Assembly: GCA_963669155.1 (NCBI GenBank)
Contig: OZ022589.1
Span: 3,413,680-3,477,679, forward strand
Length of the DNA stretch: 64,000 nt
Direction: 5' to 3'
Source of the DNA: Arbacia lixula
Lineage: Eukaryota > Echinodermata > Echinoidea > Arbacioida > Arbaciidae
The number at the start of each line of letters is the position of its first letter. Position 1 is the first letter of the stretch. The position numbers were made by a program, and so were the translations under genes. Shown here in pieces: positions 1 through 64,000 of this stretch. The notes under the pieces were generated by a model. That model saw only the letters and a list, made by a program, of their open reading frames with translations, did no database searches and was not told the origin of the DNA.

Positions 1-3000
1 GAATATTGCCACGTCAAGACTACGCCAGACCTCCCCATCGCAGCGGCCATTAGGATGTCGGTCGCAGCACCCGGTAGGCAGCCCAATACCCGTCACCGTC
101 CACAATCTCGACATCATGAGCCAACCAGTACATTTCACACTTGGGATCATCACACTTTTTTTTTAAAAGATATTTGCATTGAATTGATAAAACATGTCAC
201 GCTATGCATTGTCGCAGTGTTGGCACCATGACTACCCCATGACTATTTCCCATAGGGAATTATCTTCTTCTTTTTTTTAATGTTCTTTGGATGTTTCCGT
301 TTACTATAAACAGAATAGCTGTATGCCATCTATACGACATTCGAGAGATTTACAGGATGGTTCATATTAATGGAAACGAAACCTGCAGTGTATATTATAG
401 CGCCATATCAATTGACACGCACATCACATGTATCAATCCTGACAAATCACTATTGCTCAATCGTTTGAACAATCAAATTCTTCTTCTTCGTCATGAAGGT
501 GTGTTTTACCCTTTCAAGCGTGAGCACATGGGCAAAACCAGCTACTACATCGACGGAGGAGTTGTGTGCAACTACGCCATCCACTGTTTTGACGGTGAGT
601 TGCTGTGTCATCTTGTTTGTGATCTAAACGTGTAAAACAAACGTATATGCGTCCCTCTTCAGTTATAGGTAACAACGTATGCACGTAATGTTAGTAAGAG
701 CGCGTCATGTCAAGGATCAAATCAAATTTGACCGCTGGTCATGCCGATGCTAGCTCACAATCCCACTTTTCCTACATCTCCATGACTACCACTTTGATTC
801 CTGACCCCAGGCTGGTGGCTGTCCATGAAACCGGAAGACTCTTTCCTGAAGCGGATGCAGCCCTTGAAAGACGTCGCCAAACTCCTCACCAGGAAAGAGA
901 GATTTGGGACCTTCAACGAGAAGACGTTCGGTATGATCATAGTAAGTACACCCCCTAGACCGCAATCCGCCGACAACGAACGTTGGTGGCGCATCACATA
1001 CAAACATTTTCACTCTGATTTTTTTCGGGCGGACAGATTCGTGGAGTCGCGCAATCAGTGGTATGGTATGGCGCGGTGTGTGTGCGCACTACGTGAATCA
1101 GGGGCGTAATGTGTGTGGGATTTATAAAGCGGACGATATTACGGCCAGTATCTGGACTAGTACAGCCATGGCGGTGGCACACCTTATGAGCAGGGATCTC
1201 AACTCCCACCTCCGTATGAGTATCCTTAATTATGGACTACGTGCTGCCTACAAACCTCATGACCTCAAACGCAGCTTTACCAACATCTTGTAACCAGTTA
1301 CGATTAATCTGATTAAATCGCAAGCCTTATCCCCTATATCTAATATATCGAGTTGCGACATTAATTGCAAACCGGGGCCGACGATTTTCATAGTGCGTTT
1401 TATGTTTCCCGTTGTTAGTGAGCAGGGAAAACTTAAGAAATGTTAGTATAAACAATTATACGTTTGATAAAATAGTTGCAGGAGTTGATTGATTTGATGT
1501 TGAAAGATTTCATTTTATTATGTTGTTGCATTTTTATTTGACTAAGCAGTCCGTGTTGTGTCTGTACGTGTTTTTACATTTTCTACATGTAGTACAGTGA
1601 CTACGACTCGCATGTATTAGCCACCAACCCTCATCTAGAGACTGTCCCGGCGCCCATTCCAAACACAAAACTCGCCAGGTGAGTTTTCTTTTCATATCAC
1701 GTGCTCCCCTCCTTTTCAACAAGTCTGTTCATCCAATTCTTTCATCTCTTTCTTACTACTCACCTCCATCTTCTCAAATTCCTTAATATAAACGTCCTTC
1801 CCATTCCCCTACTCCCCTTCCTCCGTATATTTCTCTCTCTTTTCTCCACATCTCTGTCCTTTTCACCCTCTCTCTCACTCCCCTCCCCAAATTCATGACC
1901 ATCTCCTCCCTTCCCCTCCTTTTCTTCTCTTTTTATACCCCCCCCCCCACCCCTTCTCCTCCGCCTCTCTCTCCCATTCGCCATCTCTCCATCTCTTCGC
2001 AGCACTTGTTCTGCCCTTTCATTTACCATCGCACTCTTTTCTCCCCCCCCCCCCCCTTTCACTGTGCCCCTCAGCCTATGATTTGTTACCTATATACTCT
2101 CGTTATGACACTTTTGCATGGCAAGTACAGTTAAATGTGCTTCTCTATGAAATGTGTGTGTTACTTGTGCAAGGCTATAGTCATACATCAGTGTCCAATA
2201 GAAGGTTTAAAAGCTATGCTCCTCGCTGTACATACGATGTAACGGGTAAACTTCTTTCCTCCGGCGTTTAGAGCCTACCAGCGGATAAAGCGGGAGCGCG
2301 AGCTGACCCTGCGGGAGCACCGGCTGCTGACGGAAGCGATGAACCACTTTCTCAGGTTGCTGAACGAAAACAACCTGGATGGCAATGATACCATTGATCT
2401 CGAGGAGTTCAAGAGAGCCATCACCGACGTGAGTTCCTTTTATACGAGTCATGAAGCTCGGCATGAATTAGCAGTATACCCCGAAGATTACGTTATAATA
2501 TGTGAAAACAAACTATTCTCTTAACCCTGTTTATGATGTTTACGTTGGAAGGTGGAGTGCGGAGAGCGCCGTGATTATGCGCTGTTCGGATCTTTTTGAT
2601 TGCAGGATGATCCGCTGAGTTTTAGACGACCCGTAAAAAATAACTCGATATCTACCGATCAATATGATATTACTTAAACGCAGTTTTTAGTTATAATATT
2701 GGGAGGAGAGTTCTTGGGCCTTTACACGATTTTCTCTCATTTTCCGTGGCATTTACAAAAATTGTTACTGTTTTGACCCGCAAAAGAGCTATCTGTTTAA
2801 TCATGTACTTTAAAATTGCGGCGATTTATCGCTGTCGGTTGCCACCTGTTGCCGTTGGATTTTGTGAAATGAAATCAAGAGCGTTCAATGTGGTAAATTC
2901 AAGAAGGCAAGATGCTCGAGTTGGAGTTAACAAGTCTTATAGAGTACCGAAGTGTGACGTCATTTTGAGCATATTGTCAAGACAACTGTTTCTAAACTAT

Positions 3001-6000
3001 GCGGGTAGAGCAAGTAACGGCGATTAGGAGTGCCTGACCACGAAACCTCTCACTGGAGTGATTTTGTTTATAACCAGTTGTCTTGACAGCACGCTCGAGC
3101 GTGTTCGTATGATTACATGGTCATATAACAACAACACTTCGGTACTCTATACATTCAACATGACTGTCATATTGGCAAGCGGTGCTATATCTCATGTTTG
3201 TGTAATCGCATGCGGCTTTTGTTCATTTTCTTCTGATTTATGTACCATAACAGTAATATTAGTGACGCTCTCGTTCAACTGCTATGAAATCTTTTCCCTT
3301 CCCACCTCTTTCTCCTTTCACCCATCTGATAATAGTCCCTTCTATCGCAATACTCGTTTATCATGACTGCTGTAACTGCCATGGTGCACAAAACAAGATT
3401 AAAACGTTATGAAAGTACACAATTCGTATTCAAAAAACGACTTTGCATAGAGTTCCTAGCATGTAAGAATATTTATCTCGTTATTTGTTATACATATCGC
3501 CTCATGTCTCTTAATTTCTCTCTCAACTTATCGTTTTGTTATCCTCCCTTCTTTTCTTTTTTATTCATCTTCACTCCTCATCTCCTTTTAGTCCACATTT
3601 GTCTCTATTATGGTATTTAAAGTTTTCTCTTTCAATTTGACGTTTATCCTCGCTCTCTGTTTTTCTTTCATGTATCACATTTCCCTCGTTCCATCTTCCT
3701 GTCCTTCTCTCCCTTGCTCTTTGCACCTTTCTCCCCTCTCTTGCAGTATAACGATATCAAGCCGGAGCATGTGTCAGCCCTGTTTGGTACTGACATGACG
3801 ACGGAGGAGATCTTTAAGTCCCTGGATGCTAACAATGATGGCCAGGTTGGTATACTACGTCGTGATACCAATGAAATGGGAAGAAGCTGCGGTCCTTGGT
3901 GGTAGCGCGTTACAAGCCGACCTTACCTTTTCTTTTTAAATAAAAAAAACTTTATTCATGCTCTCTCACAATATGAATATTATAGATGAATGGACACGCA
4001 ATAGATACAAAATGCTTTGATGGACAAGATCCAATAGAAAAAAAAATAAATGGTATAGATTTTAAATAAGTTCGACATGTCTCCCTCTATCGAGAGATGA
4101 AAGACAGTTTTTGAACAAAACAGACAAAGATCCCTTCGAACGTCTTGATGAGAATACAGAGTATTTTAGTGCATAACAATAACGGAATAAAATGAGGAAA
4201 GGTTTCAACCTGGCGCGCCAAAGATATGATCATTAAAAGTTAATTTAATTTGACATTTACGGGTACATTTGTCGAAATCATCTAAGAGTCGACGAGTTAA
4301 GGGCCATTCTCAAAATGAGTGAGCACTAGTTACAATAATCTACTAACCAGAACGCAAACAGATTAGCGTGGGATATACCAATAGTAAACAAATACTTATT
4401 AACACCTAGGTTATCATTAGTTTGAATTCAAAAGAACATTGAAAATGAATCATGCAAACTGTATTTCAGTGCACTCGAACTTACTTGAACTTACTTATTC
4501 CTAACAGAGGCATAGGGTTACACGTATACCCCGTCCCAAAGAATACATTTGAGAGGTTAAGATATCCATGACAGTGAACGTGACCTGATGCTGCTATTAA
4601 CACTACATGCATGCATAACTCTGTTCCATCCACCTGAAGGTTACACTAAGATATGCAAATTTCACGTCACAGTAGAAGTCATAGCCGTGGCTGAATTTTT
4701 TTTTTTTTTTTGTGGGGGGGGGGGGGGGGGGTGAGTGTGATTGGAAACTTGGATTGCAGTATATCGCAATCCCCTCCAATTCTCTGTCAACAAGCAAACG
4801 AGAAATTAGCTTGGAAAAAAAGAGAAGTAATTTTACAAGAATATCACGAGCATGTATATGTATGCATCATTGTTTCAATTGCATTTTAAAATGTTGACAT
4901 CCCTCGACAATATCTAAGTTCCGGCTTGATTAAAATTGTTACCTATAATTGAAGCTGTGATTTTTTTTTAACAGCATTCATTGACATTTGTGGAGAGAGA
5001 GACAGACAGACAGACAGACAGAGAAAGAAAGAGAGAGAGAGGGAGAAAGAGAGAAAAAAAATGGGGGGGGGGGGGGGCTCCATACACATAGACAAACAAA
5101 CCATGGCAGGGGAAGGGCATGCGCAATGTTCAAATGTTGTTACCTTCCCTTCACCGCTCTAGCTCGACTTCCACGAGCTGATGTCGTTGGCCGAGCAGGA
5201 GGGTGTGGGCATCCAGACTCATCATATTGGCTCAGGCAGACTCGACATCAACAACGCTAGCGATTTCTTCGTCGGCATCATTCAGCTGTTGCTCATGAAC
5301 GTCAAACGCGCCTTCATCGAGGTGAACCCTTATTACTCGGCGTGATAACCGAGTCTTATTCAACACGAGTGTGAACGAACCCTTTATGGGGCACTGATGC
5401 GTTGTTGCGCAAGTAATACACGCAAATAACACACGAGAAATACCTTCGTGGTTTCCTCAAATCAAATAGGATTGGGATCCATGGTAGAATGACACTTCGT
5501 TGATACAGGTTCTGTAGTCCTTACCAATGCTACCCCTTACGTTTGACTGTACGCTTCATTACTTACTCATTTATTCCGGTAAGATTTCGTAGGTTCTTGC
5601 TTCATATCCATAAGATTTGTTTTATTGCAACATTGATGTTGATATAGAGCCGCAATGAAATGCAGTCTGTGGACTCATTTAGGCCTTTCAGCGTGTGATG
5701 GAATCAATCCAAAACCAATCAACTACTTGAGGTCCATTTCCAATCATCAATTACGAAGTCGTCTGGTCTGCCGACGCCATTGACCATGTCCTTCTCCATT
5801 TCTCCCAGGGGTGCGACATCGAGCGAACAGTGCTCATCAACACGGTGTACATCAAATCAATGGAATTTGACACAAAGCGGGAAGATCTTGACTTCCTAGT
5901 CGAGGTGAGCGTTCAAGTCTTCTCAATTTAACTATTTACTTGTCTTCCGTGCATTTTCTTCACGGTTAAATGAACTGAAACCATACGTACCAACAATTTG

Positions 6001-6981
6001 TCATACCACAAATGAGGAAAAGTCAGCCGCATTCACATTTTGTTTGCAGCCATGTCCCCTTCCTGGTCTATTGCACTTGTGTATGAGACCGGAAGCAGAT
6101 ATGACATGGACGTTGTAGAGCGGTACATTACGCGACGACTTTCCGTTATATGCGGAATGGGGAATGGTTTCATTCAGAATTAGTTGTTTTCACTGAGAAA
6201 ATCCAGTAAATTTTGTAACCTGCATGATAGGATTGCTGATTTGGCAACATATTCAATGACAGAAACATATTGGCTGTTTCCATACTAGCTACAATTGAAT
6301 TCAATCTGCTTGCTGAATTTATGCAAATAGTCTAAATCTGTAAATGAATCAGACTTTTTTTGGAAACATTTAAAAGCAATCTTCGATTCAAATATATCAG
6401 GCATTTCATAAAAAGTATGCCTAAATTTGGAAAACTTATACGTCATGAGTATTTTAGTACCACGTAGTATGTCGCCTTTCCTTTGAGGTAAATTAACAAT
6501 TCGGCCATGGAGCAGTATGTCATCCTCACGTTTCTACAATTATTTGATATTTTCGTTTGTATTTCCTTCATCGACATTAATGGTAACATGCTTACAGGAA
6601 ATAAGTAATCGATGTCATAAACATGTAAACTACTGTTGTGCATACTCATATTTATTTTGTTTACTCATTTTACCCCAAAATCTTTGTCACGTATCCTTGT
6701 GACGTGAATATGTGTTACATATGATAACACCACATTGCAACACCACAACAACATGCAAGTTTACGAATTTAATGAATCGTATCAATGCATTATAATAGCA
6801 AATGGAAAATACATTAATTATGGTGTGTTAGTAATTTTGACATCCTGTCAAACACGAAGTAAGTGTAAAGAAATGCAATTAATTTTTATAAAATACTTAA
6901 ACTCATTATCTCATATTTTTTTTTAATAAACAGCAAGGTCGTCGTGGAATCAGGGCGTTCTTGAAGTATCAAAGGAATTGA
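1..6981 (+). CDS. patatin-like phospholipase with EF-hands, copy A (3' part, 9 exons)
   Basis: Paralogue of the copy B lipase, entered in frame at its residue 263. Exons: 1-73, 499-594, 811-941, 1593-1678, 2272-2428, 3747-3845, 5163-5321, 5809-5904, 6934-6981 (945 nt, 314 aa plus stop). Visible parts are the end of the core sheet, the catalytic DGG exon (499-594), the linker with charged RIKRERELTLREHR, both EF loops and the C-terminal segment. The Ser elbow and oxyanion loop lie left of the window. No stop or frameshift is seen in these exons. Amino-acid differences from B: V265-region Val to Ala, Ile to Val and Val to Ala in the first exon, Asn instead of Asp at 415, and Leu instead of Pro in the IERTV(L/P)INT segment. 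The remaining exons look identical apart from a few silent changes, so it is probably a functional gene or a very recent copy. Confidence 0.85.
74..498 (+). other. lipase A intron 5 (gap note)
   Basis: Non-coding, AT-rich, with short T runs. The acceptor used is the AG at 497-498, because it gives the patatin-like PGVFYP junction. An open frame running through this intron from 291 is not conserved protein. Confidence 0.7.
942..1592 (+). other. lipase A intron 7 (gap note)
   Basis: Non-coding spacer between the FGMII exon and the YSDYDSH exon. No repeat or RNA gene recognised. The corresponding intron in copy B (43,524-44,183) is nearly identical with small indels. Confidence 0.7.
1679..2271 (+). 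other. lipase A intron 8, pyrimidine-rich (gap note)
   Basis: From about 1,690 to 2,060 the + strand is dominated by C and T with two poly-C runs. Copy B (44,270-44,853) has the same tract with different C-run lengths. No coding content. Confidence 0.7.
2429..3746 (+). other. lipase A intron 9 (gap note)
   Basis: Holds the TA-flanked MITE at 2,940-3,149. The rest is AT-rich or pyrimidine-rich and shows no gene. The MITE is present at the same place in copy B, so it predates the duplication. Confidence 0.7.
2940..3149. mobile_element. MITE, TAGAGTACCGAAGTG family, copy A intron 9
   Basis: A 210-bp element whose ends are near-perfect inverted repeats (TAGAGTACCGAAGTG and its complement), flanked on both sides by TA. 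A second, inner inverted pair (TTGTCAAGACAACTG against CAGTTGTCTTGACA) lies inside. It has no coding capacity. The TA flanks suggest mobilisation by a Tc1/mariner-type transposase (inference). Confidence 0.72.
3846..5162 (+). other. lipase A intron 10 (gap note)
   Basis: This intron splits the second EF-hand loop after its seventh residue. It contains a T-run/G-run pair at about 4,696-4,731, a GACA/GA-rich microsatellite with a G run at 4,990-5,077, and otherwise AT-rich sequence. The G and T run lengths differ in copy B (46,425-47,745). No gene seen. Confidence 0.65.
5905..6933 (+). other. lipase A intron 12 (gap note)
   Basis: AT-rich spacer before the final 15-codon exon. No repeat family or RNA gene recognised. 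The copy B counterpart is 48,488-49,507, with small indels. Confidence 0.65.
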
Positions 6982-8820
6982 GCAGAGATCCGGAAGAGGC
7001 AAGACAGAAGTTGCTCTTCAGTGGCGGAATAGTTCTCGAGTGAAATAATCCATTGGTATAAGACCTTTGCACCAGCAATATACCGTTTAATGACTTTCCG
7101 CATAAGAAATGACAACAGACTAAATCAATACATTTATAACTGAATTATTCTTATGTAATGTAAAAACTGTAAAGTAGAAATCTGTCGTTAAGGAGGGGTG
7201 CAAATGTTATTTTAGATTACATAAGCAATGTATTTCATTGGATGACTGAAAACATTGTTGAATTAAAGAAGCAACGCATTTTTTCACGATACTGCTTCAC
7301 ACGTGACCGCTTATAAATCATACAGGCCTTCTGGTGATGATGATGGTGGACAAGATTTACATATGATGAAACAATGTCAATAAGGAAATAATTAAATGTT
7401 AACCCCAATATCTGATACGGTACATGAATCAAATTTACAAGCATTCATTATTACCGCCACAAGACAATCGACAAATTAGCATGTTCATCCATAATATTGA
7501 ACTTGCAACTAGTTGTATAATGCACGCCTGCTATAGTATTTCGGTTTATTATGGAAACCTCTATATTCAATTTCATTAACTTTATTCAAGGTAGTGTATA
7601 TCCCTCGTTTAGACAACGCTAGATAATTGAGAACATTGCACAAACCACTAAAGAGCAGCTTCATAGATCACAATGACGTACAATGATATGTAAACAAACG
7701 TACAACTTTTCCAAATGAAAAATACAATATGGAGGTTAAAATAGTATTTTTCATCTGCCATTAATAACATGCCCAATCAGAGACTCTAAAGACAAGTTTA
7801 TAGCCTTAATCTGACTGATTATCTCGGATTATGTCGTTCCAACTTACAATTCATTACAAAGGAATGCATGTTCTCGACTATGTATTTTGATTGGAAGTTG
7901 ATTGGAAAAAAGTGCAATCATCCAAATTAAAATGGTACAAACATATGATTGGAGGATTACTCTATCAGATCTAATCATGAATCCATGGTTAAATGACCAT
8001 ACTTCGAACAACACAACTTTAAAAAGACCTTTTTTTAGCCCACACTGTGTATGCTAATTATTCAAAACAGGGTTTCAAGTAGCCTAGGTACTAGGCTGTA
8101 AGGTGCACGGACACAGTCCTGTCTAGTGACAACTATGTCAGGGTAACACAGACTATGCCCTAATCCCATCCTTGCTCCTCAGAGGGGAAAAAGTCAGAGG
8201 AGCCATGGTGTAATTAAGGCGAAGTCTGCTTTACCAGACTTAGATGTTAACAGACTGGGTTGTGTCCATGCACCTCACAGCCTAGTACCTAGGCTACGGG
8301 TCAAGGAGACCACTAGTTGTTGAATTGGCTGAACTATCTATAGATCTACATACAAAAATATATCCTCAAGATAATTCTTTGATTTTAAAATAAACATAAA
8401 CAATTAGAGTCGTATTCTCTTTTTGCGCGCTCTCTATCTATTTTTTGTATTATTGTGCAGATCAAAATAGAACACTCCGTAGATTTGTTGGTTAGGTAAC
8501 ATCTTCAACGGGTCCTGGATTTGTTAAAAAGATATTCATTACCGTACTTCCATCCTATTTTGAATATAACAGTGTCAAAATGGATCCATTATTGGATTGG
8601 AAACTACAAACATCAGCCCCTCAGAAAATAGTACAGTCGAGAGTTTACTGGCTTCTCTCGAGGCTCTATATACATATATAAGTATACTTTTGCTCATGAA
8701 CCTTCTGGCGAAATAGTTTGTACAACTCACTTAAACTATAATACTCCAGTCAATTAAATTGTCTGTATATTATTGTCAAAATTATTTGCCTACCACCCTG
8801 ACTAGAAGACCCTTCCGTCA
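6982..8820. other. 3' flank of lipase A and spacer to cytochrome c A
   Basis: The two genes are convergent here. An ATTAAA at about 7,261 could be the lipase polyadenylation signal (weak). About 140 bp at 7,398-7,538 are missing from copy B. A 219-bp palindrome-ended MITE sits at 8,079-8,297. No open frame of interest. Confidence 0.6.
8079..8297. mobile_element. MITE with 37-bp CCTAGG-containing terminal inverted repeats, copy A
   Basis: Left end GTAGCCTAGGTACTAGGCTG and its inverted copy at the right end continue through AGGTGCACGGACACA with two mismatches, so the inverted repeats are about 37 bp in a 219-bp element. Flanks GGTTTCAA and GGGTCAAG could be a worn target duplication. Non-coding. 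Present in both block copies. Confidence 0.72.
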
Positions 8821-9786
8821 TCAATTACTTGTACTGCTCGTTGGGGCTGACGCCTGTTTGAGGTAGGCTAGCATATCCGCCCGCTTCCCATGGTTGGTGT
8901 GAAGTAACCTGAAGAACATCTTGGTGCCCGGGATGTGCCCACGGTCGAAGTAGTCCCACAGCGTCTTGTCTTGCCACACTATCCCTGCAGTGAAAAGGAC
9001 ATGAAATCTTTATGTGCCACAAGTGAATTTATTCATCAAGATACACATACAACACTGTACAAAACCAATTGGAAGGGTTGAGTCACATGTTTATAATCCT
9101 ACATCAGAGGAAGGCTCAGGTGACGTAACACTTCGGTATTCTATAATAATACGTATTTTCTCATTTTATGATATCAAAACCGACGGGGCAGATCAGTGTA
9201 GGACAAAAATAAAAGATTGGCAAATTATTTCAATCACGAGATGATGCACATTTCGATCAAACAGTTAGTCGACGCATATACCCATTGACATCATTTGGAG
9301 TCATGCATTTTCATGAACTCTATGTGTGTCACGTGTGATTTCTCTACCAATAATACACTCAAACCCCATATCAGAGTTTTTAATCTGACACACAGGGGTT
9401 AGTAAGGACCATGATAAAATATGGATTGCATTTATTCGGTAATATATACATATCGTGAAGGATTTGTAATGTAGATGTTTGTTTGATTTTATGAGAAATG
9501 TTCGTTTTTTATTTGATTCAATAAAAAATGCCTATAGTGGGCTAAATATATTGAAAAAATGTAAATCGTTTACCTTTCTTCTCGTCGGAAGCAGCAAAAC
9601 GGTATCCGGGCGCCGTGTTAGCCTCTCTGCCCCAAACCCCCCAGAGGTTGGGGCCAGACGCGTGGCGGCCACTGGGGTCTAGCGAGTGGCATGCGGCACA
9701 GATCTCCCGGTACAGCTCCTTCCCCCTCGCTGAGTCTCCGGGCGGGAGGGTCCACACGTCACGCTCCGTACGTCTCAGCTGCTTTA
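8821..9786 (-). CDS. divergent cytochrome c, copy A (two 3' exons; frame disturbed near 5' end)
   Basis: Class I cytochrome c, the haem protein that carries electrons between complexes III and IV. Two exons on the - strand: 9786-9574 and 8984-8821, joined G/GG with GT/AG sites. Visible: haem-binding CAACH, SGPNLWGVWGR, GYRFAASDEKKGIVWQ, the axial methionine in IPGTKM, and RADMLAYLKQ near the end, stop at 8,821-8,823. The segment before IPGTKM is shorter than in ordinary mitochondrial cytochrome c, and the protein has an N-terminal extension (ERDVWTLPPGD). Compared with copy B, the 5' part of the first visible exon has four extra bases (ACGT, about 9,770). This shifts the frame upstream of ERDVW unless an internal acceptor (GCAG/CTGAGA) is used. 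The upstream start exon was not found. The gene may therefore be damaged. Confidence 0.78.
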
Positions 9787-11775
9787 CTAAGATAAAAAAA
9801 AATGTTATTGTATTACATATATATTTTTAGAACCTTATTTTACGTGCACTGTTCCTCATAAATACTCGGTGTTAAAGAAAGCTTTTGACGCTTTTGAAAA
9901 ATGATTAAAGATTAGTTTAGACTCAAATGAAGCTGAAAGTGACACATCATAAAGTCAAGGGATGTCAAATGTTTTAGAGACATGTCTTGTGATAGTTCAT
10001 CGATTCTTTACTTGTGATAATCCTTGGAATTTTTAATGAAATTTTCACGTGTGAACAAATTTGGACCTCAAAATTTGTCTATGAGATGATTAATTCAGAA
10101 CACAACAATGACCATTGTGTATTACACCCATCAATCCTCTAGCAACTGCCATCACAGTGTCATTAATAATACATGATGCTTCTGGCAGAAAAGAAGTTGC
10201 GGGTTAGCATGTGTGATGCACAAAGACCACTGTTGTGTTCTGAATTGATGACCTGATACATACACACTTTTAGATCCAAATTTGTCCAAAAGTGAAAATC
10301 TCATCAAATATTCTAAGGATTATTACAGGAAAAGTAATTGATGAAATATCACAAAACCTCGTCTAAAACTGACATCCATTGGCTTTACCATATAAAACTT
10401 GTGAAACTTGAACTTGAGTTGAAACTCATTTTTAATTATTTTTCAAAGTGTCGAAAGTTTTATTTTAACAAATACTGTAGTAGAAATAAGCATATTCGTG
10501 ACATGAGTCCACAGGTTCTTTGTTAGTTTGACAGCCTACATGTAAGCAAAATGAGAATTAGATGACGACATAATGTTTCCCCCTGAAACAGGTAATATGA
10601 TAACATTAATGTGCAGTATACACTACAATTCAATTGATGTGTAAAATATGATATTTCAATCAGAATTGTTGTTCAAGGGCAACAAGAAATGTTATCTTTA
10701 CAGACAGATGGTATTTCATTATAATTATGTAATCGTTACAGCAGGTTTCACTGTACACAGTACACACATTATACACGCACGCACATACATCTCGAATCCT
10801 ACCATCACTCTTGCTCTCGTCCTCACGTGGGTGATAGCACACGACTAAACACACATACGCACACCAAGGATGTTTAAGTACATGGATATCCATCCGTTTG
10901 AACAAGGTTTCATGCCGCCACGTAATATTCATCATTAGCAGCTGCTTTCAACAATATGATGCATACGCGATTGCGTCACGTTCACCTGGATTTTATAATA
11001 GGTCAAACATATTCCTATACATGCATACATTTCAGCTTTCGCTGCTGAACTTTTAATTTTGTCACTAACTGCTCGTTATGTAGTTAAAAAGGACAAGCAA
11101 ATACAATAAATTGAAACCTTTGAGATGAAAATATTAGCTTGGGCGTGTTACTTGTCCGAAGGGAAAATATCTGAAAGTAACGTTTCATGCAATCTTTTAA
11201 TGGAATATGATGTGGAACGTTTTGAAATTGAGACTTTTGTACCGTAACTTGATCATGTTGATATCACGTTAAGAGCCTTTTAGCCATATTGTAACAATAT
11301 TCCTCGATTGAATCTGTAGAGATGCATCGTCAAGTATTACATGTCACAACTGCGCAAGTACATGGGGTGAGGATATTTCCCCAAATTCTTCTGCGCATCC
11401 AATTTTGTTTAAACGTAAAATCCAGGCAAAAATCATCCAGAGAATCGGCTGATTCGAACATGGGAGATCAAACAGAAAATCTTTGTAAAGCGTTCTTTTG
11501 TGACTAGAAGCAGAGTACAATGAATCTGCATTAATTAAATGGCTGCTGGCACTACATGTGCTTAAACATCCTTGCACACACTCACGTGCACACACTCGTA
11601 CACACACACACACATACACACACACACACAAACAAACACAAACACACACACACACACACACACATATATACAGTACACACACAAACGAACTGACACGCAC
11701 ACAATCACGTTGTTACTATTTAACCCTTAACGTGTAACTTGAGTATTATTGTATCACCAAAATGCACAACACCCA
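9787..11775. other. upstream region of cytochrome c A (gap note)
   Basis: AT-rich, no convincing exon, although the missing 5' exon of the cytochrome gene must lie here or beyond. CA-rich microsatellite at about 11,575-11,690. The stretch 10,860-11,430 is related to 58,200-58,980 and, inverted, to about 60,183-60,410. The copy B counterpart is 52,254-54,201. Confidence 0.6.
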
Positions 11776-11927
11776 TAGAGTACCGAAGTGGTGTCGTCAC
11801 ACCCATTGTTACGCAGGTTTCTGATCCTGAACGACACTACTGAAGTGAGACTTTCACACTGGTGTGAAATTTGTCTAGCGAGCATGTGTCGGGCGTATGG
11901 CAAGCCGTTTTATCATTTATTCCTATT

Positions 11928-12338
11928 TCTTGATATCACGAATTCGAATTCTTGATATCAAGAATTCGACTTCTTGATATCAAGATTTTGATTTCTTGAT
12001 ATCAAGAATTGCCATTGCTTAGCTACACAAAACCATTTCTTGATATCAACAATTCGAATTCTTGATATCAAGAAGTCGAATTCTTGATATCACGAATTCG
12101 ATTTCTTGGTATCAAGAATTCATTTTCTGATATCAAGAATTCGAATTCTTGATATCAAGAAATAGTTTTGTGTAGTTAAGCAATGGCAATTCTTGATATC
12201 AAGAAATCGAATTCTTGATATCAAGAAATCAAATTCTTGATATCAAGATTTCGATTTCTTGATATCAGAAATTAAATTTCTTGATATCAAGAATTAGTTT
12301 CTTGATATCAAGAATTCATTTCTTGATATCAAGAATTG
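11928..12338. repeat. palindromic satellite, foldback left arm
   Basis: Tandem units of about 20-22 bp built on the 16-bp perfect palindrome TTCTTGATATCAAGAA, linked by ATTCG, ATCG or GTCG. Roughly 17-20 degenerate units. Two isolated units recur at about 12,490-12,515 and 12,678-12,705. Confidence 0.85.
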
Positions 12339-12394
12339 TTAAGTGATTTATTTCGAGCGCAAAATCATTGCAAGAACCCATTTGGATATAGAGC

Positions 12395-12745
12395 TCAAAA
12401 GTTGCGCAGAATTAAAATTCATAGTTGATTTCCAGCGCAAAAGTAATGAAGTATTTGTTTTCTGATTTCGAACTTTAAAGTTGCGCACGAATTCGATTTC
12501 TTGATATCAAGAATTCGGCTTGTTTTGTATTTCTGCTTAAAAGTTAAGCAGAAATTCATTGATTAGCTGATTTTGAGCTTAAAAGTTGCGCAGAATTAAA
12601 AGTCATAGTTGATTTCCAGCGCAAAAGTAATGCAGTATTTCTTTTCTGATTTCGAACTTAAAAGTTGCGCACGAATTCGATTTCTTGATATCAAGAAATC
12701 GGCTTGTTTTGTATTTCTGCTTAAAAGTTAAGCAGAAATTCATTG
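12395..12745. repeat. 182-bp tandem doublet in foldback left arm
   Basis: The segment beginning AAAAGTTGCGCAGAATTAAAA-like at about 12,398 recurs at about 12,580, each copy carrying one palindromic satellite unit and a TTAAGCAGAAATTCATTGATT tail. The right arm has only the last part. Confidence 0.7.
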
Positions 12746-13256
12746 ATTGGCTGAGAGCTGATGTCCCATACACACACACACACAAGGCATACTTTACACA
12801 GATAAGCATGTTACACAAAGCTTGCATGTACATACAACCTCTCTCGCTCTCTCTCTCTATTTCTCTCGATCTCCCCCCAGAGCTATAAAACACATGCCTA
12901 GTATTGTGTTTGTAAATCAGTACTGTACAATGAACCAGATTTTCATAGCTGTTCCCATCCACTCCTATCCACTCTCATTCCCACGGCCAAGGATTAGCCA
13001 CTACTTCCCCCATCTGATATGTTTTTTTACTCTACCCCGGCCTGCACCTTCTCTCTCTGTCTCCCCCAGCTTTCTCACCCCAGACTGTTACATAACATGA
13101 CCACCACCAATGCTGTGTATATATGTGTGTAATATACTAGAATAAAGGCAGTTGCCACTCAGACACCCCGCAACCAAGCAAGTCCTCCAGTTTCCTTCTT
13201 CACCTCAATACATAAAAACTAGCCTACACACAGAATGGGTCTAGGGATTGGCTGAG

Positions 13257-13259
<3 letters not shown>

Positions 13260-13293
<34 letters not shown>

Positions 13294-13364
13294 CCAAACA
13301 AGTCACATGCCAGGCATGCATGTTTTGCATGCCCATGCATTTGACATAGCTCTCTGCATATGTT

Positions 13365-13395
<31 letters not shown>
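13260..13395. repeat. CA and GT microsatellites
   Basis: (CA)n at 13,260-13,291 and (GT)n at 13,369-13,395, separated by about 80 bp with nested GCATGC palindromes. This sits at the junction of the foldback left arm and the LINE remnant. Confidence 0.8.
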
Positions 13396-13400
<5 letters not shown>

Positions 13401-14229
13401 CTAGAAAAGTGTACAATTACTTCATTAAATCATTTCAGGAAGAATATAATTTACAAGTGCGAGATGGATGTAATCAATATAACTATAATAAGGAAGAAAT
13501 CAAGGATATATTTTTAAGAGCGAGAAGAGCAGCAATTTGTTGTAAGCATAGAGAATTTCAATTTAAGTTATTACATGGGGCCCTACCTCTTTAGATTTGG
13601 ATTTGTAACTGATAAATTGTGTTCCTCTTGTGCAAAGGAGGATGAGACGTATTCACACCTTTTTCTGTTTTGTGCACACGTTCAAAGAATTTGGCAAGAA
13701 ATTACAAATAGATTGAATTTAAATGAATTAGACATCAATAACTGGAAGTTAATTTTCATGGGGATCCAAGGAAATGCTCAAAGAATCAAAAATAACTCCA
13801 TTATCCTTATCATAAAATACATCATATATTTTTCGAGAACAAAAGGAATGCTTCCTTCCATGAACAATGTCTTAAAGATGATTTCGGACTATAAAGATAG
13901 GGAAGAGAAGTTAGCTATCAAAAGTTGTAAATTAGGGTTACACTTACAGAAATGGGAATTGAACATTTAGAGGACTTAATAGCATTTGTATTTTCTTATT
14001 TGTTCTGGGTGGTTACCCTTCTAAATATCCATAATGCTCGCCTGACAGCATCAGTTCCATTTCCGTATTTCTTGAGCGCGTGAGGGAATGGGGGCAGTTA
14101 CACCGGACATGGGGGGAGGGGAGGAGGGGGGGGGGGGGGAGGGGGGTGGAGGCGGGGAGGGGGGGAGGTGGACTTACATGTTTTGTGTGGGGGTGGATAT
14201 GTTCGGGGGGAAGTGTGTTTGTGTGTATG

Positions 14230-14265
<36 letters not shown>

Positions 14266-14847
14266 ATGGGTATGTGTTAAGCGTGGGTAAGCCATATGCA
14301 GTGTGTTTTCATATAACTTCCTCAAAATCATTGTGATTAAAGAGGATATGTAAATGGGGAGGGGGGAGGGGGGGGGGAGGCGGGGAGGAAGGGAGGTGGA
14401 CTTACATGTTTTGTGTGGGGGTGGATATGTTCGGGGGGAAGTGTGTGTGTGTGTATGAGGTGTGTGTGTGTGTGTGGATGGGTATGTGTTAAGCGTGGGT
14501 AAGCCATGCAGTGTGTTTTCATATAACTTCCTCAAAATCATTGTGATTAAAGATGATATGTAAATGAAAAAAAATTGTATAATTTGAAATTTATATAATT
14601 CTGTCTATATTACTAGTCCTATAACTGTTAAAGAAAATGTTAAAGAATTTGTTTTGATGGATTCAAGTTTATTTATTTTTTTCGGATTTATTCAATTTAT
14701 GTTATTTCATAATCAAGTAAAACTGTTTATGAATGATAAAATGTAACAAAAATATGAATATTGACTTAACTATGTAAATGATTTCATGGGATATGTTATT
14801 GTCATGTGGAATGAGGAAGAAATAAAATACGATTTAAAACAAAAAAA
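13396..14847 (+). mobile_element. 5'-truncated LINE (L1/Tx1-like) inside the foldback middle segment
   Basis: The coding part at 13,410-13,970 encodes the extreme C-terminus of a non-LTR reverse transcriptase: FQFKLLHGALPL, then CSSCAKEDETYSHLFLFC (a Cys-x2-Cys...His...Cys zinc-binding-type motif seen after LINE reverse transcriptases), then QRIWQEI. A frame change lies near 13,590 between the LLHGALPL and RFGFVTDKLC parts, with several residues probably lost. A 3' untranslated region follows with a G-rich/GT-rich tandem doublet and ends in an A-rich tail (14,836-14,847) directly against the foldback right arm. It lacks the catalytic reverse transcriptase and endonuclease parts, so it is dead. 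Clade assignment is tentative. Confidence 0.75.
14101..14565. repeat. tandem doublet in LINE 3' region
   Basis: Two copies of a 210-230-bp unit: G-rich run, GGTGGACTTACATGTTTTGT, (GT)n, then CAGTGTGTTTTCATATAACT and GATTAAAG. The copies differ mainly in G-run and GT-run length. Confidence 0.75.
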
Positions 14848-15415
14848 GTTCTCAGCCAATCCCTAGACCCATTCTGTGTGTAGGCTAGGTTTTATGTATT
14901 GAGGTGAAGAAGAAAACTGGAGGACTTGCTTGTTTGCGGGGTGTCTGAGTGGCAACTGCCTTTATTCTAGTATATTACACACATATATGCACAGCATTGG
15001 TGGTGGTCATGTTATGTAACAGTCTGGGGTGAGAAAGCTGGGGGAGACAGAGAGATAAGGTGCAGGCCGGGGTAGAGTAAAAAAACATATCAGATGGGGG
15101 AAGTAGTGGCTAATCCTTGGCCGTGGGAATGAGAGTGGATAGGAGTGGATGGGAACAGCTATGAACATCTGGTTCATTGTACAGTACTGATTTACAAACA
15201 AAATACTAGGCATGTGTTTTATAGCTCTGGGGGAGATCGGGAGAAATAGAGAGAGCGAGAAAGGTAATTGTGTGTACATGCAAGCTTTGTGTAACATGCT
15301 TATCTGTGTAAAGTATGCCTTGTGTGTGTGTGTGTGTGTGTGTGTGGAACATCAGCTCTCAGCTATGTCAATGAATTTCTGCTTAACTTTTAAGCAGAAA
15401 TACAAAACAAGCCGA

Positions 15416-15612
15416 TTTCTTGATATCAAGAAATCGAATTCTTGATATCAAAAAGTCGAATTCTTGATATCAAGAAATCGAATTCGTGATATCAAGAAAT
15501 GGTTTTGTGTAGTTAAGCAATGGCAATTCTTGATATCAAGAAATCGAATTCTTGATATCAAAAAGTCGAATTCTTGATATCAAGAAATCGAATTCGTGAT
15601 ATCAAGAAATAG
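15416..15612. repeat. palindromic satellite, foldback right arm
   Basis: The same TTCTTGATATCAAGAA-based units as the left arm but only about half the length. The two arms have therefore changed unit number independently. It includes two near-identical sub-blocks separated by a GTTTTGTGTAGTTAAGCAATGG-type spacer that also occurs in the left arm. Confidence 0.85.
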
Positions 15613-15755
15613 GAATAAATGATAAAACGGCTTGCCATACGGGCGCTCCCCTTGAGAGTCCCTGCTGTATCCACCGCTGTTCGATCTACCCACTTATAGT
15701 TTGGAACCAGTTGTCTTGACAACATGGTTATAGGACGTCACACTTCGGTACTCTA

Positions 15756-16434
15756 TAGAAGAGCATTTGGTCTGCCAAAGGTCAGCTTCAAAGAACTCAC
15801 CTCATGTCCAAAAAAATGTCAGAAAGACTACGAAGGAAGGAAATTTGGCTCAATATTGCTCAGCGGTGTTGTTAGAGTACACTCCATAACTCAACCCAGA
15901 TTATCTATACAGCATTCACACCCAGACGACGGTGAAGCCAGCCCAGTAGCATAGCTGCCAGGGTATGGAGTATGTGGTCGCATCGAGTGCATGTACGCAT
16001 AGACTAATTAAGCACTGCTGTCGCAACTAAGTCTGGACAAATAACTCTGTAGAATACTCATCTTTGTTAATCCTTGTTCCGTCATGTCTTCGTGAGTAAA
16101 GCCGGAGAGAGCGTGTTGGCTAGGCAGTCTTCAGACTACACAGGTGCATAATCATAAAACACTCATAATCCTTTAACATAGGCTACCACGAAGTGCCATC
16201 TTCAGCATCCGCTGTGTCTACGTCCATACTTCCGACATGGCAAGAAAAGGTGGTACCCGCACCTAGCCGCGAGATTCCGTTCGGGTCATATCACATCAAT
16301 CATTGCGTTTATTTATGAATTGAAATTCATTTCCATACACAAGGGATAACACAAGTGTAACCCCAATCTCTTATAACTTAATGAGAGATTCTTATGCGAC
16401 AATTTTATGTGAAATATATCCATTTCTTCTTTTA
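15756..16434. other. duplicated spacer, copy A (gap note)
   Basis: Near-identical to 54,432-55,110 in copy B. No gene recognised; the open frame starting at 15,724 includes MITE sequence and is not a known protein. Confidence 0.6.
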
Positions 16435-16439
16435 ACAAC

Positions 16440-18351
16440 TCTAACCCCGCTGCAACCCCCTGCTTCAACTGTGGGTGCAGTGAAGAGGAGTACCGAGAAG
16501 GAACAAGATATTATGGTCTGTTAGCTATGCGGTTCGCTGTTCCAACTCGGGCAGGGGAATAGCCAATCCAAACCACCGTTATACTTAAAGGACAAAAGAA
16601 CAACATAAATAGAATGCCAAAACACAAGGTAAATTAAAGTATCACTTGGTAAATGGTTTATTAATAAAATATACGCAAATGCTTTCTCTTCTTCGGGACC
16701 GTAATTCACAATTCTCACAACTTTGACTAACTTAATTATGACTAACTTAACCGTAAATTATTATGTTTACACTACAAAAGGGGAACATGCAATTGGAGGG
16801 GGAGTTGTTAGTGGGAGGATGAATATTAGTCTGTGGCCACTTACTACTGTTCGCGAAAGTCTCTTCTCTTACTTGGTCGCGATTGCTCGTGTTACGCTCT
16901 TGGTAGATCAGGAACGGGACTGTGGGACATCGGAAACGCGGGGTCGACTGGAACAAATCGGGAACGGGGCTCGGGAACGTCGGGAAAGCAGGAGGACATG
17001 AACAATTTCAGGAACATTGGAACAATCTGGTTACAATTCTCGAACTCAGGATGCAATGAAGCTAGAGTCTGACTTGGTGATTTGAGACTCTGTCCGTTCA
17101 ATGTATATACTGGAGGAATGCTGAAAATTCTAAGTTCCAAACTTAGCTTGAAGATACTTCTGTCGCAGTGCATATGACTTTGTAAAGTTGCAGTTGCTTA
17201 ATAATTAGTAGTGATGGTATTAAAGTTGGGTGCAGATGGGAGCCCGTGTGCAGGGGAAGGTGGGAACCAAGTGTGCAGGGGAAGATGGGAACCAAGTGTG
17301 GAGGGGAAGATGGGAACCAAGTGTGGAGGGGAAGATGGGAACCAAGTGAGGAAATAGGGTTGGGGACTGGGGTTTTATACCTAACTACATATTCTAACAG
17401 CATCTATTCTCAAATCGTCCTCCATATACTTTGCATTGGCAAGGCACTCACTACCTGCCTGTCCATCACCTAATAATTAGGAGTGACTACATAGATACAG
17501 ACAATTCATTGGCTACAAGTTATAGGAAGTAGGCGGGACAAGAAAAGTACAATATCATACATTAAAGGTTACTTGGAATTCTACTACTGGACATGGACTC
17601 TGTATTTCCTAAAATTCCTTTGTCCCATTCATCCTGTTTGGTCACTCTTAAGATAAACTAAATCTCTCAGTTCAGATGATTTAAGACAGCATCCAAAACC
17701 CACTAAGGTCAAGTAGTAAGAATCCGCCCACACATAATTGCCAGCGAACAATAATGTTTACAAGTTTCCTCTCCTCTCTTTTTAGGGTGGGACATTGTGT
17801 CTTTATGTGTTAATCTGTCAACACAGCACAAGAGTAACACTCCCAGACCTCCTTAATTCATACTCTGGACATCAACAATAGTGTTTAAGCTCCCTTAATC
17901 ATAATCTCCTCTTTGACGTATTAGCTACCTAATTACATGTGGGAAGTTTTTCCAAGTTTCCACTGGACTATTATTTTATCTGTTTTTCCTCAAAACAAGG
18001 AAAATCAAAGATGTACTTGTCACTACCAGGTGTTTGGTATATATCACAGAAGAAACAAAGAAAGAGGGGAAAGATAGAAGTCGGAAGTAGTCAAAGGTGA
18101 ATAACCCAATGGGCAAAGAAGAGGGTCAGAAGTGTGGGGGTGTGAGAGATAGAGAAAGAGATAGAGAGAGCGAGAGAGAGAGAAAGACAGAGAGAGAAAG
18201 AGAGCAAACAGAAACTAACTTACTTCCTGTCCATACAGGAATGTCTTAAAGTCCTAAAATTTATATGATACATTTATATCAATCTTCTTACATTCCCTAT
18301 ATGTGAATATAGTCGTAATGATTAATATAGCGGTATATTCATACCCGCTAC
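16440..18351. mobile_element. 1.9-kb insertion present only in copy A, class uncertain
   Basis: Copy B runs uninterrupted through this site (about 55,110-55,120). Flanks are ACAAC on both sides (16,435-16,439 and 18,352-18,356); copy B has ACAGC. It has no coding capacity that I recognise. Read on the - strand it starts TGTAGCGGGTATG, which is compatible with a solo LTR, but the other end is not a clear match. It contains a GGGAACCAAGTGTG-type tandem repeat at about 17,230-17,350 and a GA-rich microsatellite at 18,130-18,205. Confidence 0.55.
17230..17350. repeat. short tandem repeat inside the 1.9-kb insertion
   Basis: About five units of roughly 25 bp with core GGGAACCAAGTGTG and GGGGAAGATG. 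Units alternate between GCAGG and GGAGG versions. Confidence 0.75.
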
Positions 18352-18612
18352 ACAACGAATGATAATTACTCATAGACATAACAAATATAATATCTCTGAC
18401 CCAAGACACACAAATTCGGTTTGACACGCTTAAATGCATTTGCACAATTATCGATTTCTTTCCGCCAAGAAATTGTTGACACTTTAAAAAAACAAAGTTA
18501 TAACTCTAATTAAGCTGATATTGACACATCATAAACTCAAAGGATGTCAAATGTTTGGTAGAAGGGTTTTTTTTTTGAAATATTTTCTTTTTTACATCAA
18601 TTAGTTTTCTTG

Positions 18613-18975
18613 TCAGAGCCATGACACTTGCCATGCTGGAGAACAATGGATGGTGCGGCACCATTTCGGTTGCTCAGATAATTCATAAAGGTATGCGTGT
18701 GCAGGTGCAGGTAGACCTTTTCGCAAGACCAGCGTAATGTTTTCTGCATCGAAAATATATCTCCTGGTAGGATATTGCTCATCTGATGTCAAGAATGATA
18801 GCAATGTATTGCAACTAGATAATAATCTATCCGTTGATTCATCCAAACGGAATCTATTGTATTCTAAAACAAAATCCTCAAATTCGTTCTGTTTGCGAAT
18901 ATCCTGCATATATGCGAAGGTAATCAGTGATCTAGCATCCTTTGCGACGTCATTGAATTGGCGACAATCCAGCAA
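18613..18975 (-). pseudogene. unrecognised 120-codon open frame, possibly old coding remnant
   Basis: Open on the - strand, with amino-acid usage that looks protein-like in its first 80 residues (FNDVAKDARSLITFAYMQDI and so on), but I do not recognise it. In copy B the same stretch (about 56,345-56,770) is broken by a 137-bp MITE and a length change in an A run. It is therefore not conserved as a gene there. Coding status is doubtful. Confidence 0.2.
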
Positions 18976-19259
18976 TATCCGTATTCATGAAGTGACAGGC
19001 TCAACCCATTGATTAATGTATGGCGCGGCAGAGAGATTCTCCTTATCATGTTTACCACAGATTAAATACTTCAACTTCCTTAATCCGTTCCGCCGACAAA
19101 ATATGAAGAAACATATAATGCTAATGTATGTTCCACATTCTTATTTGAAAATTTAAGAAAACTTTTTCATAAGTAAAAATGCCAGTGTACAGGGTACAGT
19201 AAAAATAATACTAACGACATATTTGGTGATTATACTGACTTGTGCAGAGTCCGAAGTGT

Positions 19260-19290
<31 letters not shown>

Positions 19291-20132
19291 GGGATAGAGG
19301 AGCGGAGTGTCAAATATAAATGTTTTTCATCATTAAATGTGAGCCCCTTGTGAGGTTTTTCCCCCTCCCTCACCTATTCCTGTACAGGTTCCGGCGCGCA
19401 TGTTAATACTTAATATATGTTATCAACTCTCCCTCGTTGTTCATGTTGTTCCTTTCTTGATAACCTATAAGTCATGATTAAAAATAATATGAGACCTCCC
19501 TCTCAACAACTGGAAATAATATACCAAAATAATTATATGCACAATATGAAGAAAGCATTTCAAACACGAATCAATATTTCAGTTAAAAAAAACATGTTAA
19601 CAATGTGTGCAAGCATGAAGCAAACCATTGGTGAATAGTGATCTAGAAAATGCTTTACATATGATTTCATCGAAAATATATAATTCAACATATTGCACTT
19701 ATGAAGTGTATGATGCTGAATAGTAGAAATTGTGTATATCTTGCCAGAGTTCCCCTCCTTCATTTTACCTCATGACCTATAACTTCTATATCCAATCGTT
19801 TTACTCTATTTTTCCATGTCTGTGAGCCCCCTCCAACCTCTTAAACATATATCCAGTGGTATCTATGCAACCAATGTGTTATTGACAAATATATGGCAGG
19901 TATTCATAATTATGGTTCGATATGAAAAAAACCCCGTAATATGCGGATTCATCGATCATGATTTGAAACATATGAATGAAAAAGGAATAAGCACAAGAAA
20001 TATGTATGCTTTAATAACAACATGAATGCTGTTCCGTTTATCATAGCAAAGCGGTAGTGGAGCATGACGTAATTACTGGTTGACAGTTTAAATATGCATC
20101 GTGTGTTAAACTGTGTATGTGCATTTGCGTGC
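18976..20132. other. end of duplicated block, copy A (gap note)
   Basis: AT-rich, with a GT/G run at 19,257-19,294. It matches copy B up to about 20,132, where similarity stops abruptly (B breakpoint about 57,904). No gene seen. Confidence 0.65.
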
Positions 20133-20700
20133 AAACTTCAGAGTAGCTTTGGATTAATAATCCAGAACTTGCTGAAGTCTAAAATAATAGGCATGAGTCA
20201 TCTAGTCCTGTCATCAAACTTGTATCTTAATCTAGCTACGCTTTATTTTAGATTAGACACTAGAGTCTAGACAGTAGACTCTAGACTTTTCCAGTGGCAG
20301 GAACTAGTCTAGACTAGGCCCAATTCATATCAATCGAAACACCATTCAAAACACAAGTATACATAATACAATACAAAATAATCAGAACAAACACATATCA
20401 CGGATTAAGCTCATGAATTTTGAGTGAGATTTAAGTTAGGTATGTAACTTTGCATGAATTGCGAGTGACACCTGAAATACGCGTATGTCAATGCATGGGA
20501 CTGTAATAAAATTAACGACGAAAGAGGTGTCCTAAATGTACGATTTATGAACATTTACTACACCAACAACTGCAGTATATTAATAAAAATACTCATATAG
20601 AAAAACTACTTACATGTGGTGATTTTTGAAGACATTGATGGACGTTACATCAGTTTTATCAATGTTTCGGGCTTTCTGGCAAGTCAAATGTGCCGCGAAA
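20133..20700. other. single-copy spacer with a CTAG-rich hairpin
   Basis: No gene. Around 20,190-20,330 the sequence is rich in CTAG and TCTAGAC words. A perfect hairpin at 20,260-20,284 has 10-bp arms CTAGAGTCTA and a 5-base loop. Confidence 0.6.
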
Positions 20701-20716
20701 CAAAATAATATCCTTG

Positions 20717-20970
20717 TGCCAGAAGGGCGCTACGATAACGGCAGGTTAGGGCCCTTTTGGCATAACGCCGCGTACGTTAAGGCCCTTCTGGCGTAAACAA
20801 AAAGAGAGTTTACGCATTAGGGCTTTTTGGAATTCATAATTATCTTCATAAATAAATCGAATTTCAACAAGTGAAGCACATCATCTTAAAGAGAATCTTA
20901 AGACCTACAAGATGATGTGAATAACTCAATACCCCCCAAAATCGGGTTAAGGCCCTTTTGGCATAAGGCC
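20717..20970. repeat. dispersed GGCCCTTTTGGCATAA motif cluster
   Basis: Versions of GGCCCTTYTGGC occur at about 20,749, 20,781, 20,819 (decayed) and 20,951, plus an inverted GCCAGAAGGGC at 20,718. A hairpin with 11-bp arms CACATCATCTT lies at 20,877-20,919 between them. This resembles a decayed palindromic element, but the ends are not clear. Confidence 0.5.
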
Positions 20971-21334
20971 GACGTAGTAAAAATATCAAAAATTTTGCTC
21001 GCTCGCAATTTCGTCCCCTCATTTTGGAAATTTGGTAGAGGCAAATAAATTGACAGAGAGAAAGGTTGGCGAAAAGGGGAAATGAGATACAAGGAACTTT
21101 TGTAGGAATAATTTACCACATCTGTTTGAGCATGGTAAGTAATAAAGAGGGCAGGGGGTAATGTTGGCGAAAGGGAAAAGAGAGGAAAATAGAGAGAGAA
21201 TGGGTATAGAAAACTGATAAATCATAGTTGGGTTCTTCCCGTCGTCCTTTTCCGTGATGTAAATTTTTAAACACTTTTCTAAACAAAATTCAAAAGGACT
21301 TAAGTAGTAGACCGCAATGCAAGTTAATGACGAG

Positions 21335-22432
21335 ACATACTTGTGGACAAGTATAGGGTGGTGTGTATTGCACATTCGTGCACAGACATGGGATGGTAAT
21401 GCACGGTGACACCATGGACCTTCCGTGGTGACACCATCTATTCATAAGAAATCAAAGGCAACGCTCACGGAAGGTCATAGCGCACTTACAACATACTAAC
21501 ATTGCAAAGATTTGCCTAAATGGTCAAATGTATGTGTTAGCAACATGATAAAGGGGAGAGAGTAAAAAAAGGGAAAGAAAATCTCAGAGAATGACAAAGT
21601 GAGGGATTGAACAGAAGAAGGTCGCAAAACTCGCATTGCAAAAGGAATGAAAAATTTACCCTACTCACACCAGGATTCGAGCCGGGGGCCTCGCGTTCTT
21701 AAAACAGCGCCTTTCCCATTGAGCCACAAATTTTCCCATTCGTTTAACACGTAAAGCAGAAAAAGGGGCTATAATGATGTAAAAATCAATGTTTAAGCTG
21801 AAATTTCGCCATAATCCCGCCATAAAGACCACGTTACAGAAAGCTAATAGACTGAGCTACAAAAAAAAAAAATCAGAGTAAAAGACTAAACATAAGTGAG
21901 TACAGCTCCTAAAAGATCGTCATGTCATTTCATGATTTGAAATAAATGCCCCTCCCAATGACATTACACGTACAAACATCCGATTTTTACATTAATGCCT
22001 ATCATCAAAAATTTACACCATGAAGGCGTTATCAAAATGAAAAATAATGGCAATGTTACCATAGAACAATGTCTTAGGCACAACATACTGAAATTTGAGA
22101 GAAAATTTATGGATTACTGAGATACACGAAAACGGCTAAAGAAGTTCATGACGTCATACATGAACATTCATTTAATTCATTCAATTTAATTATGTCACGA
22201 TGTACTTGAGGACAAAATGATACATGAAATCACATCTACATTCCATCATCTTTTAGAATACTAAAAGAAAATTGGGGGTCACAAGCCATTCTGAGGAGCT
22301 ATGGCCGATTGAAGACAGTCATGTTTTTTGCAATATTTGCACACAAAAGTGTATTGACGCACGCGCAGACTTTCAACTTTGACGCACTCGACCTATTTAT
22401 TGCAAGGAAATGGCTCAAATGACAACATAAAC
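21335..22432. repeat. 1.1-kb composite repeat, copy 1
   Basis: Direct counterpart of 28,312-29,440, diverged but clearly alignable from ACATACTTGTGGACAAGTAT through GAAATGGCTCAAA-like sequence. It carries the tRNA-like head listed separately. A further partial copy of one part (CATGTCATTTCATGA...) follows at 22,578-22,690. Confidence 0.75.
21671..21730 (-). repeat. tRNA-derived SINE head, copy 1
   Basis: On the - strand there is an A-box-like TGGCTCAATGGG, then about 43 bases on a B-box-like GGCTCGAATCC. This is the internal RNA polymerase III promoter layout of tRNA-derived SINEs. It does not fold as a complete tRNA by eye and is embedded in a dispersed repeat, so it is not called as a tRNA gene. 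Confidence 0.6.
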
Positions 22433-22820
22433 AACAATATAAAACTGTAGCTGCTTACTTCATAGTCTCCTCAATACCTCATTTTAGAAATACATGTATG
22501 AGAATCATGTATCAATTAATCACAATCAGACTGGGCATTGTTGATTCACACGAAAAATAGATTATAGATTAAAGGTCGACATGTCATTTCATGATGAGAA
22601 AAAAATGCCCCTTCCATTGACATAACACGTACAAGCGTGTGATTTTGACATAAATACCTATAATCAAATTACACCATGAAGCTGTCATCGACATGACTTC
22701 TGATTTATCACGGTAAATACATGTGGGTCTCTATACATTTCAGTATACAAGCAATCGGTCGACATATTTTGAATATCAGTTCTGACATAAGTTTATTTTA
22801 GTATGCACTATTTTAAAAGA

Positions 22821-25800
22821 TTTCTTTATGAATACATCAAAGTACTAACAGGGGTCACGGCATTATTCCGTGCAAATATCTTATAGAAATAATTGTTTTG
22901 CAAGATCAAGGTCTGACTGCGCGTGGGCCCAACCCAACGCTCAGTGTAAGTACATGCGGGAATCTTTCACCACGTGTAGTTGCAGTATTTATTTTACCAT
23001 GGTTCAAACTCAACCGCCTCTATTTTCAGAGGCCCTTCTGTAAAGTGTTCATGAAACAGATATGCCATTTTCAGATAAACATATACCAATTACATACGTT
23101 CATATTATGTAAATACAGTAGAACTTAGAGAGGGAACACATGGGGAAATGAGCTTCTTTCTTTAGTCAATGCGTTTGTGTGTATGTTCGTAATTGTATGC
23201 AGGCGTGTGTGTATGTGAGAAATAGAAAAAGAAATGGAAAGAAATATAGACAGAGAAACATAGAAAGAGAACAGAGGAAAGAGAAATGTAGGAGGAGAGA
23301 CAAACAGAGCTGATAATGGTGATAGGCTAAACACATGGATAACTACAGCCATCTATACACAGATTTTGGCAAGCAAGCAGACAATAAAATAATATGCGCC
23401 ATATTGTTACCTATTGAAACTGAGTTGGCCAAACTGGCTCTGAGAATAACGATGTAGAGAACGAACGGGAGAGTGCAAGAGAATATCAAAGAGATTGAAG
23501 GAGAGACAGAGAGAGAAAGAGAGAGAGAGATTGAAGGAGAGACAGAGAGAGAAAGAGAGAGAGAGATTGAAGGAGAGACAGAGACAGACGAGAGGGACAT
23601 ACAGACAGACAAACAGAGGGGGGGGGGGGGGTTGCTACAGCGGCATATTGTCATTTATAAATATTTGATTATTCCCACCATATGAGAAGGCTGGAGTAAT
23701 TACAGATCAGTTATACAAAATATGCTTTAAGATGTCTCTTTTGAAACACAACTTCCTCTTTTCAATGTACACAATAAATCGCACTAGATATCTGTACGGA
23801 CTGGTCGGTTGATGTGCGTTAGCTCAATCCCGTAGAATGTATCTCCTGTTACAGAATTCAGTCACGAGATTCACGCTACGCTGCACATCAATTGAATGTC
23901 TACAACAGATATGCAAATAGAGGTGATATGAGACAATACGTGTGTCAGGGAGCTGTTGCTCGGAAGCATATCCCCCCCCCCACATGTATCACTGCAGATA
24001 TCAAACATAAATTATCATAAACATGTTTGCAAATAGAAAATATAAATTGGATATCAATTGATACAAAATATTTGTATGTAGCTGCAAAATAAATGATTAG
24101 TGAGCAAAAAGGGAAGGGGAATAAAGTCACGGTAGATACATATGGGTCTCTATTCATTTCAGTATACAAGCAATCGGTCGACAGAGTTCTAACATAAGGT
24201 CATTTTAGTATGCACTATTTTAAAAGATTGCATTGATCATCTAAATTTGTACGTTTTTCGACATTTACTCCACATGGTTTTCACCGAATTAAACAATATT
24301 TGCAGGCCTATCATTGAAGATCAATGTAAAACTTTGCTGCTGGGCAAGTAAAGTTTGCATTTCGTAAGTATCCTTTTTCTTTTAGCACGGGCAGCGATCG
24401 CTCAAGGGCATATGTACTCCCTTTGTCTAAAGTAACTATAGGTTGGGAAGCCTCTTCCCCTTCCCCCTAGATGAGGGACCATAATCTCAATGATTTGCCA
24501 GGCATTTTCTTATCTAACATTTTTGTGAAAAATAATGTTGATTTATTCTGGTTAAAGTAAAACAAGATATTATTATTATTAACATTTCTCTTCATATAAT
24601 ATCCTTGATTATACAGTGCGTCCCACAAAAAGGAAACCCATCTTTGGAGCTAGATATCACAATAATCATTGATGATGTTTCGATCATAAATTCAACATTA
24701 ATTGGTAATAAAAGGAACAGCACTTTGACAGGCATTATGTACGTACACAGAGTCGGCCATTCCATGCCTTGTACTTGCGTATGGAGACTGTATAGTCCGT
24801 CTGCTTTGTAAAATGTATACCATCGTTGGAGGCCAATGTGCGATAGTACATGACACGTAGCACATGCTATTATAGACTTCTACTGAATATGATAAATGAA
24901 ATGAATACATAACGCACCTCATCACGTGATGTCTGCGCTCATTCCTCAAGCCTTATTTGGTGACAAGCTGCACCCTATTTCTTTATGAATACATCAAAGT
25001 ACTAACAGGGGTCACGGCATTATTCCGTCCAAATATCTTATAGAAATAATTGTTTTGCAAGATCAAGGTCTGACTGCGCGTGGGCCCAACCCAACGCTCA
25101 GTGTAAGTACATGCGGGAATCTTTCACCACGTGTAGTTGCAGTATTTATTTTACCATGGTTCAAACTCAACCGCCTCTATTTTCAGAGGCCCTTCTGTAA
25201 AGTGTTCATGAAACAGATATGCCATTTTCAGATAAACATATACCAATTACATACGTTCATATTATGTAAATACAGTAGAACTTAGAGAGGGAACACATGG
25301 GGAAATGAGCTTCTTTCTTTAGTCAATGCGTTTGTGTGTATGTTCGTAATTGTATGCAGGCGTGTGTGTATGTGAGAAATAGAAAAAGAAATGGAAAGAA
25401 ATATAGACAGAGAAACATAGAAAGAGAACAGAGGAAAGAGAAATGTAGGAGGAGAGACATACAGAGCTGATAATGGTGATAGGCTAAACACATGGATAAC
25501 TACAGCCATCTATACACAGATTTTGGCAAGCAAGCAGACAATAAAATAATATGCGCCATATTGTTACCTATTGAAACTGAGTTGGCCAAACTGGCTCTGA
25601 GAATAACGATGTAGAGAACGAACGGGAGAGTGCAAGAGAATATCAAAGAGATTGAAGGAGAGACAGAGAGAGAAAGAGAGAGAGAGATTGAAGGAGAGAC
25701 AGAGAGAGAAAGAGAGAGAGAGATTGAAGGAGAGACAGAGACAGACGAGAGGGACATACAGACAGACAAACAGAGGGGGGGGGGCTTGCTACAGCGGCAT

Positions 25801-28225
25801 ATTGTCATTTATAAATATTTGATTATTCCCACCATATGAGAAGGCTGGAGTAATTACAGATCAGTTATACAAAATATGCTTTAAGATGTCTCTTTTGAAA
25901 CACAACTTCCTCTTTTCAATGTACACAATAAATCGCACTAGATATCTGTACGGACTGGTCGGTTGATGTGCGTTAGCTCAATCCCGAAGAATGTATCTCC
26001 TGTTACAGAATTCAGTCACGAGATTCACGCTACGCTGCACATCAATTGAATGTCTACAACAGATATGCAAATAGAGGTGATATGAGACAATACGTGTGTC
26101 AGGGAGCTGTTGCTCGGAAGCATATCCCCCCCCCCCCCACATGTATCACTGCAGATATCAAACATAAATTATCATAAACATGTTTGCAAATAGAAAATAT
26201 AAATTGGATATCAATTGATACAAAATATTTGTATGTAGCTGCAAAATAAATGATTAGTGAGCAAAAAGGGAAGGGGAATAAAGTCACGGTAGATACATAT
26301 GGGTCTCTATTCATTTCAGTATACAAGCAATCGGTCGACATAGTTCTAACATAAGGTCATTTTAGTATGCACTATTTTAAAAGATTGCATTGATCATCTA
26401 AATTTGTACGTTTTTCGACATTTACTCCACATGGTTTTCACCGAATTAAACAATATTTGCAGGCCTATCATTGAAGATCAATGTAAAACTTTGCTGCTGG
26501 GCAAGTAAAGTTTGCATTTCGTAAGTATCCTTTTTCTTTTAGCACGGGCAGCGCTCAAGGGCATATGTACTCCCTTTGTCTAAAGTAACTATAGGTTGGG
26601 AAGCCTCTTCCCCTTCCCCCTAGATGAGGGACCAAAATCTTAATGATTTGCCAGGCATTTTCTTATCTAACATTTTTGTGAAAAATAATGTTGATTTATT
26701 CTGGTTAAAGTAAAACAAAATATTATTTTTAACATTTCTCTTCATATATTATCCTTGATTATACAGTGCGTCCCACAAAAAGGAAACCCATCTTTGGAGC
26801 TAGATATCACAATAATCATTGATGATGTTTCGATCATAAATTCAACATTAATTGGTAATAAAAGGAACAGCACTTTGACAGGCATTATGTACGTACACAG
26901 AGTCGGCCATTCCATGCCTTGTACTTGCGTATGGAGACTGTATAGTCCGTCTGCTTTGTAAAATGTATACCATCGTTGGAGGCCAATGTGCGATAATACA
27001 TACCACGTAGCACATGCTATTATAGACTTCTACTGAATATGATGAATGAAATGACTACATAACGCACCTCATCACGTGATGTCTGCGCTCATTCTTCAAG
27101 CCTTATTTGGTGACAAGCTGCACCCTATTTCTTTATGAATACATCAAAGTACTAACAGGGGTCACGGCATTATTCCATGCAAATATCTTACAGAAATAAT
27201 TGTTTTGCAAGATCAAGATCTGACTGCGCGTGGGCCCAACCCAACGCTCAGTGTAACTTCAGGCGGGAATCTTCCACCACGTGTAGATGCAGTATTTATG
27301 TTACCATGGTTCAAACTCGACCGCCTCTATTTCAGAGGCCCTTCTGCAAAGTGTTCATGAAACAGATATGCTATTTTTATACCAATTACATACGTTCATA
27401 TTATGTAAATGCAGTAGAACTTAGAGAGGGAACACATGGGGAAATGAGCTTCTTTCTTTAGTCAATGCGTTTTTTGTGTATGTTCGTAATTGTATATAGG
27501 CGTGTGTGTATGTGAGAAATAGACAAAGAAATGGAAAGAAATATAGACAGAGAAACATAGAAAGAGAACAGAGGAAAGAGAAATGTAGGAGGAGAGACAT
27601 ACAGAGCTGATAATGGTGATAGGCTAAACATATGGATAACTACAGCCATCTATACACAGATTTTGGCAAGCAAGCAGACAATAAAATAATATGCGCCATA
27701 TTGTTACCTATTGAAACTGAGTTGGCCAAACTGGCTCTGGGAATAACGATATAGAGAACGAACGGGAGAGTGCAAGAGAATATCAAAGAGATTGAAGGAG
27801 AGACAGAGAGAGAAAGAGAGAGAGAGATTGAAGGAGAGACAGAGAGAGAAAGAGAGAGAGAGATTGAAGGAGAGACAGAGACAGACGAGAGGGACATACA
27901 GACAGACAAACAGAGGGGGGGGGGGGCTTGCTACAGCGGCATATTGTCATTTATAGATATTTGATTATTTCCACCATATGAAAAGGCTGGAGTAATTACA
28001 GATCAGTTATACAAAATATGCTTTAAGATGTCACTTTTGAAACACAACTTCCTCTTTTCAATGTACACAATAAATCGCACTAGATATCTGTACGGACTGG
28101 TCGGTTGATGTGCGTTAGCTCAATCCCGAAGAATGTATCTCCGGTTACAGAATTCAGTCACGAGATTCACGCCACACTGCACATCCATTGAATATCTACA
28201 AAAGAGCCCAGGGGTGGTATAAGCA
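22821..28225. repeat. tandem array of a 2.15-kb unit, about 2.5 copies
   Basis: Units start TTTCTTTATGAATACATCAA at 22,821, 24,978 and 27,128, giving periods of 2,157 and 2,150 bp. The first two units differ by scattered single bases and run lengths; the third is more diverged and stops matching at about 28,200. Sequence resembling the unit's inner part also precedes the first unit (about 22,690-22,820). Each unit contains a GA-rich minisatellite and the first two a GTGCGTCCCACAAAAAGGAA motif (24,617 and 26,767). No protein recognised. Confidence 0.9.
23490..23620. repeat. GA-rich 34-bp minisatellite (repeated in each array unit)
   Basis: Three units of ATTGAAGGAGAGACAGAGAG followed by AGAAAGAGAGAGAG. 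The same block recurs at about 25,650-25,780 and 27,788-27,915. Long open frames here on both strands are artefacts of low complexity. Confidence 0.8.
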
Positions 28226-28311
28226 TAATATCTGTTGTTCGGAAGCATGTCCCCCCCCCCCCCGCCCACATGTAGCACTGCTTGCAGATATCAAACATGA
28301 ATTATCACGAT

Positions 28312-29440
28312 ACATACTTGTGGACAAGTATAAGGTGATCTGCATTGACAAATTTGTGCACAGACATGGTATGGTAAATGCACGGTGACACCATCGTCTT
28401 TCCATGGTGACACTATCTATTTATTAGAAATCAGAGGCAACGCTCAAGAAAACTCATAAAGCCACGTACAATATACTAACATTTCAGAGACTTCACAAAA
28501 TGATCACATGTCTGTGCTAATAACATTTGATTAATATCATGTAAGATAAAGGGGCGAGAGAAAAAGATTGGGAAAGAAAATCTCAAAGACAATGACAAAG
28601 TGAGGGATAGAACAGAGGAAAGTGGCAAAATAAACATTGCAAAAGGAATACAAAAATTGACCATACCCACTCCAGGAAACGAACCGGGGGCCTCGAGATC
28701 TTAAAGCAGCGCCTTACCCGTTGAGCCACACATCTTCCCATTCACTTAACACGTAATGCCCAGCAGGGGCTAGGATGATTAAGAAATTGATATTCAAGCT
28801 GAAATTTCGCCATGATCGCGACATCTGATTAAAAAATAAAGGTTACGTTCACGAAAGCTAGTAGACTCAGCTACAACATACTAAAATTTCAGAGTAAAAG
28901 AATTGAACATAAGCGAGATACAGCTCCTAGAAGCTCGTCATGTCATTTCATAAATACCCCTTCCATTGACATAACACGTACATGCGACCGATTTTGACAT
29001 TAATGTCTATAATCAAATTTATACCATGAAGATGGAATCCTGTTAAGAATTAGGGCTGATATTTCATAGAACCATGTCTCAGCTATCACATACTGAAATA
29101 TGGAAGAAAATTGACAAAGGATTATTGAGATACGCAAGAACGGGTAAAAAAGTTGATGACGTCATACATGAAAATTGATTTTTTTTCGATTCATATGGCA
29201 ATATGATGACGTCACGATGTATTTAACGACCAAATGATACATGAAATAGCATCTAGAGTTCCCACTCTTTCAAAATATGAAAAAAAAAATTGGGATTACC
29301 AGCCATTCTGAGGAGCTATTTTGAGGAGCCGATTGAATATAGTCATGTATTTTGCAATATTTGCACACAAAAACGTATTGACGCGCGCGCGGATTTTGAA
29401 CTTTGACGCACCCGCACGACCTTATTATTGCATGAAAATG
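28312..29440. repeat. 1.1-kb composite repeat, copy 2
   Basis: Same order of parts as 21,335-22,432 and same orientation, lying on the other side of the 2.15-kb tandem array. The two copies therefore bracket the array as direct repeats. Confidence 0.75.
28673..28732 (-). repeat. tRNA-derived SINE head, copy 2
   Basis: Same layout as at 21,671: A-box-like TGGCTCAACGGG and B-box-like GGTTCGTTTCC on the - strand. The B box is slightly worn. Confidence 0.6.
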
Positions 29441-29690
29441 GCTCAAAATTGCAGAATGTAATTTATGGAGTGTCAGAAACATGAAACCAGTAAAAACACG
29501 GAATTTTGACGCTGCGTTTGCGCTACGCACGGAAAAATGTGCGAACGCGCGCGTACGCGCGGAAATTTTTGAAATGCTCGAAATAGCCTAAAACATATGC
29601 AAAAAAAATTCTAGCTGATTTAGAGCATTTTTAAATTTTGCACGCTTGTAAATGCAATAATGTACGCGTACGCGCGCGTTTTTTTGTAAT
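29380..29690. repeat. CGCG-rich alternating purine-pyrimidine patch
   Basis: Unusual density of CG steps in runs such as GCGCGCGCGG, GCGCGCGTACGCGCGG and CGCGTACGCGCGCG within otherwise AT-rich DNA. No gene recognised. A CG density this high implies little methylation decay or recent arrival. Confidence 0.6.
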
Positions 29691-29947
29691 GAAATTATTT
29701 TTCAACTTGTTTAATTTATTCATGTCAAATTTCATTTTGATCCAATTATCCATTCTGGAGTAGGATGAAGCAATAGTTTTTCAATAAATTGCTCGTTGAT
29801 GACGTTATGATCATGTGATGACCTTGAAAAGCTTATTCCAAAAAGATTACATTAATACCAAGAAGTGATAAAAGTTTCAATAAAAATGATGTGGCAATTA
29901 TGAGTTATGCCCGGCACAAAAAAGTGGGGGTGAAGGAATAAAAATAA

Positions 29948-30032
29948 AGAACAAGAAGAAGAAGAAGAAGAAGAAGATAAAGAAAAGTTTAACGAAATTA
30001 AGAGGTGATCTGTCGTTGACGACAGACCACCT
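29948..30032. repeat. GAA run followed by a 30-nt hairpin
   Basis: (GAA)n at about 29,952-29,980, then AGGTGATCTGTCGT and its inverted partner ACGACAGACCACCT (30,003-30,032, one mismatch, 2-base loop). It may be the 3' end of a repeat family; the 5' end is not identified. Confidence 0.5.
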
Positions 30033-30204
30033 AATAATAATAGATCTGATCTTCAGTAAACCAGGGGGTGAAAGAGAGAGGGAGAGAGAGGGGGGGGGGG
30101 GGAGGGGGGGTCGCAGATAAATGTCCCTCCTCCATTTTTGACATATAAACGGTTTGGAGGGATACTTATTCCGTAAATGAGCCCTAACTTTATCCCAATG
30201 GAAG

Positions 30205-30990
30205 ATGAATAATCGACTTATTTATCTTCTTATTTTACTGTTGCTTCTTCCCCTTCCTCCCCCTCTTCTTCTTCTCCTTCCCTTTCTTTTCTTGCTGATA
30301 TTCTTCTCATCAACTCCCCCATCTTTTATTTCTCTTGCTTTTCTTTCTTCTTTATCGACTCCTTCTTCTTTATCATCTCTATTTCCTTCTTTATTGTCTT
30401 CTTCTCATTCTTTTTTTATTCTTCTTATTTTCGTCATCTCTTTTGATATCATTCTTTTCCTTCTCCTTCTTATTCTGCTCCTTCTACCTCTCCCTCCTTC
30501 TACATCTCCTGCTTTCCTTCTTCGTTATTCTTCCTTTATACCTTGCTTTTCTTCTTCTTCTCCTCGTTCTTCTTCTCTCTTCTCTCCGATTTCTTTTTTG
30601 TCTCCCCCCCCCCCCCGCCTCCCCCTCTTCTAGTTCTCTTGCGTCTGCTTCGTATTTTTTAAAAATCTTTTTCTCCTCCTTCTCCTTTTTTTTCTCCTCT
30701 TATCCTTCTTCATTTCTTTCAATATTTCTCTTCACCTCCTCTTTCTGCTAATTCTTCCCCTCCCTTTTCTTTCACGTCTCCTTCTCCCATCCCCCTTCTA
30801 CTTCTCTTTTTTGCCTCTCCTTCGTTATTCATCTCCTCCTTTCTCTCCTTCTTCTTCTTCTTCTTCTTCTTCTTCTTCTTCTTCCTCTTCTACTTCGTTG
30901 TTCTGCATTTTTTCTTTGTCTTTTTTCCCTCACCCCCTCTCCTACTAGTTTCTCCTTCTTTTGTCATTCTTCTTTTCATTTTTTTCCCTT
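30205..30990. repeat. polypyrimidine tract of about 0.8 kb
   Basis: The + strand is almost entirely C and T, with CTT-rich sub-blocks (pure CTT run at about 30,850-30,885) and C runs near 30,605 and 31,006-31,029. It creates long spurious open frames of Leu, Ser and Phe. Mirror-repeat pyrimidine DNA of this kind can form triplex structure (established knowledge). Confidence 0.85.
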
Positions 30991-31039
30991 TTCTCTTTCC
31001 TCATCCCCCCCCCTCCCCCCCCCCCCCCCGTGATCACGA

Positions 31040-31340
31040 CCGCTGCGATGACATAACTCCGCTCTTCATGAATATGGATTTCGATACGGAGATCGTGAGG
31101 TGCACGCCATTGGTCAAACAAGACGAATATATGAATATTCATCTATGACAGTCGTTTTTCATGAATATTCATTACATAATGACGTCGAAAGAAGGGAAAT
31201 CGCTCATCCGGAGAGCGCTTTCTTTCTATTGGCGGAACGCGCGCTAAGCACCGCCTACTGATGGAAACGCCGCGGTCTTCTGTTTCCTGGAAATGAAATC
31301 GTACGGCGCGGTTCACGCTCAGTTATTGAAATCGGGTTTC
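31040..31340. promoter_or_regulatory. promoter-like patch, possible control region of lipase B
   Basis: A locally GC-richer, CG-containing stretch with two CCAAT boxes in inverted form (ATTGG at about 31,109 and 31,219), a CRE-like TGACGTCG at about 31,181, and three ATGAATAT words, two of them in the palindrome ATGAATATTCAT. It is 3.4 kb upstream of the first lipase coding exon. Function is inferred from composition only. Confidence 0.3.
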
Positions 31341-33370
31341 TCGGGTTAAAAAAGCTCACCAAGTAGACGATGATGCGACCTGTGGCATGAATAGAATGCC
31401 TTACCGTGTTGCAAATTTCTTAAAATGTTTCGTATTAGTAAACATGTTTGATTTACACCTCCCCTGCGAAAAATGGGGTAATATAATCCATGATTTCAAC
31501 AGATATTTAAATATCAATTTGAAATTTAATTGGAATTCGTAAAGATGACATCAAATTTAAGTACAATCGCGGAAGATGTTTACGGTACACCATGTGTAAA
31601 GTCCTGGAAGGACTAAGATGAAAACAAGTGAATAGAATTGGAGGTGAATTGGAAAGGCGAGAAAGTGGGGATTTGAAAGTTCTTTCGAAATGAGTGTACG
31701 ACTGTAAACCAAAAGGAGTGACGAGCTGATGCATAGAGAAGTAGACTCCACGTTTCGGGCAGTTGGACTGTCCGTCTTCAGAAATGAGTGTTCGCTAGTT
31801 GTTGTTGTTGTTGCTGGTTGATTTTAGGCGCGTGTTCAATCACACCCGATTATGTACACGCCGGCATAGTAGTGGGTCGAATAATGCAGCTAGCACGTCA
31901 CTTAGGAGGTGGCTGGCTCTCCGGAAAGAAGTCTACGACCCTGTGTTCATTTAGTTCGTTTCTTTTAGAGGTCATATTGTTAATATTTTTTGTTTGAGGT
32001 GCATTTATTGTTAATATTTCTTTCATCTTTGACAATTCTTTTAACTCCTTTTCTCTCATCATGTTCAGTGCGCATATTTAAAAAAAAAAGAGGGAAAGGA
32101 TTTTCAAGCAATGCCAGTTTTCAACTAGTTACCATTTATGACACGTATCATACAAGAACTATAGATTGAGGGAGAAAAGATTGATAAAAAAGAAAAGAAG
32201 GAACATTTTTTTTTGTTATACTGTAAATAATGTAACATATTCAGCATGCTTTGTAGTTCCTATGAGAGGCAAGTCCAACCTTGCAAACGTTCTCTCAAAT
32301 GGATACTGTAAAACCAAGAACAAAATATTTAATCTATGGGAGCGTTCTGATAATCATGTATTCACGCTTGTAAAGAAAGTACAACAAGGTAATTGGTCTA
32401 AAAAATATCAATTTGAGACAGGTACTGAAATACTTTAATTGCTCTCTCAATACAATGCTTGATCTAGACACAAGAATAAAATGTGTATTATTCTGCTCAT
32501 TTTGTTTCATGCATTTTGATATTTCATATAGCAAGATGTTGTGTGGCGGTACCTGTGACGTATGTGCAGACGTAGGAGGTCCTAGTTTAATAGATAAACA
32601 CAACTAGATAGAAGGAGTAGTTAAGCATACATTCCAATAAACATTTAGAAATTTAGACATTAAAACAATAATTGCCATCTAATCTAGTGCAGACAACAAC
32701 AATTACAACAAAATATTTATATTTAGTTGTTCTAACCAACATTTTTTGGAGCATATTGCCGTACTACTATATATATACTAAAGTGAGCGGTAGGAGTAGG
32801 GTAGGATAAGATATGATTAGGATAGGATTAATATAGAATTAGGGTTGTGTGTGCGTTTATATCCATGTATGTTAAATCATGTGAAATAATATTCCACCAT
32901 AATTAAACTTTTTTTAGACTGGTCATAAACGAATGTTTTGTACGTGTTTTAAAAGTTTTTTTAAAGACCGTTTTAACGGATTTTGTACGTCTCCAGTTTC
33001 CAAAAGGTTTTTAAAGTTTTGTTTAGGTTCTTTAAACGATTAAAAGGCGTTTTTAAAACGTCTGAAACCTACTACGTTTTGACGTCCATAATAGCGTTTT
33101 ATTCGACATCCAACAAACCCCACTAGGAATGTTTTTAAAAAAGTTTTTTTTTTTTTTATTACATGGAATATAAAATATAACTTCAAACTTGAACTACACT
33201 GTACCAAATAGTCATGATACACACATCTTACATTCATCCAAAATTGCTCGTTAAACGCTGCAAAGAAGAGGTAGAGGAATAGAGATAGAAATAAATGAGA
33301 GAGCACAAAAGAAAAACACTTAATGGTCCCCCTCCCCGACACTAACACAGTAAAATGTACACCCACTCTC
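31341..33370. other. AT-rich spacer (gap note)
   Basis: No gene supported. Short open frames at 31,788-31,997 and 32,166-32,438 have no recognisable domain. At 32,920-33,120 the sequence is dense in TTTTAAA and AAAACG words, perhaps a decayed inverted-repeat element. T run at about 33,146-33,157. Confidence 0.5.
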
Positions 33371-33507
33371 CCACGCCTACATACACAGAACTTGGCCATA
33401 CACCGACATAAACAGAGACACATGCATAAACCTACCCGCAGAGACACAGACACACACACGCACAAACACCCACAAACACACAGACACATAAACACACACA
33501 TACACAC
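33371..33507. repeat. CA/GACA-rich microsatellite, interrupted by the LTR
   Basis: ACACA-type repeats run up to 33,507 and resume as ACACATACAC at 34,524, immediately after the LTR. The LTR therefore landed in the microsatellite. Confidence 0.75.
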
Positions 33508-34523
33508 TGTTACAAATGTGTATAAGTTGTACATATAGCCATACATGTAGCCATTACATGAGCTGCTTTATGTGCTTGTGAAATTCCTCACTGGTGAAAT
33601 AAACATTGCGCAATGTACTGCACAGAAGATTCTGGAATGTGAGAAGACTCTGGCAGAGGAGATTTACATGCAGGAATGTTGCAGCTAGCTGAGACTCATT
33701 AGCATAATAAAGGAGCTCAGATGGGCTAGTGATGACTCATCAGTGTAATCTAGGTCAGGTCAATATTGTTTGTCATGTTTACAAGCATAGGTACAGTATA
33801 TGTACAATATAGAGATTACTGGATGTATTGAGAAATTTCTGGAAGTAGAGTTAATGGAACCTTCTAGAATGTACAAATTGTAGTATATATATGAGTGACT
33901 TGGATATAGGACCTCAGAGTTTAACATACCATCCTAGCTCCAGCCATGTACCTGTGATAACCTGCATTAGAGAGTTTTCATATCATCTTGCTCCAGTCAC
34001 CTGTGGTAAAAGTAACCTGCATCTAAGATATTGTTGCGACCCTGGCTCAATACTTACCTGTGGATTTATACGAGGATTTTCCCTACGTGGATAACTACAG
34101 TACCTGCCTGTTAAATAGCGCTTATGAGATCCTGCCTGTGAAAGCGTGAAAGCTCTGTGGATTAACATTTGACCATCTTGGATCATCTATTTGGACTTGA
34201 CTATCTGGAATACCTGCTCTTCAGCGTACAACATTAGGATCAACATTGCGATCATAATTTGGGAATACTGGATTGGATTATCAACTGGACCATCAGCGAG
34301 AGCCGTGGATCCATTGGACTTCAGTATCCTCCAGCACTGTAAGCTAACCTGTATCCATACATTGTAAAGTAACCTATATTGATGTATTGATGTATTGATG
34401 TACTGCAAGTGAACGCTTGTCTTGGTTTTTAAAAGGGGAAAATACCCCATATAATAAAGAACACCTGAACTAAATATTGGTATCATTTTGTGCGATCCTT
34501 TCTGGCGTGAACTGATCGTAACA
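33508..34523 (+). mobile_element. solo LTR, probably Ty3/Gypsy-like
   Basis: A 1,016-bp segment beginning TGTTAC and ending GTAACA, the TG...CA inverted termini of LTRs, flanked by ACAC on both sides (ambiguous because the target is a CA repeat). It has a TATA-like TATATATATGAG at about 33,883 and an AATAAA at about 34,460. No internal region or second LTR lies beside it, so it looks like a recombined solo LTR and a fossil. Family assignment is tentative. Confidence 0.65.
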
Positions 34524-34702
34524 ACACATACACGCTCGTACACTGATATCGTGGGAGGATTTATGCCTAGGAGTCATTGAGTGAAAAGAGGTTTTGTCCA
34601 CAATACGCTTCACGGCATAAATATAATCGTTATGATCCTTGAGTGCATATGAAATTGAAGAAACACCAATAAAACCCGAGCAATAGAACAAACTCCGATC
34701 AA

Positions 34703-34932
34703 ATGAAAAATTTTGTGTCAAGTATGGCATCGCAAATATCTACTAACGATGCTGTAGAGCTGACGAAATACACGAACTCAACGTCGAGAACGATCTTGGC
34801 GTCCACGTCGAGGGCGAGTTTGGTATCCATCCGTAGTGGTGGAGCACGATCTCGGTACACGCAGGAGCTCGGAAAAGATGGAAAACGTCGCCAGTCTTCG
34901 TATCACAAAATCATCGAAGTCCCACAAGGAAG
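34703..34932 (+). CDS. first coding exon of lipase copy B
   Basis: The exon is open for 76 codons plus two bases and ends at AG/gtgcgt. The AG joins the single A of the exon at 38,483 to make an Arg codon, which fixes the phase. The peptide is rich in Ser, Thr, Arg and Lys and ends KIIEVPQGR. No other upstream exon was needed to complete the reading frame. It lies about 180 bp after a solo LTR. A non-coding 5' exon further left is possible but not visible. Confidence 0.72.
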
Positions 34933-37900
34933 GTGCGTTCGGGTGTGTATCGGGATACTGATTTACTCATTAATAACAATCAATGTTTTAACTTGATCGC
35001 ATAGGTCCTACTGAAAGCCACTAAGAACAGCCAATGTATCCATGCTTATTATAGCTATCGTCAGGTATCGTTGTGAAGGCTTACAGGATTTTACACGATT
35101 TAAAAAAAAAAACATAAAACTGATTTAATTCACGCGCAGATTTTGCTGCACCTAGATTATGAAGGAATTCGACATGCTCGCGAGATCTTTTGCTGGTGTC
35201 TTCTGTAAGCATACTGATCAGGATTTTTTTTTTAGACAGGGATTGAGATTATATGTTTCTTAATAAATATTTTCAGTTTTTTTCGAAATCCGCAAAGGAG
35301 TTTTTATGTTATTTGCCTTCAAAAACAGGCCTCATTTTTTTTTAATATGTAAGCTCTCAGACCTTGCTGGATCCTGACCCTTCTATGGATTGTACGGCAA
35401 CGACAGTTACGGCTCTAAAAAGCCAATACTTCAGCGGAGATTCTGATTCCAATATTGTTTGGGCTCAAAAATAAAACATTTGTGATATTCGTCTTCAAAG
35501 TGACGCGAGATTTCAGAAATCGTACGGACTTCGCAACCGATATATATGTAAGCTCTCAGACTTTGCTGGATCCTGATCCTTCTACAAATTGGACGGCAAC
35601 ACCAGTTACAGCTTTGGAAAGCCAGTACTCCAGCGGAGAATTTGATTCCAGTTTTGTTTGGGCTCAAAAATAAAACATTTGTGCTATTCGTCTTCAAAGT
35701 GACGCGAATTTTCAGAAATAATACGAACTTTGCAACCGATATTCGTCCACAGGCAGCAGAAAACAGGCGATTTTATTTTCAGCTTGGTAGTCGTGACCTT
35801 CACTTTACCTCTCGAACCGCGAAAAAGGTCTCCCTTTCAAACTGCGATATCTCCATGAAAATATAATATTTTTGTACACTTTCTTTTATAACTGTATGTT
35901 GGAAGTCGATATTTACCAAGGGTGAAAAACAAAACATTTCATTAAAACAGGCAGAAAAATATTGCAAATTCGAGATAAATATGTGGTTCTAATGAAAATG
36001 AAAAATTGAAAATAAACTCTATATTTCAATGTCAATCGCTTTTGAGCCCTTAACATTTAGCGGTCACATGAAGCGAAATTTATTGTACTTTATGGAGATA
36101 CCATTATTTTTCAACCTCCCCCCATAGAAGGGTCAGGATCTAGCAAAACATTAGCCATGTTCAAATCCAAAATGAGCGAGATATGACGAAGTTGTGAGCG
36201 ATCCTAACCAGTCAATCATAGTCCGCGACCCTTGGATCGCCGGTGGAATTTCGTTATTATCGTGGACTATGATCGGCTGGTTAGGATCGTTCACAACTTC
36301 GTCATATCTCGCTCGTTTTGGATTTGAACATGGTTGATGTCTTGCTGGATCCTGACCCTTCAATGGGGGGGGGGGGGGGGGGGGGGGGTTGAAAAATAAT
36401 GGTATCTCCATAAAGTATAATAAATTCCGCTTCAGATGATCTCTAAATTTTAGGGGCTCAAAAGCGATTGACATTGAAATAAAGAGTTTATTTTTTTTTT
36501 AAATTTTATTAGAATCTCATATTTATGTCGAATTTGCAATATTTTTCTGCCTGTTTTAATGATTTTTTTCCACACTTGGTCAATTTCGACCTCCAACATA
36601 CAGTTACAAAAGAAAGCGCACGAAAATATAGTATATTCTTGAAGATATCGCAGTTTGAAAAGGAGACGTTTTCCGCGGTTCCAGGGGTCAAGTGAAGGTT
36701 ACGACTACCTCGATGAAAATAAAATAAGCGTATTTTCCGGTGCCTGCCATTTGGCTGATGGCCAATCAACACTATAGTTACATGCGCATTTTGTTCAAAA
36801 GACTGACCGTTGACCACTCAGAATTTGTCTTTTAAATTTGCAATTACATTACAAACCTTTATGTTATGGAGCAGGATATGTTGGTAAATAAGAAAAAGGC
36901 TCAACCATCACTAGTTGCAACAGTGATTGTGAAATAGCCTTGTTAGGTTGGGAAAGTCTCCTGTATAACAAATCCGAAATGTGCAAAAAAACAAACAAAT
37001 GCAAGGCAGAGAAATATGTTCCCCGGTCATTATATATACGCTTGATAGAGTGCTGCTCTATAGGGCAGTTTTACACATCAGTGTATCTTGATTGTTTACC
37101 AATTTTTTAAAGTCAGGCATATGAATATTAGTTTAGGGCATGGTTGATAAAGCAGTGTCAATGATTAACATGAATATTTGTACAAAGTAATAATAGATCA
37201 TTGCTTGTCGAGAAAAAGGAAAGAATCGGCAATTTAAAAAAGTTGATAATTTACAAAACGATTTACTGCCCGGGAAAGGAACAATAAGATCAGCAATCGA
37301 ACGGAACGCACGAACGTATGTGGGCCGTGCTTTTACCCAGAACTTGCTGGGTGAGGTATTGACTTCATATACTCTTTTCAGATTATGAACAATAAACATG
37401 TTTCAGCTTCAGAAACGGAACGCACTAAGAGTGAAATCAAATCTGAAGGTCACTAAAATACAAGATTGGGATTTGTTATGCAAAAATCAAAAATATTTGC
37501 CAGAATCATGAGTTATGACAGGAAACTACAGATGTACACATTGAACATTTTGATGCTTACATACAGTTCACTTTGCTTTTAAAGTTGTCTTTGGCCATAA
37601 CAAAAACATCCATATAAATCATGTTTATCTTCATCAAGTCAAAATGAAATGTACTTATTTTTGCTTTCTCACTAATACCAATATTGTCACCCGTAGCACT
37701 TCGTCAACACGTGCTTAAACACTGTGAATAATGATTATTTATGTCTCAATCATCTGCTTTATCTCTCTGCATATAATTGGCTCTAAAATAAGAAACAAGT
37801 ACATCGAGATACTAAAATTCCTTGAGAGGGCCATCTCACATGCATGCACAAAGAGAATAACCCTTTTTCTTTGGGGGGGGGGGGGGGGGGGGCGGGGGCG

Positions 37901-39835
37901 GGGAGGGATAAATGAACTTATATCACATGATGATGTGCTTATATATAATGGAAACTGAATATTTTTACGAGGCATTGCGAATTACAGTATACATTTCGTT
38001 TAATGAAATCACTACTAATGGCTAGCGAAAGACACCTAATTGATAGTTGCATAAACCTATATCGTATTGCCTGTGTTGTGTTTTTTTTCTCTTTCATTTG
38101 CTCTACAGCGCCTTGAGCATCTAATTAAGATTGAAAGTGCGCTTCATAAATTCTATGTATTATTATTATCATTATTATACGGGAAAGCCATGGATACGAC
38201 TTGTCATTGTAACAATTTTGTGATGTTCAGGGTCCACCCTCTTTGGCTTATGTTGTCAGTTGTTGCGGTCCTTTTCGCTCGATTAAATCTTTTGCGCTTC
38301 TAGTCTATAAATTCATATTTTGCAAATTTACGAGAAGCGCGTTTCATTGGAAAAACCGATTCGGTTTTTTTTTTATACTTTAGACAGTCATTGCAAATAA
38401 TGTGTGTTTCATCTAAACATATTCATCTTTGAACAGTTGAAATTGAAATAGTGAGATATCATTTGTGTCACGTGCCTAACAGATTCAATCGTCGGTTGTC
38501 AATTCTACGAGAGGCAAGTGATGAGGAGGTTACATCTGTCCAGCCTGTTCCGTCCACGGACGACCTCGACAGCGACGCGACATTCAATGCGTACGACGGG
38601 AAAGTCGAAGACGACTTCTTCCCTTATGAAAACCTTGTCTTGGAAGGAGGAGGTACTCAGGGCAATGCCTATATCGGAGCCATCATGGTATGTTAGCTAA
38701 GCACAACAAAAAAGTATGTCCCCTCTAAGCAAAATAGCATAACTTTTCATCGAAGAGGCTTTGGGCAAAATGATTTGGCAGGATTGTTTCTTAACTTATT
38801 GACTAACTTCTGCGTGAAATCACATTTAATCCAATTAGTCATGCATGAGTGGGCAAATTTTAAAGGCAAAAATGTAACTTTTAAAATATCACAATTGTAA
38901 TTGTTTATGCCGTTTTAACAATACATTTGGGCATTTCTTGTGCGATTTTTAAAGTGTTTTCACTCAACAATGACCCGAAAATGACTTCTTATGTTTACCT
39001 AACATGTCATGGTACATCGTTGTCAAAATATCCAGAGTATTATTTTCTCACCAAAATAAAATGTTTTTTTAAAACTTTCAAACTCAAGAGGGATGAGTAA
39101 TTGTTAAAGTATTTGTCACTCAACCAGAACAATGGATTAAGTGTTGGGATAGGTGTTAGTACATCGAGAGATGGATGATAAACATTGAAATTGCATAAAT
39201 TATGAACCAGAAATGGAATTCATCAAAAATTCATATGACAGAATCCCAAAATTACCCTTGCGACTTTTGACATTTTTACCTTTAAAATTTGGCCATTCAT
39301 GCATGACTAATTGAATTAAGTTGTTTTTCACACATGAGTTAGTCAATAAATTAAGGAACAATCCTGCCAAATTATCTTGCCTAAAATTTCTTTGATAAAA
39401 AGTTTTTTGCTTATGGGGGGGGGGGGGGGGGACGTACTTTTTTGTTGTGTTTAGAATATCGGTATTTGAGTACATTGACATTACGCATTCACACAAATGT
39501 GTGTTATGGTCGTCTTTTTCTGCAATTTTTTTTTTTTATAATAGATTAATCAACCAATCTTATCAAAACTGATTTATCCATAATACATTCAATTTTTTTG
39601 AATGAAAATGTTTCCATTCCGCTTGATAAAAGGAACGGTTATCAATTTTCCCTGAAATGTAAATAGCCAGCCTTCATGAAGCCAGTCTTTCACTTTTCGT
39701 GTGGGAGAGAACGAAGAAGAGTGTAATGAGACGTAATGATCCAATATCAATGATATTGCCAGCCCTCTCCCTTTCCAATTCGATTCTATCTCCTCCTCTC
39801 TTTCTCTCTCTCTCCGCTCTTTCTTTATCTCTTTC

Positions 39836-39877
<42 letters not shown>

Positions 39878-42800
39878 ATTCTTCCAGATTTTATGTCGTG
39901 GTTTAATCATTCTGCGGAAGGAGCTTTATGTATTTCTGAAGAATAATTACCACAACTTATACCTTCAATTATTTCATTTAATTGAAAATTAATCTTTCAC
40001 AGTTCTCTTACGGCCGGCAACACTTAAAAAATTAGCCAAGATATGACTACTTAACTACAAAAAGCCTGACAACGCTAGTTCATCATAACAATAACACTAC
40101 GTATGTCAATACGCTCCATTATGAAAATATTTCGAAATATGTTTCTACCTTAGAGCAACTTATATGTTATATGCCTCCTCTTTTTCTATCGTCATGTTTA
40201 CTCTTAAAAAAATAATATATTTCTCGTTCTTCCGTTCACAAAGATGATTAAGGGAAAGTAATGTTAAGCTTTAGCTTATTTATGCCATGTCCTCATCCTA
40301 ACTTAAAATGTTGAAAATAGATGTTTGAAATGTATTGGCCTTCTTATATTTGTTGTACGTGAAAATGAATGAATAGAACTGAATCTGAATATGTGCCTGG
40401 AGATATACATATACACTGTATATGTATACCTTCGATATATTTAAGTGCCTGTGTGTGTTATACACGGTGTCCATCTCACCTGCCTTCGTTTGCGTTCCGC
40501 TATTATTATAGGAACTGGAGCGATTGGGTTTGCTGCGCAAGATCAAAAGGTTCGCGGGTTCAAGCATTGGCTCCGTCACGGCAGCTTACCTCGCCGTAGG
40601 CCACGGCTCGGATCGGCTTATCAAGTTCGTCACGGAAGGCCCTCAGTTCTCCGACCTTCTCGGTGAGACTACATGTCGTAATGTCCGTTCAGGCGAAGGC
40701 TGATGAATAGTATCTTCAACCTTGGGACCATGCTGGCTATATGATGATTCATACAACTGACAACTCATATGCGATACCAGCAATGATACGCACTGATATA
40801 GATATAGAATTTGATTGAGTCTGTAAGAGGTAAATAAACCTCGTTCATGAAATATCCTACCGGTAATACAATGCGCTGCTGTTTGTCTCCACGCAAGGCG
40901 TCGTGTATCCCACGAGGATACACAATGTGTATTTGTGTATTTATATCACAGTATATATTTATACAAATATTAATTGCTCTGAGGAATGCAACATGACCAT
41001 AAATCCCATACATTGTACGCACAAGATCATTGAAAACGGCGAGTAACCCCGAATTTCACAAATAGGGTCTTAAAATGTGCGCGATAAGTGAAAGAAAAGA
41101 GCGATGGAATCTTAGCGTGGAATGTTTCCCCACCCCCTCCCCCCCAAAAAAAATAAAGTATTCGCGAAAAATGTTGAGGCCTGTCAGCCACCCCCCCCCC
41201 CCCCACCCCGGGCTAGTAAGGGTCCAAAATATAATCACAAGGGGTTCTCCAATCCACATATCCCGATAGAGTTATGACATGTTTCGGGATGATTTTAATA
41301 ACGCCTTGATAATAAGGCTTCCCAGCATACAATCATTATTGACCGGGATTTGGTCCTGAGCAGAACGTTCATTCTCTTTAAATCAGCATCGTATATTTTG
41401 CAGTGTTTGTACCCCGTATGATTGTCACCTTGATTATACGCCTTGTATGGACACAGTGGCAATAGCGATGACGGCATATACAAGAACATTTATTACCATT
41501 CAAATCCTATGAATATCTTACCACGCAAACTGGTCGCTACTAATTCATGTATGAAATCGAATTATGGATTAGTATCATCCTTCAATAATGTTGTGAAGCT
41601 TACGTACTGGACCTGTATGTTTTGTATTGTTCTCGCAATAATTCAGATGCTCCGTTGGGAATGTGCAGTCTGCTGCCTAACTTCCTAAATTATTTCGGTT
41701 GGCACCCCGGTCGTAAGCCCCATGATTGGTTCGCAAGCGTAATCGCCGAGAAACTTGGGAACCCCCACGCCACGTTCAAGGTGCGGTATTGATAACACCT
41801 CCGTCATCATTCACATCATCATAATCACCATCGTTTTCAATATCCACGTCGTCATCGACGTCGCTACCATCATCATCCTCATGGCTGTTACGGTTTTTTC
41901 TCCTCTTGTTTTTTCATTGCCAAGATATATCACATAATCATTGTCGTCACAATCATTGTCTTTAGCATATATGGTCACTATTGTTTCTTACTTACTATCC
42001 TTTTATATTGTCATCACTTACATCATCATACATAACGTTAAAAAAAAGGTCGTGATGACAGCATTAATTTTCTCTCCTCCCCATATATTTGTATTTTATT
42101 CATCACCATTATTGCCTATTTTTCTTCTGACTCTTGTTACATCCTTCTTTGGTTACTGTTACTCGTACCATCAATAACATCCTCTTCCATCTCATCATTC
42201 TTAGCCCTTTTATTTGTTGTGCCCCTTCTCTGTAAATTCTTAATTTCATAATATGTCCATTTTTATCTATATTAACTCGTCTTCCTTCTTTTTACTATTT
42301 CTTTCCCTTTCCCCTCTTTGTCCTTCATCCATCTCCCTCTTCATGTCTTTATCCTACCCTTTAAAAATATTGGTTTTACTGCACACATAGTTTTGAACCT
42401 TTTGTGTGCCAGCTATACTGCTGTTGCATTCGATTTATGTATTTTGTACAGACCTTCATCAATGGTGCATAAAGAATTAAGCAATGCTGTGTCGTATTTC
42501 TTCCGCTAGGACCTTTATGACAAGACGGGGAAGGAGCTGTGCATTGTGGTAACCAACCTGAGCGTGATGATGGAGGAATATTGCCACGTCAAGACTACGC
42601 CAGACCTCCCCATCGCAGTGGCCATTAGGATGTCGATCGCAGTACCCGGTAGGCAGCCCAATACCCGTCACCGTCCACAATCTCGACATCATGAGCCAAC
42701 CAGTACATTTCACACTTGGGATCATCACACTTTTTTTTTAAAGATATTTGCATTAAATTGATAAAACATGTCACGCTATGCATTGTCGCAGTGTTGGCAC

Positions 42801-45800
42801 CATGACTACCCCATGACTACCCCATGACTATTTCCCATAGGGAATTATCTTCTTTTTTTGAATGTTCTTTGGATGTTTCCGTTTACTATAAACAGAATAG
42901 CTGTATGCCATCTATACGACATTCGAGAGATTTACAGGATGGTTAATATTAATGGAAACGAAACCTGCAGTGTATATTATAGTGCCATATCAATTGACAC
43001 GCACATCACATGTATCAATCCTGACAAATCACTATTGCTCAATCGTTTGAACAATCAAATTCTTCTTCTTTGTCATGAAGGTGTGTTTTACCCTTTCAAG
43101 CGTGAGCACATGGGCAAAACCAGCTACTACATCGATGGAGGAGTCGTGTGCAACTACGCCATCCACTGTTTTGACGGTGAGTTGCTGTGTCATCTTGTTT
43201 GTGATCTAAACGTGTAAAACAAACGTATATGCGTCCCTCTTCAGTTATAGGTAACAACGTATGCACGAAATGTTAGTAAGAGCGCGTCATGTCAAGGATC
43301 AAATCAAATTTGACCGCTGGTCATGCCGATGCTAGCTCACAATCCCACTTTTCCTACATCTCCATGACTACCACTTTGATTCCTGACCCCAGGCTGGTGG
43401 CTGTCCATGAAACCGGAAGACTCTTTCCTGAAGCGGATGCAGCCCTTGAAAGACGTCGCCAAACTCCTCACCAGGAAAGAGAGATTTGGGACCTTCAACG
43501 AGAAGACGTTCGGTATGATCATAGTAAGTACACCCCCTATACCGTATTAAGCAATCCGCCGACAACGAACGTTGGTGGCGCATCACATACAAACATTTTC
43601 ACTCTGATTTTTTTCGGGCGGACAGATTCGTGGAGTCGCGCAATCAGTGGTATGGTATGGCGCGGTGTGTGTGCGCACTACGTGAATCAGGGGCGTAATG
43701 TGTGTGGGATTTATAAAGCGGACGATAAAATACGGCCATTATCTGGACTAGTACAGCCATGGTGGTGGCACACCCTATGAGCAGGGATCTCAACTCCCAC
43801 CTCCGTATGAGTATCCTTAATTATGGACTACGTGCTGCCTACAAACCTCATGACCTTAAACGCAGCTTTACCAACATCTTGTAACCAGTTACGATTAATC
43901 TGATTAAATCGCAAGCCTTATCCCCTATATCTAATATATCGAGTTGCGACATTAATTGCAAACCGGGGCCGACGATTTTCATAGTGCGTTTTATGTTTCC
44001 CGTTGTTAGTAAGCAGGGAAAACTTAAGAAATGTTAGTATAAACAATTATACATTTGATAAAATAGTTGCAGGAGTTGATTGATTTGATGTTGAAAGATT
44101 TCATTTTATTATGTTGTTGCATTTTTATTTGACTAAACAGTCCGTGTTGTGTCTGTACGTGTTTTTACATTTTCTACATGTAGTACAGTGACTACGACTC
44201 GCATGTATTAGCCACCAACCCTCATCTAGAGACTGTCCCGGCGCCCATTCCAAACACAAAACTCGCCAGGTGAGTTTTCTTTTCATATCACGTGCTCCCC
44301 TCCTTTTCAACAAGTCTGTTCATCCACTTCTTTCATCTCTTTCTTACTACTCACCTTCATCTTCTCAAATTCCTTAATATAAACGTCCTTCCCATTCCCC
44401 TACTCCCCTTCCTCCGTATCTTTCTCTCTCTTTTCTCCACATCTCTGTCCTTTTCACCCTCTCTCTCACTCCCCTCCCCAATTTCATGACCATCTCCTCC
44501 CTTCCCCTCCTTTTCTTCTCTTTTTATACCCCCACCCCTTCTCCTCCGCCTCTCTCTCCCATTCGCCATCTCTCCATCTCTTCGCAGCACTTGTTCTGCC
44601 CTTTCATTTACCATCGCACTTTTTTCTCCCCCCCCCCCTTTCACTGTGCCCCTCAGCCTATGATTTGTTACCTATATACTCTCGTTATGACACTTTTGCA
44701 TGGCAAGTACAGTTAAATGTGCTTCTCTATGAAATGTGTGTGTTACTTGTGCAAGGCTATAGTCATACATCAGTGTCCAATAGAAGGTTTAAAAGCTATG
44801 CTCCTCGCTGTACATACGATGTAACGGGTAAACTTCTTTCCTCCGGCGTTTAGAGCCTACCAGCGGATAAAGCGGGAGCGCGAGCTGACCCTGCGGGAGC
44901 ACCGGCTGCTGACGGAAGCGATGGACCACTTTCTCAGGTTGCTGAACGAAAACAACCTGGATGGCAATGATACCATTGATCTCGAGGAGTTCAAGAGAGC
45001 CATCACCGACGTGAGTTCCTTTTATACGAGTCATGAAGCTCGGCATGAATTAGCAGTATACCCCGAAGATTACGTTATAATATGTGAAAACAAACTATTC
45101 TCTTAACCCTGTTTATGATGTTAACGTTGGAAGGTGGAGTGCGGAGAGCGCCGTGATTATGCGCTGTTCGGATCTTTTTGATTGCAGGATGATCCGCTGA
45201 GTTTTAGACGTACCGTAAAAAATAACTCGATATCTACCGATCAATATGATATTACTTAAACGCAGTTTTTAGTTATAATATTGGGAGGAGAGTTCTTGGG
45301 CCTTTACACGATTTTCTCTCATTTTCCGTGGCATTTACAAAAATTGTTTTTGTTTTGACCCGCAAAAGAGCTATCTGTTTAATCATGTACTTTAAAATTG
45401 CGGCGATTTATTGCTGTCGGTTGCCACCTGTTGCCGTTGGACTTTGTGAAATGAAATCAAGAGCGTTCAATGTGGTAAATTCAAGAAGGCAAGATGCTCG
45501 AGTTGGAGTTAACAAGTCTTATAGAGTACCGAAGTGTGAAGTCATTTTGAGCATATTGTCAAGACAACTGTTTCTAAACTATGCGGGTAGAGCAAGTAAC
45601 GGTGATTAGGAGTGCCCGACCACGAAACCTCTCACTGGAGTGATTTTGTTTATAACCACTTGTCTTGACAGCACACTCGAGCGTGTTCGTATGATTACAT
45701 GGTCATATAACAACAGCACTTCGTTACTCTATACATTCAACATGACTGTCATATTGGCAAGCGGTGCTATATCTCATGTTTGTGTAATCGCATGCGGCTT

Positions 45801-47569
45801 TTGTTCATTTTCTTCTGATTTATGTACCATAACAGTAATATTAGTGACGCTCTCGTTCAACTGCTATGAAATCTTTTCCCTTCCCACCTCTTTCTCCTTT
45901 CACCCATCTGATAATAGTCCCTTCTATCGCAATACTCGTTTATCATGACTGTAACTGCCATGGTGCACAAAACAAGATTAAAACGTTATGAAAGTACACA
46001 ATTCGTATTCAAAAAACGACTTTGCATAGAGTTCCTAGCATGTAAGAATATTTATCTCGTTATTTGTTATACATATCGCCTCATGTCTCTTAATTTCTCT
46101 CTCAACTTATCGTTTTGATATCCTCCCTTCTTTTCTTTTTTATTCATCTTCACTCCTCATCTCCTTTTAGTCCACATTTGTCTCTATTATGGTATTTAAA
46201 GTTTTCTCTTTCAATTTGACGTTGATCCTCGCTCTCTGTTTTTCTTTCATGTATCACATTTCCCTCGTTCCATCTTCCTGTCCTTCTCTCCCTTGCTCTT
46301 TGCACCTTTCTCCCCTCTCTTGCAGTATAACGATATCAAGCCGGAGCATGTGTCAGCCCTGTTTGGTACTGACATGACGACGGAGGAGATCTTTAAGTCC
46401 CTGGATGCTAACAATGATGGCCAGGTTGGTATACTACGTCGTGATACCAATGAAATGGGAAGAAGCTGCGGTCCTTGGTGGTAGCGCGTTACAAGCCGAC
46501 CTTACCTTTTCTTTTTAAATAAAAAAAAACTTTATTCATGCTCTCTCACAATATGAATATTATAGATGAATGGACACGCAATAGATACAAAATGCTTTGA
46601 TGGACAAGATCCAATAGAAAAAAAAAATAAATGGTATAGATTTTAAATAAGTTCGACATGTCTTCCTCTATCGAGATATGAAAGACAGTTTTTGAACAAA
46701 ACAGACAAAGATCCCTTCGAACGTCTTGATGAGAATACAGAGTATTTTAGTGCATAAAAATAACGGAATAAAATGAGGAAAGGTTTCAACCTGGCGCGCC
46801 AAAGATATGATCATTAAAAGTTAATTTCATTTGACATTTAGGGGTACATTTGTCGAAATCATCTAAGAGTCAACGAGTTAAGGGCCATTCTCAAAATGAG
46901 CGAGCACTAGTTACAATAATCTACTAACCAGAACGCAAACAGATTAGCGTGGGATATACCAATAGTAAACAAATACTTATTAACACCTAGGTTATCATTA
47001 GTTTGAATTCAAAAGAACATTGAAAATGAATCATGCAAGCTGTATTTCAGTGAACTCGAACTTACTTGAACTTACTTATTCCTAACAGAGGCATAGGGTT
47101 ACACGTATACCCCGTCCCAAAGAATACATTTGAGAGGTTAAGATATCCATGACAGTGAACGTGACCTGATGCTGCTATTAACACTACATGCATGCATAAC
47201 TCTGTTCCATCCACCTGAAGGTTACACTAAGATATGCAAATTCCACGTCACAGTAGAAGTCATAGCCGTGGCTGATCATTTTTTTTTTTGTGGGGGGGGG
47301 GGGGGGGGGTGAGTGTGATTGGAAACTTGGATTGCAGTATATCGCAATCCCCTCCAATTCTCTGTCAACAAGCAAACGAGAAAATAGCCTGGAAAAAAAG
47401 AGAAGTGATTTTACAAGAATATCACGAGCATGTCTATGTATGCATCATTGTTTCAATTGCATTTTAAAATGTTGACATCCCTCGACAATATCTAAGTTCC
47501 GGCTTGATTAAAATTGTTACCTATAATTGTAGCTGTGATTTTTTTTAACAGCATTCATTGACATTTGTG

Positions 47570-47601
<32 letters not shown>

Positions 47602-49555
47602 GGAAGAAAGAGAGAGAGAGGGAGAAAGAGAGAAAAAAATGGGGGGGGGGGGGGGGGGGGCTCCATACACATAGACAAACAAACCATGGCAGGGGAAGGG
47701 CATGCGCAATGTTCAAATGTTGTTACCTTCCCTTCACCGCTCTAGCTCGACTTCCACGAGCTGATGTCGTTGGCCGAGCAGGAGGGTGTGGGCATCCAGA
47801 CTCATCATATTGGCTCAGGCAGACTCGACATCAACAACGCTAGCGATTTCTTCGTCGGCATCATTCAGCTGTTGCTCATGAACGTCAAACGCGCCTTCAT
47901 CGAGGTGAACCCTTATTACTCGGCGTGATAACCGAGTCTTATTCAACACGAGTGTGAACGAACCCTTTATGGGGCACTGATGCGTTGTTGCGCAAGTAAT
48001 ACACGCAAATAACACACGAGAAATACCTTCGTGGTTTCCTCAAATCAAATAGGATTGGGATCCATGGTAGAATGACACTCCGTTGATACAGGTTCTGTAG
48101 TCCTTACCAATGCTACCCCTTACGTTTGACTGTACGCTTCATTACTTACTCATTTATTCCGGTAAGATTTCGTAGGTTCTTGCTTCATATCCATAAGATT
48201 TGTTTTATTGCAACATTGATGTTGATATAGAGCCGCAATGAAATGCAGTCTGTGGACTCATTTAGGCCTTTCAGCGTGTGATGGAATCAATCCAAAACCA
48301 ATCAACTACTTGAGGTCCATTTCCAATCATCAATTACGAAGTCGTCTGGTCTGCCGACGCCATTGACCATGTCCTTCTCCATTTCTCCCAGGGGTGCGAC
48401 ATCGAGCGAACAGTGCCCATCAACACGGTGTACATCAAATCAATGGAATTTGACACAAAGCGGGAAGATCTTGACTTCCTAGTCGAGGTGAGCGTTCAAG
48501 TCTTCTCAATTTAACTATTTACTTGTCTTCCGTGCATTTTCTTCACGGTTAAATGAACTGAAAACATACGTACCAACAATTTGTCATACCACAAATGAGG
48601 AAAAGTAAGCCGCATTCAGATTTTGTTTGCAGCCATGTCCTCTTCCTGGTCTATTGCACTTGTGTATGAGACCGGAAGCAGATATGACATGGACGTTGTA
48701 GAGCGGTACATTATGCGACGACTTTCCGTTATATGCGGAATGGGGAATGGTTTCATTCAGAATTAGTTGTTTTCACTGAGAAAATCCAGTAAATTTTGTA
48801 ACCTACATGATAGGATTGCTGATTTGGCAACATATTCAATGACAGAAACATATTGGCTGTTTCCATACTAGCTACAATTGAATTCAATCTGCTTGCTGAA
48901 TTTATGCAAATAGTCTAAATCTGTAAATGAATCAGACTTTTTTTGGAAACATTTAAAAGCAATCTTCGGTTCAAATATATCAGGCATTTCATAAAAAGTA
49001 TGCCTAAATTTGGAAAACTTATAAGTCATGAGTATTTTAGTACCACGTATGTCGCCTTTTCTTTGAGGTAAATTAATTCGGCCATGGAGCAGTATGTTAT
49101 CCTCACGTTTCTACAATTATTTGATATTTTCGTTTATATTTCCTTCATCGACATTAATGGTAACATGCTTACAGGAAATAAGTAATCTATGTCATAAACA
49201 TGTAAACAACTGTTGTGCATACTCATATTTATTTTGTTCACTCATTTTACCCCAAAATCTTTGTCACGTATCCTTGTGACGTGAATATGTGTTACATATG
49301 ATAACACCACATTGCAACACCACAACAACATGCAAGTTTACGAATTTAATGAATCGTATCAATGCATTATAATAGCAAATGGAAAATACATTAATTATGG
49401 TGTGTTTGTAATTTTGACATCCTGTCAAACATGAAGAAAGTGTAAAGAAGTGCAATTAATTTTATAAAATACTTAAACTCATTATCTCATATTTTTTAAA
49501 TAAACAGCAAGGTCGTCGTGGAATCAGGGCGTTCTTGAAGTATCAAAGGAATTGA
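34703..49555 (+). CDS. patatin-like phospholipase with two internal EF-hands, copy B (13 exons)
   Basis: Predicted serine lipase or acyl hydrolase with an EF-hand pair. Exons: 34703-34932, 38483-38687, 40512-40662, 41647-41780, 42510-42648, 43081-43176, 43393-43523, 44184-44269, 44854-45010, 46326-46424, 47746-47904, 48392-48487, 49508-49555. They sum to 1,731 nt, and every junction is GT/AG with matching phase, giving 576 aa. Numbering from the first ATG: Ser/Arg-rich leader 1-76; oxyanion loop GGGTQG 132-137; nucleophile elbow GSSIG 161-165 (Ser163); PGVFYP 286-291; catalytic Asp305 in DGG; EF loop 425-436 (NLDGNDTIDLEE, Asp at the usual Gly); canonical EF loop 470-481 (DANNDGQLDFHE) split by intron 10; C-terminal segment 530-576 with an IERT..INT..IKSMEFD motif resembling the tail of bacterial-type patatins. 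The second ATG (34,724, A at -3, G at +4) is the better start. No signal peptide or membrane segment is evident. Calcium control of lipid hydrolysis is inferred. Confidence 0.88.
34933..38482 (+). other. lipase B intron 1 (gap note)
   Basis: Holds the 1.63-kb foldback-containing repeat (35,130-36,761), a poly-G run at about 37,875-37,892, and otherwise AT-rich sequence. No additional exon is needed here, because the flanking exon phases already match. Confidence 0.65.
35130..36761. repeat. 1.63-kb repeat with internal palindrome, copy 1 (lipase B intron 1)
   Basis: Shared with 61,275-62,907. It has a 220-bp leader, two direct repeats of about 195 bp starting GTAAGCTCTCAGAC (about 35,350 and 35,548), then a near-perfect palindrome of about 1 kb (35,752-36,748) centred near 36,245. 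Non-coding. The right arm of the palindrome has a long poly-G run that the left arm has as CCCCCC. Confidence 0.85.
38702..39449. mobile_element. 748-bp inverted-repeat element in lipase B intron 2
   Basis: Ends CACAACAAAAAAGTA and its inverted copy; the inverted arms extend about 175 bp (through GGCAGGATTGTTTCTTAACT and TTAGTCATGCATGA) with mismatches, around a non-coding middle. The right arm has a poly-G run in place of CCCC. It begins 14 bp after the splice donor of exon 2. A convincing target duplication was not found. Confidence 0.75.
39450..40511 (+). other. rest of lipase B intron 2 (gap note)
   Basis: CT microsatellite at about 39,760-39,875 and AT-rich sequence. The AG at 40,510-40,511 is the acceptor for the exon that carries the catalytic serine. 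Confidence 0.65.
40663..41646 (+). other. lipase B intron 3 (gap note)
   Basis: AT-rich with a C-rich run pair at about 41,132-41,215. No repeat family or exon recognised. Confidence 0.6.
41781..42509 (+). other. lipase B intron 4, ATC/pyrimidine-rich (gap note)
   Basis: Low-complexity ATC/CAT-rich stretch at about 41,790-42,050, then pyrimidine-rich DNA. Spurious short open frames only. Confidence 0.65.
43524..47745 (+). other. lipase B introns 7-10 (gap note)
   Basis: Same content as the copy A introns: pyrimidine-rich tract 44,280-44,640, the MITE 45,522-45,731, T/G runs near 47,279-47,310, and a GA/GACA microsatellite with a G run 47,570-47,660. Exons inside are given in the gene entry. 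Confidence 0.6.
45522..45731. mobile_element. MITE, TAGAGTACCGAAGTG family, copy B intron 9
   Basis: Same insertion as in copy A at the orthologous intron position, flanked by TA. The right end has one extra difference (TTACTCTA where copy A has GGTACTCTA-type sequence). A shared position means it was there before the block duplicated. Confidence 0.72.
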
Positions 49556-51281
49556 GCAGAGATCCGGAAGAGGCAAGACAGAAGTTGCTCTTCAGTGGCG
49601 GAATAGTTCTCGAGTGAAATAATCCATTGGTATAAGACCTTCGCACCAGCAATGTACCGTTTAATGACTTTCCGCATAAGAAATGACAACAGACTAAATC
49701 AATACATTTATAACTGAATTATTCTTATGTAATGTAAAAACTGTAAAGTAGAAATCTGTCGTTAAGGAGGGGTGCAAATAATTTTTTAGATTACATAAGC
49801 AATGTATTTCATCGCATGACTAAAAACATTGTTGAATTAAAGAAGCAACGCATTTTTTCACGATACTGCTTCACACGTGACCGCTTATAAATCATACAGG
49901 CTTCCTGGTGATGATGATGGTGGACAAGATTTACATATGATGAAACAATGTCAATAAGAAAATAATTAAATTTTTCGGTTTATTATGGAAACCTCTATAT
50001 TCAATTTCATTAACTTTATTCAAGGTAGTGTATATCCCTTGTTTAGACAACGCTAGATAATTGAGAACATTCCACGAACCACAAAAGAGCAGCTTCATAG
50101 ATCACAATGACGTACAATGATATGTGAACAAACGTACAACTTTTCCAAATGAAAAATATAATATGGAGGTTAAAATAGTATTTTTCATCTGCCATTAATA
50201 ACATGCCTTATCAGAGACTCTAAAGACATGTTTATAGCCTTAATCTGACTGATTATCTCAGATTATGTCGTTCCAACTTATAATTTATTACAAAGGAATG
50301 CATGTTCTCGACTATGTATTTTGATTGGAAATTGATTGGAAAAAAGAGCAATCATCCAAATTAAAATGGTACAAACATATGCTTGGAGGATTACTCTGTC
50401 AGATCTAATCATGAATCCATGGTTAAATGACCATACTTCGAGCAACACAACTTTAAAAAGACCTTTTTTTAGCCCACACTGTGTATGCTAATTATTCAAA
50501 ACAGGGGTTCAAGTAGCCTAGGTACTAGGCTGTAAGGTGCATGATGGACACAATCCTGTCTGGTGACAACTATGTCAGGGTAACACAGACTATGCCCTAA
50601 TCCCATCCTTGCTCCTCAGAGGGGAAGAAGCCAAATGAGCCATAGTGTAATTAAGGCGAAGTCTGCTTTACCAGACTTAGATGTTAACAGACTGGGTTGT
50701 GTCCATGCACCTCACAGCGTAGTACCTAGGCTACGGGTCAAGGGACCACTTATTGTTGAATTGGCTGAACTATCTACATACATGTCTCAGTGAATACAAT
50801 CTATATTAAAACAAAAAATATCCTCAAGATAATTCTTTGATTTTAAAATAAGCATAAAAAATCAGAGTCGTATTCTCTTTTTGCGCACTCTCTATCCATT
50901 TTATGTATTATTGTGCAGATCAAAATAGAACACTCCGTAGATTTAATGGATAGGTAACATCTTCAACGGGTCCTGAATTTGTTAAAAAGATATTCATAAC
51001 CTTTTTTTTTCATCCCGTTTTGAATATAACAGTGTATGGATCCATTATTGGATTGAAACTACAAACATCAGCCCCTCAGAAAATAGTACAGTCGAAATCA
51101 CCTCATGTGGATAGAGTTAACTGGCTTCTCTCGAGGCTCTATATACATATGTATACTATTGCTGATGAGCCTGATAGTTTGTACAACTCACTTAAACTAT
51201 AATACTCCAATCAATTAAATTGTCTGTATACTATTGTCAAAATTCTTTGCCTACCGCCCTGACTAGACGACCCTTCCGTCA
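49556..51281. other. spacer between lipase B and cytochrome c B (gap note)
   Basis: Convergent gene tails. It lacks the 140 bp present at 7,398-7,538 in copy A and contains the MITE at 50,513-50,734. No gene. Confidence 0.6.
50513..50734. mobile_element. MITE with CCTAGG-containing inverted repeats, copy B
   Basis: Orthologous to the element at 8,079-8,297. It carries a few substitutions and a 3-bp insertion in the left arm. Non-coding. Confidence 0.72.
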
Positions 51282-52253
51282 TCAATTACTTGTACTGCTC
51301 GTTGGGGCTGAGGCCTGTTTGAGGTAGGCTAGCATATCCGCCCGCTTCCCGTGGTTGGTGTGAAGTAACCTGAAGAACATCTTGGTGCCCGGGATGTGCC
51401 CACGGTCGAAGTAGTCCCACAGCGTCTTGTCTTGCCACACTATCCCTGCAGTGGAAAGGACATGAAATCTTTATGTGCCACAAGTGAATTTATTCATCAA
51501 GATACACATACAAAACCAATTGGAAGGGTTGAGTCACATGTTTATAATCCTACATCAGAGGAAGGCTCAGGTGACGTAACACTTCGGTATTCTATAATCT
51601 GATAATAATACGTATTTTCTCATTTTATGATTGATATCAAAACCGACGGGGCAGATCAGTGTAGGACAAAAATAAAAGATTGGAAAATTATTTCAATCAC
51701 GAGATGATGCACATTTCGATCAAACAGTTAATAATATGTCGACGCATATACTCATTGACATCATTTGGAGTCATGCATTTTCATGAACTCTATGTGTGTC
51801 ACGTGTGATTTCTCTACCATAATACACTCAAACCCCATATCAGAGTTTTTAATCTGACACACAGGGGTTAGTAAGGACCATGATAAAATATGGATTGCAT
51901 TTATTCGGTAATATATATATATATCGTGAAGGATTTGTAATGTAGATGTTTGTTTGATTTTATGAGAAATGTTCGTTTTTTATTTGATTCAATAAAAAAT
52001 GCCTATAGTGGGCTAAATATATTGAAAAAATGTAAATCGTTTACCTTTCTTCTCGTCGGAAGCAGCAAAACGGTATCCGGGCGCCGTGTTAGCCTCTCTG
52101 CCCCAAACCCCCCAGAGGTTGGGGCCAGACGCGTGGCGGCCACTGGGGTCTAGCGAGTGGCATGCGGCACAGATCTCCCGGTACAGCTCCTTCCCCCTCG
52201 CTGAGTCTCCGGGCGGGAGGGTCCACACGTCACGCTCCGTCTCAGCTGCTTTA
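51282..52253 (-). CDS. divergent cytochrome c, copy B (two 3' exons)
   Basis: Intact counterpart of the copy A gene: exons 52253-52045 (209 nt) and 51445-51282 (164 nt). Here the 5' end of the first visible exon reads KAAETERDVWTLPP, like a natural N-terminal extension before the cytochrome fold, and the exon starts with one base of a split codon, so at least one more exon lies upstream (higher coordinates). Haem attachment CAACH, GPNLWGVWGR, and IPGTKM with the methionine ligand are present. The tail ends QASAPTSSTSN. Differences from copy A in the second exon are silent where compared. The gene converges on the lipase, with stops about 1.7 kb apart. It could be a tissue-specific second cytochrome c or a diverged relative; the sequence alone does not decide. 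Confidence 0.82.
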
Positions 52254-54201
52254 CTAAGATAAAAAAAAATGTTATTGTATTACATATATATTTTTAGAAC
52301 CTTATTTCACGTGCACTGTTCCTCATAAATACTCGGTGTTAAAGAAAGCTTTTGACGCTTTTGAAAAATGATTAAAGATTAGTTCAGACTCAAATGAAGC
52401 TGAAAGTGACACATCATAAAGTCAAGGGATGTCAAATGTTTTAGAGACAGGTCTTGTGATAGTTCATCGATTCTTTACTTGTGATAATCCTTGGAATATT
52501 TAATGAGATTTTCACGTGTGAACAAATTTGGACCTCAAAATTTGTCTATGAGATGATTAATTGAGAACACAACAATGACCATTGTGTATTACACCTATCA
52601 ATCCTCTAGCAACTGCCATCACAGTGTCATTAATAATACATGATGCTTCTGGCAGAAAAGAAGTTGCGGGTTAGCATGTGTGATGCACAAAGACCACTGT
52701 TGTGTTCTGAATTGATTACCTGATACATACACACTTTTAGATCCAAATTTGTCCAAAAGTGAAAATCTCATCAAATATTCTAAGGATTATTACAGGAAAA
52801 GTAATTGATGAAATATCACAAAACCTGGTCTAAAACTGACATCCATTGGCTTTACCATGTAAAAACTTGTGAAACTTGAACTTGAAACTCATTTTTAATT
52901 ATTTTTCAAAGTGTCGAAAGTTTTATTTTAACAAATAGTAGAAATAAGCATATTCGTGACATGAGTCCACAGCTAATTTGTTAGTTTGACAGCCTACATG
53001 TAAGCAAAATGAGAATTAGATGACGACATAATGTTTCCCCCTGAAACAGGTAATATGATAACATTAATGTGCAGTATACACTACAATTCAATTGATGTGT
53101 AAAATATGATACACATTTCAATCAGAATTGTTGTTTAAGGGCAACAAAATGTTATCTTTACAGACAGATGGTATTTCATTATAATTATGTAGTCGTTACA
53201 GCAGGTTTCACTGTACACAGTACACACATTATACACGCACGCACATACATCTCGAATCCTACCATCACTCTTGCTCTCGTCCTCACGTGGGTGATAGCAC
53301 ACGACTAAACACACATACACACACCAAGGATGTTTGAGTACATGGATATCCATCCGTTTGAACAAGGTTTCATGCCGCCACGTAATATTCATGATTAGCA
53401 ACTGCTTTCAACAATATGATGCATACGCGATTGCGTCACGTTCACCTGGATTTTATAATAGGTCAAACATATTCCTATACATGGATACATACATACATAC
53501 ATATTCCTATACATTTCAGCTTTCGCTGCTGAACTTTTAGTTTTGTCACTAACTGCTCGTTATGTAGTTAAAAAGGACAAGCAAATACAGAAATTTGATA
53601 CCTTTGAGATGAAAATACTAGCTTGGGCGCAGCTGGGGACGTTTTTCATGTTACTTGTCCGAAGGGAAAATATCTGAAAGTAACGTTTCATGCAATCCTT
53701 TAATGGAATATGACTTTTGTACTGCAACTTGATCATGTTGATATCACGTTAAGAGCCTTTTAGCCATATTGTAACAATATTCCTCGATTGAATCTGTATA
53801 GATGCATCTTAAGTATTACATGTCACAACTGCGCAAGTATATGGGGTGAGGATATTTCCCCAAATTCTTCTGCGCATCCGATTTTGTTTAAACGTAAAAT
53901 CCAGGCAAAACTCATCCAGAGAATCGGCTGATTCGAACATGGGAGATCAAACAGAAAATCTTTGTAAAGCGTTCTTTTGTGACTAGAAGCAGAGTACAAT
54001 GAATCTGCATTAATTAAATGGCTGCTGGCACTACATGTGCTTAAACATCCATGCACACACTCACATGCACACACTCGTATACACACACACACACACACAC
54101 AAACAAACAAACGAACTGACACGAACACAATCACGCTGTTACTATTTAACCCTTAACGTGTAACTTGAGTATTATTGTATCACCAAAATGCACAACTCCC
54201 A
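52254..54201. other. upstream region of cytochrome c B (gap note)
   Basis: Counterpart of 9,787-11,775. It must contain, or lead towards, the missing 5' exon of the cytochrome gene, but none could be picked out. (CATA)n at about 53,484-53,502; CA repeat at about 54,080-54,102. Confidence 0.55.
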
Positions 54202-54431
54202 TAGAGTACCGAAGTGGTGTCGTCATACCCATTGTTACGCAGGTTTCTGATCCTGAACGACACTACTGAAGTGAGACTTTCACACTGGTGTGAAATTTGT
54301 CTAGCGAGCATGTGTCGGGCGCTCCCCTTGAGAGTCCCTGCTGTATCCACCGCTGTTCGATCTACCCACTTATAGTTTGGAACCAGTTGTCTTGACAACA
54401 TGGTTATAGGACGTCACACTTCGGTACTCTA
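54202..54431. mobile_element. MITE, TAGAGTACCGAAGTG family, copy B, uninterrupted
   Basis: A 230-bp element with terminal TAGAGTACCGAAGTG inverted repeats and no coding capacity. It preserves the empty target (TCGGGCGCTCC) used by the foldback element in copy A. Confidence 0.75.
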
Positions 54432-55475
54432 TAGAACAGCATTTGGTCTGCCAAAGTTCAGCTTCAAAGAACTCACCTCATGTCCAAAAAAATGTCAGAA
54501 AGACTACGAAGGAAGGAAATTTGGCTCAATATTGCTCAGCGGTGTTGTTAGAGTACACTCCATAACTCAACCCAGATTATCTATACAGCATTCACACCCA
54601 GACGACGGTGAAGGCAGCCCAGTAGCCTAGCTGCCAGGGTATGGAGTATGTGGTCGCATCGAGTGCATGGACGCATAGACTAATTAAGCACTGCTGTCGC
54701 AACTAAGTCTGGACAAATAACTCTGTAGAATACTCATCTTTATTAATCCTTGTTCCGTCATGTCTTCGTGAGTAAAGCCGGAGAGAGCGTGTTGGCTAGG
54801 CAGTCTTCAGACTACACAGGTGCATAATCATTAAACACTCATAATCCTTTAACATAGGCTACCACGAAGTGCCATCTTCAGCATCCGCTGTGTTTACGTC
54901 CATACTTCCGAAATGGCAAGAAAAGGTGGTACCCGCACCTAGCCGCGAGATTCCGTTCGGGTCATATCACATCAATCATTGCGTTTATTTATGAATTCAA
55001 ATTTATTTCCATACACAAGGGATAACACTAGTGTAACCCCAATCTCTTATAACTTAATGAGAGATTCTTATGCGACAATTTTATGCGAAATATATCCATT
55101 TCTTCTTTTAACAGCGAATGATAATTACTCATAGACATAACAAATATAATATCTCTGACCCAAGACATACAAATTCGGTTTGACACGCTTAAATGCATTT
55201 GCACAATAATCGATTTCTTTCCGCCAAGAAATTGTTGACACTTTAAATAACAAAGTTATAACTCTAATTAAGCTGATATTGACACATCATAAACTCAAAG
55301 GATGTCAAATGTTTGGTAGCAGGTTTTTTTTTAATATTTTCTTTTTTACATCAATTAGTTTTCTTGTCAGAGCCATGAAACTTGCCATGCTGGAGAACAA
55401 TGGATGGTGCGGCACCATTGAGGTTGCTCAGATAATTCATAAAGGCATGCGTGTGCTCCCCGTAAAGGTAGACCT

Positions 55476-56348
55476 GCGTTTCCTAGGTACCTTGTCATCT
55501 AATAGCCGGAACGCATATTACACTGTCGATTGTTATTATCATTTCATCATCATTATTATTAGAAGCAGTATTAGTAGTATTCACTCGACCATAAAAACAA
55601 TATTACATTTATCACAATCAAAACAGGTAAATACATGGGTAACAAAACAAAGAATGCAATGCAATAAAACACAGATGTCAGAAGGGGGGGGGGGGGGGCA
55701 ATTGATTTTGACCCCGGTCCCCCTCACATGACAAATACAAAAATGATTGGTACGAAGTATACATTATAGCGATGCGAAAGAGACCATTTTTAGAGCTCTA
55801 AAAAATTTCCCGCTCGATCGCTTTGCGCCCCCTCGCATATTTGTTAACAGTTATTTATTTTATACAGTAGTGGGATTAAACTTTCCTCTTTCAAGAGGCA
55901 CACTCCTGGGTAACTCCCAAGACAAAAAGAACCCATTTCTATAGGTTATCCTATTCTCTAAGGAAATTTATTAAAGCGAAAATGTTATATAATCAAAGTG
56001 TATGTATCTACCCATTATGACACAGCCCGTCGGAGCCGCTACGGTTGCTACGGAATTGGCCATACCACTAATTCAGTTTTAAAAAGATACACTTTTGTCG
56101 GCACACATGAAATGTTCGACCAAAAATGGCCCTTTTGCTAGCCGCTCGCCAAAATCCTTTGGCGAGCAAACTGCTAAACAATCAATTGAAATCATTTTTT
56201 TTTTTTTTACTTCTTCTCATTTCTTTTCCCCTTTCTCATCCATTTTGCTTATTTATAAACATCACGCCGTCTCCGCAAGTACTCTCAGCCATCAATCCCA
56301 GCCACACTGCACAATATTTGATTGTTTGATGTGAATATTCAAGTGCTT
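55476..56348. other. 873-bp segment present only in copy B
   Basis: Flanked by GACCT on both sides (55,471-55,475 and 56,349-56,353); copy A has a single GACCT at about 18,713. It could be an insertion with a 5-bp target duplication or a segment lost from copy A by microhomology. Contains a poly-G run (about 55,685) and a perfect hairpin GCTCGCCAAA-ATCC-TTTGGCGAGC at 56,144-56,167. No recognised protein. Confidence 0.6.
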
Positions 56349-56420
56349 GACCTTTTCGCAAGACCGGCCTAATGTTTTCTGCATCGAAAATATATCTCCT
56401 GGTAGGATATTGCTCATCTG

Positions 56421-56557
56421 GGGGGCATTTCATCAAAGGACTTGTCGGACGTTTTATCCGACAAACTGTTATAAGCTACTGAAATGCTTGCGTCTTATTG
56501 GCCGAGAGCAAACTTGTCGGATAAAATATCCGACAAGTCCTTTGATGAAATGCCCCC
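56421..56557. mobile_element. 137-bp MITE with GGGGGCATTTCATCAAAGGA ends, copy B only
   Basis: Near-perfect terminal inverted repeats of at least 30 bp (GGGGGCATTTCATCAAAGGA, then CTTGTCGGA). Flanked by CTG on both sides; copy A reads CATCTGATG with a single CTG, so it is the empty site. Non-coding. Confidence 0.85.
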
Positions 56558-57904
56558 CTGATGTCAAGAATGATAGCAATGTATTGCAACTAGATAATAA
56601 TCTATCCGTTGATTCATCCAACCGGAATCTATTGTATTCTAAAACAAATCCTCAAATTCGTTCTGTTTGCGAATATCCTGCATATATGCGAAGGTAATCA
56701 GTGATCTAGCATCCTTTGCGATGTCATTGAATTGGCGACAATCCATCAATATCCGTGTTCATGAAGTGACAGGCTCCACCCATTGATCAATGTATGGCGC
56801 GGCAGAGAGATTCTCCTTATCATGTTTACCACAGATTAAATACTTCAACTTCCTTAATCCGTTCCGCCGACAAAATATGAAGAAACATATAATGCTAATG
56901 TATGTTCCACATTTTTATTTGGAAATTTAAGAAAACTTTTTCATAAGTAAAAATGCCAGTGTACAGGCTACAGTAAAAATAATACTAACGACATATTTGG
57001 TGATTATACTGACTTGTGCAGAGGCCGAAGTGTGTGTGTGTGTGTGTGTGTGGGGGGGGGGGGATAGAGGAGCGGAGTGTCAAATATATATGTTTTTCAT
57101 CATTAAATGTTAGCCCCTTGTAAGGTTTCCCCCCTCCCCCACCTAATCCTGTACAGGTTCCGGCGCGCATGCATACTTGATATATGTCATCAACTCTCCC
57201 TCGTTGTTCCTTTCTTGATAACCTATAAATCATGATTAAAAATAATATGAGACCTCCCTCTCAACAACTGGAAATAATGTAACAAAATAATTATTTGCAC
57301 AATATGAAGAAAGTACTTCAAATACGATTCAATATTTCAGTAAAAGAAAAAATCACGTTAACAATGTGTGCAAGCATGAAGCAAACCATTGGTGAATAGT
57401 GATCTAGAAAATGCTTTACATATGATTGAATACATCGAAAATATATAATTCAACATATTGCACTTATGAAATGTATGATGCTGAATAGTAGAAATTATGT
57501 ATATCTTGCCAGAGTTCCCCTCCTTCATTATACCTCATGACCTATAACTTCTATATCCAATCGTTCTACTCTATTTTTCCATGTCTGTGAGCCCCCTCCA
57601 ACCTCTTAAACATGTATCCAGTGGTATCTATGCAACCAATGAGTTATTGACAAATATATGGCAGGTATTCATAATTATGGTTCGATATAAAAACAAAAAC
57701 AAAAAAAACCGTAATATGCGGATTCATCGATCATGATTTCAAACATATGAATGAAAAAGGAATAAGCACAAGAAATATGTATGCTTTGATAACATGAATG
57801 CTGTTCCGTTTATTATAGTAAAGCGGTAGTAGAGCATGACGTAATTACTGGTTGACAGTTTAAATATCCATCGTGTGTTAAACTGTGTATGTGCATTTGC
57901 GTGC
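56558..57904. other. end of duplicated block, copy B (gap note)
   Basis: Counterpart of about 18,785-20,132, with a GT/G run at 57,030-57,063. No gene supported. Similarity to copy A stops after GTGCATTTGCGTGCA. Confidence 0.6.
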
Positions 57905-58199
57905 ATGCGTGTGTGTGTCGATGTGTATGCAACATTGTCCCGCTCAGAGCTAAACATGGACTGAAGGGGGGGGGGGGGGGGGATGTATGGCAGTCTTCCA
58001 CGCCAACGTCGTGAGTTCAAACCGCCGCAGATATGGTCGACACAGACGTGGACATGTCCCTTTGACCGTTGGCCGTGCTAGGCTGGTCTGAATCGCAGTC
58101 AAAAAGGGGTGCGTCTCTTCTCCTGCCTTTGCGGGTCAGCAGCTCTTTAATCGCAGAACGAAACATCGGATACCTGGGATCAAATATAAATTCCATACA
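57905..58199. other. breakpoint-flanking spacer (gap note)
   Basis: Contains GT-rich DNA, a poly-G run at about 57,966-57,982, and a patch with GAGTTCAAACC that resembles a B box without a clear A box. No gene. Confidence 0.5.
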
Positions 58200-58980
58200 T
58201 GAATGTATATTTTGCCTTTCGTGGCCACGCTAACCAAGGATGTTTAAGTACACGGATATCCATCCGTTTGAACAAGGTTTGTTTCTGCCACTTAATATTC
58301 ATGATTAGCAGCTGCTCTCAACAATATGATGCATACGCGATTGTTCACCTGGATTTTATAATGGGTCATAAACATTCCTATACATGCAAATATTCTAGCT
58401 TTCGCTGCTGAACTTTTAATTTTGTCACTAAGTGACAAGGATAAGCTAATACGAAATTTGCTACTTTTTGAGATGGAAGTACTAGATTGGGAGCGGCTGG
58501 ACACGCTTTTCATGTTACTTGTCTGAAAGAAAAATATCTGCAGGGCATTTCATGACAGTTGTCAGCACTGACTAAATAGTCAGTTCTGACAATTTCGGTG
58601 AAATGCTCGGTTTTGATTGGCTGAGAGGTACTAGCCTCTGACTGTTACTATAGGTAACTGTCGGAGAAAGACAAATTGTCAGTGCTGACAACTTTCATGA
58701 AATGCCTCCCTTAAAGTAACGTATCATGCAATATTTTAATGGAATATGATGCGGAAATTTGTGAAATAGTGCAACTTGATATCACATTAAGAGCCTTTTT
58801 ACCATATTGTAACAATATTCCTCGATTGAATCTTTATAGATGCATCGTAGGTATTACATGTCACAACTGCGCGAGCATATGGGGTGAGGATATATTCCCC
58901 TAATTCTTCTGCGCATCCGATTTTGTTTATACGTCAAATCATGGACCTGTCATGGATGGACTGCGCTCGAATAGACTACC
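58200..58980. repeat. diverged third copy of the 10,860-11,430 segment
   Basis: Alignable from AAGGATGTTTAAGTACA through CATATGGGGTGAGGATAT and TTCTGCGCATCCGATTTTGT, but more diverged than block copies A and B. It carries its own 170-bp MITE (58,541-58,711). It looks like an older local duplication. Confidence 0.75.
58541..58711. mobile_element. MITE with GGGCATTTCATGA ends
   Basis: About 170 bp with inverted ends CAGGGCATTTCATGA and TTTCATGAAATGCCTCCC and inner inverted TTGTCAGCACTGAC/GTCAGTGCTGACAA. The related segment at about 11,172 lacks it. Same end style as the 137-bp MITE but different inner sequence. Confidence 0.75.
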
Positions 58981-59948
58981 TTTGATCTATGATGACCACC
59001 GCCTCTTAAAAATTGAAGACATTCAGGTGTTTCAAACAATACGCTGTATTTCTAATTGGGCAGTGCCTTCCTCTGAATAACAAAAGGTTTGAGAAATATG
59101 TCAACCGTTCAGCCTTCGCTGGGTGTTCATAGCTGATCTTATTACATACACTGGAAATTAGATTGGTGAGCGAAGGGTAATTTTGATAAAATTGTAGAAA
59201 AAACTTGGTCCCTGACTTTTTCGGACATCTTCGGACATGAAATCGAGGTTGTTTCCATGGAAGGTGGAACACTCAATAAACGATTTACATATTTGTAAGG
59301 AAATATGATTGCCTAATGTGCGATATAGAGGCATTTCTCTGACATATTGTCTCCGGTATTCTCGATTTATTTCAAAAAAGAAGCAACAATATAATCTGAA
59401 ATTCACAGAATCGTACCATTATAAGATGCACTACGACTGCACATGCACTTCAGTACATAAGTGGTTCTGAATCTTCTGCGCATACAGAATATATGCATCC
59501 ATAATTTGTCTTGCATATTTGGCGGCGGTCGTCACTGGATCAAAGAACCAAACGCGTCAAATATGCTATTGTGCTATCAATGAACGTGACTGGTGTAGGA
59601 ATAAATTACTCTTCGAGCCGACTCCAGCACCTCTTGGTTCTGCATTGTTGAGGGGGTTCTGCCCTAGAGTGAAAGTTTTGCGAAACTATTTTGTCACAGG
59701 TGGTGAAAGGAAGTCTCGCTACAATGTGGTATCGAACGTGAGCATGTCATTCCAGGGATGTTTGAATAAGCCGTTTTCGTAATGTATTCACAATTTCCCC
59801 CTAACTGCCTAGTGACATGTTATTACATTCACCTGTCTTACGTGATTCAGTTTGAATTAATGGAACGCACTCTGAATATATTACTTGTTGCTACTCGGAC
59901 AAACCTCGGACAAGCTCTTTGATCACATGCTCGATTCCGCCGTTTCTA
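58981..59948. other. spacer with unrecognised open frames (gap note)
   Basis: Overlapping - strand frames at 59,006-59,406 and a + frame at 59,519-59,782 have protein-like composition, but no domain that I recognise and no confirmed splice sites. They could be remnants of a transposon or of a host gene. No function is proposed. Confidence 0.25.
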
Positions 59949-60178
59949 TAGAGTACCGAAGTGTGACCTGATTTGAGCATTATTGTCAAGACAAGTGGTT
60001 CTCAATAATGCGGGTAGAGCAAGCAGCGGTGATCACAGCGGGGACTGTAATTGGGAATGCCCGACACTACCCCGATAGACAATGTTGGACCACTAAACCT
60101 CTCATCGGAGTGAGTTTGTTTAATAGAGCCAATTGTCTTGACAACATGCTGATATGACGACACCCCTTCGGTACTCTA
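59949..60178. mobile_element. MITE, TAGAGTACCGAAGTG family, third locus
   Basis: About 230 bp with TAGAGTACCGAAGTG and ACCCCTTCGGTACTCTA ends and the inner pair GTCAAGACAAGTGG/CAATTGTCTTGACA. Left flank TA, right flank TG. Non-coding. Confidence 0.72.
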
Positions 60179-60182
60179 TGGC

Positions 60183-60410
60183 TATTTTTGCCTGGATTGA
60201 CGTACAAACAAAACAGAGTGCGCAAAAAATTTGCGGAAATATCCTCACCACAAAATCCTTGCGCAGTTGTGACATGTACAAATTCAATCGAGGAATATTT
60301 TTACATTTTTTTTATACATTAAGGTAAAAAGGCTCTAAACATAATATCAAGCTGCAGTACAAAAGTCTCAATTTCACACTCTTCCGCATCATATTCAATC
60401 AAAACGTTGC
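60183..60410 (-). repeat. inverted fragment of the 11,200-11,430 / 58,740-58,945 segment
   Basis: The reverse complement aligns with that segment: CGCAGTTGTGACATGTAC..., ATTCAATCGAGGAATATT..., AAAAGGCTCTAAAC..., TCCGCATCATATTCAAT. Together with 58,200-58,980 this forms a loose inverted pair around the unrecognised frames at 59.0-59.8 kb. Confidence 0.7.
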
Positions 60411-61274
60411 TGGAAACGTTGATTTCAGATTTGGATTTGAGAAGTAACATAATAACGTGCCCAGCAGCGCCCAAGCTATTATTTTTATCTACAAATCATT
60501 ACATTTCATATTCGCTTGTCCTTCGTGGAGATTTTTCTCAAAATGTTACGAGTGCAGTGGCAAATCATTTCATTGGAGCTGGGAGCACGACAGGCAAATA
60601 CCTACCAACATTTAAGAAATTGATACCATTTATTATTCCCAAAGTCAATGAAAGTGGGCAGAGCATCGCCAACATTATTAATGCACGTAATTTTGTTTAA
60701 AATAAGTCGAATATACCATTCAGTGCGATTTAATTTGTGTTCTCCATAATATTGGGCGCATTTCATACACGGAGTCGGTAACTGTACACTTCATGTCTTT
60801 GTTGGAGAGTGGCGAGGTAGCAACAGACGAAGCCTGTTGTAAAGAAAGAAGTTAGGTGTTCTGAGATCCCGCTTGTATTGTATTTAGTGTTGCAGGTATT
60901 TAGAGCAGGAGTCACACGGCCATGACAGTTGGACTCCCACCAGTACATTTTATTGTGATAGAGGGAAGACGGTTTACAAAAACGGAGACATGATACTTAT
61001 GAACAAGGCTGAGCTGGTCTGTTTTCTCTTGCTTGTTATACTCAAATTGAGATATCATAGAAAAAGACTCCTGTATAGATATGGCCGGTGTAATATAATG
61101 GCGTGTCTTGAAATTTGAAATAGAAACTTAGAAATAACATCCACCCATTTAGATTCCCACTACAGTGGCTGTGGTTGGCAGATATTCTTGACAATACGAT
61201 ACATAACAGTCAATCGGCAGCGCTCGCTCGTTCTATAGAAATCGTGAGCGTTTTATTTTTCGTCTCGCGAAATC
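60411..61274. other. spacer (gap note)
   Basis: A 97-codon + frame at 60,407-60,700 is protein-like in its second half (FIGAGSTTGKYLPTFKKLIP) but I do not recognise it and see no splice context. The remainder is AT-rich without features. Confidence 0.3.
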
Positions 61275-62907
61275 TCACGCGCAGATTTTGCTGCACGTAG
61301 ATTATGAAGGAATTTGACATGCTCGCGAGATCTTTTGCTGGGGTCTTCTGTAAGCATACTGATCAGGATTTTTTTAGACAGGGATTGAGATTATATGTTT
61401 CTTAATAAATATTTTTAGTTTTTATCGAAATCCGCAAAGGAGTTTTTATGTTATTTGCCTTCAAAAACAGGCCTCAATTTTTTTTTGAAATATGTAAGCT
61501 CTCAGACCTTGCTGGATGCTGACCCTTCTATGGATTGTACGGCAACGACAGTTACGGCTCTAAAAAGCCAATACTTCAGCGGAGATTCTGATTCCAATAT
61601 TGTTTGGGCTCAAAAATAAAACATTTGAGCTATTCGTCTTCAAAGTGACGCGAGATTTCAGAAATCGTACGGACTTCGCAACCGATATATACGTAAGCTC
61701 CCAGACTTTGCTGGATCCTGACCCTTCTACAAATTGAACGGCAATACCAGTTACAGCTTTGGAAAGCCGGTACTCCAGCGGAGAATTTGATTCCAGTTTT
61801 GTTTGGGCTCAAAAATAAAACATTTGAGCTATTCGTCTTCAAAGTGACGCGAATTTTCAGAAATCATACGGACTTCGCAACCGATATTCGTCCGCAGGCA
61901 GCAGAAAACACACGATTTTATTTTCAGCTCGGTAGTCGTGACCTTCACTTTACCTCTCGAACCGCGAAAAAGGTCTCCTTTTCAAACTGCGATATCTCCA
62001 TGAATATATCATATTTTTGTACACTTTCTTTTGTAACTGTATGTTGGAGGTCGACATTTACTAAGGGTGAAAAAACATTTCATTGAAACAGGCAGAAAAA
62101 TATTGAAAATTTGAGATAAATAATGTGGTTCTAATAAAAATTTAAAAAATGAAAATAAACTCTATATTTCAATGTCAATCGCTTTTGAGCCCCTAATATT
62201 TAGAGATCATCTGAAGCGGAATGTATTGTACTTTATGGAGATACCATTATTTTTCAACCTCCCCCCATAGAAGGGTCAGGATCCAGCAAAATATCAACCA
62301 TGTTCAAATCCAGAATGAGCGAGATATGACGAAGTTGTGAGCGATCCTAACCAGTCAATCATAGTCCGCGGACTATGATTGGATCGCCTTGGATCGCCGG
62401 TAGAATTTCGTTATTATCGTGGACTATGATTGGCTGGTTAGGATCGTTCACAACTTCGTCATATCTCGCTCATTTTGGATTTGAACATGGTTGATGTTTT
62501 GCTGGATCCTGACCCTTCTATGGGGGGAGGTTGAAAAATAATGGTATCTCCATAAAGTACAATAAATTCCGCTTCAGATGATCTCTAAATGTTTAGGGCT
62601 CAAAGGCGATTGACATTGGAATATAGAGTTTATTTTAATTTTTTTAATTTGTGTTAGAACCACATATTTATCTCGAATTTGCAATATTTGTCTGCCTGTT
62701 TCAATGAAATGTTTTTTCACCCTTGGTAAATGTCGACCTCCAACATACAGTTACAAAAGAAAGCGCACGAAAATATGATACATTCATGAAGATATCGCAC
62801 TTTGAAAAGGAGACGTTTTCCGCGGTTCGAGAGGTCAAGTGAAGGTCACGACTACCTCGCTGAAAATAAAATGAGCGTATTTTCCGGTGCCTGCCGTTTG
62901 GCTGATA
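61275..62907. repeat. 1.63-kb repeat with internal palindrome, copy 2
   Basis: Same organisation as 35,130-36,761: direct repeats at about 61,495 and 61,693, palindrome 61,897-62,895. The poly-G run of copy 1 is only GGGGGGA here. The centre carries a small extra inverted duplication (AGTCCGCGGACT). Non-coding. Confidence 0.85.
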
Positions 62908-63130
62908 ATGAGGTTATCACATCTCATTCACCTACATTCATTCAGAACAGTCCATGTTATACACAGTCGTGGCAATACTAAACTCCCTAATGGGACACTT
63001 ATTCCTCTCAGTACCATGGGTGCATGAACACGTGCAATAAGTCAGGAAGCCTAAGCCTTTCCTGGTTTTGTACTGTGGGAGGTTTTACGTCCGTATGGTC
63101 GGAGTGTGTTCAGAATGCAGCGGGACTCAC
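62908..63130. other. GPCR intron side (gap note)
   Basis: Follows the GPCR exon on the - strand, so it begins with the donor GTGAGT at 63,130 downward. The last GPCR exon (C-terminal tail) must lie at lower coordinates, but I could not identify it. Confidence 0.5.
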
Positions 63131-63774
63131 CTTGCAGCGTATATGAAGGGGTTGGCACAGAAGTTAATGAAAGCCAGCAGACCGAGGCTATTGTGCAGCG
63201 GAGATCCCAGGTAAAGAAGAATTTCATTTCGAAACGCATAAACCGTCATGACCAACATGTTCGGAGCGATGCTGACAAGGCAAACGAACACGACAACGAA
63301 AGTGAGCTTGACCACCCGGTTACGGGCAGTGATGTAGATCACCGAATGCAATGACTTTTCCTTAGTCGATTGGGCCTGCGACATCGCGCTGGACTGGCGA
63401 TGAAGCGCCACCGCGGTGAATGCCTGGGTCGCAATCATGATCACGCTGGGTACGATGACACGTAAAGCGAGCAGGTGAAAGATGACGACTTTGAAGTCAG
63501 TAGCTGAGAGCGTCCCCATGCAGCGTGATGCTTTCACTTCATTGTTGAGGACGGCAGTGGCATTGACGATGGCGAACACCCACACAGCAATCACAAAGAT
63601 GTAGACACGCCGTTTGGTAACGAGTCGCGCTAGGTGGAGGGGGAACACGACGGCGATGAATCGTTGTACCGTGATGCCCACCAAGGTGTAGATGGATGCA
63701 TTGATGGCGATGAACATAGAGTTGTTGGGATACATCCACTTGCAGTACACACGACCCAAGAGCGTGTTTGGCAC
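63131..63774 (-). CDS. class A (rhodopsin-like) G protein-coupled receptor, one exon (TM3-TM7)
   Basis: Plasma-membrane receptor exon of 644 nt bounded by an acceptor (CACAG/GTGCC at 63,774) and a donor (GCAAG/GTGAGT at 63,131); phase 0 in, two bases out. In order: extracellular loop 1 with the conserved Cys (VYCKWM), TM3 FIAINASIYTLVGITV ending in QRFIAV where most class A receptors have DRY, TM4 VYIFVIAVWVFAIVNATAVL, loop 2 Cys (SRCMGT), TM5 FHLLALRVIVPSVIMIATQA, a basic loop 3 with ARNRVVKLT, TM6 with the Pro kink (VCLVSIAPNM), TM7 INFCANPFIYAA (NPxxY). This layout fits peptide or orphan receptors. The ligand cannot be read. TM1-2 exons lie beyond the right edge and the tail exon was not found. 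Confidence 0.85.
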
Positions 63775-64000
63775 CTGTGATGTTCCAACAAAAAGATTTT
63801 TTAATAATTCAATTTTCAATCTAAGAAATTGGTTGATTATTATGTCTTGCTCAACCTGTCACAAAAATGTGGTGTCTTTGTGATTGTCGTTTAACCCTGT
63901 AGTACTACGCACTGGCAGCCCCGTATCATTATACACTTGGTGTCTAGGCTTTGGGACTGAGTAGGGTAAAATCATTTGTGTTTTCTTATCGTAATGTTCG
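63775..64000 (-). other. upstream intron of the GPCR (gap note)
   Basis: Pyrimidine-rich on the - strand just before the acceptor (CTTTTTGTTGGAACATCACAG), which supports the splice call. Nothing else recognised to the window end. Confidence 0.6.

Follow-up and report, generated by a model that had tools for sequence, protein, structure and literature searches.

How sound is the gene in this stretch of Arbacia lixula DNA that reads as a patatin lipase with two EF hands built into it, where in the enzyme does the EF pair sit, and could the pair place a phospholipase under the control of calcium? We addressed these questions for the window, i.e., the whole stretch of 64,000 nucleotides analyzed here, and for relatives of its product in the host genome and in bacteria and viruses.

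With exons reconstructed from splice signals and phase in the genomic DNA, the window gene (gene B) comprises 13 exons on the + strand (34703-49555) and encodes 576 amino acids plus stop, a protein of 65 kDa. All 12 introns were GT-AG and phase-consistent. An earlier note on this DNA had reported phase-consistent exons with GGGTQG, GSSIG and DGG, which we recovered at residues 132, 161 and 305, and two EF loops at residues 425-436 (NLDGNDTIDLEE) and 470-481 (DANNDGQLDFHE), which were likewise reproduced, including Asp at position 6 of the first loop. Loop 1 also has Asn at position 1, and only loop 2 is canonical (Asp1, Gly6, Glu12). Exon 8 (86 nt) had the best score among 38 frame-compatible candidates, the second-best of which has the same donor. 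For exon 12, a start at the TACGAAG acceptor (~48342) was dropped, as it broke the phase after exon 11 and added a stretch without bacterial counterpart; the CCCAG acceptor directly before 48392 fits the phase, the pyrimidine tract and the bacterial tail.

Features of the window and of the tandem copy at its left edge (positions are those of the window unless stated otherwise).
Feature	Position	Strand	Remark
Tandem copy A, exons 1-4	left of window, from G000:C14:3405579		
Tandem copy A, exons 5 to 13	1..6981	+	exon 5 cut at window edge
Gene B, exon 1: start codon, Ser/Arg-rich N-terminus	34703..34932	+	only in window gene and tandem copy
Exon 2: patatin core begins; oxyanion motif GGGTQG at residue 132	38483..38687	+	
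Exon 3: nucleophile elbow GSSIG, Ser163	40512..40662	+	
Exon 4: patatin core (GWHPGRK)	41647..41780	+	
Exon 5: patatin core (EYCHVKTTPDLPI)	42510..42648	+	
Exon 6: catalytic Asp305 within DGG	43081..43176	+	
Exon 7: family-specific WWLSMKPEDSFLKRMQPL segment and strand 5 (KTFGMII)	43393..43523	+	
Exon 8: linker (PIPNTKLAR)	44184..44269	+	kept in paralogs
Exon 9: EF-hand 1, loop NLDGNDTIDLEE (425-436)	44854..45010	+	
Exon 10: EF-hand 2 loop, first part (DANNDGQ)	46326..46424	+	
Exon 11: remainder of EF-hand 2 loop (LDFHE) and helix back to patatin sheet	47746..47904	+	
Exon 12: strand 6 (ERTVPINTV), lid-like loop, C-terminal patatin helix begins	48392..48487	+	homologous to bacterial patatin tail
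Exon 13: C-terminal patatin helix ends, stop	49508..49555	+	
Cytochrome-c-like ORF (CAACHSLDPSGRHASGPNLWGVWGRE)	52013-52279 and 9542-9826	-	by eye; downstream of both gene copies, in duplicated stretch
GPCR-like ORF, NPFIYAAR end	63127-63858	-	by eye
Repeat of ~1.6 kb, 92% identical	35127-36759 and 61271-62906		~1 kb of repeat self-complementary
Unit of ~2.16 kb in tandem, 96-98% identical	22820-28205		
ORF like zinc-binding end of non-LTR retrotransposon reverse transcriptase	13518-13970	+	by eye

The Pfam search of the 576-residue product that the earlier note had proposed gave both domain types above their gathering scores: Patatin (PF01734) at 4.4e-19 (69.9 bits against 27.7), EF-hand_1 at 2e-8, and EF-hand_7 (PF13499) at 3.8e-7 (30.8 bits against 30), while EF-hand_5 and EF-hand_8 stayed under theirs. 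When the window protein and six paralogs were searched (tandem copy A left out; E limit 0.1), Patatin and EF-hand_7 were matched in all seven, and the matches listed for these seven proteins included no ankyrin family, as expected of a PNPLA9-type iPLA2, and no C2 family, as expected of cPLA2. The best PDB sequence matches were VipD (1.1e-11) and ExoU (4.6e-10), and, going by these, the catalytic core appears closest to the ExoU/VipD group (Pat_ExoU_VipD_like). The co-activator-binding C-terminal domain of VipD and ExoU is absent, the window protein ending at the patatin helix (residue 576). NCBIfam named no family for the protein (best VpdC, 5.9e-10, and XopAW, 2.6e-5, both far under their cut-offs), and the PADLOC models of CBASS phospholipase effectors gave weak, core-only matches, at best 3.6e-4 with the window protein and 1.1e-7 with L061, a bacterial relative described below.

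The earlier note had placed the EF pair ahead of the C-terminal segment, which is correct as an order, but the pair is in fact embedded in the patatin fold: strand 5 comes before it, and the helix, strand 6, the lid loop and the C-terminal helix follow. Placement was based on an alignment with four bacterial patatins from plasmids, in which core and tail (NNASDFFVGIIQLLLMNVKRAFIEGCDIERTVPINT...) flank the EF pair against the Kovacikia, Peribacillus and Nitratidesulfovibrio proteins; the Ensifer patatin was divergent there. Since the family profile matched the tails of the Nitratidesulfovibrio (E 2.4e-8) and Kovacikia (4.2e-4) patatins as separate matches, the tail of the window protein is that of a patatin, as the earlier note had supposed. 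The Nitratidesulfovibrio protein (L005:1498-2925) also carries, between the catalytic Asp and strand 5, a long insert of low complexity, rich in Gly, Ala and Asp. Small bacterial patatins (Kovacikia and Peribacillus; PlpD) arrange core and tail as the window protein does, with only a short stretch at the EF site. From strand 5 to the tail helix, the median was 21 residues in 77 bacterial and viral ORFs among the matches listed, compared to 144 to 148 residues in seven aligned animal proteins; L061, with 141 residues, was the only long one of the 77, and the next longest had 24. This sample covered 80 of 444 confirmed relatives plus 5 viral loci (85 loci, of which 77 had an ORF under the motif filter and 8 did not), and its counts are lower bounds.

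In a 2026 review, this stretch of patatin enzymes is named the regulatory segment; in VipD it is described as comprising strand 6 and a lid loop (376-386) that moves upon Rab5 binding and exposes the pocket (PMC12871566). Mapped on the VipD scheme by alignment, not from a structure, the window protein would have strand 5 (~356-362) followed by the EF insert (~363-505), the helix (507-529), strand 6 (535-542), a lid-like loop (~543-552) and the C-terminal helix (553-574). Strand 6 and the C-terminal patatin helix were assigned by tail homology in the window protein and are present in the predicted structure of L061. The predicted gene product is thus a bacterial-type patatin phospholipase with a Ser163-Asp305 dyad and an EF pair in its regulatory segment. 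It is probably intracellular, and its substrate is most likely membrane phospholipid, judging from the nearest relatives. That the architecture of patatin core, EF pair and patatin tail is real is close to certain.

Across the host genome (607 Mb, 590 contigs), we found 67 exon-sized matches to the window protein, and eight genes were modelled: gene B, the tandem copy A, which lies 42.8 kb upstream of it, and C, D1, D2, F, G and H elsewhere. Other patatin-domain matches in the host (G000:C13, C4, C58 and C1; L001-L004) fall outside these 67. Identity to B was 98% for A, 71% for F, 69% for G, 63% for H, 56% for C, 45% for D2 and 44% for D1. The A/B duplicated stretch is 97.3% identical over 14.9 kb, a level that would permit an artefact of uncollapsed haplotypes; since there is no N gap in the window or in the sequence left of it, a real tandem duplication is favoured, though not proven. 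The EF-insert exons between the strand-5 exon and the tail were kept in all eight genes, and intron positions and phases were mostly identical to the base, apart from exon fusions (4+5 in C, D1 and D2; 9+10 in D2) and a small number of exon boundaries displaced by multiples of three bases. With eight such genes in the host, all carrying the EF insert, gene B is no chance assembly. The paralog models are incomplete at their ends: exon 1 was found in A and B only, the last exon of D1 is a weak match, and the exon 2 start in D1 and the last exon in D2 were not resolved. Intron 6 of F and G (L043, L045) contains additional, decayed versions of exon 7 (WWLSMKPEDSFLKRMQPL) upstream of the real one, one of them with an internal stop. 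No such copies were found in the other six family genes, and they could be remnants of tandem exon duplication.

The oxyanion motif, GxSxG and DG(G/A) were intact in all eight animal genes, and EF2 was canonical in six. Gly6 of EF1 was missing in seven, D2 alone having it, so the predicted weakness of the first loop is a family trait. In D1 and D2, EF2 is without Gly6, either alone or together with EF1, and the loops have therefore diverged in both directions. We compared nine paralog pairs by the Nei-Gojobori count. Over residues 124-561, dN/dS was 0.11 to 0.24 in seven pairs, and in the same seven the EF insert alone gave 0.16 to 0.29; these ratios are rough, as dS exceeded 1 in several pairs beyond the saturated B-C. 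For the insert, the ratio was undefined in A-B (too few changes) and B-C (saturated). The tail (501-561) was looser in some pairs, with up to 0.46 in B-H. The A-B values, 0.46 over 124-561 and 0.58 at full length (12 nonsynonymous and 6 synonymous changes), rest on too few changes to judge. Most of the compared pairs are under purifying selection and, given its low dN/dS, the EF insert is kept and not drifting, very likely as a retained function of the family.

The architecture also occurs in bacteria. Searches with the full window protein against viral contigs and with a family-only alignment against bacterial and viral contigs gave no relative, whereas an alignment including bacterial members found the 444 confirmed relatives and 5 viral loci. 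One relative, L061 (502 residues, encoded without interruption), comes from a stretch of 70% GC in a metagenome-assembled genome (Deltaproteobacteria bacterium HyVt-553), where the ORFs around it look bacterial, and the animal profile matched it at 8.6e-119 over positions 46-497 of 510. Its EF-hand_1 match was above the Pfam cut-off and its EF-hand_7 match (28.6 bits) just under the gathering score of 30. Full-length matches were present in 4 of 377 sampled genomes of the phylum of L061, one of which (G001) is the source of L061 and, L061 being a row of the query alignment, matches by construction; four more genomes had core-only matches. All four EF-bearing genomes belong to one class (4 of 71 genomes there). 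At E 1e-70, three other phyla gave 0/294, 0/398 and 0/296, an empty answer that carries little weight.

The four bacterial proteins (L061, L147, L148 and L149) match the animal ones in their whole architecture: a GW(W/Y)LS segment follows the catalytic Asp, and the linker, the two EF hands and the tail are all present. L061, L148 and L149 are 31 to 38% identical to seven animal proteins (L147 was not in the matrix). Unlike the animal genes, they are encoded in uninterrupted reading frames without introns, occur as one match per genome, and have an EF1 with Glu at position 1 and Gly at position 6 (4/4); EF2 is canonical in all four. L147 and L061 both have a leucine-rich-repeat-like ORF downstream (by eye). 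The earlier interpretation is thus supported as to the order of core, EF pair and tail, now seen in eight genes. With the same order in four bacterial genomes, this order is neither peculiar to animals nor an animal invention.

A tree was built from 83 sequences, including 71 patatins without the insert (after five were dropped for length), over 305 well-filled columns, and because only such columns were used, the insert is left out of them. Support was 100 for the animals, 100 for the EF bacteria and 100 for the animals plus the four EF bacteria against the 71 insert-less patatins, with animal genes and EF bacteria as sister groups. As they form one clade, the EF insert would most simply have arisen once. 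The outgroups are bacterial, so that a bacterial origin may be somewhat favoured, in a tree whose eukaryotes are host genes only.

The predicted structure of L061 follows VipD in the order of its elements, from strand 5 through the insert, the helix, strand 6 and the loop to the C-terminal helix, and VipD was also the best match by Z (Z 25.6, rmsd 2.6, 256 residues); by Foldseek E-value, CapV came first. The insert was predicted as a helical unit with a long helix (312-349) before EF1, and the EF part alone, in a single-sequence prediction, had a pLDDT of 51.5. We propose that Ca2+ binding, mainly at EF2, would rearrange the EF pair, and that this rearrangement would move the lid-like loop (~543-552) and open the acyl pocket; Ca2+ here would act as Rab5 acts on VipD. 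A change in the pair could reach the lid because the pair is suspended between strand 5 on one side and, on the other, the helix leading to strand 6, the lid-like loop and the C-terminal helix. Gating is plausible because the segment holding the insert is the one that bears the lid in a related enzyme. We give an even chance to the reading that the EF pair is a Ca2+ switch acting on the lid, both binding and gating being inferred. A wider claim is put forward more tentatively: a patatin phospholipase would have acquired, a single time, a Ca2+ switch in the regulatory segment that bears its lid, and the complete unit would then have been passed between bacteria and animals.

The main rival to the lid switch is targeting, in which the EF pair would serve as a Ca2+-dependent address label, docking the enzyme on a membrane or partner while the active site is always open, more like the C2 domain of cPLA2 than a lid. 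EF pairs commonly bind target helices, the insert is predicted in L061 as a helical unit of its own even though it is joined to the core at both ends, and the long helix before EF1 could dock. Labels are usually terminal, however, whereas this pair lies inside the fold, in the segment with the moving lid of VipD, and we consider the docking reading a serious one that is nonetheless unlikely. Less likely again is a structural role, with Ca2+ or Mg2+ bound constitutively or not at all and the pair simply holding the regulatory segment. The degenerate EF1 of most animal genes and the lack of EF2 Gly6 in D1 and D2 would suit such a role, but a canonical EF2 in six of the eight animal genes and all four bacterial proteins, across large divergence, exceeds what structure would appear to need.

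Loss of activity in some or all copies, with the patatin fold used otherwise, has nothing direct in its favour but is permitted by the expansion to eight genes; with the catalytic motifs intact in every copy and the low dN/dS over residues 124-561, we regard it as very improbable. It is harder still to believe that the EF exons lie outside the main transcript, being skipped or part of another gene. Exons 10, 11 and 12 are each frame-neutral, as are 8 and 9 jointly, but eight paralogs hold these exons in the same place, four bacteria have the same order in one uninterrupted frame, and exon 11 holds both half of EF2 and a patatin helix.

Among known systems, the nearest solved relatives by sequence are VipD and ExoU (VipD being nearest to L061 by Z), which are described as sensing host proteins (Rab5, ubiquitin) through further domains (PMC12871566); the window protein instead has the EF pair inside the regulatory segment itself. 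PNPLA9/iPLA2 beta and cPLA2 have the patatin-type Ser-Asp dyad (PMC5127104) that is also seen in the window protein, but the former is described as independent of calcium (PMC12871566), the latter relies on a C2 domain (PMC6523306), and their ankyrin and C2 families are missing from the Pfam matches of the window family. Pat_ExoU_VipD_like is said to include proteins of the purple sea urchin, sea anemone, Trichoplax and lancelet (PMC5127104). The sea urchin membership agrees with the mitochondrial COI of the host (contig of 15,740 bp), which has TGA, read as Trp, within its frame, two AAA codons at sites of expected Asn, ATA at expected Ile and AGA at expected Ser; echinoderms and flatworms have this code in common, and the COI itself resembles that of an echinoderm. 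A ~63 kDa iPLA2 band in sea urchin egg cortical vesicles has been read as a cleaved 80-85 kDa iPLA2 (PMC6523306); the 65 kDa window protein is a possible but unsupported alternative source. Among the publications listed for patatin or PNPLA together with EF hands, no title or abstract opening pointed to this architecture. The catalytic family in invertebrates is already known; the new elements here are the EF insert, its position within the fold and the fact that one bacterial class shares it.

Animal phospholipases A2 of the patatin type usually go under the label calcium-independent. With an EF module in the control segment, and the same arrangement in a few bacteria, Ca2+ may switch enzymes of such a class. 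If true, this would be a third way to a Ca2+-dependent phospholipase A, beside the catalytic Ca2+ of sPLA2 and the C2 domain of cPLA2, and a single-chain counterpart to enzymes that require a separate activator. The conserved EF pair, lying in the segment that bears the lid of VipD, makes the question of lid opening by Ca2+ directly testable, and the family would be an example of a regulated enzyme common to one small bacterial group and an animal.
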